64,000 bases of DNA from the NCBI RefSeq assembly GCF_947623445.1, contig NC_135241.1:23624501-23688500 (forward strand), read 5' to 3'. Positions 1-64,000 of the stretch are shown here, piece after piece (positions within the stretch are counted from its first letter, which is position 1; each line of letters opens with the position of its first letter). This DNA comes from Clavelina lepadiformis. Its lineage: Eukaryota; Chordata; Ascidiacea; Aplousobranchia; Clavelinidae. The notes beneath the pieces were generated by a model. It ran no database searches and was not told the DNA's origin. It saw only the letters and a program-made list of their open reading frames with translations. The position numbers and the translations under genes were made by a program.

Positions 1-3000
1 CATTTCAATTATTCAAATTCATATTTTTATTCAGTAAGCAGGAAACCGGCAACCAGCTTCACGCCTGTGTGGTCGATATTGTGCAAAATTTTCATCAGCG
101 CTGATTTTTTTAGCTTGAATTTTGGGCTTTTTTCGCCGTTGGACTCCAGTTTTTAAGCTATTTTGTTCGTGTTGAAGTTATATAATGCTGTCACGTGTTT
201 TGGTTTGTTAAACAAAAACGTACGTTTTCAACTTTAATTTAAATACATTTATCCGTTACATAAGCGATGGTTTTACTTATGCAACAGCTACTTTGACCCA
301 CATAAAGCATATCAAAATATTTGGCCTGTCACGGGAATCTCAACTGATATTTATAGATTTACGTATGGTCAACTTAAAGGCCACTGCAAGTCGAATGATA
401 AATATCTTTCATTACACACTTGAAGCATCAAGACCTCCTACTTGAAAATATTTTTTAACTTAAGTCAAATATTTCACCTTTGTTTCTGGAAAATTAACAC
501 CAACTCACAAAGACGAACAAGACTTCATTATTCTCGAAAATTCGCTCATATGAATTTATGTCACGTTACAAGCTGAGCTGGAACCGCAAGTACGACGAAG
601 TTGCAGCATAGACTAATAGGATACAACGCCTTTTCTATCCAACCAATGCAGGAGTATTGCAGGAGAAGCAATGATGTACGATAACATGCCAAAATGCGAA
701 CGTGATCAAATTGCAAGATCTTATGGTGCCCATTGCATATTTGGCCACCATTCCAAAACTTTGTCAGAAAAACAAAATACAAAATTGTAAGAATACGAAA
801 AACGATCAACAGTCATCTGACCATTACAGACATTTCTGACCGTAGACGGTGGTGAAGCGTGGATTATCAGGAGATTTTGGAAACTTTTTGAAACACTATA
901 TAGGCGCCTATGTGTTGTGGTTTTTTTATTCTAAGCTAACTATGTATTGATTAAAGTTTTTTTCCGGAATTAATTCCAAGTATCAAGTTAATCGCGAGTT
1001 CATTGACGCAATTCCCGTCCAATTTATTGGTATATTGGTTAATGACATGTTACCGTCAGCGACTTATCGGATTCATTTAATCCCTTGCAAATTTTTATAC
1101 TTCGTACCTTGGCCTGGACCTGGACTTTTCGAGGTACGTCATCAACCAAGCAACATTCAGTTGACGGGCGACAAATTTTGTGTTCCTGATATGATGACCC
1201 CGCGACGTCCATGCATTTATTGCCCATATTTTGCACTTTGCGGGTGTAAATCGCATTCGTATATAGGGTACGAAAACCATAGGCGTGTAGAATTAGAAAC
1301 GATATCACTGGTTATTTGGAAGAAAGGATTTGGGTCATTCTAAACCCGGACCCCTGCACCTCTTCAGCACAGACTTGCTAGTCAGGCTCCAATTATTTGA
1401 ATAGTAATTTCAGAAAATGGCCTATACTTGTATAAACTTGACTTACTCGGTTTATTTCTATTGGCAGTACTTTAAATGTCAGTGGCGAACACTGGCCGTC
1501 GTATAATAGAAATCTTATTAATAATTTAGGTAAACCGAATGCCATGTCCGGCTTATTTTATAGGTCATCATAATTGTCTCGGTTAGATAAAATAAAACAA
1601 AAAATAAATGGCTTTTTGCAATTCCCCCGTAAGTGACCGATTATACTTTGCGTGCTGTTGTTATATGTTGCGTGAATGTCAAAGAAGATCTTTACGCATT
1701 TCGCGTCAAGATATATCAATCCCCCTCTTCAAGGCCGGCTTTGATCGTTTTAGAGCTTCTTGGTCCATTTTGTATCGGAGAAATTGGTAAATATTTGCGC
1801 CTTAAAATAGGAACATTTTAATGCGAATCGAATTATCTGTTTTCTACATCGCGAAAAGCTTATGACGAATTGACAGCTTTCACTTCACGCGTCGAACTTT
1901 AACGTCAAAGTGATATTTTTAAAGGCTAGCTTACGTCTATGATCGTTTCTAGGTTACGTATTTTTCCCAGATAACCTATAATATAAGAAAATCTCTTGTC
2001 AGTTCATCAAGTTGATCGCAAGCATTGTCTTAATATCGACGCCCTCGTAGATATAGCTTCACATTGATGACGTATCATCAGGTTGCGTATATGTAAAGAA
2101 AATTATATAATAATCGATTACGTTGACCGGGATTTGAATACGAATGGCCACCGAACAGACGGTGAAGATTTGCCGGTGTTTACGGTCGAAGCAAGATCGC
2201 CGGTTACCAGGAATTTTAACGCAAAAAACGCCAGTTATTTGCTTGTATTTTAATGAGATCAATTTTGTCGCGTGACTTTCGGAGCCTGGCGACGGCGAGC
2301 TAACTCGGTGCGATCTCTCAACCGCGCTTATTTACGAAAATCATCGTCAGTTAATCAAACTCAACCGCTCTCACGCGACGGACACACCCTAATTCGGAAC
2401 TATTTTGCGAAGTCAAATTGCGCTTGTCCTGGTAATCAGGCAAACATTTATACAATCTTGCAAAATCTCGACTAGTGCGTCATACTGACGGTTTAAAAAC
2501 ACAACAGTATTGCCCTAAGCTGCTGCGCAACAGAAACATACAATTGAAGCGGAGAGGCCCAGAACTTTGAGCCGCAACGCTGTTGGCCGGCGGTGGCATG
2601 CTGGAGTATGTGACGCAAAACACGCGTCGCTAATGACATTGTTTTGTCACAAAAGCAGATGTTTTTCTCTAATTTGGTAATTACTGATTGAAGTTTACAG
2701 GCCTGAGAGGAAGGCCATTTAACTTGGGTGCCCATCAATCAAAAAGTTCTGGGGAAGCATAACAGACGAGCGACGGAGGTGATCTCACTGCAAATGACAG
2801 TTGCCACAACAAGCAAAATAACTGAGCCGACATTCTGCCAAGTTGAAATCACATATTTCCCAAAGCGAGATCGCCGACAACAATTTTTTAAAGCAGACAA
2901 CGTCCTCAATTTTCAGAAGTATAAGGCCTAATCGCGTGCGAACATTGAAGTTTGCCGTATACATGCATCTCTCTTTCCCAATATAAACACAAGATGACCA

Positions 3001-6000
3001 GTCGTTGGTAATCAATACTAAAACATAACGTAAACGTACAAAAGCGCGGACTTCATTCTGAAAAGCAGATCGTCTAAAGTTAAAAATATTTTGTTTGGAA
3101 ATTGTAAAATTTGCTGCTGGGGTTTCGATCTGCATCGTGACGATTTTGCATCGCGGCTTATCTTTTATCTTCAGGCAATTTAAGATTTTAAGTTAACCTT
3201 GTCTAGGAAGAATCGTGTCAATTAAAAAAGCAATTACTGGATATTTACAAAGGTTTTCACGCTGCGAATTTATCTAAACGACTATTGAAATTTGTAACCA
3301 AAAGCCTGGGCGCCTTTGACGTCAAACTGCAATCAATTACAGCTAAACGTGCTTCAAAAGTCAATCAATACACGATGCGGCGTGTTTTGCTGTAAGCGTC
3401 GTCCACTGTCCGAAACCCTTATCTGTGCCGCATTATAACATTTGCTCGTGTTTCGGTATTTGTTGATCACGGTGTAGTTTATGGCGCACAAACATAATCT
3501 CCGTAGAGTTGCCCTCTTGTTTATGTAGAGAATTACAAGTATTTTAGTAACGTGCGTGCGAAGTTTCTAGATCTTTACACCGAGATATAGACTTGATAAT
3601 ATCTTGTATAAGTCGGTCTAGAGTGATATGTTAACGTTAAGTCTGGTTCTAACTAATTAAAAATACCTAAAAATAAGGTTTAAAAGTTTTTATATTCTTC
3701 TTGCTTTTGCCTTAAACAGATGAAATGATTAGTTGATCGGTAGATAGGCCTTGGCAAGTGCTCGCGCACTTATCGCTTCGTCACCGATGTCTGATGGTGG
3801 ATATAGCAATGAAATATAGGCCGGTTTGTGCCATTCGGTAACCCGCAGTGACAGGTCATTGATTTGTATATATTTAGCCTATATAGATGGCTAGTTTGAA
3901 TAAAAATATTATGAAGGAGGGCGCAGTATCCTTTGATCAAATAACTCGCGCAACGTGGAACGGTGGTAGTTTAGGGTTCGTTGTGATTTTGTTTCGAGAT
4001 AAGGGCCAAGCATAAAAGGTTTGATTTGTCAGAAATTACCTTACGAATATCTTTGATGCGACAGCTCACGACACGTTACGATTACATAGTTTTGCGAAGG
4101 TTGTTAGTAATGACAAGCACGCATAGCAGGACCTGTTTAACCACTTTCCAAAAGCGAAAGGTCGGTCCTGGTCGATCTCTGTTCTGTTTCCATGATTGCA
4201 ACATCTTTGTTGATTACTTGTGAAATTTTCAAAGATCCTTGTCCGTGTTAACTATAGGGCACTAGCTGAGACTTGAAATTTGGAAATTTCAAAGCAGAAG
4301 ATTAAAATTTTATGTCGCTGTTTGCTTGCATGCGGTTCTTCAATGACGTAGGCATGAATCACGCGATTTTTGAGCTGATATTTTGGCGGTTTTAATAAAA
4401 ATTCTGTGGCCATTGACGCCTTTGGAATTAATTTTGCTGCAACTGTAAGCAACGGTAAAAATGATCATTTATGAGTTATTCTGTAAAAATATCGAAGGAA
4501 AACACGTGCAGGAAACAAATGCAATGACCTTTTTTTGTATGGCTATACGAGAGCATTCCTTCATCGGAATATCTCATATGCCACTGGATTTCCCCTAACT
4601 TGTTACCCTACCCTATTTCCCATTTGTGTATTTGCCGGCAGCGGAGTTTTTTCCGTAGCTTTATGAGTAATAATGTTTGAGTCTGCTCGTTATAAGCCGG
4701 AGTTTCCCGCAAGTAGGTTTGTCTTCGAGTTGCCTGTTTATTCTACCGTGTTTAACTCATACGAGATCTTTTATTAATTACAATTTGCTTAATGTCGGGT
4801 CAGACTGGCTTCATTAAACCTTGTTTAGTTCATACATTTCATGTCAAAATACGTTAATCCGATCCTAAACAAGTCCACTAACGCCGATATCGCGTGCAAG
4901 GCTTAAGATATCGTCTCCTTGTTTTCGATAACCGAAGATTAAACTCATTTTGCCTTTTATCAAAATAACATTTTTTTAGTTATTTGTTTCCGAAATATAC
5001 ACGTTTAATGTCCACACTTCGGTCTTTTTGTTCTTGACACAAATGATTTCATTAAAAAAGAATGTTTTCGAAACAAACCTTCCAGAGTCACCAATCCTAA
5101 AAAAGATTTTAAAAATAGTAAAAATTTCAACTTTAAAAATGATTTATGAAATGTTGGATAAAATGTTGCTATGTTTATGAATTTTTTGATGTTAAACGCG
5201 TGAGATCAGTGCAATTTATTTCGAGGTGTGCTTTAAAGTATTGAAAATTGTCAGGAATGCGCAGCTTCATGTATAACTAACTTCACGGCCTATGAATGTA
5301 ATCGAAATTGCATGGCCAATTTACAATAAGGTCTTTGTCGCAGTGTGAGTACAAAATAGATGTTTACAAAGAACTTCCCGCCAAAAACTTTTACGACTGT
5401 TGATTAAGTCGTCAAACACAAGCCGTTATGTGATTGGTCAAAGCGTTAAAAGGTAAAAGGTAAGGTCGGGTGGAAAGTTTTCAAACTTTCTGATTTTGTT
5501 TTAAAGAAAAATACCAAATTGGGGCCAAGAATTTGATGAGTTTGATGTCAGGTGTTTGACACAAAATACCAACAGGACTTCGTCGCCCACAATGACGTAA
5601 AAGATGTCAAAATTTTTTTTAATTGACGTTGATTATTATTTTGTGACTATTTTAGACATTCTCGCTGACTCGATCCCTTCTACAGTATTATTTAGTTCAC
5701 GTTCGAGAGTAGTTAAATTAATGTTTAAATGAGTAATATCCTCATTCAAAAGCAAAAATTAACTCATCTCGAAAACGCCGTGATTCCAATTTCGCTGTAT
5801 CATTTTAGAAAACAACAAAAACATGTCCTGGAAAATAGATTATCATAAAAAACAAATCGTACAAAATACTAAATTTTCGGACGGTAAATTTACATTTTTT
5901 TCCTCAATAACAGTACTAAAATGATCAGCTTTTAAGAAAACATTTTAAAAGTTTTTCACAATCTTTCACTCAACGTCGATGTTTCGGAGAAGTTGACGGA

Positions 6001-8498
6001 TACAGATTTGAATAATTAGCGTTTCCCGACTCCTTGCCCCAACGTTTATACAACGCTTGTGAATTTATGGCAAAGAATAAGCTTACACACGACTTATCCG
6101 TAGCAGGTTTATATTTCGAGGTTGTGAGGTAATGCCTTCTGCCATCGTTCTGTTTCAAGTTACCACAAGTGAGCTACGTTAGTTTCTAAGTTTGTGACAC
6201 TCGCCAGCTAATCCGTCGTGTTCGAACAAAAGTCTTCTGTTGGGTGCTTTGTCCCGCTTTGTTTTCATAATTAGACATTATTGGAAGTCAAAGTCGCGGT
6301 TTTAACCGATGATGGATTACCTCTGCCACAATTACGCGATTCAATGGCTGCAGTTTGCCTTTGTTTATTGATATATTTTTGAATCAAGATTTTCAGGCAA
6401 CTCCGGCGAACGAGAGGAAATTCGTCAAATCGAATTCCAGGAAACTTTATACGCCAGTTATACAGTTCATGCTTGCGAAACATACATAATCTTTAAACAC
6501 GGAAATATTTTTGCCATCTTCGTACGTCATAATTTGCACAAGTGCCTTTACCAATCCCACCGATGGTGTGTTGAATAAATACCACAATAATGTTTTTATT
6601 TTCTGGTTCATATCGTACTTAGATTCGTATTTTGTAGGTGCAAAAAAGCTTTTTCCTGAATGATAATTTACCAGCTTGTTCGATAATTTTTACTTGTCAT
6701 TACACTGGACGTGCTCGCGACTGGACTTTTTTCTAAAATGCCGCTCGAATGGGTTGAGAGGGTAAAAAGCTCTGAGGTTCTACTTATATCACGTTTTTCA
6801 GGACCGGGGTCAAAGAGCAATAAAAGCTTTTGAAGTTGGGGTTAATTATTTCGATATCAATAAATTGCTCAACAATCAATCGCGTCAATCCGTCAAAGCC
6901 GTACAACAAATTTTCGTATTTCCAAAATAGAGATTGCCATCTACCTGCGTCATAAAATGCTATCAACAACTTGTCAGCAAACATCTCCGGCGTAAATATT
7001 GCGACCTTCATTAAGTGACCGCGCCATACACAGCAGCCTGTCAAAAGTCCAGCAATTCACTAATCTGTTCTCCTAATCGATGTTAAACTGTACCGCAATG
7101 TCGCGAAAACGAGCAAAATATTTGTGGCATTCCCCAACAACTCCAAATAAGCGGGGCAAAAGCATCATTTAATGTGATACAGTCACTAATCTATGCCTTG
7201 TTATTGACGACAGGGCAAAGGCGATTAGTGATTAGTGTTCATTATGTAATTAAAACCACCGACTTTCAACGGAGAAAGTTTCCGCTCAACGCGGCTGGCC
7301 ACTGCCAAATAACACAACCTGTGTCGTGAAAAGTGTCACAGCTATGGTGGACGGTGCTTTTAAGGCAATGCTTAGCCTACACTGTGAGGTTTACATAAGG
7401 TTTTATGGTTCTTTTTTATATGAGCTAAAGCTATCTCTGAAATATGTACCAAGTGCGTCAGTGATTCAAGCATGCATAAGCAAGAAAAACGCACACACGG
7501 GTGATGAAAAAGCGAACTTTCATTTGCAAAAAGTCTGCAATTTTACTGGTGTTCAGGGCCAGTGCCGTCCACTACGACAACTTAGGTGTCCATGTTGGTT
7601 CAGACACGTGACAAGCTGGCACACGTTTTTGCTCAGTTACTTGCAACCCAATTATGTTAATGACGTCATATTATATTAGGTTACTTATAACGTTACAACT
7701 TTGTCCAAACAATTCCCTGAGCATAGCCTACTATAAATTGTAAATTCTCACCCTTTCGTACGATTCTATGGTGCAGCAGGCGGCTTGCGCGGTGTAATTG
7801 TGACGTCCGTTTGATTCCATCTTGGTCGCGTAGTCAGAGGGGTAGGTTATAGACGGGCAGTAACCTCGACAAGCGTTGATGCCAATGATTACGCTTTTGC
7901 AGTTGTCAACGTGAATTTGTTTTTGGTAGCCTGTGACGCAACATAGCTTTGTTTATTACGATGTATTCTACTGTCATTTAAAAATAGGCCACGTGTCTCT
8001 CTAGTAAAACAATTCCATTTTCGTGTGTACAATTTTTAACATTATGAGTTATGAAGTTTGTTGTATGAAAGTTATGTTGTTTTTGCTGCGATTGAAACAC
8101 ATCGCTAAAATGAATGGGCTTGACATGAAAAACTCCCAAAAGATTGATTGCTGCGACGTTCCACGAAAAAAGAGCAAGCGAAAAAATGGCAAAAACTTTG
8201 CAAATGACATTGTACTTAGGATTTTTTTACATTTTATCACTCATTTCTGGTATGTTCCAAGAAAACGAAAATAAATTTTGGTTACCTCTGAGATGGCAGC
8301 CGGGCACTTTCCACTTTGATTTCCCACCTGCTAGAGTAGTAGCGACAAAAAGACACAGCAGCAATAAAAATTTCATGACGTAATGTGTTTAAAGACAGGA
8401 ACAATCCTAGCAATAAAAATCTGCAAACAGACGTTAAAATATATCGTCATATAAAAGTTTATTAGCCTCTAAACTGACTTATACGCTATCATGTACGA
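1..8498. other. gene-free stretch
   Basis: No coding region, RNA gene or recognisable mobile element could be supported on either strand. The open frames present are short, lack domain-like composition and have no consistent splice partners. Full CRE/ATF palindromes (TGACGTCA) occur at 3317 and 7661. It could be distal regulatory DNA of the receptor gene at 20.5 kb or of a gene to the left of the window. Confidence 0.6.
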
Positions 8499-8712
8499 GT
8501 TGAGTGAGAAAAGTTCCAGGACTGGTGTCACAAAAGATTTATTTCAAACCCAAACTACAAGTTATCCCCTTCAAAGTAATCCCCCTGGAGTCTGATGCAC
8601 TTTCTCATCCTTCTCTACCACGCATGCGCGCACTCCTGGAAGAATTCTTCCGGGATTCTCTGTAGCTCTGTCGTCACCGACGTTTTGATGCCGTGCACAT
8701 CTTCAAAACGGG
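8499..8712 (-). mobile_element. mariner transposase C-terminal relic
   Basis: Read on the minus strand from about 8712, the DNA encodes a mariner-family transposase tail: RFEDVHGIKTSVTTEL, then a helix ending in a tryptophan, then KCIRLQGDYFEGDNL followed by a stop at about 8557. The DYFEGDN ending and the KC.RLQGDYFE block are typical of mariner DD34D transposases. One in-frame stop interrupts the frame after the AHAW residues. About 55 bases past the stop is a TGAGTGAGAAAAGTTCC stretch, which could be the terminal inverted repeat. The upstream catalytic part is absent: sequence beyond 8712 has no mariner similarity that I can see. A dead 5'-truncated copy. Confidence 0.8.
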
Positions 8713-11700
8713 TCTATGTTGCCGGTCTATGGTGTAGTATTGTAAGCATAAAAGCCACTGGTGATTACTCTAAAATGGCCACAATAACCCTCGACATTTT
8801 ACTAAAAATGCCTGGCGTCTGGATTGAAAAGTTTATACAAAACAGCGGCATGCGCTCTACTCTTCCCATTGTTTGATCACAAAGAATGGGATTCCGGTAT
8901 TGCCGGAATATTCCCGTATAGTTTATGAATCATTGAATTTTTCCTGGAATGGAAAACCGCCAGACCTTATATGGGTTCAGGTATTCATCTTTAAATAATT
9001 ACTGTGTAGCTACAAGTCTGGTGCTCTTTTATGAATCATATAGCCAGTTTACACTTAAAACCTTCTTTACCGCATTATGCGGCTTCTAATCAAATATAAG
9101 ACGACAAATTTGGAACTATTTTAGAAACAGGTCAAACAGCTGTTCAGTATTAGTCGTTTCGAAAAACTGTCAGGCATTTTTTCTCGCTTTCCTTGCTTTG
9201 ACTTCCGATTCTGCCTGAATTCAGAACAATAAATCCCTTCATTCTAAACCTTGACTTTTATTTTCAAACGTCAACAACTTATCTCAATTGTGACGTCATA
9301 TTTCATTTCAATTAATACGAACTGCTTGTTCTACATGGGATATCAAGTAAACTGTAGACTTACTACTGACTTCTTCAGCATTAAGGTCTCACGTATGCCC
9401 TGGTGATAATATCGCCATCCGACTGTGATGACGTCAAATGCGCCTGGAGCGCGCCACAAGCCTCTTCTTTTTAATAACGCCACAGACAAGCTTACTCGCC
9501 ACTTTCATCGTTAACGTTAACACTTGCCACTTTCACTTGAACTGAATTGTTCACCAACTTTGCAATTTATTTCTGTCTCTTTCCTGGAAATACGTGCTCT
9601 CGTATCCGCTTTATTCGCAAGTTTTTCGACTGTTTCATGTTCTGGTAATTTGCCGTTACAGTCATAAATAAGTAAACATTAAGCATGTGTAATTCATTGA
9701 GCTCGTACTGCAGGTGTGGTGTGATATAATGCGCTTAAAATAACCTATTGTTACAAACAATAGAAGCGGTTACAGTGTTTAGTATTGTGTGCCGAGTTTG
9801 GCCTTAGCACGTAATCAGCTTTGCCTTTGTTATAAAGTTAATAACTAGTGTAATTTGTGAGGTTGCAATGAATTAATTAAAACCGGATCAGCCACCAAAA
9901 TCTCGAACAAAAATGCTTTCATCATCTCATTCTTTAAATTATGAGCTCGCATCGCTTACGTTGGTTGATGTCACAATGAATCTCTTAATTGACGAACAAT
10001 GACATGCTTTGTCAGGTTTGTGATGGAACAAAACAAACTGGATCATTAAGTCAAGTCCAGCAAGTCCTGTTATACCGGGTGACCGTCAAGGTGCACCATA
10101 CCACGTACCACGGTCCTGCCGGCACCATTACGGCACATTAGTGTCCTAATGAATGCCATTCGGGGCGCGATAAGAATCACAATTGCGAGCTATTCTAAGA
10201 ACACAGCGACCTTAATTTTAATCTCTTTCGCTCCTCCTGCTGCACCTATCAATCTCATTACACTGTAGCAAGGCTAATGATGCCGGGCCTTGCTTGATCC
10301 CAATTTCTACCTATCCACAATCCTCGTCGTTTACTATGTGTGCTGTATCCATGGCGCACCCATCGCCAAATAGACTCACGTCCCTGCTAGACGTAATGGA
10401 GGGCGGAAGAAATTTATTAGGGGACGTAACCTGCAGCTGTTACAGTTGGAATTTTTGCCGGTGTAACGTTTGCATTCCGACGTAGGCGCGGTTTTATCAC
10501 CAATTACATAGCAATGAAGTAAAATCATTATCTGTCGTGGTATGTGACCTAATATCGTAAATATCCTACCTATGGGAGAAATATTCCCATTGTAATCGAT
10601 TGCGATTGCTTGTCAGATTTTTAGATGACATTTTTTTTTAACTCGAGATTCAGTCGACATTTATCTGTGGGTAAATAACCGTATTTGGAAGGGTTTTCGC
10701 AATCTGATGTTTGGTTTGCGTCCAAATAGTCGTCAATGTATTTAAATCGATCGTTCAGGTGATTTTGCAAAATTTATTTCCTCCCCCGCGAATTTTTAAA
10801 ACATTTTAAAACTAATTTTGTAAAAATAGACATCATATAAGTGATCGCCGATGATGGGCATCAATCTTCAATAGAAGAGGAAAAAGATCAGGATCAAAAC
10901 AATCAGGAGTCGGTCTGGTGACTTGAGATGCAGCATCTTGTCAGTCTCGCTTTAAAAAAGCTTTCGGCCACGATATAAATAATTTAATCCTGTTACTTGG
11001 TTAATTTATTATTAAGCAGCTAATCCGAAAATTACCGGCCGTATCGAGTGTTTTACGTTTTCCATTTTTATCCACCGTGAAAATTTGACATTGTCAAAAC
11101 TTTCGACATTTCTTGCGTGAAATTGCGCACTGTGAGATCGCACGCTTTGTCTTAACGATTTCCTCCCGTTTGGGCCTTAGTCGCCCATAGTCGATAGAAA
11201 AGTGTTTAATATTTTAAAATCGCTTGAACATTCTGTTTTTGTTGCACGCGTATTGTTTATTGTGTCGTTGTCATTCACAGGGCGAGGCCATCGGCTTATG
11301 CTGTTTAATATGCAGACTTGCTGCAAATTTGCAAAGAGATTTTGCTTGCAGGTTTTATTGCCAAAAGCGTAGCTAATTGTACCTTAAATTTACGGTTATA
11401 GCAAATCTGTGCATACGACGCCTTTTCGACCTTTCCAGTGAAGAACCTGGCCGTGGAACAGACGATCGTATCAGGAAAACTTCATCCGATTTTCGTCGAA
11501 AAATCTCGACGAAAGTTTAATTCTAGCAAAACGTCTCCCGTCATCGCGGCCACAATAACACCTCTTGTCTCAAGGAAAACCACTTTTTTGTCAAAATTCA
11601 GGAGGTGCTTTCTATACTTCCATTATATAGACTTATAGAGCTCCTTTTTGGCATGTCAAAGAAATCTTTTTATCCACAAGATAATCACGTCTTCATACCG

Positions 11701-14342
11701 CCCTCTCACGTCATGCGGTATCACAAACTATGCGTCGATGTAGGAATTTTAGAAAGTTCATGATCCGTTAAATCTTGCGGGATTGCAAGATTCGCTATAA
11801 ACAGCAACGCGTGTACTTACCCAACATGACACTTCGAAACCAGCTTACATCACGTGTCTTTGTTTATTTTGGGAAGAATCCACTTGTCACTGGCGCTTCA
11901 AACACCTGAATTTGGCCCTTTTGCAAAGCTATCAGCCGCCATCGATAATGTCTAGCGCTAAGACAGGTCTTGTGCCAAATTCTGCTGCCACAAAGATGTA
12001 TAGACCTTGTTCGCGTATGTTTTATACGTGCAAGGTGATTGTAGGACATATTTGAGAATATAAGGTGTTTTCTCGGTTTTGATCTAAGTTTTATCAAATG
12101 TTCCTCATTGTACCAGACTACATTGCTGTCTTAGGAAAATTTATGGTAAATAAAATACAGGACATAACATTATAACGCAATTGTGTTAATTTTTCTTAAA
12201 AACTGACGGAAACCAAAAACCTGATTTGCGTTGTGATTCTACAGTGCGCCTTGAGTGAAAACTTATAGTGCTGGATTGATTGGAATGCAGAACTATGTGG
12301 TGAAACCATGCTGTCATCCACCGGGTTCGTTTTGGTAATAATTCGCAAATCAGGTCATTGACCGTGCTCACATTTTGCGAAGTCCTTCAGTCAACAAATA
12401 CATGATCTAACATATGCCTGTGTCTTTGAGACTTAAAGGAGAATTGTTTTTCAATTACCTGGACATCTGAAGAAAAGCGATCTAGCAGATGTTGGGACGC
12501 ATTTAACTCTTCAAGAGCGTGGTCAGAACCTATTTGCTTTGATCTTTTATTCCTTCCGTTATTGCAATCGTATTGTTGTGTTGTTTCCGTATCAGACGTC
12601 GCAAACAATTCACAGTTGCTAATTGTAATGACCGGTTTATATTTATCAGCATTTTTGTTTGATCATTCGTCTTTGCGAGTCTCCGAGTCAGGCGTTGTTT
12701 GTCGTCAGCGTTGCGCCTTCAGTTTGGAAGTTTAGAAAGGAATGTTATTTGGGTGTTCTTCATCCTGCTGTTGTATAAAGCAGGATAGCAGGGTTTGAAG
12801 CAAAGAAAATAGTGTCGTGCCGAGACCATGCTTGGTTTGACCATGACGAGACGAGACCACGTTGCTACTATATTTCCTACGGTGTTTCCTACTTCTCTCA
12901 TGAGCCCCCAGTATTCGTGATCCTCCCAAGCATGCGCTATGAATTTGTTAAAAGCGAATCCTCTCATGACGCTAAATGAATCACAAACAGACTGTTGTAA
13001 CGCCATAGCGCCCTCTGTTGCAAAATAATCTGTGGTTATGGCCGTTATATTACGCTACACAGAACTCTGAAATGGAATTGTATTCACATGTCGCCGTATA
13101 CCGGTGCGCTTGCAGCTAATAAAGGCTTAACTCGTTTTGTCGTGAAGATCAATCTTTTCCAATAAAGTAAATAGCTATAAAAATAACCCTTACTGTATAT
13201 TAGATGCCGCAAGTTCGTCCTATGATAAAGCAGGGATCGCAATTGGATGTATTTCAGGTTTTGCAAACTCCTTAAGGTTCCTGAGAGCTTATATGCTGTT
13301 GAAATCATCAAATAATTAGTTTTTATATGTGGTCGAACACCGATATGTATCTATTCATATTTTTCTGTATACGTCAAAAGCGAAGTTAAAAATAACGGGT
13401 AATAGGATGAAAGGTAGAGTTAGGGTTGGACCAGACTTTAAAAGATCCTTACATTCTTGGTGGGAAGAAGTAGCGCCGTCATACGTTGGAAGGCGAAGGA
13501 AGACAGTGGGTCATGCGTTATTAAGAGCAGCTATAGAAAGCAATTGCAATAATATAGTGATATTCAGGATCTCTCTGTAGTAATGGGCGATGTTTGATGC
13601 ATTTACATGCTAGTCTTTACTTGTTCACCCAATATCCTGGAGGAACCTGGGATGCCTGCAAAAGAATTTTGTGCGGCTCGAAAATCATTTTGACAATCGC
13701 TCATGCATGGCGAAACATTCCGGCGAGACCGGCAGTCTTGAACTTTCTTTGACCTGTTTCTAATCTTTGCGCAATGCGATATCAAAAGCTGATAGCACGA
13801 TTGAGTCGCAGCAGTATGTCTTCAATAGATTGCCGCACTCAACCGATGTATTTTTTTGCGGCCACGGGAGCAGCTAAAAATCTGCCGAATGAAGCGGTTG
13901 CGCTTGAATGCTAATTTTTATGCAAAATGTTTGCAGGTTACTAAAACGTTGTGCGGCCCACTTGCTCAGCTGTAACTGACAAAGTGGCCCGGGACAGCGA
14001 ATAGGTTCGTCACCCCTGTTGTAGTTGATTACGGGCCACATTTTGAAGTATAGTTCCCTGAAGCATAGATTAAGCAACAGTTGGCCACCGTCACCTTACG
14101 GCGAAGGGAGAAAACTAGCAAACAGGACGGAGCGCCCACATTCTGTGGAAAATAAGAAAGAAAGGAAAACGGTGGAGTAGCGCCATCTAACAGTGGGATA
14201 TATTTTAACCACAGTTGCAGCAAATCATACTCATTAGAAAAAACATCTCACCCTTTTTTTGTTTTTTGTTTAAATCTTTTGGCTTCATGGATAGTTACCA
14301 AGGGTTTGATATATGTTTACAAACATATCCTTGTATAGTATA
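8713..14342. other. gene-free stretch
   Basis: No gene could be supported. CRE palindromes lie at 9291 and 9429. A small hairpin, ATTCCGG-TATTG-CCGGAAT, sits at 8892-8910. A fairly GC-rich patch at 10,060-10,490 carries a 63-residue open frame without recognisable motif or splice partners. Nothing else was recognised. Confidence 0.55.
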
Positions 14343-14421
14343 TAAATTTATATATATAAGCATGATTAAAGAAACTGTATAAAATTATATATATAAGCAT
14401 GTTCCAGATTAAAGAAACTGA
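14343..14421. repeat. two-copy tandem repeat, about 40 bp
   Basis: The stretch TATATATAAGCATG followed by ATTAAAGAAACTG occurs twice in direct orientation. The second copy carries an extra TTCCAG between the two blocks. Embedded in AT-rich DNA with no gene. Confidence 0.75.
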
Positions 14422-15483
14422 GGCTGTTGGAATACACATGACAAGTTGCGTAAAAGGTTTGGCACCGATAGATCTTGTAACATGGCATCAGATTTTAAAT
14501 GAACCTCCATAGATAAACAGTAACCAACTAAAACAACAACTTCTAAGAAAAGAATAAATATTTAAACTATGACAACTTACAATTTCATTTCAAGTTGTGT
14601 TTTGACATTTAATGACTTCACATTTTTATGAAAGGTTTTTAAATCATAAACGCATTTAGATTAAACAACTATAGTCAAGACCCGGGTTTTCGTATCAAGC
14701 CCGTCCTGAGCTTTTATGATTAGCTACAGTCCCTGATAGTAACCGTAGTAATAAAATATTATATGTAAGAACCTGTTATATGTCCAATATTATATACTTT
14801 GATCTCGTCATCCATGATAATGTTCAACCAGGTTTCCTTCTTATCACCGTGCGGTGGCGCTACGCTCCTATAGTTCTCTGTGACGTATAACCCGGACTAA
14901 TCTTTCTCATTTCCCCGTATGATGGCGCTGTTTCATCCCTACACAAACCTCTAAAGTCTAAATCCTGCTCATACTTCTACTGAGAAAGCAAAACTTTAGA
15001 CTGGTTTTCGCGGTGTAACATTTGAGCTTGGGGCTTATGTGGAAAGATCAATATTACAAAAGAATGCTTATTTTGGGTTAGGTCGTCGGTTTAAAGACAC
15101 GGAGATAAAAGAGATCTTACATGCGGATAATATAATGCTTTGAAGATTATTTTTTTTCACAAACAGTTTTCAACTGCAAAGCACTGTTTCCACCTGTTTT
15201 TCTTTCCGCTAGATGTCAAAACGGAGTTATCTAATAAAAGGCGGCGAGCACCAGTTTTGAGAGCACTACGTTGTGTTGTAGCGCTAGATCTTGTCGGAGG
15301 GTGGAGGTTGAGAAAACAATTTGCAGATAATCTGTGTCACGTGCGGGAAGCAAGGCAGAGTTATTCCAGAGTTTCTAAATAAAGCATTTCTTGCGTCAGA
15401 TAGATTTTAAACATGAAAGGTTTTGACACATTTAGCAAATCCCTCCAAAGGTCCACAAAAAGCTGTGAGATTATGCATGGGTT

Positions 15484-15600
15484 TATATGGTAGTATATAT
15501 GTATATAGTATATATGTATGTATATAAGTATAAAAACTTATATGTATAGTATATATGTATGGTTTATAGTTTATAAGCATGGTTTTATTATGGGTTTATA
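15484..15600. repeat. AT-rich (TATATGTA)-type simple repeat
   Basis: Degenerate repeats of TATATGTA, AGTATATATG and TTTATAAGCATGG run for about 115 bases. The TATAAGCATG core is shared with the tandem repeat about 1.1 kb upstream. Low-complexity DNA with no coding potential. The flanks on both sides (14.4-15.5 and 15.6-17.1 kb) show nothing else recognisable. Confidence 0.7.
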
Positions 15601-17171
15601 CCGTTTTCTGCCGAGCGCTCGTTCCATTGCACGTCATGCCACGTCACATATGAAGAATATTTGGGGGATTTTTTGTTAATGCAAACTATCTGCCTGATGC
15701 TAACAAAGAGCCTTTGTATTATCAGATTAATTAAGTTTTCATATTTTAACAGGAAATTGTTCTATGACTCGGTAATTAGGAAAGTCATTATTAGAAACCT
15801 CCCTTAGCTAGAGGATCAGTTTGACAGCTTATGCCGAGCAAAGAAACATGTGAAATCATCCTCAACAAGCATTCCAGGAATAAAGCGCAAATGAGTCGAT
15901 GTGCATTAGCGAGTGGTAAAAATTAATTAAAGTGTTCTGTAAGTTTTTCTGCTATCCGTGTTGATTGAGTTGACCCATCGATGTTTACACTTAATTTGTC
16001 TTGTTAAAAATAGCTTGCGCCACTTTTGGCAATTTTCCTGAAGTAAATTTTGCTTCTCGGAATTCCTGTAAGTACCGTTTCCTGGAAACCGTTATGGGAG
16101 ATGGTGTTTGTTTACATTTTTCTTCCCCTTACACCGTGCAAAAGAAGCGTTTGAGAAAAGCAAATTTTTCGTCCTGACATCCCGTTCGTTGAAAATCGGC
16201 TTATCAAAAATAAAACACGCGTTACTCAGCGCCGAATAAAGAATATACAATGGTGGTTTAAGTCGGTTGCGCGTTTTCTACCAGACTTGTATCAAGTTTG
16301 ACGCAAGAATATTCTCTAGTTTGTGGTCATGTCAAAATTGGAAGCTTTTCTCTAAACGTTTCCCGGAAAAGATTAAACATCTCCCCGGCAAACTGCGGCT
16401 GAGCTAATTGACTCTCAGTACCAATACCAAATGATTTGAAGCATTTGAAGCCCGGTTACGGCAACTGCCCTATAATTTGACACATCCGCCAAATCATAAC
16501 TTCGATTTCTGAATTTTCATCATGTTTTGTTTACTTAGGCCGCCAAATGACACGCTTCAACATTCCAACGCAGAAGTAATGGGAAAGCGGGCTGCGCAGC
16601 GCTTGGTACGGTTCGAGTTACAACTTCCAATCCAGGAAGCGATTCCTGGTCGCTGTAGTTACGATAATTTCTGATGACTTCCGTTACTATCAGCCTTGCA
16701 ATTAGCAAGGCAATATCTGCACCTGCAGCAGTAGTTCATATAGTAAACAAGTATCACTTTCATATAATGAGAATCCGATGAAAACCTGCGATAACCTTCG
16801 CCTTTTCTTGCCTATGACTGGGCTTTTCTTTAACTCTCACACCTAACACCAACAGAGGTTGCAGTGCTGGTATTTCTAAATACGGAAATTATGTGAAACT
16901 TGGAACACTTTTTGGTTTGACAAACACACCGAAGGCTTGGTTATATACGAGGTTGCATCCACGGGCGACCATGTACAGTAACAATGACGCAAGTGCGGTG
17001 GTATAAGGTCTAAATTTGAACGATATTCACGATATCACTTACGTCATTTACTATATCGCTTTGGGTAGAGTTAGATTGTAATCGCGCCTCCTTTGTAACA
17101 TGCGCGGATAATTACACATCCGAGCGAAACTGTTCGTGATTTTTGCGGCTTATCGCTGACCAAAACGGTTC

Positions 17172-17838
17172 CACGACATATGGCCGCGGGAAAGTGGCCG
17201 CGAACAAACTCACCGGGGTCAACTGAACGTGACGTAAATTGACCGCAGACAAACTGACTGTGACATAAACTGGCCGGCGATCAAATTAACCGTCGATAAA
17301 TTGGCCGGCGATCAAATTAACCGACGACAAATTGGCCGTCAAAAGGTCAAAATTCTAATTCACTATCTAGTCACTATCGTCGATTTGACGACGTCACAAT
17401 TTGCGCAATAAACTTCCTTGTTTGTCAAATAACAGCTTGTGTAAATTTTAGTGCCCATATTATGTAGTGTCATATGTGTTTTGCAGTGAACGTCTTTTAA
17501 TGTTGATACTCGTATTTCTCGTATTTCCGGAAATATTTCTGTTTATTTCAATAAACGTTTCAATGTGTATTGAAATAAAAAACAATTTTGTTAAAAACAA
17601 AGGAAATAGTTACAAACAAATATTTACTTTACATATCATGTACTACCGAGTTTAAAATTTTGACCTTTTGACGGCCAATTTGTCGCCGGTTAATTTGATC
17701 GCCGGCCAATTTATCGACGGTTAATTTGATCGCCGGCCAGTTTATGTCACAGTCAGTTTGTCTGCGGTCAATTTACGTCACGTTCAGTTGACCCCGGTGA
17801 GTTTGTTCGCGGCCACTTTCCCGCGGCCATATGTCGTG
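17172..17838. mobile_element. foldback element with 183-bp inverted arms
   Basis: Arms at 17172-17354 and 17656-17838 are reverse complements over 183 bp with a single mismatch that I could find, separated by a 301-bp spacer. Each arm starts CACGACATATGG and is built of degenerate 15-31-bp subrepeats around AAATTGGCCGGCGA. Two successive 31-bp units are nearly identical. The spacer has one short open frame (17467-17655) that is AT-rich, hydrophobic and not recognisable. The related sequences GACCAAAACGGTTC (17158-17171) and GACCAAAACCACGGTTC (17844-17860) flank it, the right one 5 bp away from the arm, and may descend from a target duplication. Architecture matches foldback/MITE-type non-autonomous DNA transposons. 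The near-identical arms imply recent insertion or ongoing arm homogenisation. Superfamily is not determinable by eye. Confidence 0.85.
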
Positions 17839-18626
17839 CTCCCGACCAAAACCACGGTTCATTCAAAACTTCATTTGTTTATTTGTTGCCTCAACACCTG
17901 AGATTTTTTACATTTTGTGTAAAACGAAGAGGTTTCACCAATATGATGATGGCTACGCGGCGATACGCGCGCTGTCTTTTCTTGTGCTCGCTGCACAAAC
18001 AAAAGTGTTCAAATCGCGATGTACCGCGGTATAGGATATCGGGAATAAACGACAGAAGAAGCGTTTCAAAGAACTATTTTTCGTCAAGTCCTCATTGGAC
18101 AAACAGCCAAAACTCATGTGTTGACGCGAAGTTCATTAAAGCCACGGTTTGAGTAGATTTGCTAGAATCGAGGTTTATGACATGACCGAGGTTAAACGAT
18201 ACAAAGGTTATTTAATCTCACAAGAACATTTAAAACTGTTTTATTCAAAAGCCAACAGAAGAATTTACAGAATATTCTCAGACGAATTTATGCCAGATGC
18301 TCACGTATATGAAAAGAAAACCGTGAAACAACAAAAGTACTCCACGATCATTAAATAATCGGTGTTAAATTGAAAACAGCCTCAAGTGGATCATTCATAT
18401 TCGAGCCAAACAAAACGTTCTTGGAAATTCTTTAAACCAAAAATAACCCGACAAAACAAGCGCATTAAAGATCACCGCCAAGCTTAGACTCAGCTGTAAC
18501 CAGTTTTTTTAAATTGTATTTGAGTTACAACGCAGGTCACCACAATGGAAGGATGCTGTCACGTGACTAGGGACCCCGAGTGGTAAAATTTGCTCAAAAC
18601 ATCTCACCATTGCGACGCGCAAATTT

Positions 18627-18660
18627 TTTCATCGATCGCGATCTTTCATCGATCGCGATC
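18627..18660. repeat. 2 x 17-bp tandem repeat with palindromic core
   Basis: TTTCATCGATCGCGATC occurs twice in perfect tandem. Each unit holds overlapping palindromes (ATCGAT, GATCGCGATC), so the pair can form a double hairpin or a paired binding site. No adjacent gene is recognised; the receptor promoter lies 1.1 kb to the right. Confidence 0.85.
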
Positions 18661-19652
18661 CTTCTATTTGAGTCGCGTGCGACGAGTTTTCCGAAACGAC
18701 AATGCGCGGCATTCCAGGTATAAGCGGTGGTTATGCGCTAGTTGAAATTAGATTCCGACTTTTAATCTTATTACATTGTGGGTTGTGAATTTATAATTTT
18801 ACTTACGTGCTCACACATCAAAGATGGAAATCACTTATCAACATCAGACTGGAGACATTTTCTCGCTCTCATAAGAGCTGTTCGTTTTGTTAAATGCCAG
18901 TTTAACAACCAACCTAGGATTAATCTTGGACGAACGTGTAACAAATAACAAAGGATTTGGTTAAACAGTTATAAGTTACGATCCTCGTGTATTTCAACCT
19001 TATAATGGACATTTTTCATCGTTTAGCGGTTGTTAAGCTGCTATTATCGATGGATCGTATCCAGTAAAAATGTTACCAAAACAACTAAGAAAATCTCGTT
19101 TAATAAATTTGGAATTAGCACCACAATTGGCTCGTGCACTATACCAATTGTTGTTAGACATAAATCATTCGAAGAAGAAGCGAAAAAACAGGTAAACACG
19201 AAAATTTTACAAAACTTAACTTTCGGCCGGTTACTTTTGTTTAAATCAGGCGGTTTCGGGCGTTTCCATCATCGTGTTAATTAACCAGATCCGCAGTAAA
19301 AAGCGTGAATTTTTTCTACTTCAGGAAACCGCGGAGCGCAGAAATTTTTTCGCTTCTAAAACCTACCATCATTGCTGGAATTACCCGTCTACGTTGATTT
19401 ATTATTATCTGACACGGAAATCTTTGTTACAAGTGTATGGAAGCGCGACGTACACACCCTGGACCGCTATAAGAACGAGGCAGCGTTACTCATTTGGCCG
19501 ACTTAGGAAGCTGTGTTTTCGGCGAGCGTTTCCAAAGAGTTGCCGATAGTCACGATGCGTTGATTGAAGTGGAAAGCATACACTCGTATATCCTACTTGT
19601 GAATAGTACTCTTAATTAATGGCGAACGGACCATTAAGGAAGTCTTGGGACT

Positions 19653-19662
19653 GGAAATTCCC
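19653..19662 (-). promoter_or_regulatory. kappa-B-like site upstream of receptor gene
   Basis: GGAAATTCCC reads GGGAATTTCC on the minus strand and fits the Rel/NF-kappa-B consensus GGGRNWYYCC exactly. It lies about 127 bp upstream of the TATA box of the IL-1-receptor-like gene, a distance and context suited to an inducible immune promoter. Binding is inferred from sequence only, and a 10-mer can occur by chance. Confidence 0.5.
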
Positions 19663-19779
19663 GCCTTTTTCGTGATAAAATTCAGTCCTGGCGGGAATGC
19701 TGGAGGCGTTTGAAGAATTTTAATCTTTCCCCCGCGCTCAAATCAAATCTTAACTTGGCATTTTGTTCCAGCCGAGATA

Positions 19780-19787
19780 TATATAAG
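19780..19787 (+). promoter_or_regulatory. TATA box of IL-1-receptor-like gene
   Basis: TATATAAG within GAGATATATATAAGTGC is followed at 20-50 bp by TCAGCTC and TCAACC, either of which could be an initiator. It is the best core promoter upstream of the signal-peptide exon at 20488. The leader between about 19,805 and 20,487 may be spliced, since a good acceptor (TTCTAAATTACAG) ends at 20429, 58 bases before the start codon. Confidence 0.5.
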
Positions 19788-20487
19788 TGCAGTCACCATC
19801 AGCTCGTAGTAAAGAACGTTATTGTCAACCTTGTTAAAAGTTTATCAGCGGCACAATAGAAGCGCAAAGTCATAGCGGAAAGTTGTCACGTACCCGCAGG
19901 GTCTTGTTAAACCGTATAAAATGTCTTTGTGCGCCGCAGGAAACTTTTACAAACTAGGTCGCTGCTCAATTTTTTCTGAAGTGTACGTTGCATTAACCAG
20001 AACAACAACGAACCGACTAAGTTAAACTTTGTTCAGCGGCAAATAACGAGTTAAATGCGTCAGAGATAAGGCAGGAAGATTTTTGAGGTCGAACAGTTTA
20101 AACATGTTTTCCTGCTCAATCTTGCGGTTACGGACGGAGTTTTAGAAGTTACGTGTTCCCCGCTGAATCATGTTATCCATTGTGTCGACGCTCGCTTTTC
20201 TTTCTTGGCGACAACCCTATGAGAGGAGTAGGTGGAAAAGCGTGCATAGAGCAATGCACGAACAAAATGCCAGAAGACAAGTGTGGAAGCGATTATGCAT
20301 AAAACGTGCCTCATATATAGCTCAGTCCCTCACGATCGTTTGGAGCCAGATCAGAATTAGATCAACTGCAAAATGAAGATTGAAGTAATATTTGTACAGT
20401 ATAATGTAACTTCCTTTTCTAAATTACAGGCCAAGTCTTTCTCCTTAGTGTTCTATTTCTGTATTTAGTACAAATATAGGTTAAGTC

Positions 20488-23400
20488 ATGTTCACTGTTA
20501 CCTTGCTCAGTAACGTCTTTCTGGTTGCTGTTGTCATGACTTGGGCGGAATCGAGAATGGTGATGGCGGCGCCAGACACAGCACCAGGTTTGCTTGTTTT
20601 AGCTTATAAGAATACTATCGTTAGCACGACGCATTCAGACTTTTCTGTCTAGAGTCTAGACCAAAATTTTTCTGGGTCTGGTCAATGATATTAGGCTACT
20701 GCAGAACTGGCCTATGTATTAAAACGAACAAAACATTTCAAGAAGAGTAGGAATTTCATTAAAGGAGCTTTACAATTGAAAATATTCAGTAGGTTAAATA
20801 GTATCTACTGGCTACCATTGGTAGCTAATAACTAACAATGAAAGTAAATAGAAAATGATTTGTAGACTCTGTTTTTGTCGGACATTTTGGGCCAAATCTT
20901 AAAACATTGTTGTGCATAAGAAAACACATGAGAGAGACGGGATATTGTCACCAAAAGAAATCACCATTAAAAATTCATTAACAATTAGCCAAGAGCTTTG
21001 TGATGAAGTGCTGTTATATTTTGTTCAGAGTGAAATGCCAGATAATATCTCCTGCACATGTCACCGTAGCTCCAGGGTAAAGGATTACTTGACAAGAACT
21101 TGGCAATTAAGAGACAATGAAAGGTGTTAGCTGTTAAATTTGAGCGTTTTCCACGTATATATCGTCTAAGCTTATCATAAATATAACTTATCAAGGAAAA
21201 ATACGTCAACACTAACTTCGCCGCTTACGAAAGACTTCATTTTTAAACGTCAAAACGTAAATTTAAGCGCGTCTGAGTCCCGAGTGCGTTGAATTAGATT
21301 TGTTTTATAAATAACATACTTTTAATTACTCTCACTAAATTATCTTCAATTAAGATAATTTTTGCTTAAATTTGTTTACAAAAGAAACCTGTAGCGTATA
21401 ATATTTTATCTTTAAAACCATAAATTTTCGGATACAAATTTGCTGTGTATATGGGTGTATATATATATATATATGTATAGGTCATCGAATAAGCCACATT
21501 TTACGCATTTCTTATAAAAATGTATGTCCTCGCGGTTCCTTTAATTGTGCAGAGTCTGCATTGTATAAAACCTTTTTATACAAATTCTTAAATATGTGAA
21601 AATTTAACTTAACAAAACCAAATCTTTAAAACCCGAATTTTGAAATATTTGAGAAGAAAAGCTCCTGTTTTAATCACAACAATTTCGAAACAAGGCGCCA
21701 AGCAGGTTGTGCTGGTTCCAGTCAGATTACCGGAATAATTTCCCAACAAAATGTTGGCTGCCACTGCCAAGCAACTCCCTGGTAAAAATCGGTTTCTACC
21801 TGAATGCTTCTCATGATCTCAAACAATCGTTATCGCTCGGTTTAGTTAAAGGTTAATGGCAGATGCGATAACTAATCAGTGTTTACGGCTCCTCCTCCTC
21901 TTCCTCCTCCTCCTCCTCTTTTGGCAACAGTTTTAGGATTTCTCTTATCGGTTTTGAATCTTTTGCACAGAAAAATTTCGGTTAATTTCGGCCGAACCAA
22001 ACCGACTAAAATTTTGCTATGCCACGTTTGATAATCGTGCTTAGTTGGCGCCATTTTATCAGCACTGCCACAAAATTAATTCTACATTTACCAAATTTCT
22101 TGACCGTAAACGTGGTAAATTGACAGAGATCGGGCAGTTGATAAACCGTATACATAATTCAGTAGAAGGCTAAATCAATAAATTCGATTAAAATCACTTG
22201 CGGCTGAGAGCGACTGGATTATTTGGATGAGTTTCTGCTTTCCGAGTAAAATCAAATAAGTTTATTTCGGATGTTGATGTTTCATCGTTCAGCTATCTTC
22301 AAGTCGGCCTACGCTAAAAGTCCCCATTGACAATTATTAAAGTCTTGGAACCCCGGCCTCCAGCTTCTATGCATCATCGTCTGATGTTGACCAAATAAAC
22401 CTAAAAAGCTTCACTCCATTGTGACCCGTTGTTTGTTTGAAAATGTAAACAGCTTTGGATTTTCGCTGAGAACGTGGCAACGTTTTAGTTGTTGTGTGAC
22501 AATAAACATAAAATAAAACGTGAAATGCTGTTACACGATGGGCGCGATTGGGTCATGCAGGGTGCAAATGTTTAATTTCAAAACGTTTCAGTCTGCAGGT
22601 TCTTCTCCATAAACAACTTATAAATCACTCTACATTTCACCGCAAAAATATGAAAATGTCAAGCGCAACCTTCTGTTTTCGGCACGAACAAAATAACAGT
22701 CGCTGCAACCTAGCAATCCATTCATGCATGACGGTCTCGTTTGTGACGTCACTTTAAATCGTTGCGGTTCCTTTTCGCGTGACGTCGAATGCGATTACGG
22801 ATACCCATCGCGATAAATATTTGTTCAACAAAAACTGCATAAACAGTAAAACAACCTACGCAGCTCGTGAAAACACGTCTGTGTGACGAAACAAAGCACG
22901 GCGTGTACAAATTGCGATTTGTGAAATCCTACGTAAGCGAATTTTGATTAGTAGAAAGTCCCTATCGCCGAGATAAGGGCGTGATTATGTCAAAGTTGGG
23001 ATTTAGGCCTATTTAAATTTCTCTGTGGGATTTTAAACTGGTAAATTTTGTTTTAATATCCGCACCGGATTATTTTAGCATGTTTCATGCGACACATGGG
23101 CCATAAATCACTCGCAAGTTTAATGAAGATAAGAATAAAGTGCAATAATATACCAACAATAGAACCAAAAAAATCATCACGGAGAGAAACAAACATATAC
23201 CAAAGTTGTATTAAACATGTATTTTATTTTACCGCATTTTTATAACGACAAAACAAATTTCTAGATTTATGCAAGTCGGACAGGTTTAAAATTGTTTAAT
23301 TTTTGCCCACACAGGACTCGAAAGCTTGAATTGCAGCCGAATCTCCGATGACGTAACCTCGCAATCGGTTCAGAGTGGGCTTCCCTTTACCTTTGAGTTT

Positions 23401-26400
23401 CCGGCATCGATTCAAGCTCCGTTCCTCTATGATGATTATCCCGAACAGAGCCATAACGATTCCTACGTGTATTATCAGGGCGGCGACAATTTCAGTTTTT
23501 CAAATGGACTGCGGGTGAGGATGATGGAGCGTTGGAATGTGAACTGATACCGTTGATTAGTAGATGTTGTTGGAAATTTTCTGTTCAATGAAATATATAA
23601 TACTAAGCTTGTGGTCCTGCAAAGCGTGTCGTTCTCTGAAATAAACGGTTATTAGCAAAGTAGGTTATTATTACGCCAAGAATTCTGAAGCTAATTTGTC
23701 TGTTAAAGGCTGAAATTTGCTATGATCTTTTTTCAGTTTATGGTTTTGGATTTGGATAAAAATCTTCTTCTTTTCAATGAAAGCTACACCGACGAAGGCG
23801 ACGTTCCAAGTTATATGGTCGATGTCATAGGAGAAAACAATTCCATCAATTATGCGGTTGTAGTGGTGAGTACGTCGACATGTCAGTGACTCATTATCAC
23901 GTAATAAGCCGGTGAACGACGCCTTTTGACAGTTTGTACAACGAAAAGAAAAAAAAAACCTACAAATCAAATCGATTGCAAATCGGATCCAAAAGCGACT
24001 CAAAATTATTTTCGTCATCTCGTTACGCGTGAAAATCGCGGTCGAACACTTCCACGAACAGATGCACTGAAACTGTCACATGGACATCTTAAGTCCTATT
24101 TTTACTCCTCAGGCCAACTCGAATGGAAAATGTGCGGCGGCTCGGATCCAGCTGAGCATAGCACCGGTAGAGAATCAAACCTGCGAAGGTTCCATTGAAA
24201 CTTCGAAGTATGTGATTGACCGCAAAGTGGAACGCTACGATCTCACCATATTGGACTGCGAAGGTGAGAGGATCTAAATTATCGCATTAATTATATCAGC
24301 GGCGAGACCAAGTGTCCTCTACGCACTACGTTGCATTCCCAGACTATAATTATTTGCATAAAAACTTATAACTTGGACGTTTGTGGGCTGCGGGCAGATT
24401 TTCAAAGAAATTTGCCTAGTTTATGTCGATTGACGTCGCTTGTTCGCACGCTTTGGCATTATTTGGTGTCCAGTCGTAATTAAAAATGAACCCACTTGAC
24501 TTTTTGCTATTAATTAAGCGGCGGAGATATGACCCAGGAAGCGTCTGAAAATAAAATTGTGTTTATGTCTACAGTTCCGGACCGTAACCAACCCCATGGA
24601 AACGGAGGCAATTACACGTACCGTTGGTTTCACGACTGCGCGGGCCTTCCAGACAACGTGGTGACTTCGAAAGCGCATGAGGTATATAACATGCTATCTC
24701 CCAATACTTTAATCTCTTTACTGCGTGTCGAAAGCGCCGTAGTATTGCTATTTCTGCTTGCACGACTTTTGGTCTTCAAACATGACTCGGCGTTTGCCAT
24801 TAAGTGGCTTGGCACCACGCCAAGCATTCCAATCCGACTTGCACTAATGCCTGAAGTAGTTTAACGTTGTTTTATGTTTTCGGACAAAAAGTGTTAGTCA
24901 ATGGAGATCCCTTCTATTAGTTTACAGCCGTGTATAGATATTGAAATATTCGTATATCGGTTTTTTGCCTTGATCCTCGCACCGTGAAACATTCGTCAAT
25001 TCGTTCGATTAAAATACAATATCAACAAAATTGAATTTGAATTGAAATGAAGTATGGCGGGTTATCGCTTCATGTTTAAGTAACGATCAAGCAGTGGTAA
25101 TATCACACACAGCGTGAACTCAATTTGAAATAAATTAAATTTGAAAGCTGCCCTTTGTCAAGCATCTTATTAGGCCTGTCGAATTGGAATGCCATTCCTG
25201 GAATCTTTTATCATCATAACGTTGCCGCACACGAGCTCAATAATGAAACAAAATTCAATCTGGTCTGTTTTCCCGTATTTACATGAGATGTTTTTGTTGT
25301 GTGCAGCTGCATATTCAAAATGTGGACTTTGGAAACTCTGGCGTCTACACATGCGCCATTGAGCATAACGGCGAGGTGGTGTCCTACGTCCATCACAGGG
25401 TTTGTGTGAAAGGTGAGTCGAGTCTTTTGTTTCAGCGACACAGATAAGTTAATCTTTTTTAGGCAAATTGTCGCTTATTTTTATTGCTTTTAATGTTAAT
25501 TTATGAGATTTTTATTTTCAATTGGATTCTGTTGCTAAACCATCGCTCCTTATAAGAGATAAATTGTCGGTGCACCTGTAAATGACATTCGCAAGATCAA
25601 GCGCCGCAAAAGCGTTAATGACTGTTCTCTGTAAAAAACGCGCGATAATCGCGCTTCATCTCTAACACAAAGGGCTCTATGACGACAATCTTATCGTTTC
25701 AAACCGCCTGATTAGTTCAAGGTGTAACTCGCTAACAATGCTTAGGGCGAATTTTTGGCTGTAAGACAATTTCAATTTTTTTAAAAACCATTTGAAGGTC
25801 ACCATTCGGTTGATAGCTCCAGGCTAAGGTATTTTTCGCTTGTATTTTGTGGAGTAAAATTTTGATCAAAACAAACTGCTCGTCACACACGATTTTGAAA
25901 CTATTTCCGATTTTTACAAGGCGATTATATGCTATAGTAGAATTCTTTGACTCCTTAAGCAGCAAAGAATGGATAAAACCTAGCGGCTTTCTCAACACAG
26001 TCCTTGTATCGTTGACGTTGACTTTTCGTTTAGGTCAGTTTCGTAGTGACCCGTGCAAAAAAAAAATATCGGAAAATTGAAATATCTTTTGTGCTTTGAA
26101 CAGTCGCTTCTTGCGACTGTTCAACGACTTATTCGTTCACTGAAAAACCTGTTTTACACCTTGTTCTTGTTCAACCATTACATGCGGGAATACGGAACTG
26201 GCCTTGAAAAGTTTTAAGCGGCAAAAAGACATTTAGGCCTGCTTACATTTTTAAACAAAAATAATTACAAACTTTCATTTTCTAACTTAGCTCCAAGACT
26301 GACAGCCGCCCAGCTCAGAGTCCAATGCTCCACCGACCGCATTTTCGCCAAAATTGGTAGCACGGCGGTCCTAGAATGTCACGGCAGCCTTCCCGGAGTA

Positions 26401-28285
26401 AATACGAGTCCTATTTTCGTGAATGTCAGCTGGAAGAAGGTAAATTGGGTTGTTACCGATATTTCTATCCTTAGCCTCCTAAATTTAGACTCATATTGAT
26501 TTATTTCGCCACTGTCAGTTCGGAGCAGTCTTTGTAGAAAGTGTCTTTAAGAACGTGAAAAAAGATATTTGCTTGGCTTTACCACCTTGATTTTATTTGG
26601 TCTACGTGCGTTACAACTCATTCATTTTTATAGTTTGCCCTTTGTTATTGCTCAGCGCTACTCGGGGAAAACCATTGTTTTATTGGGCTGATGACTCTTA
26701 GTAATTTATTTACGGAAATTTTGTTGAGTCAACGCATTTTCAGGCTAATCTCGTGCCCCTCTAGCTAATACTTTTTCCACCATCTGTATTATATGATGTC
26801 TATTAAACTTTTACTTTTCTGAATGTTTTCATTTTTAAATTCGATCTTCAATTATTGTTTTTTCTTGGAAACGAAATATTACGAGCACTGATTGCCGCTG
26901 ACTGTCTTCGATTGCTTGCATGACATGAAACCGTAAACATTAAGACAAAACGCAGTGTTTATGTCAATAAGAATATTAAGTTTCAACATATCATTTGGGC
27001 GTTTCACCTAAATTGAATTCTAAATAGTTTTATTGTGGTTGTTGGGGAAAGTCCCTCAAGCGCGACATTTTTTACTGATTCTTCGCATATTTCCAATTTA
27101 GTTTTTGTTTTCATTTTTTGTTTTCTTCTGCGGTCCACAAAGAATCTCGAAATTTTAATTCCGAAAGCCTTTTCAAAGCGCTCAACGTTGTACGAAAGAC
27201 AACTTTCTTACGTATTTGATATAATTGTCAGATTTAAAAGTTTAGGAAGTGACGTATGTTTTGCAATGGAATCTTGGGTGATTTCCCAATTGCTGAATTT
27301 CTTTAACTTTCTTCAGAAAATTGACGACGGAGAATACGATGGCGGGCATTCGATGACGTGTAAGAACATTTGGTCGGACAGCGCTCTAAGCGAAGACGAT
27401 ACAAACGTCAAATGTTCCTAGTGAGTCTTCCTCGGTTCCTTGCAGGCCATTTTCTGGGTCGTTTCCTTTAAAATTCTAAACAATTTACAAAATTTAGTTT
27501 TAAGATTTTTTTTTCATTTTGTGGTGTAATTTTTTGTTTTTTGCAACATCTGGAATTCTAAATTATCCGACTTCCATGTTTTAATTCGTTTTGTGATTTC
27601 CTGAATTTTCCTTTTATCGATACCGATCTTGGTCTTAGAATTAATATCGTTATATTTGCATGTATTGATGAGTTTACAAGTTGTATTAATAAACTATATT
27701 TTATATTATCATATTTTATATTCGAAATTTTTTTACAGTGATATCGAAGATGTTCCCTGTTTATCCCGGAGTCCAAGCGCGGAAGAACAAAAATCCAGAG
27801 CAATCCAGATCAAAATGAGGATGTTTATAGAGTGAGTTGCTTCTCACTCCTAGTTTTTATCGATCTGTGTCATTTGCCTTTTATGAGTTTAATTGAAGGA
27901 CAAGCCAGTAGCGCATGTTTTATACCGAGTACCTCATCCAGATGATTGCAATGGGATTACAGCAGGATAAGCTCCATTTCAAGATTTAAACTTGGAATTA
28001 ACTTGCAGGGACGTCCACGAATCGGACTTCGGAGCCTACGAAGTCACGCTCTCGACGCTGGGACGCGACTCGTCCTCAAGCGGGATGGTGACTTTGATGA
28101 AGAACGAAATCCCGCGTCTAAGCAACAACGCCGCCGTCTTCGCGTCGTGCTTGGGTGCTTTAGTCTTCTTGCTCGTCGCAGCCGCATCGATCCTCCTCCT
28201 CTATCGTCATCGAGCCAAGATCCAGCGCTTGAGCCGGAAGGCTACCAGGGAGCAGGAGCCGGTCACTGAAACGATGAGTATTTGA
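20488..28285 (+). CDS. IL-1-receptor-like membrane protein without TIR domain
   Basis: Ten exons: 20488-20587, 23315-23514, 23737-23865, 24113-24263, 24575-24681, 25307-25412, 26291-26439, 27317-27420, 27739-27831, 28009-28285; 471 residues. Residues 1-27 or so are a signal peptide (MFTVTLLSNVFLVAVVM). Three Ig-like domains follow. Domain 2 has Cys192, WFHDC (211-215) and DFGNSGVYTC (236-245), closely matching the WYKDC and GNYTC segments of IL-1R1. The domain 1-2 linker (NSNGKC...VENQTC) matches IL-1R1 NSSYC...VENEPNLC. Domain 3 has Cys294, Trp312 and SDFGAYEV. A membrane helix spans 421-445, and a basic 26-residue tail ends in MSI. No TIR domain follows before the poly(A) signal, so signalling through MyD88 is not expected; a decoy or co-receptor role like IL-1R2 is inferred. 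Domain junctions are mostly phase 1, as usual for Ig genes. Many N-glycosylation sequons are present. Family confidence is moderate to high, function low. Confidence 0.8.
21456..21478. repeat. (TA)n microsatellite
   Basis: GTGTATATATATATATATATG-type run in the first intron of the receptor gene, with no other feature nearby. Confidence 0.85.
21889..21920. repeat. (CTC)n microsatellite
   Basis: Imperfect CTC/TTC triplet run in intron 1 of the receptor gene. A minus-strand open frame reading glycine-rich residues through it is a by-product of the repeat. Confidence 0.85.
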
Positions 28286-28661
28286 TCCTACTCTCGATCC
28301 GTTTAATCCGGAAGAGCTATCGCGGACTCTTTGGGTGGAGTTGGAAAGATTGAAGTGCCCGGGATTGGAGCTTCGCGGGATCTGTATCACGGTGAAGGAT
28401 GCCGCTTGATGCCGCTGTTTTGTTCTTTTTTATCTTCGTTGACTCCCTCGTCAAAATATTTTGCTGAAAAGACTGCTTTGAAGACGAACACGAATATTTT
28501 TCTCAACTGCTTCAACCTACTTGTCCATAAGATTGTTTACTGTGTTGACGTCAGAATGCCTGAATGACGTAGAGTATTTTTAATGGTTGCCCATGTTAAC
28601 AAGCTATCTGCCATACTGTGCAATCTTAAAGTTTTATTTTGCCAAAACTTTATTTAACGAA

Positions 28662-28667
28662 AATAAA
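28662..28667 (+). terminator. poly(A) signal of receptor gene
   Basis: AATAAA lies 377 bases after the stop codon of the IL-1-receptor-like gene and is the first canonical hexamer downstream. There is no later open frame with TIR-like motifs before it. Confidence 0.6.
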
Positions 28668-30587
28668 TTTTTTGTCTAATTTGAGTATAAGCATAATATC
28701 TACCGATATGAAAGTATTTAAAAATACTTTGTATTCGTGGCTGTTATACGTACGCGTTGCTTTTGAAAACGATTCGTTCCCGACGCAAAAAAAATAATTT
28801 CGGCCATATTTTGTTTTCAGTCTAGCAATTTTGCCGCCATATTTTAAAGATATTTTGCAGGCTATGAACTGAATTCGGTTTTTATGAAATAGTTTCTCTT
28901 GCGATTATATTGTTACTATTGTTATTGTTATTAACGCATTGTTGTTGCAATGTATTTGTGTTGCATTTTAGCGCTATTTATTCTATATCTGCGTTCTCTA
29001 TACACAAGTATAAGATCCTCACTTGGCAGAAATAAATTTTAAATGTTTTTGAATATTTGCTATCGGAAATCCCCTCATCAAACCTGTTTGTCTGGTCCCA
29101 CCAACCGGTCGCAGATATTTCGAAATTCTTTAGTGTTGATGGAAAATATAGGCCTTGAATTATTTTTGTAAGCTGCAATCAGGTGCAGTTTCAATGAGCA
29201 GCTAGCAATGGTTATCTATGACGAATGTTAGTTCAAAAACGCCACAAAGACGAAGATGAAACTTTTCACTACTGGTAGATTTTAACTGTAAGTCTACACT
29301 TGAAGAAAAATTAAGTGAAAATAGCGTTGTGAAGGCTTTTTGCGTTTCGAAATTACGTATTTAAACGAACGACGCCTAATCAGCATCAACGATAGATACG
29401 ATCTAAGTTTTATCTGGCCGGCCAGAATTCCTCCCTAATGGTCATGAAGCAAAATGTTGCAGCTTTGCTGGCACCAAGCGGCGAGTTTTACAAAATTCGA
29501 GAACGCTGCATCACAGCTAGGAATCACATTGCTGCAAGCAAGGCCGCCATTGATTGGGAAGTTCCATTGACCGAGAAGTTTCAGTGGACATTTATTAAAT
29601 GCTGAAATTTCTCAGTTAACAATACGCTTTGCCTTGAAAATCACAAAAATTACTGTTAGCCTAATTGAACGGCGCATTCGACATCAGTAACTCCTTATAA
29701 GGCGAAACATTTTTGTTTTTTGCGAGATCTTACTCAACGTGAATTTTTGCGGCGATGTACCGCAATAGGTTACTGTAGGAATTTGCGAGACCAGCATTCC
29801 ACGCAAATTAGTGATAATCGTGTTGGAAATTTTCCTTTTTCGAGCAATCCTTTCCGCGATGGGTTTCTACGAAAACCTAAGACTCCAACAGCACGAATCC
29901 GATAAGGCAAGAAATTAAAACATATAATCCCCAAGTATGGTTGCTGGAACGTGCGGGCATTTCTGCGCCCAGGGCGAAGGAAAATTCACTGTTTAATGTT
30001 TACATCTTACCGGTGAAAAATTGATAAAACGGATGACCAAAGAGTAAAAGCCGAGACTACATGGAGACTAACGCAAGTATCTCTCACTCACTTTTCCACA
30101 ATTTGAAAACGTAGTTGGAAGTGTCATAAGTTAATTACAGGTAGCCGGTGCCGACGCAAAATGACGGAAATGGCTCTCGACAGAGCACTTCGATTTTTGT
30201 TTGAAATTCTCTGTGTGTGGCTCTCTTGTTATTGCACGTCTATTTTCCAGCTTTCCACAACCTACGTATGTCTCCATGTGCCAGTGATTTGACGAGCCAC
30301 AGTCCTTACATCAAGTTTGAGTAAACTGATTATTCATTAACAATATTCACTTATCTTAGGTTGCTAAAATACACAATTGATCGCGACTAAATGAAATACA
30401 CAGGAAACCTTCTTGTGAACCACGAACACTTGAAGCAAACTTGTACAATGACACAACCACGCTTCAACATTGTAATAAGCTCCTATAAACTGTACGTTAT
30501 CTACGTTGAGGACACGTAAATCTAACCCCGACCTATCAACGACAATGCTGCAGAAACCTCAAATTTTACGATACTGGGAACTGATCA
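28668..30587. other. convergent intergenic spacer
   Basis: Lies between the 3' end of the plus-strand receptor gene and the 3' end of minus-strand DDX24. I see no gene, tRNA or recognisable repeat in it. Confidence 0.6.
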
Positions 30588-30593
30588 TTTATT
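30588..30593 (-). terminator. candidate poly(A) signal of DDX24
   Basis: TTTATT on the plus strand is AATAAA on the minus strand, about 200 bases after the DDX24 stop codon. Confidence 0.45.
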
Positions 30594-30789
30594 TATTTTC
30601 TGTTTTGTAATTATCGAGGTGAGAAGTGAGAACGAAAACTGGTCCAAGTTACGGAGGTTTAATGTATCAACACAAGGCATAGAAGTATCATGTTGGCTAT
30701 TTTAATCAGCTTGCCCACGAGATGGCGTAACTCATAATTAACGATTTTAAATGTCCGGCATTGGAGATGGCTGTTTTAGGTTTCTGGAA

Positions 30790-33700
30790 TCATCTTTTTG
30801 ACTTTTTTGGCCGATCCGCACCAAGGGAAGGCAGGAAAAGTTCACCCCGCTGGGTAATGAATTTGCCTGAAAATGAGGTATTATGAATTTTATGTACGTA
30901 TTACTAGATGTACTAAACCTGGTTAAAATATTAACCCAGATATACCAATTACAATTCCAAGTATGAAAAATTTAAGCTTTCAAAAAACAAACCAGAAAAT
31001 CCTTTGGGAAAAATTGGCTTTTTTTGTAAAGCAGCCAATTGCTGTCTTTTCGAGTTGATCTGGTCTGATATGTCTTGGGCATCGGTTGTGTCAATGATGA
31101 CGTCCTCGTCCAGCGCCAGGTCCATAGCCTCGGCATTTTTTGTAAACCAGTCATTATGTAAACGTACCTTGGATGAAAATATAATGAAGCGTGAATTTCC
31201 ACAAGACCGCGCTGTTCCTATGTTGTTGCTACGTTACTATTCGTTGGTTGGGCTTCATTTCGTTTCGTTATGAAGTTTTTTTGAATTTATTACAATAAAA
31301 AAAAATTTGGAAATTTGTCATAGACATGAGATTGTTGTTAAATTTAAATGTGAGAGTTTTTTATTTATTCCGCGTAAATCCCGGCTAATACTGTCGCATA
31401 CACACAACTGTGTCGTCAATGCATCTCCCGCATAGCTACGAATAATAGTAACTTACATTTCTGCGGTGGTAAAAATATGTAAATGACGCAAAAGTTTGGC
31501 AGCGGCGCTGACTTAACATTTTATAGCGGGATTGCGATAATCTCTGGCCCCTGGGGCTTGGCAGCTTTTCCCGCTCCTTGATTATTATTGTTGTGAACAC
31601 ATCTTTCAAGTGTACAATAACGGTTAACAAGGTACTTTTCGCTTCGTACTGTTGATGGCAGAAATTATATGAATCGGTGTTCATTGTTCAGTCACAAGCA
31701 GGAGGTAAAAAAATAAAATTGTTCACCTTTTTTTGTTTGTGCGCCATTTTGTCGATCTCTCTGGCAACATTGACTCTCTTTTTCACGGCTGCCATGTAGC
31801 TTTCATTAATCATATATAAGGGAAGGCCGTCTTCTTTATTCAAGGATCGGCAGATACGTTTGTAGAAGTTCATCTCACTTGGGCTGACAAACATAATGCT
31901 TAGTCCGTCTTTGCCTGCAGTGACGTAATGAGCAAGAAATTTAGGGATAACGGAAATGTGAATAAATATCAAAACCACGCCGTTCGGATCGTAACCACCG
32001 CATCGCCTCCACCACTGATCCCATCCATGGACATAATTTATAATTTAAGTGTCTTAGTTATGAGCATTATCTTGTTGCCCTGATTGTGATTAAAGAAAAA
32101 GTTTTCTCAATCAAGTGCGTGTGTAAATTTCCAAGGGGTGCCGTTGCACGTGGTTGCAATTCCAAAGAAACTATTTGGAACTACATTTGTTTGTTTCTTG
32201 TCAAAGTTACAGAAAGCCGAACCTGATCTTGCAGATCTGCCACTTCTATGGATGTAGGTTTCCATGGTTCGTGGAGCTTGGTAGTGAACGACATGTTTCA
32301 CATCGGGTATGTCAAGGCCTGAAATTGTGGTCGGTTATAAGCTATCAGCTATCAACTACAGTAGTTATCAACTAACGACAAAATCACTTCCTCAGAAATA
32401 ATCCTAGCAAGCGATATACCAGTAACTGCAATGTAGCTGCGATGTGCCTGTTTGACACCATCTTATTAAAAGCCCAAGGCCTTAACAACGCACGTGAGTT
32501 GTGAGAACACCAAAGAATTATTTTAATCTCAACAGAATTCGGTCATAATTGCATTCATACCTCTTGCAGCAACGTCACTGGCTATCATCACAGCGTGAGG
32601 ATCAGTTTGAAATCTTTCGAGATGTTTTAATCGCTGTCGTTGTTGCATTTTTGCATGAATATGTAGCGGACTGCAACCAAGCACTTCCAGAACACCAGTT
32701 AAGCGAAAAATGCAGTCGATGCTGTTTGTAAATACCTGTGATGGAGCGTGATACTGCAATAATCTCTTCTAGAATACTTTGTCTTGTGTTTACTTGAATA
32801 TGAAATATCTAAACTAACCAGTGTTCTCCCGAGGTGTGATTTCAGAAAATAGAAAAGATAGTGATCCTTTTCTGATATTTCACAAAATATTTTTGCTTCT
32901 GAAAGGTTTTCGGCAGTGACTTTTTTCTAAAAAAAAAGTTGAATATTCAAAGCAAAGGAGATGTGCAGCAGTAAGTTAAAATTTTAGCTGAATCAATATC
33001 CAATTGATCAGGAAAAATGGAAAGAACCTGCTCTACGTACCGTTGTTAAATCGACAACATAGGGCTTTTTCCGTATTCCAATTTTCTTCATCAACTTATT
33101 GAGTTTTGTAGATTTTGTCTCTTGATTATTATTATTCCCTTTAAACACTGTTCGAGATGGACCAAGATGAACGGTGGTTAGCGTCGCCGAGAAAACAAAG
33201 GTCTGACGTTTCTGCCAACAGAAAAGCACAACCAAGGTATCAAACTACTTGTTTTCAGAGTTTTCTCTATGCTAATGTCGGCGTACTGGTATACAGAAAA
33301 CAAATGTATTTGAAGATGGCAGCTATGTAAGCTTATGACAAATAAAAATACCTTATTAGCTTCTTTGGCATTGATGATGTCGAATAACTTATTTAAATCT
33401 TCAAAGTGGCCCTTTTCAAGCATTCGATCGGCTTCATCAATAACCAGATAGCTAAGTCTGTGCAAAGATGACAGGTAGGGATGACCTGGTGAGGAGAAAA
33501 ATTGTCTCTGTCCGTGATAGGGAAATATTAGATCATCAAAAACGAAAGCACTAAACCTCACCTGTCTCCAGTAATTCCCATAATCTTCCCGGTGTTGCAA
33601 TAACTATATCGGGTTTCGTTTTCAGCTGTCGTACTTGCTTTTGAGGAGCCATGCCACCCACGATTGTAATAGCGCGCAAGCCGGTGTATTTTGCGACATT

Positions 33701-34983
33701 CTTGATATGTTTTGATACCTGGTAGCATGACACAGTGATAAGACAACATAAGCATATTATGCAGTTGCACATAAAGTACTCATGGTGTATCAAAAGTGAG
33801 CAAGTTAAAAATTGAGCCCACTGTATGGCTATGCATAGGTAGTCTGCGTTCTAATGATCACGTAAAAAACCTGAATTGCCAACTCCCTTGTTGGTGCCAG
33901 AATTAAAGCCGGGAGCGTTTTCACGTTAGATTTTGTGTCAGTTATCGACTCGTCAACACCAAGGAAAATATCCTCCTCATCATAATCACTGTCACACTCC
34001 TTATGGACAGCCTCTTCCATCTATACAAATGCAACGCTAATCATGCAAGCTAATGCTAAACCAGCTGCTATTATATGAGGGTGGGCTGAAAAGTTCGTAG
34101 CCTGACTAAGAAAACGTTATGGCACAGAAATGAATGTGTTTAATGTACGGTACAACACCTGTGCTTGATTGGAATTGCTTTCTCTGTCAGCCAAGATGTT
34201 ATGAATTAATGGTATTCCGAAAGCTAGTGTTTTTCCACTGCCTGTTTCTGCAGCACCCAGTACGTCTCGCTTGTCACGGATTGCAACTGGTAAAACCTTG
34301 ATAAAATGAATTGTGTGGTCATTATTTCATAAGCGCACAGGGAAAATGTGTAAGTGTAGTTTGTACGATTTCATCACCTGTCTTTGTATCTCCATCGGTT
34401 CAAGAAAATCAAGTTCTGACAAAGCTTTCAAAACAACTTCGGGTACAAATAAATTATCCCAGTGTGACATATCTTTCTTTGTGTCTTCAACTTTTGATAC
34501 CTTCTTTGGTGTTTCATTTGCGTTCTCAGTTTTCAGCTCGCGCTTTCTGGTTTTAATCTTGGCTGGTTTACTATTTATTGCATCATCAGCATCATTTGAT
34601 GAAGATTTGTCATCGGGAGAATCAGTAACAGGTTGTAAGCTTTCTTCATCGTTGTTGTTACTTGCCAGCAAAACTTGTCGAAGTTTCGCCTTTTGCTTTT
34701 GTTGTCTCTTCTTTTTCAACGAAGCTTTCTTCGTCTTCTTAATGGAAGGGGCAACTGGAGGGCTTTGTCCTGCAGATACCTACCAAGACTCATTAGTTAA
34801 TGGAGGATTAATAAATGTCCGCACGCATACAGGTAGAACAGTTTGTATCACCAGATCATACGAGTCCAGTTCTTCAAATTCTACGAGGTCATTGAAGTAG
34901 GGAACATTGGGACCAACGGCAAGAGGGATCGCTTTCCAGGAGGATCGTTCATTTATGCTTTTAACAGAATCTGATAAATTCAT
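30790..34983 (-). CDS. DDX24: DEAD-box RNA helicase DDX24
   Basis: Thirteen exons in transcript order: 34983-34852, 34779-34378, 34296-34159, 34020-33871, 33718-33562, 33485-33352, 33211-33041, 32926-32819, 32735-32561, 32318-32223, 31914-31727, 31167-30993, 30866-30790; 700 residues (human about 859). DDX24 is a nucleolar helicase of large-subunit ribosome assembly (yeast Mak5). Visible motifs: I AETGSGKT (194-201), Ia PTREL (267-271), Ib TPGRL (316-320), II DEAD (343-346), III SAT (379-381), V SDVAARGLD, VI HRSGR (546-550). DDX24-specific blocks include [17 protein letters not shown] and KIGIRKKP. The N-terminal [10 protein letters not shown] and the C-terminal KPIFPKG...TQRGE also match the family. 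The acidic insert between motifs I and Ia is shorter than in mammals. The first intron is only 72 bases. Weak donors (GTTCGG after exon 10, GTTTGT after exon 12) are supported by phase and homology. Last gene of a three-gene same-strand group. Confidence 0.95.
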
Positions 34984-34997
34984 GTCTCACAAATCAT
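34980..34997 (-). promoter_or_regulatory. upstream micro-ORF overlapping the DDX24 start
   Basis: On the minus strand a five-codon open frame, MICET, ends in a TGA that shares the bases ATGA with the DDX24 start codon. A reinitiation-type overlap like this could tune DDX24 translation. It is present in the mRNA only if the leader reaches 34997; the nearest acceptor-like AG (35009-35010) would keep it. Confidence 0.5.
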
Positions 34998-35008
34998 AGA
35001 AATTACTT

Positions 35009-35025
35009 CTGAGAACAAAAAGTAA
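35009..35025 (-). promoter_or_regulatory. acceptor-like site 25 nt upstream of DDX24 ATG
   Basis: Minus-strand CTTTTTGTTCTCAG is a textbook 3' splice site with no convincing donor in the 193-base gap to the ZNHIT2 stop codon. In tunicates such orphan acceptors commonly receive a spliced leader. Trans-splicing here is inferred, not seen. Confidence 0.45.
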
Positions 35026-35176
35026 CAAGTTAGTAAAAATAAATAAGCATTTATAGATATCGCCTATTTGTATTCAACGCAGCAGCAAAATCGAGCGATG
35101 TCGTGTTCCAGGCATTTCACAGAAACACAGTTAAAATATTATGGCAATGCAATGACTAACATTGAACAACAAGCCG

Positions 35177-36391
35177 TTAATTAAGTTCAACTATTAAAGG
35201 CTTTGATGATTTCTCCGTGGGTTTCACCCTAACGCCTTCCTTTTCTATTTCTTTTTGTATTTGTTCGTGAGTCTCGTCCGAACATTTTCTCTTTTTATAA
35301 ATTTCTGAAATTTCCACAGATAATAATGCCAAGTGCTCTTTGTAAGTTGAAGTCCAAGCCAACAGGAATTCAAGCTTCTTGACGGCGGAAAATATAGACT
35401 TTCGCTTATTCTTTATGTTGGGTTCCGCCTTTGATGGAATTGCCTTCAAATTTTTGTGATATTCAGTAAATACCGTATGAAGTTCTGAAAGTGCACAACA
35501 CACATACCTATCTACTGAATCGGGGTTAGGACCTACTAGTAAATGAGAGACATCTTGCAAACAGGCAGTGACAAAGTCATTGTCAACGTATAATTCTTGA
35601 GCTGTAGCAACATCAACACAACGCTGCATACAAGAGCAAGCCGATTCTTCAGCACAAGAAAATGTTTTGTTTTCTTTCAAAACGTCGGACGATCGCAAGC
35701 AAGATTCACAAAAATCTTCAACCAAGTCTGAGGCTCCAGAACCATTATAAAGGCGTTGAAAGAAGACATACGCAAAGAGCACGTTGACAAGGTTGAAGGG
35801 AAGTAGTGGTGAGAGTGTTTTTCCTGAAATTAGTGAAGATCTTAAAGCGGAAATGTTGGAAAGGATTCTGGGTAACTCTGGTACATCTTTTTCCTCTGCA
35901 CCCATTTCAGCAATTAACCCAGATGAATGCTGCATCCACCAAGGCTCCCAGGGTCTGTGCACGAAACTCTCTCTGATCATACCAAACTCCGGATTCGATG
36001 ATGCAAACTTTTTAAAATCTTCCTGTTCTTCGAGTGTGAGTCTGTTCCATAATTCATCCAATTCTTCTTCCTTCATATTTTCAAGATCAAGTCCTTCCAA
36101 TCTCTCCTCAAGGGACCTAAATTCATCATCACTTTCATCCTGGCTGTATTCTTCAAAAGGGATTTGTTCTTCTACTTTTTTCATCATCGCTATCACCTGT
36201 TGCTTTTCCTCGTCCGACACTTGTCGCGCTTTGAGTTCATGAACGAAGCAATCCCTGTAGAACAGTTCCGAGCATGACGCATGCTTTTCATGCTTGTAAC
36301 AATCAACACTGCAGTATTGAATATTGCATCGAGGGCAAGTGTAGCGATGCTTTTGCTTTTTACAAACAAAACACAAAGATAACATATCCAT
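35177..36391 (-). CDS. ZNHIT2: HIT zinc-finger protein ZNHIT2
   Basis: Intronless, 404 residues, near human length (403). An N-terminal zf-HIT finger uses Cys7, Cys10, Cys19, Cys22, Cys27, Cys31, His37 and Cys40, with the family sequence YTCPRCN.QYCS and then SELFYRDCF. Acidic, low-complexity segments follow, then the conserved HRPWEPWW patch and a helical C-terminal half. ZNHIT2 acts with the R2TP/prefoldin-like chaperone and links it to U5 snRNP assembly (ECD, RUVBL1/2). Start chosen at the first in-frame ATG after a pyrimidine-rich AG 12 bases upstream; the next ATG two codons on is a possible alternative. Lies 193 bases upstream of DDX24 and 432 bases after EXOSC9 on the same strand. Confidence 0.92.
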   Translation of the reverse strand: MDMLSLCFVCKKQKHRYTCPRCNIQYCSVDCYKHEKHASCSELFYRDCFVHELKARQVSDEEKQQVIAMMKKVEEQIPFEEYSQDESDDEFRSLEERLEGLDLENMKEEELDELWNRLTLEEQEDFKKFASSNPEFGMIRESFVHRPWEPWWMQHSSGLIAEMGAEEKDVPELPRILSNISALRSSLISGKTLSPLLPFNLVNVLFAYVFFQRLYNGSGASDLVEDFCESCLRSSDVLKENKTFSCAEESACSCMQRCVDVATAQELYVDNDFVTACLQDVSHLLVGPNPDSVDRYVCCALSELHTVFTEYHKNLKAIPSKAEPNIKNKRKSIFSAVKKLEFLLAWTSTYKEHLALLSVEISEIYKKRKCSDETHEQIQKEIEKEGVRVKPTEKSSKPLIVELN

Positions 36392-36402
36392 GGCAGCAAC
36401 TT

Positions 36403-36416
36403 CTGAAAATACAAAT
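36403..36416 (-). promoter_or_regulatory. acceptor-like site upstream of ZNHIT2 ATG
   Basis: Minus-strand TTTGTATTTTCAG precedes the leader AAGTTGCTGCC and the ATG. As at DDX24, this looks like a 3' splice site directly before an intronless gene, and could accept a spliced leader or a distant leader exon. Confidence 0.45.
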
Positions 36417-36823
36417 AAAGTTGTTTAAACTATGCAGTGTATCTGACAGTTGGAAGTTTTTTCATGTAAATTGTGTCTTCAGGAGAAATGCAATGGCCAA
36501 ACAACAAGTACTAAATATCACGAGTACTACACATAAGTTTAACAGAACTAATTAGTGGTTTCCTTAAATAACCATACTGGTAACAGTGGTGATTTTACCA
36601 TTAGAAATATTAGCAAACTGGCGCCGATGGCAAACCAAAATGCATCATTTCAATAAATCAGAAAGTGCTTGAAAATGCAGCAAATTGGATTTGAAACCAT
36701 CCAAGATATATAATAAAGTCATCACTTTATCAAGTGAGTCCAATGACTTTTACTGTAAGCGTGACATGGACCTATGGCTAAGAATTTTCCCATGAACACT
36801 TTGGAATTAAGTGTTATATTGAA

Positions 36824-38047
36824 TTAAGTCTCCAAAGCTGAATCGTCCAAAATCACAACTTCCTCTTCACTGTCTTCATTCTCATCTTCACTCTTTTCTT
36901 CAGGTTCTGTGTCCTCGCGCAGAGCTTTGAAGATCCCCAAACTGCTTTCAGCTCCATCCCCACTCCATGCATTCACTTTGCCATCGCCAATACTGCACGT
37001 TTGACGGTCGTGCTGTGTGAGCCAGTATGGTTTCTCAGTTTTATTATTATGCCCGTTTTTTATTGCATCATCTGTTACTGCATCTTCATTTATAGACATG
37101 TTTGCAATTTGGATTTCTTCACTTGTCTGAGAATTAACAGTCAGTTCACTTTTTAAGATATCTTTATTATCTTTACTTTTTTCTGACACAGTTTGTGACT
37201 TGGTTTTTCCCAGCTTTTTATCATCTGTATCAGTCTTAATAGCATTAAGGATAAGTTCAGTTAGTGTTTTAGCTCTGACGGCAGCGATTTCGGTGCATCT
37301 CAGTATTTGCTCCTTTGTGATATTCATCTGTCCATTCATTTGCAAACTACATAATTCTTTATGTTTGTTAATTGAAAGAATAATTTTTCCGTCCATTACT
37401 TTTTCTTCAAGGTAAGTAGGATCAATTGCCAAGCGTTCGCAACCTTTAAAAAACGCAAGTGACACATACAATGGCATATGATGAACAGTGAGTGGTATAG
37501 GGTGTTTTTCTTCCATAGTATGTATGACAATATCTTGCCCGATTACTGAAACATCTGGATATCGGAAATGTTTTAAGGCAGTAATTGCAGCAATACTGGC
37601 ACAATCTATCAAGTTCCCATCGTGACTCAGAACATGGACATGGAGGTGGATTGTCCAAGACTTCTCTCCGACTCTCACGCAAAGTGCTTCTAAATCAACA
37701 GCTCGTGATAATATGATGGATCTTTCCAACATTCTTTGAATCCCCACCCCAAGTTCACCAGGTTTAGTTGGATCGAAACTGGGGAATGCAATTGTAGACA
37801 TTTCCACGTGAACATTAAGGCGTCCTTCGCTAGGTCGACTCTCCCTTGGACGATCCATTTCAGCTGCGACTTGTGCCATTACCTTTGTTTCTCCGATTTC
37901 AACCGTGCAGCAACCGTAATCGATGCCAAAACTAATCCCTATTTTTCTGTATTCCAGCATGTCACGTTGATCCAATCGTACACCGGTGCTGATCGCTTTA
38001 AGCAGAAATTCATGTTCGAGCTTTGAAAATGCCGGAGTGCGCGGCAT
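36824..38047 (-). CDS. EXOSC9: exosome complex component EXOSC9 (RRP45)
   Basis: Intronless, 407 residues. RNase-PH-fold core subunit of the RNA exosome, pairing with EXOSC4 in the catalytically inert ring that processes and degrades RNA in nucleus and cytoplasm. Diagnostic blocks: RLDQRDMLEYRKIGISFG, DYGCC.VEIGETKVMAQV, LNHDG-like LSHDGNLIDCASIAAI, and YPDVSV followed by HHMPL and SLAFF. The tail is acidic and contains VVILDDS (397-403), a SUMO-interaction-type motif like those in the human C-terminus. An ATG 14 codons upstream (38089) is in frame, but MPRTPAFSKLEHEFLL aligns with the human start, so 38047 was chosen. The absence of introns is unusual for this gene in animals. Head of the EXOSC9-ZNHIT2-DDX24 group. 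Confidence 0.93.
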   Translation of the reverse strand: MPRTPAFSKLEHEFLLKAISTGVRLDQRDMLEYRKIGISFGIDYGCCTVEIGETKVMAQVAAEMDRPRESRPSEGRLNVHVEMSTIAFPSFDPTKPGELGVGIQRMLERSIILSRAVDLEALCVRVGEKSWTIHLHVHVLSHDGNLIDCASIAAITALKHFRYPDVSVIGQDIVIHTMEEKHPIPLTVHHMPLYVSLAFFKGCERLAIDPTYLEEKVMDGKIILSINKHKELCSLQMNGQMNITKEQILRCTEIAAVRAKTLTELILNAIKTDTDDKKLGKTKSQTVSEKSKDNKDILKSELTVNSQTSEEIQIANMSINEDAVTDDAIKNGHNNKTEKPYWLTQHDRQTCSIGDGKVNAWSGDGAESSLGIFKALREDTEPEEKSEDENEDSEEEVVILDDSALET

Positions 38048-39775
38048 GATCGTAATACCATGGAAAAACTTGTACAATTTCAGCAACAAATTTATAGGCC
38101 TATATGGTACAAGCTTTTGTATTGCTAATTAGCCTTGTGGATTGTATCATACTAAACATTGGCACAAATAAAAACGTATAGTGTATAGTCATAAAAATTA
38201 CAGAAATCAGGTAAATTTTTCATCTTCGTCTTAGACTACATTCAGGCATTCCTACTCTAGGTAAGAATGGTAACTTTTATAGAAACGATGAAGAGAATGA
38301 GGCAAAGTAAAAATTTTTACTCAGAGGCTAGTGCTAAAGTCCAATTCTTCAACGGTTGTTGGTCAGTTGGTATACTGGTGGCGGTATGGTATAATAATAA
38401 TCTTTATCCTCAGATTGAGATAAGGCTTTGCATGACTTAAACTCGTTGAAGAAGAGCCATGTGCAAGTTCCGATAGATACATATCGCATAGTTTATAAGC
38501 TCTTAGCGCATGCAGTTTCTTTAAATTCGTCGGTGATTGGTAAAATCAGTTAATATTAGTAAAGAATGGGGGTATCTGTCATCGATGTAAAACTGGGGGT
38601 GGGGAATAACTGGGAAGGGGAATCCTTACTGATTGATGTAAGCCATTAATCATATATGTAGTATGTCTAGGATATATTCTGTACATTCAGACATTTCAAA
38701 GTTAAGATTATTTTTAAAATTTGTAAACAAATGTTGAGTCATAGCACAAGTGTGTGAAAGTCTCAAAGCCCTGACAGGTGTAACATCATTTCATACATCG
38801 CCACCTCAATAATGATTGCACCCATTCTGTACATCAGCTATTCCAATACTATGACAAATAAATAAACCCCGAATCTGGCTTAGAATATATATCAGTACAT
38901 GCTTTATTGACTTTACTTGGTGACGTTTGCCTTCATTTTGTCACACTACCATGTTATGGCTCGTCATAACATGCAGATAAACGCAAGTATGAGTGTTCAA
39001 GTAGATGTTTCTTTTCCCGTCCGTTAACACGAAATATCCAGCTTACAAACAAACGGTTTGTTCATACAGTTATGTGTTGTAAATGTATCGTCATCATTAT
39101 TAAGTAAACCTAAAGCGGACCTAAACGATACAAGTATCTATTGGGACTGTGGCATGTGAGAACAAACCTATCAAACAAGAAATACGCTCACACACAATTT
39201 ATTTTAATGTTTATGGCTGGTCTCTCAATAAGAATCTTCCTTTATGGAAATCCCCCCATTTTGTACATGGATAAAGTTCGTCCCGGTTCTACACATAACG
39301 TTACCAATCCGGAGTCCGGACAAACCTTGCCGGTACCATGCTTCATACTCGCTAAATCGTTATGATCAGTTTGTGGCACATGCCACCACACTACACTTCC
39401 TGTTGTAATGGTTCTTTAGACGAGGCACTGCCGCAATCAGCAACAGCGTTGTAGTTCACGATTCATTGTTTTCTGCGCTATAGCTCACAAAAAAACATGA
39501 GGGCTACTATCACATGCATGTGCCGAAACAGTTACGATGGCATCATAATTGTTATTCTCAAACTGAGAAAAGTCATTACACGATTTACACTGGCGATGGT
39601 TTTTCATTGCTTGAGCCCCTGTTACCGAGTTTACTGTGTATTTACCTGTTACCGTGCTGGTTTCAATTGATACACACGTTTTTATTTCGTTTTTTTTAAT
39701 TTTTATATGGGCCTATAGTATTGCCTGAAATTGAAACGGTTCATCAGAACCAGAGATTTAGTGAACATGAGCAAA
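38048..39775. other. intergenic spacer
   Basis: Upstream region of EXOSC9. A short inverted repeat, ATTCTTCAACG with CGTTGAAGAAGAG, is found near 38.34-38.46 kb. No gene is supported; open frames up to 96 residues lack recognisable motifs. Confidence 0.55.
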
Positions 39776-39894
39776 CGTTGTTAATGCTAGTGCCTTACCC
39801 AAGGAATAGGACATTAAAACATTAGCGCCACAGGGTATCAAACATAGGCCGAGTTACCGCAAGCCCAGCGCTCTAATCGCTCGGCTACCGCGCC
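39776..39894 (-). mobile_element. tRNA-derived SINE fragment
   Basis: On the minus strand the segment starts GGCGCGGTAGCCGAGCG, a tRNA-like head with an A-box-like TAGCCGAGCGATTAG. It continues about 50 bases on to a B-box-like TGTTTGATACCC, and its 70-base head ends CTGTGGCGC. The body then contains CCTTGGGTAAGGCACT, a box seen in several aquatic-animal tRNA SINEs. The degenerate B box and lack of cloverleaf pairing argue against a working tRNA. The 3' end is not sharply visible. Confidence 0.6.
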
Positions 39895-40321
39895 GATAAA
39901 GTTGTGCGTAAGCGCGATGCTAGTAGTTCATATTTTTGTAAACAATGTTGCGTAAACTTATTCGTAAACATATGGCAGCTTACGCGTAGATATGACGGAA
40001 AACGATATGATAGATACCTGGGAAGGGTTGTAGAGTCAAATCAAGGTAAAATGCGGAACCGTTGTGGGTATGCCAAGTTCTCGTCTACACCAATGTGCCT
40101 ATACGTGCCTTCTATTGGCTACGGTGCGAAACTAAGTATCTCTATGTGTCCGTGGCACGCTGGTTCACGCGCCAGTTGTTTCGCTTGATTAAAAGCATTC
40201 CATATACCACTGGCGCACAAGTTGCTATCTAAATGAAAAACTGATAAAACTTGTGCTGAACCAACCTAAACCAAATCAAATGAACTGAATGCTCTTCGCC
40301 TTAGACGTACTCGTTTATATA

Positions 40322-41374
40322 CAGTCCAATTCGCCTATATCAACTTCGGCTATATCGACAGTTCGCATATATCGACACTTTTTTGTTGGTCCCGGCGAAA
40401 TTCCTATCTTTTGCGTACATTCGAGTTCGCCCATATCGACACCGGTAGTTGATGAACTGAGTGACAGTTCATTTGAGTGACACATTGGTAAGTACTGTTC
40501 AAACTACAGTAATGGGTTAGGGTTAGTGTTAGGGTTAATTATGTCAAATGAATAATTTATGTCATAATTATGTCACTCAAATGAACTGTCACTCAGATGA
40601 TATACAACCCATCGACACCATTTTTGATCCCCAGAGCATTTTGTTCGTTTAATTTATAGTGACAGTTGTAGCTCTTCTTTTCACTCCGGGACGTAATCCC
40701 ACTTACGACTTTATGACATTATCGTATGACGGTTTAGGTTGCCTAGTCGTATTTGACGTAATCATGACGTCACTATGCCTTATTACGACTTAAGCAGTGT
40801 CCACAAATCGTCATGTTGGATAGCAGTCTTTGGTTTGGCTATCGTCTTTGTCGGCTGATGAGTCTCTCTCTTCTCACTGAGGAATTCGACTACTCCGTTT
40901 TATGTCAATATGTAAATGCAATTTAGCAATCAGGAAATTAGATCTCTACCTCAGAAGCAGCGACGACAACCAGGAAGTCTTACATTCGCTAACAAAAATT
41001 CAGCAACATGTGTTTAACAATGCTGTCGCAAAAACAAAACAGAAAAAAATTAGCGATTTTTTTGCAAGGAAGTAAATACTGCACTGTACCTTACTGTAGT
41101 AACGCCATATTGCTCCGCATCAGTACCGTCTGCGTGCGTATTACGTGTAAATACAACTACCATTGTTTTTCGCGATCTTGTTTGTGTTGTTCTTTGCCGT
41201 AGTGTACGCGGAAACATAAGATTAAACGGCAGTGCTGATTGGAGTACACATTTAACCCTTACCAGGCCCTTACATTGAACTAAAACCGGAATTTCGGAAC
41301 AATTTTTATTAATTCGTCTACATCGACACTTTTTCTTCATCCCCTTGAGGTATCGATATACGCGAATTCTACTG
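40322..41374. mobile_element. pogo/Tigger-like DNA transposon relic
   Basis: Terminal inverted repeats CAGTCCAATTCGCCTATATC (left) and CAGTAGAATTCGCGTATATC (right, reverse complement) are flanked on both sides by TA, the target duplication of the Tc1/mariner/pogo superfamily. Subterminal TATATCGACA repeats are typical of pogo/Tigger ends. About 1.05 kb long, too short for a full transposase. On the minus strand near 41,090-41,215 there is a degenerate helix-turn-helix-like trace (AEQYGVTT...) resembling the N-terminal DNA-binding part of pogo transposases, followed by stops. Contains a nested 140-bp MITE at 40456-40595. Non-autonomous and decayed. Confidence 0.75.
40456..40595. mobile_element. 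MITE nested in the pogo-like element
   Basis: Inverted repeats of about 25 bp (TGAGTGACAGTTCATTTGAG at the left, its complement at the right) enclose about 90 bp. GATGA stands on both sides (40451-40455 and 40596-40600), consistent with a 5-bp target duplication. The interior holds GGGTTAGGGTTAG then TGTTAGGGTTA, similar to the vertebrate-type telomere repeat. No coding capacity. Confidence 0.75.
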
Positions 41375-41941
41375 TATTTCATTTGAGTTGGAAGATTAAC
41401 GGTACCCAAAAAAAATCAGGGTTTTAAAGAGAGATATGTGTGACGTCACAGATTTAAGCAAAACTATGACACAATTCAGTAAATAATTTTATTCGCGTAT
41501 TTCATTTGAAAACCACAATAATGCGAATGATGTTGAACTCACAAAATCATGCATCATAATCACAATGTATTTTCATACTCGGTGAACTCGAAAAATCGTA
41601 GTCGAAAACTCTCGCTATTTAGTTAAGGTTTTGCAAGATATTTAACATATGGGCTCGTTTGAAGGTAACATTTCAGGTTTTGGCTGCAGTCACTGATATT
41701 CCAGCCAACACTTAACAACAATTATCCTAATGCAACGACTGAGGTATCGTCATAAAAACAATATTATTAAAATTCAAACTACATACAGGGAATGGTAAAA
41801 AGACACGAAGGCGTATCACATGAACTGAATCATAAATAAAATTAATAAAACAAGCTTCTTGTAAAAAATTTCATCGCAAAGTGCTCTTTAAGAGGTTGAT
41901 GGATGAGATACCGAGAGTAGTCAGTTGACATCAAAACTGTT

Positions 41942-44113
41942 TTAAAATTTAGCTAAAAATTGCTCTACTTCAGCTTGAGTGTCTCGGTCATCTTTGTTGG
42001 TTGTTGGAAGAGCACTTGCACTTTCAAGCCATTTCTTTGCCGTCGTATACTCACTTATTTCATAATAACACTGAAAAAATGTTAACTTCATGAAGTATTT
42101 CGATTAACATTTATTGTCTTTTTAAAACGAGTTGATAATTCAACTTCGCAATATGTAATTTGTGAAAGTAACATTTGTAACACAAAAACAATAGTTTCAT
42201 CAACTTAGCAATTATTCAAGTATAATAATTAACGTTCATAACTTTATAAACAGCTTCAAAATTTAAACAAAATTGTTCAACAGTAACAAAGTCAAAAGTG
42301 CACTAACAGGTAGAATAGAAAAACCACCATGTTATCAGTGAAGTGACAATTTCAGGATAAAATGCCTGACGTCTATCTCAAACTAAATCAAAGTCATTCA
42401 AGACTATATTGCTTACCTAAATTTTCATTAACTCAAAATCACTAAAGACTGAACATACTACTTACCTTTGCAATATAAAATTGGTTCGCTTTATAAAAGC
42501 CAGATTGGATGTCTTCTGCTTTAAGAAACGACTCCAAAGCATCTTCAATTGTGGCAGAAGGCGGAGTGGCAAACAACGTGGCGGCCAATTTGCGCTCAAT
42601 CCAAGTTAACTGATAAACACCTTGGAACACAAAAATGTACTAGATACTCACTAACATTTGTGAATAGTGTTCTCAGGGATGGGAAACATTCACAGATAAA
42701 ATAGTAGGTTTCCAATTGTCATTTGTTTAACATGAGGTTGTGTTCTAAAGTGCAGAATTGTGGATAGATTGTAAGTGCTCAAGTGCCTACCCCAACACCA
42801 TCTTCCTTTCATAAAGTACAAGGTCGGTTCGTTTGGATCAAGTTCAATGGCACGGTCAATGTGTTCTTTAAGCTCAAACCCGTATTCTATCTTCTCTTTT
42901 GTTCCAACAAAGTCGGTTGTTGCTCCCAGACTTATAGCATACCTGTGTCGTACAGGTAAAAAAATCGTCATCACAAATCGCTCCTCAATTTTTTGCATTT
43001 AAGATAATAATTAATGAATAAACAGACAGAGTTTTGTAAAGTAAATTTTCTTCCAACAAACCATTTGTGAACGTCTGAGGAATCTTCCTTTAGTTGTAGC
43101 GCTCTTCTCGCATACTCAAGCGCTGAGGTAGCGTGACAACAACGTTCTTCATATGCATCCCGTGAATTATAAGAGTTGACGTGGGAACGAGCCAAGCGCC
43201 AAAGCAATTGCCATGATTCTTGATGCTAAAAGTTGCTTCCGATTAAAATTGTGGCCGTACAGTTTAGGTTGGTAGACGGTGGTGTTTTTGGAATGAAATA
43301 GTACAACGGTAATGGACTGAAAACATAAATACGTTAATTTCATTATCTTGCAGAATCCTCATCGCCTCCTCTTGGTCCTCTTCAGTTCCCTCACATAAGA
43401 TGTCAGATTTTGCGCAAATTGCATCAAGGTCATCTACCACTTCATTCTTCCCTTGAGAGCTTGCAATTGTGTCAGGTGGCAAACTAAAACCACAGCATCA
43501 TTGATAAAAATACGAAAGATGATATTAATTTTAAAACTGGAGTACTTACGCAAAATCATCATCGGATGCTGAGTCATCTCCACTCCACGCCGTCTGGTAA
43601 GTGCCGCTTGTTCTTGTTGATTGCGTGGACTTTGCTGTGTGCGTTGATCGACTTCGACGCACTGAACTAATTTAAAAAAAATAATTTGAAAAATTAAATT
43701 GAAAATTCAACTTCAACAAGAAAATTCTTTTTAAATGAGCAATTGAAAACCTTTTATTGGAAACTGCTCCTTTTAGTCCATCTAGTTCTCTCCGAAGGTT
43801 TGATACGGCATCATTTAATGCACCCTTTAATACAATTATTTCTTGCTTTAAATCTTGGATTTGTCTGGTGAGACCCACAGCATTTCTCTGTCGTGACTGT
43901 TTGTTCACAGGCCAATATCTTCAAGACATAGATAAGCTTCAGTTTAACATTGTAAGCAATCACTGACAATGAAACTCACAAGTGTTTTGTTTGGCAAAGA
44001 GGTACTCACTGAAAAATTGCATATCCAGCCAAACCGCCACTGATAAAAATAGTTAGTCCAATGCCAATCTGTTTCAGGGTGCTATGATCAGAAAGGTTTA
44101 TGATGGAAGACAT
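41942..44113 (-). CDS. regulator of microtubule dynamics protein, RMDN2/3 type
   Basis: Eight exons in transcript order: 44113-44010, 43918-43751, 43666-43550, 43483-43333, 43225-43062, 42942-42791, 42620-42466, 42070-41942; 379 residues. An N-terminal membrane anchor (about residues 15-34) is followed by a coiled coil (LTRQIQDLKQEIIVLKGAL), a Ser/Thr- and Asp-rich linker, and TPR-like repeats to the end. Matches to RMDN3 (PTPIP51) include WRLAR, FELKEHIDRAIELDPNEP, KGRWCW, PPSATIEDALESFLKAED and a QSGFYKAN-type segment. RMDN3 tethers mitochondria to the ER through VAP proteins. The linker TYQTAWSGDD lies where RMDN3 has its phospho-FFAT motif VYFTASS. Which vertebrate paralogue it equals is unclear; a single pre-duplication gene is possible. 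Starts 225 bases after YEATS4 on the same strand. Confidence 0.88.
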
Positions 44114-44137
44114 TTATCTACTTACTTCCCCTGGACC

Positions 44138-44160
44138 CTTCAATAAAATATAAAAAAGCA
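44138..44160 (-). promoter_or_regulatory. acceptor-like site upstream of RMDN-type gene
   Basis: Minus-strand CTTTTTTATATTTTATTGAAG ends 24 bases before the start codon. It is U-rich and has no obvious donor in the 225-base gap to YEATS4, so a spliced-leader acceptor is a reasonable reading. Confidence 0.35.
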
Positions 44161-44338
44161 TACAAATAACTAAGTCATTTATCGGTTTGGGAACAAAACT
44201 TGTACTTTTAGGGCCATTAAAATAGTGGAAAAAAAGACGTTTCATGAATAACCAACTTTGAAAATTTATGTAATAGTTATATAAGCACTGGTCACAAACA
44301 ATTTGCATTAAATGCTTACAATTGCATTATTGGCAAAA

Positions 44339-45010
44339 TTATGTAATGTCCATTTTTTCGTGTTCTTTCTCAAGCTTTTTTATTTCATCACGAAAACTTT
44401 TAATGTTTTCTCTGCTAGAATTTAAACGTTCTTTAAGTTCCTTTATTTCTGTTTGGATCCTTTGCTTGGCGGAGTTCAGTTGCTTTATTGTGCTTTTTTC
44501 TTGCTCTTCGAAATCAGTCTCATGCTTATGGGCACCTAACGTCAACTGTCTATTAGTTGTCAAAAGAGAATGCATCATCACTGTTGGATCCTGGAATATC
44601 ATTTCATCGTATGATTCCGAAATCACATTCTTTGTCCCCAAAATAATGTTGTTTTCAGTCTGAAAGAGTTTCAAGGGATGGTATATTGTCAGAGGACGAT
44701 CATTTGGGTCATGAAAGAAAACTTTAATAACTACTTCAAATTCGCCCCAACCGGTTTCTGTGACCTCATAAGGCGGCTTTGTTACAACACGAATAGGATT
44801 CGCGTAACTTTCGTGAAGTTTGAACTGAATTTTCTTTACATACACTGAAATGTCTTCGTTGTGATAAGGTTTCAAATAAACAGTCCACGAATGAGTATGG
44901 CCATCTTCTTCTCGTTTCTTACCAAAAAATCTGGCTGAATTTCCGTAAACAATTGGCTTCACGATGGAAACCCCTTTCATCCGAGACCCACTTTCGACCC
45001 CGCTATTCAT
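44339..45010 (-). CDS. YEATS4: YEATS domain protein YEATS4 (GAS41)
   Basis: Intronless, 223 residues (human 227). The YEATS domain (about residues 12-150) reads acylated histone H3 lysines. It is nearly colinear with human: [60 protein letters not shown]. The aromatic cage and pocket residues in HESY and TGWGEF are kept. A C-terminal coiled coil (about 165-220, [14 protein letters not shown] onward) is the part that binds the SRCAP and TIP60/p400 complexes. First gene of a same-strand pair with the RMDN-type gene, and divergent from the USP2-type gene. Confidence 0.95.
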
Positions 45011-46454
45011 CGTGAATATGATTGAACAGTTTCACCGACGTAAAATTACCTAGCTTAGCACTTTCTTTAGATAACCTAAATCTAAATCGGAAGCAATCCA
45101 AGTAAAGTAAGATGCATTTTAGCCTTTTCTAATGCTTTAGTGCACCTACCATAAGCCTATTGGGTCTAGTGTGGATGTGCACAATCACAGGATGCTTTTG
45201 TATACTAGACCCCAGCTACTCTAATTGTGACGCCATCTGGTTGTGCACTTCTGCACTACAGCCGGCCTACTATTACTTTACCACAGGCGTAGCCGAGTAA
45301 TGTATTTGCATGTTTGCAATATGACAATGCTGCGCTTTGCATTTTCCATTCCTTGGTGTCCCAAACAAAGCACATAAAGGTACCACTGGCTGGTTTGATC
45401 TCCTATCGTTTATTTTCGTCATCGTCAATGATCTGATCGATTTATTTAACATAGTTACATTGAAAAATGATAACTAATAACCTTAAGGCTAAAAATAAGT
45501 TTGAAGGATATGAAAAAAATACTTTTTTTAAACCTTAATAAAAAGTCCACGACATAGCAACAATTGCCCAGCAAAAAATTGTATTTGAGTAACGCATGCA
45601 CATATTAACATTATCTTACATACATTAGCGTGTATCGTTTCTATTTAAGAATTCCTGAAGGCAAAAATAACCTTGCATTCATTTTTCATTTTCTTACTAT
45701 AAGTTGATTTTTCAAAAAAAAAACTAGTTTTTTTCTCGGAGATAATTTGGAAAATCGGATTGCTAGGACACTTAACCGTTGCAAGGATACTTGCGCAAAA
45801 CTTCGGCCAGCTCCAGCTGTTAAGCTTCATTGTGATGTGTGTTTTATTGGCTGGCAATTTGTCTAATCTAGAAAATGCAACTTGCGGAAACAGTAGCTAT
45901 ATTTCCGGCTGCCGACTACTGAAGTAGGCTTGGGGAATGAAAATTACCGTAATTTTCTAGGCGAGCTGTTGCCAAAATCGAAAGGCTTGCATGGAAATCG
46001 TAGAGGCATCGATCGGCGGAATCATCTAATTATTAATTATCTGACGATAGGCTACTAGGTTACGTTCAAGGGCAGTTTTTTCAATAATTTTTGTACTCTA
46101 TCAGCAGTTTGTATTTGAGATGAAGAAAATGTTCAATATGTGGATATTTTAGGCACAATTAATCTTTATTCAACAGACTTTGTAGTTTGTATATCATGTA
46201 TTGTTACAATCGCGTTAGCTATATTCCATTTATCTGTATGTGGCATGCCAATGTCATATTAAACTAATGGTATACTGGTTACACAGCTTATAATCCAAGA
46301 AACACGGTCTGCATTGTCATAAAATTTTAAAATGAAATTTTTTATAATCACCTGAATCCTCAAAAATGTGTTGACTTCTGCCTTTCTCACCCACTTGCTG
46401 AAAGCTTCGTCATGCATTGGCTTCTGCACCTTGTTTTTGTTGCTGCGTGTTAAG
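45011..46454. promoter_or_regulatory. divergent spacer between YEATS4 and USP2-type gene
   Basis: Should hold the promoters of both flanking genes. I see no TATA box at a convincing distance from either start. A 9-bp inverted repeat, GGGTCTAGT (45162-45170) with ACTAGACCC (45204-45212), could form a hairpin. No gene or transposon is recognised. Confidence 0.45.
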
Positions 46455-49400
46455 ATGAGTAGATACAGTCGACACATGGGGTAAGCATTTTGTAAAGTCA
46501 GATTTTATTAATATAGTGTACATTTTTCATTTGTTGCATATATTGAAACATGCACCCTACTTCATGCAACATAGTACCTTCATTCATACTTCATATTACT
46601 TCATACTATTCTATGTATAAGCTGGCAACTTTTTTAGCAGAGCAACATATCGTTCTTTGTCATGCGGCAATACCGCAAAGTTCTTTGATTTCTTTTTTAC
46701 ATTTAACATTTTTTGATTGGTTACTGTAAAATTTAACTTGTCTTTTGTAAATTTCAGAAGTGCTAGCTCAGACGGTTTATCAAGTCTTTCTAGGTCAAAG
46801 TATAATTATGACACAAAGCCCATCTACGGAGCAAGTGCTAATCATATCACAAGCTCACGCTATAGGTGAGTATTCAAATTTGTCACCACAAATTAATTAT
46901 TTTTGAGTTGAAAATACCACAACCACAAATTTTTACAAGTATAGCTGAATTTGTTACATCTGTAAAACTATGTTGCTTGTGAACTGGGCTAAGAAAAGCA
47001 GGTTATAGCCCTGCTTTTGCCGGCAACCTTACGTTGAATAAGGTCTCATTTTATACGTCAATATATTTTAGTTACAGCTCTGGTTTGTCTTCACCTTCTG
47101 CCATGAGAGAGATACGCACGTGAGTTGATACTTTAAGACTTCCATAAAATTCACTCACGCTTCTGTACTGTAAAAATCAAAAAAATTGGTATTTATGGGT
47201 AATGATGTACCTAATGACATAGTGACAATATAATATCTATATATAACGCAAACTTGTAGAAAAGACTTATCGAGGACAAAAAACCGACGAATAACAAGTT
47301 CAAATAAACCTTTGATTTACGTAAGTCTTTATACATAGTTTGTTGAAAATATGTGCACAGTGTGTAATATAATATACTTTTATGTTCTAGCTAATCGACC
47401 TATATAATTTATTTGCCAAATACTTTGTTTATTGATGTATATAGCCTATATACTGTACATCATTATATCTATGTCAATCAAAAAACATGTTTTTTCACTA
47501 AAGTTATATATTTTCAGGATCGTAAAAAATATTTAACGCCTTCAATGCCAAATAAAAACGAAGAAATTATTCGCCCAGCCATGAGGGCACGAGGCCAGAG
47601 TCCAGCCACAACTCGTCACGTTGCTAAATATAGCTCCTCACCTGTGGGTAGTTACAGCTCAAATTTGACATCAACATCACATAACAACTCTCACACAAAG
47701 CCACTGCTTACTTCCCAGCGGCGATCTAATAGCATCAATGACTCCAAGTTTCTTGGTGAGCACTTTTGTTAAATGTGTTTTGTTAGTGATAAGGTTTTTA
47801 AAAAGTATTGAAATTTAGTGGCCCTCAATCCAAAATTAATGGACTTTTGAGTAAATCTGTTTTTGTACTATATGATATTTATACAGGTAGCTAAATTGAA
47901 CGGAAGACTATGGTTTAAATGTGATTAAATTAATAATGGTTTTCTAAAATATATAGATTTTTGTTTTAATTATTGACTGCTGCTATTGACTGATAACTGT
48001 TTTGTACATACATTGAGAAGGTTACGACAAACCAAAATGCACATATGAAAGTAAAACTTTGTATACATCTAGTTTCAAAAATACTCATAAATTTGTTATC
48101 GCTGTTAGATAAGAATGGATAATTTTTATAAGTTTACCCTCCGTAGGCAACGATCTTAAAGTTTTATTTTTACAGATGGTAGCAGTAGATACAGTGCCCT
48201 CTCTCCTTCGTCTGCAAGAAATACAAAGGAAGAAATTTCAGGTAGATTTTTCTACTTTACCATAACTTTAGCAGATGACTACCAAGTTGTATTTTAGGTT
48301 GACTAAAATCTTTGCCATTGTATCAGGTTGAAGATGTTATGTTAATATTTTAAGGAAAAATTATGAACCAAATAAAATTCCCTCTTTGTCCACCATGCTA
48401 ACTTGCATTGACCTAAGTTGTTGTGATTATGATATTAGAAGCTAAAATTTTTCTCTACATATTGTTGGCATTTTTCAAAATTTTTCTGTAGTTGACAATG
48501 CTCCATACAGCAAACCATACTCACCGTCATTTGCTGTGAAGCGCACACCAAGCCCAAAACAAAATATTCTCAATGGACGCTCTGGCTATTCTTTGTCAAA
48601 GAACCAAGTAAGCAAAGTTATTCATCTTTATATTTGGCTTAGCTGGGACGTAGACATATATTTGGGTTAGTTTCGTCTTTGCTTGTGCTATGACATCTGT
48701 TAGCGTATCTGGCAAACTTTTTTGTCTAGCTAATTTTAGCAAAGCAGAAACCACTACTCCACTAAACTACTACAGTTACACTCAAGCTAATCTCATGACT
48801 GAGGTCTGTTGTAAATTGCATAAACTGCTCATTGTTATGTAACAGAAGCTTTCTTGCACTTGCAAAATATGGTTAGTTTATGGCCATAATTGTGTGACCC
48901 TGTCCTATTGGACAGTGGTTGAAGTGTTTTAAGTATGATGAGACCTTGTTATGCTATGTGTGGGAAATGAACGGCGAAAAGTATGCCAAAAAGTACGGCA
49001 GTACATCGGCGTCAGTCTATGCATGTAATCCCAAAAACCGGCACTGTTTAAAGAGGAAGGTTTGTACTATTGTACCTTGCGGTGTTTTAAGTAGTGCACC
49101 TGGGCAATTGGTCAAGCAATTAGACTGTCTGATAATTTGACCCCACAGATATTTTATTTGTAGCTATTGCATATTTAGGTGGAATTTATTTTATGTGCAC
49201 CAGGATTAAAACCATATTGTTTTCACTTTCACTGAAAAGTAAACAGTAAACTAAATTTTCAAGTAAATGAGTTTAAAAAATTTTTGGCATGTTAGCTTTA
49301 TGGTTCTGCTTGCATTTGTCATGCTGCATTTGCTTATCCATATCAGGTGTTAGTATCGCTAAATTTTCAGCTTGTCATGTTTTATTTATAATCCATTTTA

Positions 49401-52400
49401 GGAAATGTTAACAGGCCTACTATCATATTTCAAATGTTTTTTTAAATATCATAGCCAAATTTTCCATACATTTCGGCTAGTTTTCATTGATTTGTATTAC
49501 TTGCACATACTTCAAAAAGTTAACATATGTTTCAAAACCACTAAGCATGGTTTTGAGAGAAAAGCAAATTTTTTTATTGACGTAAATTTCCTACTTTTGT
49601 TTGCAAAAGATTTATGAATATTCAGTTTTTCCCTTTTTTTCTCTTTTTCTAAATGTTTTTACAAACGTTTTTGTTACTATGGTCATGTTTTTCCCCAAAA
49701 TTTTTTATACCAGTAGTTTTTGTTGTTTCTGCCGTATCACTATCGGTATGATATAGTTTATATTTTTTACAATCTTCCATTATAAAATCTACATTTCTTC
49801 ATTTTATCCAACTTTGCAACTTACTGTATAACGGTCAAGGATGACAGCTGATGGTACTATTCATATTGTGATACTACCGGTAGTAACAGTAGTACCAGTA
49901 CCGGTAGTACCAGTAAAATGTTAACAGGCCTACTATCATATTTCAAATGTTTTTTTAACACCATAGCCAAATTTTCCATACATTTCGGCTAAAGTTTTCA
50001 TTGATTTGTATTACTTGCACATACTTCAAAAAGTTAAAATATGTTTCAAAACCATGCGGAAAAGCAAATTTTTCTATTGACGTAAATTTCCTACTTTCGT
50101 TTGCAAAAGATTTATGAATATTTAAATTTTCCCTTTTTTTCTCTTTTTCTAAATGTTATTAGTTATTACAAACGTTTTTGTTCTTATGGTCATGTTTTCC
50201 CCCAAAATTGTTTATACCTGTAGTTTTTTGTTGTTTATGGCATATCACTATCGGTATGATATAGTTTATATTTTTTACAATCCTCCATTATAAAATCTAC
50301 ATTTCTTCATTTTATCCAACTCAGTAACTTACTGTATAACGGTCAAGGATGACAGCTGATGGTACTATTCATATTGTGATACTACCGGTAGTAACGCAGA
50401 TATGCATAGCCAAGACGCAAGAGTCCATAGACATTACCTACATAGTTCATTTCAATGTTGGTCGGTCATGCTCCTTGAAATCTCGTTCGATGTGTAAAAG
50501 GAAAACTAATTAGGGAAATGGATTAATCCATGTCTGGTATAATGTGCAACTGGTATTTTTGCTTTCTGCGTGGCACCTAATCATTGACCTTATTGATCGT
50601 TGTTTGCTGTTTTACCGCTGGCGTTTTGTTGAAAAAGGAATAAATAATTAATTAATTTTGGTGTTAAGGTGTTGATTTAATGCTATTATGTGGGCCTGCT
50701 ATAGGCTACCTTAAAATATATGTAAATACAAAAAATGCAAAAGAGAGCAGTGTTTTCAGTGATTTCGTTTTATTATACAACATTGGCAAAGAAATGCCGA
50801 TAAAGTGAAATATATTGCATATAAGTATTTGTTTAGTTGCTTATGATTTCGAGATTGTCACTCGTCTGCCGTAGTTTAGTTCAACTGCTGTAGGACTGGA
50901 AAGAAATTTCACGATGTAGAATCTAACGTGCACAACTGTAATTATTTCTTCTACTACTATATTATTGATATTAAAAAGTTAGTATCATTTTTCCTCAGGC
51001 ACACCAGCGGAATGATTTAACTGGGACTGTTGGTTTGAAAAACATTGGAAATACGGTAATTTGTTTGCTTTCTTTTCAGTTATCAAAATACCATAAGAAC
51101 AATGTGAAAAACTTAAACATAAGCAATATATCACTGACATACAACCAGCCGGTATATTAATGAACAAGTTAAAGCTGGGTGACTGCTTTTACCGTGCTGT
51201 TATAACTTTCCAGTGTTTCATGAACTGCATCCTGCAATGTTTGTCTCATACAAAAGATTTGCGAGATTTTTGTCTTAAGTCCAAGTTTTCCAACGAGATA
51301 AACAGCAAATCACCAATGAAAGGAAAACTCATTAAAGGTTTGCAAGTAGCTTTGTATGGATGCTGCATATCAATTTACCGATAATAATTAATCCAATTAC
51401 GACTTTAAGAGATGTGATAGAATTGGATTTCTTGTTTACTAACATTCACCATGTAACTAGCAGCAACAGCACAGTAGTGAGTATAGTTACTTATTAATAA
51501 ACCAGCTCAAAGGTAATCATTAATTAGTAAGCATCAATCAATGTTTTAAATGTCAGCTTTTGCCGAGGTCATTCAACAGCTGTGGGAAAATTCATCATCG
51601 CTGTTATCTGTCACTCCGTCCAATTTCAAATCTCAGATTCAAAAGTTTTCCCCTCGTTTCATGGGTTATGAGTGAGTTGATACTATTTTATTTCATTTTA
51701 GCTCATATTGATCTCATTCATTAGCCAGCTAAGCTGCGAAGTTGTCCAATACTCGTACAATGTATGCGATGCAATTCATGCAGTTATTTTGCCATTAAAT
51801 TGTATGTCGTAAATTTTTGTCATTAATTATATCGGAAATAATGTGTTCAGGTTTGCCGATGTTAGTATTCCCATTTCTTGCAATAGATTGCTATTTGACA
51901 AGTTTATTCTGTTGTGGTTTCGTATCATTCGATCACTAATGATCACATTTTTGTCAACTAGTGGAATGTTACCAAACAAAAACTTTTGTCATCAAAAATG
52001 GCATCTTTTTTCAAATAGATCTATGAGGTCACAATGTAAATTAATATCCTTTATCTCGTCCTTACTCATAGCTCTCCAACAAAACCAGGATTTCGCAATC
52101 AGTTGTTCTTTCCTTTTTCAGGCAACAAGATAGTCAGGAGTTTTTAAGATTTCTATTGGAAGGCCTCCATGAAGATATAAACAAAATCGAAAAGAAATCC
52201 TCTGAACCTCTGCCGGACCTCCCACATGCAAGGTAGCAGAGTTTACTTTACGTAAAATGTTGTCGTTTGGTCGATAATATTTTGTCCAGATGAGATTATG
52301 CATTGTTAGTTGAGTCTTAACCACTTGTACCTTGCATTTAAAATAACTGGTGAATATTGTTTCTATTGTACAATCAACGAGTGGTTAGTTGCAAAAAGCA

Positions 52401-54163
52401 CTCTTGATAATTATGGTTTGCAAACCATGTCGTTAACTAATTCCGACAACGTAGAGATGAGTATTAATGTGTGATTCCCACAGCCCACAAGAAAAAGCTC
52501 GTGCAACTTGGAAGTGGTACGCTAAGAAGGACAAGAGTTTCATCTTTGACTTGTTTGTTGGTCAGTTAGAGTCATCGCTAACTTGCCTCGAATGTGGGCA
52601 TGTTTCGTTGACCTATGACCCCTTTTGGGACCTCTCTCTGCCCATTTCAAAGGTTGGAATTTGCTCGTAATGCGTTTTGTGAACACTCGGAACGTTTTAG
52701 ATTTTATGAAAATATTGCAGATGTAATTTCTTTATTTGCAAATATCAGTGTGGTATATTCAGTTATTTCGTGCCGAGTCTTTTCGATCACTTTTACCAAT
52801 TATTTCCCTTAATTGTGTTCTTTGTTCTTTGTTTCTTTGCAATTATGCAAATTCTACATTGAAAAATTTTCCAGCAAATGACATACGGCTCTGAGACAAA
52901 CATCAACGATTGTTTTCAGAGCTTCACAAAAGAAGAATCGCTTGACAGGGATGAAAAACCGGTATTTCATAGTTCTGCTTCGATTGCAAATACTTTCTTG
53001 ATAAAGTCTATACTACTTTGATGACGTTGTACTTATTACTTTGTTGCCATTGGAGTCTTCATCAATATTTTTATCATTGCCTTTGTTGAATTACTTTAAA
53101 AGGCACGAAACTATTTTTGTTTTGACTATCAGACTTGCGAGAAGTGCAAAGTAAGACGTGTAATGAAGAAGAAATTGCTGATTCATCGCTTTCCGAAGAT
53201 TCTCGTTTTACGTATCCTTTGTTTTCAAAGCGTATCTTTCATCTTAAATAGTTTTCAAAATGTGTTAAATTAGCATCGGCGTAATAGCTCGGCTTCGGGC
53301 AAAATTATTTTCAACCGTCCAATTTTAATTGTTGGAAATTGTGCTATATTTACTTGTCAACCACTCTACCATTAACATTAGTTCATAATTATATTAGTCA
53401 CGGTTTATTTTGGTTGATACTAGCCATTGTGTTTGATTGAGTAAATTCTATTTGTCTGGCTTTAACCAATTTTAAATGTCAACAGCTCTAAACACCAGAA
53501 TATTTTTCTTTAACGTATTTCTTCCCAAAAGACTTAAAACGTTTCAATGAAGGTTCAAGATACCGCCAGAAACTCACCAATCTTGTCAAATTTCCGCTAA
53601 AGAGTTTGAAACTCTCAAAGTATGCATCACCTACTTGTGAAGGTGAAACCAAACTTTGCAGTTATCATACGTTGTGTAGATTGCTAGAGATCGTTAATAT
53701 GTTGCAGCGTAGTGTTGGTGATGCACAGTGTGCTGTACATGCGTCATATGTTTTGCTTAGATCCAAGGTCCACCGAGTATGACTTGTACGCCGTCTCCAA
53801 TCACTGTGGTTCTTGCTACGGGGGACACTACACCGCTTACTGCAGTCACAACGGTGAATGGCACGAATTTAACGACTCCAGGTATTGTTAAGTCATAGCT
53901 GTCACGCATTACGCCAGTCTTGTTTATTTTTATGAAACTGTCATCATTTGAAACAAATTTGACGATCGGGGTTGATTTAGTTTTTTCCATTTCCTGTACG
54001 TTTCAATATTTAATCTTGTTGAAGTACCAGTGCAAGAAACTAATACAATCGCCATTTGTTTTTGACTTGTTGCAGAGTTACAAAGACAAGCGAAAGCTCT
54101 ATTTGCAGCAAGGAGGCTTACGTGCTGTTTTATATCCAGAAAAGCAAATGCGCAAGGCTGTAA
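46455..54163 (+). CDS. ubiquitin-specific protease, USP2-type
   Basis: Seventeen exons: 46455-46480, 46758-46865, 47072-47119, 47260-47320, 47518-47755, 48176-48241, 48492-48607, 50999-51055, 51214-51337, 51557-51671, 52122-52232, 52484-52652, 52875-52961, 53133-53211, 53532-53642, 53761-53881, 54076-54163; 574 residues (human USP2 605). The first 220 or so residues are Ser/Arg/Tyr-rich and disordered; the USP catalytic domain fills the rest. Catalytic Cys241 (GNTCFMN), His528 (GGHYTAY) and Asn543 (FNDS) are present. Two zinc-binding pairs, Cys391/Cys394 and Cys444/Cys447, and the [16 protein letters not shown] and FPKILVLHLKRF blocks are kept. C-19-type peptidase removing ubiquitin. USP2 and USP21 are the nearest vertebrate relatives; I cannot separate them. 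The donor after exon 15 is at 53643, not 53620, because only that phase joins exon 16. Confidence 0.93.
49403..50395. repeat. tandem duplication of about 480 bp in USP2-type intron 7
   Basis: Copy 1 (about 49403-49887) and copy 2 (49916-50395) both start AAATGTTAACAGGCCTACTA and end ACTACCGGTAGTAAC. They differ by scattered substitutions and small indels. No open frame is shared and no transposon ends are visible. A segmental duplication inside the intron. Confidence 0.88.
49888..49915. repeat. GTAGTACC microsatellite at duplication junction
   Basis: Short run of AGTAGTACC and ACCGGTAGTACC units joins the two 480-bp copies. It probably served as, or grew from, the recombination junction. Confidence 0.7.
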
Positions 54164-54613
54164 ATTTTTTACTTATGTTCTTGTACCTCTGTTTATGTAT
54201 TCTTGTCTATGCACATCGCCTAGCATGCAAATTCGCTTACGTACTGAAGAATTTGAACAAGCATTTCTGTACTTGTGCTCTTGTTTGCAAATCTGTTGTA
54301 TCTCATTTCTCATGAAGCTAACTAAATTTTTTTAGGATGATTGAATACGTAATAATAGCTTTATTATCATTGCTTTTTTGCACGCACGCATGGAACTACA
54401 TCACGTCCTTTGCGCTATTTATCGTTTCTGCTTTCCACCAGTGTTATTGACGAAAGCTTGTGGTAGGAACTGAATCATTTTGTAATGGTGCAACCTCTGT
54501 GATGGTATTACGACGCGTGTTTCCTTGTCCACCCATATTGTACTTTTTGAAGTAAGGAAGGTGTTTTGCTGTTCTATGTACAAAGAACCAGTTTGTGTGA
54601 TTTTTTTACTTTT

Positions 54614-54682
54614 AGAAAATTTAAGATTTGAAAGATTTTTATTGGTATTTTATGGTGCATTTTGATATCGCCGCATGGAACG
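54614..54682 (+). other. GANAB: candidate first exon of GANAB
   Basis: A U-rich acceptor-like TTTTTTTACTTTTAG ends at 54615. Downstream lies GCCGCATGG, a strong start context, at 54675. Reading ATG GAA CG to a donor GTTAGC (54683) gives phase 2, and joining to the exon at 56516 yields [19 protein letters not shown], a good signal peptide. The donor is weak and a short upstream ATG overlaps, so this exon is a proposal. If right, GANAB starts 512 bases after the USP2-type stop codon. Confidence 0.4.
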
Positions 54683-54841
54683 GTTAGCTTACTCACTTTT
54701 ACCTAAATAGACGAGTAAAAAGCACGTTTTTCACAAGTTTGCTGCTGTGACATTACTTACTTCGCAGAAGTATTTCGCAAAACAGTTTCTCTGCACTTAC
54801 AACAGTTTGTTACAGTGTCTTAGAGAATGTAAGAGAGGGAT

Positions 54842-55010
54842 TGACATAATGCCCTCCCATTCCAGCTAAGAGCTGAAGCTATCTGACAGGTGTTCGAACC
54901 TTGGCGGCCACGGTTTGCTTTGATGTCATTTGCAGTTATGCGCGCCAGCCTACATCGAATAAGCTGCACTCCATTAGCACTGGAAAATAAGCAGAAATAA
55001 AGAAAGACAA
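54842..55010 (+). mobile_element. possible tRNA-derived SINE
   Basis: GGTGTTCGAACCTTGG fits an RNA polymerase III B box, preceded by AGAGCTGAAGCTATCTGACA, a tRNA-like arm. An A-rich end with AAATAAGCAGAAATAAAGAA follows about 110 bases on. The A box is not clear and no target duplication was found, so this is tentative. Confidence 0.3.
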
Positions 55011-56089
55011 AAATCTATTTAACCGGAACATTAGTAACGTAACGTCATCACGCAGTTTTAAACGTGCTATGAGCTCACCGAGTGTGGTTGGCAAAAAATG
55101 TCAATATGTTTTCGAAATCATAGCAAAATAAATTGCAAACGCTTAGAAATATGAGCTGTAGTACTTGGTTGCTTTACCCTGTTGTTTTTTTTAAAATACT
55201 TTTCTTTAAGCTATTTTTACGGAATAAACAGTGTTAATGCGTAAGTTTCAATGTTCATGAAAGAAAACGAATCAGGATGGACCATGAAATTGCGGGTATC
55301 ATGAATTAAAAATATAACAGCAATATTGTGGTTTTGGATTGTAATTTACACGTGTCCTTGCTCAGTTAGGCACTGGGCTTTGGCATTGGTGTAGAAGTTT
55401 CTCATTTTATGGTTTTGAATCATTTTTTAACGGCTACTGTAGATAGAATTATGTAATACTCGATATTCATGAAATTTCGAGAATAGTTAGATGCCATTGT
55501 TTATTGCTATGAAAACGTTTCTTTGTCCTTTTCCTTTTAAACTAATCAGCAGTATTTAAAATAAGATGTCTATGTAAATGGGTAAATTTTTAAGGTTTGG
55601 GAAAATGTGTCCGGAAGTCATTGCATGGCCTGAATTTGTTTTCTTTAAAGAGGTTTTCAGTTGTTGTAAAATGTAAATGGTTTATAGAGGATTACTGGAT
55701 TAAGCAAGTTAAAGAATTTGGATTTTTCCACTTAAATGCACGATTTTAATTGCCATATTGCACTTGAAAAGAAATCATGAAGCAGAACTACACTCAATAT
55801 TGCCATAAAAGGTACCGGTACTAATTGATGGTTTCAACTATTGAATTAGGGCACTTACAACACAAGTTTAAGATATTGATAATGAATAACGAACAAAAAA
55901 TTGAAGCTTTAGATCACGTCCAAAATCTATAGCGAAACGTGTGACACCCGATCGATCCTGATATGAAAGTGTAAAAGTGAGAGTTCTTAAAATTCAACCA
56001 GCCACTGTGGAAAGTGTTGTATCAGGACGCACAATATTCATCGAATCTCTTATCTTCACGTCGATTTGTTATAAATGAACAAAGATTAA

Positions 56090-56400
56090 TTGGTTGTTTC
56101 TCAATTTAAAAAACATGAAGAATTAAGGCTTCAGTGCACATCATCAGACCAAAATGCAATTTTGCCAATACGTTTTCTCATCGAAAACTGCCATACTTCT
56201 GAGTTGGGCATACAGGCTGAGAAGTAACTGTAAAAAATGTTGGTTGTTTGAGCGCCAATTTATAATAGATGGCTAAAGAATTAAGGGGTTAGTGCGCACC
56301 ATTGTGCCAAAATTTAAATATTTTCAGGCAAGGTTTTTTATTAAACATTGCCATATTTTCTAGTCTGGGCACCATATTGAAACAGATCCTGCATAATCGC
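56090..56400. repeat. degenerate tandem repeat, period about 150 bp
   Basis: Two units start at TTGGTTGTTT (56090 and 56240). They share AAGAATTAAGG, a TTAGTGCGCAC/TTCAGTGCACA block, CCAAAAT, and a TTGCCATA..TTCT..T.TGGGCA block. Clearly diverged. Lies in the putative first intron of GANAB. No coding potential. Confidence 0.6.
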
Positions 56401-56515
56401 GTAGCTTAGAAGATGATAAACTGACTTATTATGTATTCAATACACAAATTTTACCTTACTTGAGAAGCATATTTATCTTTATAGTTTTTAAACAACTTTT
56501 TCGATTTATTTTTAG

Positions 56516-59500
56516 GATCTTTGTTTTCATTCTTGTTCTAATGATGTCTGGAATCTTGATACAAGATACAGACTCTGTGGATTCAACTAACTTCAAAAAA
56601 TGTTCTCAAAGTTCATTTTGTCAGTAAGTTACTGTTTATGTCACAAGCATTCATTGTTGTTGGTGTAGTCTGGCTGTCAGACTCAAAATGCCTCCAGCGT
56701 AGGTAAATTACAGTGAAATGACCAAACTAGAGTTTCAACATTATTTCTGCAGACGACAGAGAAGTTACAAGCCAGAAACTTCTCCCTATGCTGCCAACTT
56801 TGATTCGCTGAGGACACCGAAAGAAGGCCAAGTCTCGATAGATATTCTTAACACTAAAAACAACCAACCATTTGTGCTTGACTTTTATGCACTAGAAGAC
56901 GGGATGTTTAACGTTAAAATCAATGAAGCGAATCCACTTCATCCTCGTTACATTGTGCCCGACACTATTCTTGATGTGAACTCGCAAAAGTGGGTTTGCT
57001 AATGTTTATGTTATGTTTATGTATATAAAATGCTTGGGTAACTCAAAGTGTTAGAAAACCAGACACACAGTTATATTAAAATATTGGTTTTTTCAATGTT
57101 GCATTTCATTATCAGAGACCTCATTTGATCTATATTAAGTTGTGTATTTGCTTTCATATGTTGCTTTATGCAGGTTTGTGGTGAGTACAGACAGTGCCAA
57201 GCAAATTGTGAACCTGCAACTTGCTGAAAACCCCAACATCAAAATAACATTAACTTGTTCGCCTTTACGTCTCGATGTTTTTGATGATGATGAACCTGTT
57301 TTCAGCCTGAACTCGCGACATCTTCTGAACATAGAACATCTTCGTCAAAAGCCTGTTCAAAAACCGTGAGTTTAAAAAAGTATTGTACTTATACTGGTGA
57401 AGGTGATGGGTTATTTAAAGACATTTTCTTGCTTCTGGTTCAGTCATAACTCATACGTTGTCTAGTTGCTTTATGAAATTAGTTCTGTAATAACCCTGCT
57501 AAGTGCTAACCAAACAACTCATTTTTGCCTAAATTAATTTTGTGATATGTGGCTGCAAATTAATTGTGGCATATCATACTCGTGTTCAAATGTCCCTTAA
57601 AATTTGCATGTTGCATGTTGCGATAGCCCAGAGCATTCCACAAGGAAAAAGGAACAGCAACAAGGGGTGACTGGAGCGTTGAAATCAGTATACTGCTCAA
57701 TCTTTTCATGGTACTACCAATATTTAGGCAGATTGTTTTTTTCTGTTGGGAGAATGATTTGCTCCTTGTTTGTGAACGATTTCGATGTGTAAGTGACGTA
57801 ATGCTGGTGAATATTTGGCAACACTGACGGGGTTGGTTTAACTCGAGGAATGCATGTGAATGTTTAGCTTTGGTAGGGGTTTGGAATGTATTGTATCAAA
57901 CAGAAATCCAAGTGTTACGCACAAGTTTTAGACATTTTTGTTGTTCCTCTGAGTTCTTGTCAGCAAAGCAAAATCCTTTATTTTGCATGAAGAAGTTAAC
58001 AAAAAACGTCAAAGCTCTTGATTGTTTGATGAAACATAAAAACAGTGGAATGGTTGCGAGAATTTCTAGTTGTTTGGTTTGAGCAAAAATCACGTTTTTT
58101 TCGTTCACCATTAAAGTTAAAAACATAGTTGCCGTGCTCGTCAGGTACTTTAATAATGTAAAATGAACAAAGTTGACATATTCAAATTGGCATAGGTACA
58201 AAAATCAGTTATCTGCACAATTTAGAATATTTTTCGATTTGGCCCATCCCTAATTGGGTCCTTTCTCACCTTTCTGCACCGTAATATAACTTCAGTAACA
58301 CAAAATCTTTATTACCCCTAAGTAATTTAATGTTTTTTTTTACTTTAAGCTTCGAAAACTTCCACTGTATAGATATTTGTACTTTTTAGTAGTTAAAAAG
58401 TTGCAATTGAATATGCAAATATTCAAGTAAACAATGTAGGCCTTTGGGATAAAGTTGCAGTATTATATGTTGTCGATAAAGCGACACAGAAACTTGAAAG
58501 AACTTAACACTTCACTAATTATCTGAGCTCCTCATTGTCACCTTGAGACTGTTGCTTTGTTGTCATTGATTTATATTTCCTTCCTGTTTAAAGTTGGAAG
58601 CACTTAAGAGTGAAACATATGTTGGAACTCACTGCAAAATTATATTTAGTCTTATGTGATTTTAACAAGACGGTTGTATGGCCAAATGTTTCATAACGTG
58701 AACATCAACAAGTTAAGAAATGGTACAAACTGTAAAAGTACTGTACTGTACACACTTAGAGGTTTTTCGTTTAGAATTGCATGCATGTTGATTAAGCAAC
58801 TCATCTAGAAGTAGTAGTTTGATCTTTGACAGTAACATTTTTTATTTTTATACATATTTGTGCCCTAATTTTGCTTTATTAAGACATATATGGTGCACTA
58901 AAGTCCATTCATATTTTATAGTCACCTTATTAGCACCGAAATGCAGTCATAGCAATGTCAATGTTATGCAGCTTCATGTTAATTTATTAAAGATTTATTT
59001 CATTGTTTGGTTGGTGGATATCTTTACAGTTCAGTAGCAAACGTCTTTCATTGTTTGTTGTAATTATTTCGAAATATATATGAGGTTTAAACTTTTATCT
59101 CTGATCGCCATTTGCTCAATGAGTAACCTCAAGAATCTTCAGCTCGGTTGGTTTATAAAAATCTTTTGCACCCTGGTATACTTATAAAATATGTGATTTC
59201 TATGTAGCAAAGAACCGGATTCTCCTCCCCCACCACCGGAGGTAAATGAAGAAGGGAAATCCCCTGAAAACGAGGTAAACGTGATGCATCAATTTCTTTG
59301 TTTTGAACATGAAAGTATCGAACTTATCACAGTTTATGAGCTGATGATATCTGTTTAAATTGAATGAAGGAAATTTATCTTAATTATTTTTACTATATAT
59401 GGTCATAGACTGTTGTTTGCTTATTCCTGGATTGAATCGATTGCATTATTATCAAGAAATCATTTTACAGGAGTCAGAAGAGCAGGCTGATGCACACGAA

Positions 59501-62500
59501 AAAGAAGTTGTGGAAGAGCCAGTTGTGGAGGAGAAAGCAGAGGAAGAGGAAGAAAAGGAAGACGAAGATGACGTTGACGGGATGTGGGAGGAGACTTTTA
59601 AAACTCATCAAGACAACAAGCCGAGAGGTAGAATTGGGAACTTGTGTTTGCTGAAAATTTTTCAAATGGACTTTTTGTACGAATCCTCCAGTGTTCCACC
59701 TCATTTTGCGTTTGTTCAGCTTCAGAAAGAGCATCGTAGACGGGGTGTTACTTATCCTGATGCATTTTTATACCATGCTTTTTTATTACCATTTGTTTAA
59801 TGTTAGTATATGCTATACGAGTTAAATGTATATTTAATTATTTACATAGCAGTGGTTCTTAACCTTTTCTGCCCCCGGAGAACCCAATTAATAACATTTG
59901 CTTAGAGATTCCTCATGTGCACAACCTACAAAAGAAGGAATATGAGGAAAGGCATTTTGGCACTTTGGTTGGAGACCACAGATTTTTCACCGGGGACCCC
60001 GTTAAGAACCATTGTTGTATAGTACCGGCATTTTTATTGCACATACTTCACCGATGTGATGCGTTTTAGGACCCGAATCAATCGGACTTGACACTTCATT
60101 CATTAATTTTGCTCACGTCTACGGCGTTCCCGAGCACGCGGACCATTTATCTCTGCGCTCCACTGTTGGTTCAGAACCGTACCGCTTGTACAACCTGGAC
60201 GTGTTTGAATATGAGTTGGACAGCACTGCAGCTCTGTACGGATCGATTCCCTTCATGATTGGCCACAAGTGAGTGAATCTAGGCTCGCAAGTAGTTGAAC
60301 ATTAGTAGATTCCTTTGGTTGTTAAAAATATTAAGTAGAAGTAATTGGCCCAGTATTTTTGTTTGTTGAATCTTGTGTTAAGTGATATTTATCGACAAAC
60401 AGCCTATTTATAACAAATCTAAAACTTTTCCAACTGACTTTGACTTATTACATCACAGTGGCAAGCGCACAGTTGGCATGCTTTGGCTTAACTCAGCTGA
60501 GACCTGGGTTGACGTTGATTCTTCGGAAGACAACAAAGGCGTCCTCGGAACTGTCTTCGGATACTTTGCTGGGCAGGAGACAGTCCCAGAAGTAAGACAA
60601 CATCAGTGACTGGTTTCCCCTGTCAGCAAGGTGTTTATGAGTTTGTGTCAATCCCAGGTCAACGTTCACTGGATGTCCGAGAGTGGAATAATCGATGTCT
60701 ATTTCACGATGGGACCGACACCAGCCGATGTGATGAGGCAATACACAAAGTTGACCGGCACAAGTTACTTTCCGCCAATGTGGGCATCAGCTTATCATCA
60801 GTGCAGGTCCGACGATCTTTTTGTCGTATTTCAACTTCAATCTAAGCAGCTCCAATGGAGCTGCTCCATATTTTACCTTCATTGCATGTGACTTGTGTAG
60901 ATTTATTTCTATTTGCAAATCTGTGCCGTCTACAATAGTTTCAATGTGACACAATGTAGGTGGTAGATGCCATCACAGTTAGATTGGAAATAAATGTAAA
61001 GTCTTGCACAGGTGGAATTACAAGGACGAAGACGACGTGAGGACTGTGGACCAGGGTTTCGATGAACATGACATTCCATATGATTGCCTGTGGCTGGACA
61101 TCGAACACACAGATGGAAAGAGGTAATGAAAGAAACTTTGGCAATGTAGTTGGCGTAAACTTAAATAGAATGTATAAAAATGTGTCAATTGTCAGAAACA
61201 AGTGTTCTGGTGTTAGAATAAAACAGCTGGATTTTAAAATGTAACCACAGTATTGCATCTATGGGCGTAAGTGTTATGAGGTTACTCTTAACTGACTTAG
61301 TTGTAAATTTTATTTTACAAAGCGGATTATGATTTGACACCAAAACTTAAATTTAATCAATTGAGTATATATGTAAATTTCACATGGGTTTAATTTTCAT
61401 TGTTAACAAAATGGTTTCCATTGAAATGCGCAGGTACTTCACATGGGACAGTCACAAATTCCCAAACCCCGTTGAAATGCAGAATGCGCTCGCAGCTAGG
61501 GGTCGTAAAATGGTGACCATTATCGATCCACATATCAAGGTCGACTCTAATTACCATATTTACAGGTTGGTCAAATGCGCTACTTTTTATAACTTTGATG
61601 TTTAGTTGATGCTACAAATATGCATTTTAAGAATCATTTCACCACAATTTTCCACATCACAGAGTATTGCATGAAAGTTTGTTGCAGAACTTGAAATATT
61701 AATACGGTAGTCCTAGCAAAAAGTCCTTTGGCTAAGCTTAGATGGTTTTTAAGAAGCTAAAGTTTTTCTAAAGTGTAACATTTCGAGTGGATTTACAAAG
61801 CTCTAAATAGACTGTGTATTCAACATCTACTTTTTCTCTTACGTGTTAAGTTTCGTGTGCATTTATACACATGTATAATTGTATACACATCATCATAGCA
61901 GTTTTTCTACTTTTCTACAGTGACGCACAAGCAAAGGACTTTTTCGTCAAAGACCGAAATGGGGCAGAGTTTAAGGGTTGGTGTTGGTCAGGCGACTCGT
62001 CCTACCTTGACTTCACCAAACCCGAAGTCAGGTATGACTCGACTGTTGACTCTATGTGTGGTAGTGGCTACTGATTTGCTGGTTATTGAGTAATAGCAGT
62101 TGTTCAGTCCAGAGAATTGTAGCTGTTCTAATATTTGAGATAATTTATTTTGATAATTTTCTCCATGAATATTATATATAAATCACAATTTGAAAATAAT
62201 ATAGGTAGAAATACTAGAAATGTGAAAATACAATTCACCAATGTACAACATTTCTCTGAACTTTCTCTATTTCATTTCTTTCCAGAGAATGGTGGGCAAG
62301 TCGTTTTTCTCCTGAGATTTATAAGGGATCCACGCCGAATCTTTTCACATGGAACGACATGAATGAGCCGAGTGTGTTCAACGGGCCAGAGATGACAATG
62401 CACAAGGACTGCAAGCACGCTGGTGGATGGGAACACAGACACGTCCATAACTTATACGGGAGATACCAGGTACCTACACTTTCAAGTCGTGTGCTTAGTT

Positions 62501-64000
62501 AATAGCGTAAGTGTTATTTTCTAAGACAGTCATGCGATGGATGATTTCAGCTTGGTGCCGTATAATATATTAATATGCAATTTTTTCTCTTGTCTGTAGT
62601 TTTAGTTTTGAGCTCCTACTAAATGTGCACCAGTTTTTTAACAGCATGATTGCGTTAACCACCATAATAATGACATAACATGACACAATGACAATGACAA
62701 CAATGGCCGCCATAACAATGTGGTTTTTGCAGGTGGTAGCCACTGTTGATGGACAGTTGGCTCGGAGTGACAACAAGGAGCGAACATTTGTCCTCACTCG
62801 TGCATTCTTTGCCGGAAGCCAGCGCTACGGTAAGCACTGAAGTGAATTCTACTTCAGGAAATATCTCACAAGTAGAAGTGCTGTAATATGGTGATGTGAT
62901 GTTGATTATTTCAGGGGCGATATGGACAGGGGATAATGCAGCGGAATGGGGCCATATCGAGTTTAGTGTTCCTATGATTTTGACCGTTGGTTTATGTGGA
63001 ATCGCACACGCTGGAGGTAACCATTTTCTGCTTAGAACTGAACGATCTGAACCAACTTGTAACACCTGTCCACCCTATTTTGCTTTTTAATTCCAATTAA
63101 TTTGTAGCAGAACGTACAAAATTTTAAAATAATACATTACAGTTGTTCAAACTCTCGAAGTACATAAGTTTAAGAATTCCAATCTCTTTCCCCAGCTGAC
63201 GTAGGTGGATTTTTCAAGAATGTAGACGGTGAATTGATAACGAGGTGGTACCAGGCTGGTGCGTACCAACCCTTCTTCAGAGCTCACGGCCACATAGACA
63301 CAACCAGGCGGGAGCCGTGGCTCTTCGAAGAGAAGTACAGAGACGCCATGCGAAGCGCAGTTCGGGCGAGATATGAGTTGTTGCCATACTGGTCGGTAAC
63401 TTTGCAAACTGACTTTACCTGGTCCTAATTAAATTACATATAACTAACATTGACTGAAATTGTAATAAAATGAAATATGTCAATGAAGATTTACCAGTAT
63501 CCAATTTTCTTTATGCAGAATGTATGTTAACCCGAATCCGTTATTAATTTATAATCGAGTGCATTTCCTTTTTTTTTAGGTACACCTTATTTTATCAGTC
63601 TCACACCTCTGGAGAACCTCCAATGCGACCCCTGTGGTACGAGTTCCCCAAAGACAGGTCTCTTTTTGCTCACGACAAATCTTACATGGTTGGGCGCGCA
63701 CTTCTTGTACAACCGGTTGTTGCAGCTGGCGTTACCTATTCATCCGTGTACCTTCCTGGTAGGGTAGAAATGTTTTGCATGCAGTCACGCATAATTGTGC
63801 ATGGGTATTAGCCAGCATAAAGATTTTTGGGAGTTTTGAGTAAAATTTAGTAGATATTTTCACTAGATTTATTTGTTCCATTGTGTCAAACACATAGGCC
63901 TAGCGTGTTTGTAAAAATTTAAAATCCTGTAATTTGTTTTTTCTTTTTCTATTCGTTTTTATCCACAGGTAATTCTGGTTGGTACGATACGACAACATAT
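56516..64000 (+). CDS. GANAB: neutral alpha-glucosidase AB, glucosidase II alpha (3' partial)
   Basis: Exons: 56516-56623, 56753-56989, 57174-57365, 59208-59274, 59471-59627, 60070-60268, 60459-60591, 60658-60806, 61012-61122, 61434-61565, 61921-62031, 62286-62469, 62733-62829, 62915-63016, 63196-63391, 63580-63758, 63969 onward; about 795 codons seen of a family length near 940, cut by the window edge. ER-lumen GH31 enzyme that trims the two inner alpha-1,3-glucoses from N-glycans and feeds the calnexin cycle. Visible: hydrophobic signal segment, N-terminal [18 protein letters not shown], acidic linker, [20 protein letters not shown]. The nucleophile Asp is in [14 protein letters not shown] (codon 62356-62358) and the acid/base Asp in WTGDNAAEW (62932-62934). 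Weak donor GTCGGT after 63391 is required by phase and homology. The extreme 5' coding exon is uncertain. Confidence 0.95.
57627..57788 (+). other. possible cassette exon of GANAB
   Basis: A 162-base open segment flanked by AG and GTAAGT is phase 2 at both ends, so inclusion or skipping keeps the GANAB frame. It would add 54 residues including [21 protein letters not shown], rich in aromatic residues, just before the Pro/Glu linker. Vertebrate glucosidase II alpha is also alternatively spliced in its N-terminal part. The acceptor is poor (TTGCATGTTGCGATAG), so it may be a chance frame. Confidence 0.35.
59850..60014. mobile_element. hAT-type MITE in GANAB intron
   Basis: Ends CAGTGGTTCTTAACCTTTTC and, reverse-complemented, CAATGGTTCTTAACGGGG, matching the CAG.GGTTCTCAACC ends of many hAT/Charlie non-autonomous elements. 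The 8-bp flanks TTACATAG and TTGTATAG match at six positions, as an old hAT target duplication would. 165 bp, no coding capacity. Confidence 0.8.

Follow-up and report, generated by a model that had tools for sequence, protein, structure and literature searches.

The gene at 20488-28285 (+) in a 64,000-nucleotide stretch of DNA from the tunicate Clavelina lepadiformis (the window, which was analyzed at its full length) raises the question of whether an IL-1R-like receptor without a TIR domain has arisen outside vertebrates, and from what. In the available text of PMC3705552, a single exon of vertebrate IL-1R2 encodes the membrane helix together with a 29-aa tail, and TIR is absent, and the available part of PMC6596353 counts IL-1RII in the IL-1R family despite the absence of this domain. 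According to the portion of PMC9020223 at hand, no IL-1 ligands are known outside vertebrates, and IL-1 receptors are said to be older than IL-1 cytokines. Cnidarian and other invertebrate IL-1R-like genes, whose homology to vertebrate IL-1R is disputed (PMC5094078, available text), combine Ig domains, a helix, and a TIR domain; the window gene lacks the latter and is set apart from them by the descriptions available in PMC5094078 and PMC9020223 only. Among the literature matches listed, which covered few subscription journals, neither a TIR-less IL-1R-like receptor from outside vertebrates nor a tunicate array like the one described below was reported.

Ten exons were rebuilt on the + strand, giving 1416 nt and a predicted protein of 471 aa, with GT-AG borders in all nine introns. 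Exon 1 (20488..20587) contains the start codon and a signal peptide, the latter predicted by hydrophobicity only, and has a single match in the genome, at C2. Ig-like domain 1 is divided between exon 2 (23315..23514), whose Cys40 corresponds in the alignment to the N-terminal Cys of human IL-1Rs, and exon 3 (23737..23865); exon 2 lacks one Cys present in all four aligned genes of the paralog array, and exon 3 lacks one present in three of the four. Exon 4 (24113..24263) covers the junction of domains 1 and 2 with NSNGKC...VENQTC (Cys150, Cys167, and Cys192, invariant across the window gene and four array genes). The C strand of domain 2 lies in exon 5 (24575..24681) with WFHDC (Trp211 and Cys215), the Cys of which has a W-x3-C position that five of seven human IL-1Rs share, and its F and G strands lie in exon 6 (25307..25412) with GVYTC (Cys245) and CVK (Cys262). 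Domain 3 starts in exon 7 (26291..26439; Cys277, Cys294, and Trp312), continues through exon 8 (27317..27420; Cys329 and Cys347) and exon 9 (27739..27831; Cys356), and ends in exon 10 (28009..28285) with SDFGAYEV, without the usual F-strand Cys, which is absent from all seven family members examined. The rest of exon 10 encodes a membrane helix (residues ~424-445, Kyte-Doolittle 2.6), a basic tail of 26 residues (RHRAKIQRLSRKATREQEPVTETMSI) with no signalling motif recognizable by eye, and a TGA stop, and AATAAA poly(A) signals follow at 28662..28667 and at 29031. A preliminary description of the locus had proposed this ten-exon chain with its signal peptide, ectodomain, helix, 26-residue tail, stop, and poly(A) signal, and the rebuilt model reproduces it. 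Because paralogs on a different contig have this exon chain too and the window protein reaches 132 bits by BLASTP against the paralog G6 (best of 500 shuffles, 26.9), it is not a product of chance.

No TIR exons were found just downstream, at 28286..31700 (+), the position at which the paralogs would lead one to look for them. No TIR was found by Pfam in the six frames of 28286-31701, nor by a human TIR HMM in 2203 ORFs of at least 20 aa from the whole window (best 7.4 bits), the sequence of which contains no N. In each of five leave-one-out controls of this HMM, two to four 45-aa pieces of human TIRs outranked every window ORF. An HMM made from the TIRs of five paralogs found none in the window either (best 6.6 bits); its 20 source TIR ORFs score 51-93 bits and the ORFs of two unused, more divergent copies only 8-46 bits, so that one very divergent TIR exon could escape it. 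The claimed lack of a TIR domain thus holds for the downstream stretch by Pfam and for the 64 kb by both HMMs. Like vertebrate IL-1R2, the window protein combines an Ig-like IL-1R ectodomain with one membrane helix, and its helix likewise shares an exon with a short tail.

A cluster of about twelve paralogs of the window gene lies at C1:8.70-8.83 Mb in the same genome, on another contig than the window gene. A first TIR exon was matched at eleven places in this array, whereas the window gene has none. Exon 6 was the one that first revealed these paralogs. Both ectodomain and TIR exons were read in G1, G3b, G4, G5, and G6, and partly in G7; the copies at 8.700-8.727 and 8.828 Mb are known as matches only, L040 from helix to TIR only, and G2 is fragmentary. 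The best-modelled paralog, G6, is an Ig-helix-TIR gene with one 636-codon frame and a stop, in which Pfam detects the TIR at 30.4 bits (cut-off 21.3). The window protein is colinear with G6 (26% over 353 aa, 2e-37), and its ectodomain is 22-25% identical to those of the array. Exon 10 is homologous to the membrane-helix exon of the paralogs, which is followed by four TIR exons in the modelled TIR-bearing copies. A second TIR-less copy, G3, lies within the array, and its TIR loss is apparently separate from that in the window gene. In several TIRs of the array, the sequence near box 2 seems changed (e.g., HKDFIHG and HKDGVQG), so that signalling by the array receptors remains putative.

Where modelled, the array paralogs share the exon plan and phases of the window gene and its Cys framework. 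Eight introns correspond in the position comparison, which covered G6 alone, with the same phase in eight of eight and the same aligned column in six of eight; the phase agreement is partly built in, as the paralog exons were picked using the phase classes of the window gene and four of the G6 picks were made by hand. Without the phase constraint, the homology bonus being kept, G6 exons 6 to helix came out with the same phases, and without either, five ectodomain exons of G7 were found in phases 0,1,0,1,0, the helix and first TIR exons being missed. The coding bias of our home-made gene finder failed to separate exons from introns and the full window gene was not recovered unaided; since this tool did not perform, the paralog models rest on homology and splice signals.

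The family of the gene was sought by profiles. The window protein alone returned generic Ig matches only in Pfam and phmmer, the best PDB matches of the latter being CD276 and DPR2 (E 0.03-0.05). Two profiles were dropped as family evidence: that of human IL-1R ectodomains, on which the window protein scores 33.2 bits (best of 2000 shuffles, 5.3) and NCAM1 and DSCAM reach 59.5 and 113.4, and one restricted to D2, on which generic Ig chains outscore it likewise. Ig_6 (PF18452) gave a single sub-threshold match in the genome. The motifs WFHDC, NSNGKC, VENQTC, and GVYTC are all present in the rebuilt protein, whose sequence on its own gave no distinction between IL-1R and other Ig families.

The picture changes once the paralogs are included. 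Alignment A4 joins the window protein to G6, G3, G5, and G1 (G4 and G3b, with exons missing, are not included; exon ends in G1, G3, and G5 were cut back by eye, and G5 is represented without its exon 9). For the profile of the window and four array ectodomains, the best six of 2729 PDB matches were IL1RL2 and IL1RAPL1 constructs, IL1RAPL1 at 44 bits with MDGA1 close behind at 42.5; no IL1R1, IL1R2, IL1RAP, or IL18R1 chain was among the best 60, and FGFR was absent both from these 60 and from the 33 phmmer matches. The profile of the array TIRs placed IL1RAPL2, IL1RAPL1, and SIGIRR as the best five of 42, with TLRs lower and the TIRs of IL1RAP and IL18RAP under the TLRs; a single array TIR (G1) matched TLR2 ahead of SIGIRR and IL1RAPL2. 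In profile-profile comparisons with IL-1R-family profiles as the only target, A4 matched seven human IL-1R ectodomains at E 5.8e-15 and the array TIRs matched three human TIRs at E 1.4e-16. As Ig-helix-TIR paralogs of the same exon plan exist in the same genome, these results support placing the window gene, without a TIR of its own, in an IL-1R-like family specific to this lineage. The kinship claimed in the preliminary description is therefore supported through homology to the paralogs, shared introns, and the PDB ranking of the family profiles.

Cys40, 150, 167, 192, 215, and 245 occupy IL-1R-family positions and are invariant in the window gene and four array genes, and the window protein keeps all the extra Cys positions known from human receptors of this family, the N-terminal one and those of NSxxC, xENxxC, and WxxxC; their disulfide pairing would be that of human IL1R1. 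The spacing of the extra Cys would be matched by chance with a probability of 1.2e-4, for distances taken from human sequences and chosen after the window motifs had been seen. All three interior extra Cys occur in only four of the seven human receptors (IL1R2, IL1RL1, and IL18R1 fail), and human IL1R2 lacks the extra Cys pair of domain 2, whereas the window protein keeps it. That one array combines these vertebrate-family Cys with a TIR resembling that of IL1RAPL argues for common descent. The window protein keeps nine of the ten Cys invariant across the four aligned array genes, and its domain 1 is missing two Cys relative to them. With these two lost and the ectodomain very divergent, its binding surface may be altered.

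In a family tree built on exons 4-7, 9, and the helix (with G3b exon 4 and G5 exon 9 left blank, and with exon 5 placed by eye in both G3b and G3), the window gene groups with the TIR-bearing G6 (UFBoot 96). With human receptors added, support for this pair is 36.8/58, and long branches make the grouping uncertain. Five family members form a clade apart from seven human receptors (100/100), and on this set sisterhood with human IL1R2 was rejected (AU p about 1e-59, delta lnL 64.5). Of the two origins left open in the preliminary description, independent or ancestral, the former is favored and the latter is not, as the grouping with IL1R2 is rejected and the tree partner has a TIR.

We therefore propose, with a probability of roughly 0.6, that the window gene is a secondarily TIR-less IL-1R-family member, derived from or related to the C1 array, and would serve as a decoy or as a dominant-negative partner of the array receptors. 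It would have dispersed from the array to another chromosome, or be otherwise related to it; after duplication, the TIR exons would have been lost, and the membrane-helix exon, having lost its splice donor, would read into the short basic tail and stop. At the cell surface, the ectodomain would have kept its binding to the ligands, or to the partner chains, of the array receptors and, without a TIR to recruit adaptors, might work as vertebrate IL-1R2 does, though it is not the ortholog of IL-1R2. Somewhat less firmly, we lean towards the view that the array of about twelve IL-1R-like Ig-TIR genes yielded TIR-less receptors at least twice, a decoy layout reached independently of IL-1R2 in an invertebrate chordate and with ligands other than IL-1. 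A Pfam search of the genome for IL1, which had no positive control, gave no match.

The main competitor of the decoy reading, possible but clearly less likely, is that the protein, a co-receptor or adhesion-type family member without TIR, has a promoting role through ligand capture and presentation or cell contact. It would be nearer to the biology of vertebrate IL1RAPL proteins, which are synaptic adhesion molecules, and it fits the array TIR profile, closest to IL1RAPL1/2 among solved TIRs, and the rank of IL1RAPL1 among the best ectodomain matches. However, the basic tail offers no recognized signalling motif, and dampening is the simpler outcome for a surface receptor unable to recruit adaptors. 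A decaying duplicate, intact-looking in frame but out of use, would explain the missing TIR exons and domain 1 Cys and would have company in the fragmentary G2; this is unlikely, as the ten exons still have an open frame at a distance of 22-25% identity from their array counterparts, with nine of ten array-invariant Cys and every GT-AG border kept.

Less likely again is a TIR-bearing isoform made by splicing to distant TIR exons. Two GT in exon 10 lie near the donor position of the paralogs, but they score -0.6 and -5.6, whereas the donors that follow the helix in the paralogs reach 3.2 to 5.3 (G1, G4, G5, and G6) or 1.1 (G3b); moreover, the intron ahead of the first TIR exon measures 81-612 nt in the five modelled paralogs, and neither HMM found a TIR-like frame within the 64 kb. 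Membership in another Ig family (FGFR-like, B7/CD276-like, or IgLON-like) seems the least probable of all: the phmmer matches to CD276 and DPR2 and the generic Ig chains that outscore the window protein on the human profile speak for it, but its paralogs have TIR domains, IL1RL2 and IL1RAPL1 lead the PDB ranking of the family profile, and the colinear match and corresponding introns with G6 and the array TIR profile oppose it too. FGFRL1-like, B7-like, and pseudogene readings were accordingly set aside on the TIR-bearing paralogs, the profile ranking, and the open exons with their kept Cys.

With TIR-bearing sister genes elsewhere in the genome, the decoy layout of the window gene seems to have re-evolved outside vertebrates, and a single animal that has sister receptors both with and without TIR offers a way to test what the original ligand was and how decoys arose.

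As a side observation on the same genome, a GH6 search that was silent in 14 control genomes matched two neighboring places on C9 (33.1 and 27.8 against 27 bits with in-frame neighbors; best single E 0.003). To our knowledge, a cellulose synthase with a GH6 domain occurs, among animals, in tunicates only.

The gene at 20488-28285 (plus strand) of the window, which corresponds to G000:C2:23624501-23688500 of the 209-Mb genome and is free of any N over its 64 kb, was rebuilt as ten exons that join into 471 codons and a stop, all nine introns being GT-AG (9/9). Its predicted product has a hydrophobic N-terminal stretch, an ectodomain of ~390 residues (12 cysteines and 9 N-glycosylation sequons), a single membrane helix and a basic 26-residue tail, and AATAAA poly(A) signals lie 3′ of the gene at 28662 and 29031. 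The coordinates, motifs, stop, poly(A) signal, helix and tail given in the preliminary description were all recovered, and its proposed signal peptide coincides with the hydrophobic N terminus. No recognizable TIR domain follows the helix: the stretch up to 31701 and the remainder of the 64 kb yielded no TIR-like frame, and only weak GTs (scores −0.6 and −5.6) occupy the donor location of the helix exon.

A genome search with the window protein returned 14 matches, namely the ten window exons (E ≤ 2.7e-11) and four weak ones, all on contig C1 from 8.742 to 8.787 Mb. The TIR of human IL1RAPL1, used as an independent query, gave four genome matches, the best two at C1:8.810 and 8.824 Mb. Between C1:8.730 and 8.800 Mb lies a tandem array in which the window-gene exons recur, followed in 5/7 copies by four TIR exons. 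The best-modelled TIR-bearing copy, G6 (C1:8787616-8782517, minus strand), has a 636-codon frame plus stop, with only the signal-peptide exon missing, and a Pfam TIR of 30.4 bits (cut-off 21.3); the TIRs of G1, G3b, G4, G5, and G6 score 19–46 bits with a human TIR profile. Searching with G6 yielded at least 55 matches, 54 on C1:8,700,363-8,828,541 and one to exon 6 of the window gene; such counts are lower bounds, and since 1/10 window exons was detected, other distant members may be missed. The whole array (C1:8700363-8828541; L021-L027, L040, L041, L046) holds about 12 genes in both orientations. Domain 2 exons were seen in twelve copies (10 by the G6 search, one more from each of two other looks), two of which lack a TIR: G3 and the fragment G2. 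The first TIR exon is covered by at least 11 G6 matches, one of which, at 8.828 Mb, is not accompanied by any visible ectodomain exon. With the same lower-bound counts, the window gene is the sole family member detected outside the array.

The usual TIR box 2 motif is RDxxPG. In array TIR exons, for example C1:8731560-8731718 (G1) and C1:8783582-8783743 (G6), box 2/BB-loop is altered (HKDFIHG, HKDGVQG, HKDGLAE, HKNGYDLG), and because of this deviation adaptor recruitment by these TIRs appears questionable.

The window protein aligned with G6 at 132 bits (BLASTP, 2e-37, 26% identity over 353 residues) in one colinear alignment that starts in domain 1 and reaches the helix, where the best of 500 shuffles reached 26.9 bits and seven human ectodomains at most 25.4. 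Eight introns correspond between the two genes, with equal phase in 8/8 and equal aligned column in 6/8, the phase agreement being partly built in by one exon-picking run that used the window's phases for paralog exon ends. A run without the phase constraint left the phases of G6 exons 6 to helix unchanged, and one guided neither by phase nor by homology assigned phases 0,1,0,1,0 to five ectodomain exons in a plus-strand copy at 8.807 Mb. Nine cysteines (40, 150, 167, 192, 215, 245, 262, 277, and 294 in window numbering) are invariant among the window gene and four array genes, and Cys347 and Cys356 are common to every one of these aligned sequences that contains the stretch. Domain 1 of the window protein lacks two array cysteines, one present in 4/4 array genes and the other in 3/4. 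The usual F-strand cysteine of domain 3 is missing in 7/7 family members examined, its absence therefore being a family trait, not a fault of the gene model.

Taken as a single sequence, the window protein resembles Ig proteins generically. Pfam matches near domain 2 were to generic Ig models (Ig_2 highest, 29.2 bits), and phmmer against PDB ranked CD276 and DPR2 first (E 0.03–0.05), with IL1RL2 at E 0.89. The protein scored 33.2 bits with a profile built from the ectodomains of seven human IL-1Rs, exceeding 2000/2000 shuffles, but this was rejected as family evidence: numerous other Ig chains, NCAM1, DSCAM and titin among them, score more. The cysteine layout seems a more specific sign of IL-1R: the N-terminal cysteine and those of NSNGKC, VENQTC and W+4 (WFHDC) occupy extra-cysteine positions of many human IL-1 receptors. 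Randomly placed cysteines matched the three interior positions with P = 1.2e-4 (2e-5 with the N-terminal one added), in a test devised after the motifs were known and failed by 3/7 human receptors. In profile–profile comparison with the human IL-1R family, the window protein alone aligned over 213 columns that extend from domain 1 into the beginning of domain 3 (E 3.6e-7).

The array brings out the IL-1R-like identity that the single sequence does not. With the window ectodomain and those of four array genes combined in one profile, a search of all PDB chains placed constructs of IL1RL2 (45–50 bits) and IL1RAPL1 (44 bits) in the first six places among 2729 sequences, the match extending from the last part of domain 1 into the beginning of domain 3. 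MDGA1 came close behind (42.5 bits), IL1RL1 scored 37.4 and, further down, 28.3, and other Ig chains at most 33; no IL1R1, IL1R2, IL1RAP or IL18R1 chain was among the best 60 of these 2729. The array TIR profile ranked IL1RAPL2, IL1RAPL1 and SIGIRR first (57–39 bits), then TLR2 (29) and the TIRs of IL1RAP and IL18RAP (18); the G1 TIR alone favored TLR2 (29.6 bits), SIGIRR (26.9) and IL1RAPL2 (25.5), in that order. Profile–profile E values were 5.8e-15 (ectodomain) and 1.4e-16 (TIR), human IL-1R/TIR families alone being compared. Together these matches support the array as true IL-1R kin and, since the window gene belongs with it, make placement of that gene in the IL-1R family very probable.

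A seven-member family tree joined the window gene with TIR-bearing G6 (UFBoot 96), a grouping of moderate trust given its long branches. With five members and seven human receptors, the family stood apart from the latter (100/100) and the window–G6 relation was not resolved (36.8/58). TIR-less G3 (C1:8.746-8.743 Mb) ends in its helix exon with the tail MRNKRNKTISGMC, has no TIR-like ORF up to the next array copy, and has G1 rather than the window gene as its partner (88 support in the family tree, 85.6/87 with human receptors). Because the two TIR-less genes group with different partners, two or more losses of the TIR are probable. The helix exon and the first TIR exon are 81–612 nt apart in the five paralogs modelled, whose donors after the helix exon score 3.2–5.3 in four and 1.1 in G3b. 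Of the independent or ancestral origin first suggested, independent loss is thus the probable form, and sisterhood with human IL1R2 was rejected (ΔlnL 64.5).

The window protein is a predicted membrane-anchored IL-1R-type ectodomain without recognizable signaling domain, the same genome also encoding many TIR-bearing sisters. It would compete for ligand or pair with array receptors, either of which would damp their signal. Vertebrate IL-1R2 competes or pairs and damps in this manner (PMC3705552, PMC6596353). By this analogy we favor a decoy or dominant-negative role, at a probability of roughly 60%. The protein may instead be a positive co-receptor, and the altered box 2 of the array TIRs counts against over-reading the decoy role. 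In the literature, IL-1R-like genes are known in invertebrates and IL-1 ligands are not (PMC9020223), cnidarian IL-1R-like genes combine Ig with TIR, their homology being disputed (PMC5094078), Ciona transcripts include MyD88 and IRAK according to a review of tunicate immunity (PMC5465252), and IL-1R or IL1R does not occur in the searchable text of a 2026 Ciona TLR paper (PMC12816324). Among the literature matches listed, whose coverage is incomplete, no TIR-less IL-1R-like receptor was found outside vertebrates.

Elsewhere in the genome, the top Pfam TIR (58.4 bits) belongs to a multi-exon helix and TIR gene, L001 (C5:5434913-5435880, minus strand), around which 30 kb contained no IL-1R-like ORF at E 0.5. 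Of 18 TIR matches, 11 (on C3, C4, C5, C6, and C7; L002-L008 and others) fall in open frames listed at 987–1009 codons, although several of the matches include stops; by eye, the seven that were read look LRR-helix-TIR and TLR-like. Since tunicates are described with few TLRs (PMC8609888), these frames look like a TLR expansion.

GH6 matches on contig C9 suggest that the host is a tunicate, since a GH6 domain is part of the cellulose synthase of tunicates. Within the window, a near-perfect inverted repeat at 17172-17838 (two 187-nt arms of 99% complementarity separated by 293 nt, shorter repeats lying within) resembles the remnant of a mobile element or hairpin, and a ~510-bp unit occurs twice in tandem at 49403-50395, parts being 91–100% identical. 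Four ordinary genes neighbor the window gene at 33178-45031 (minus strand), comprising a DEAD-box helicase-like ORF (24.3 bits, slightly below the cut-off) and HIT zinc-finger, single-exon RNase PH/exosome-type and YEATS-domain proteins.
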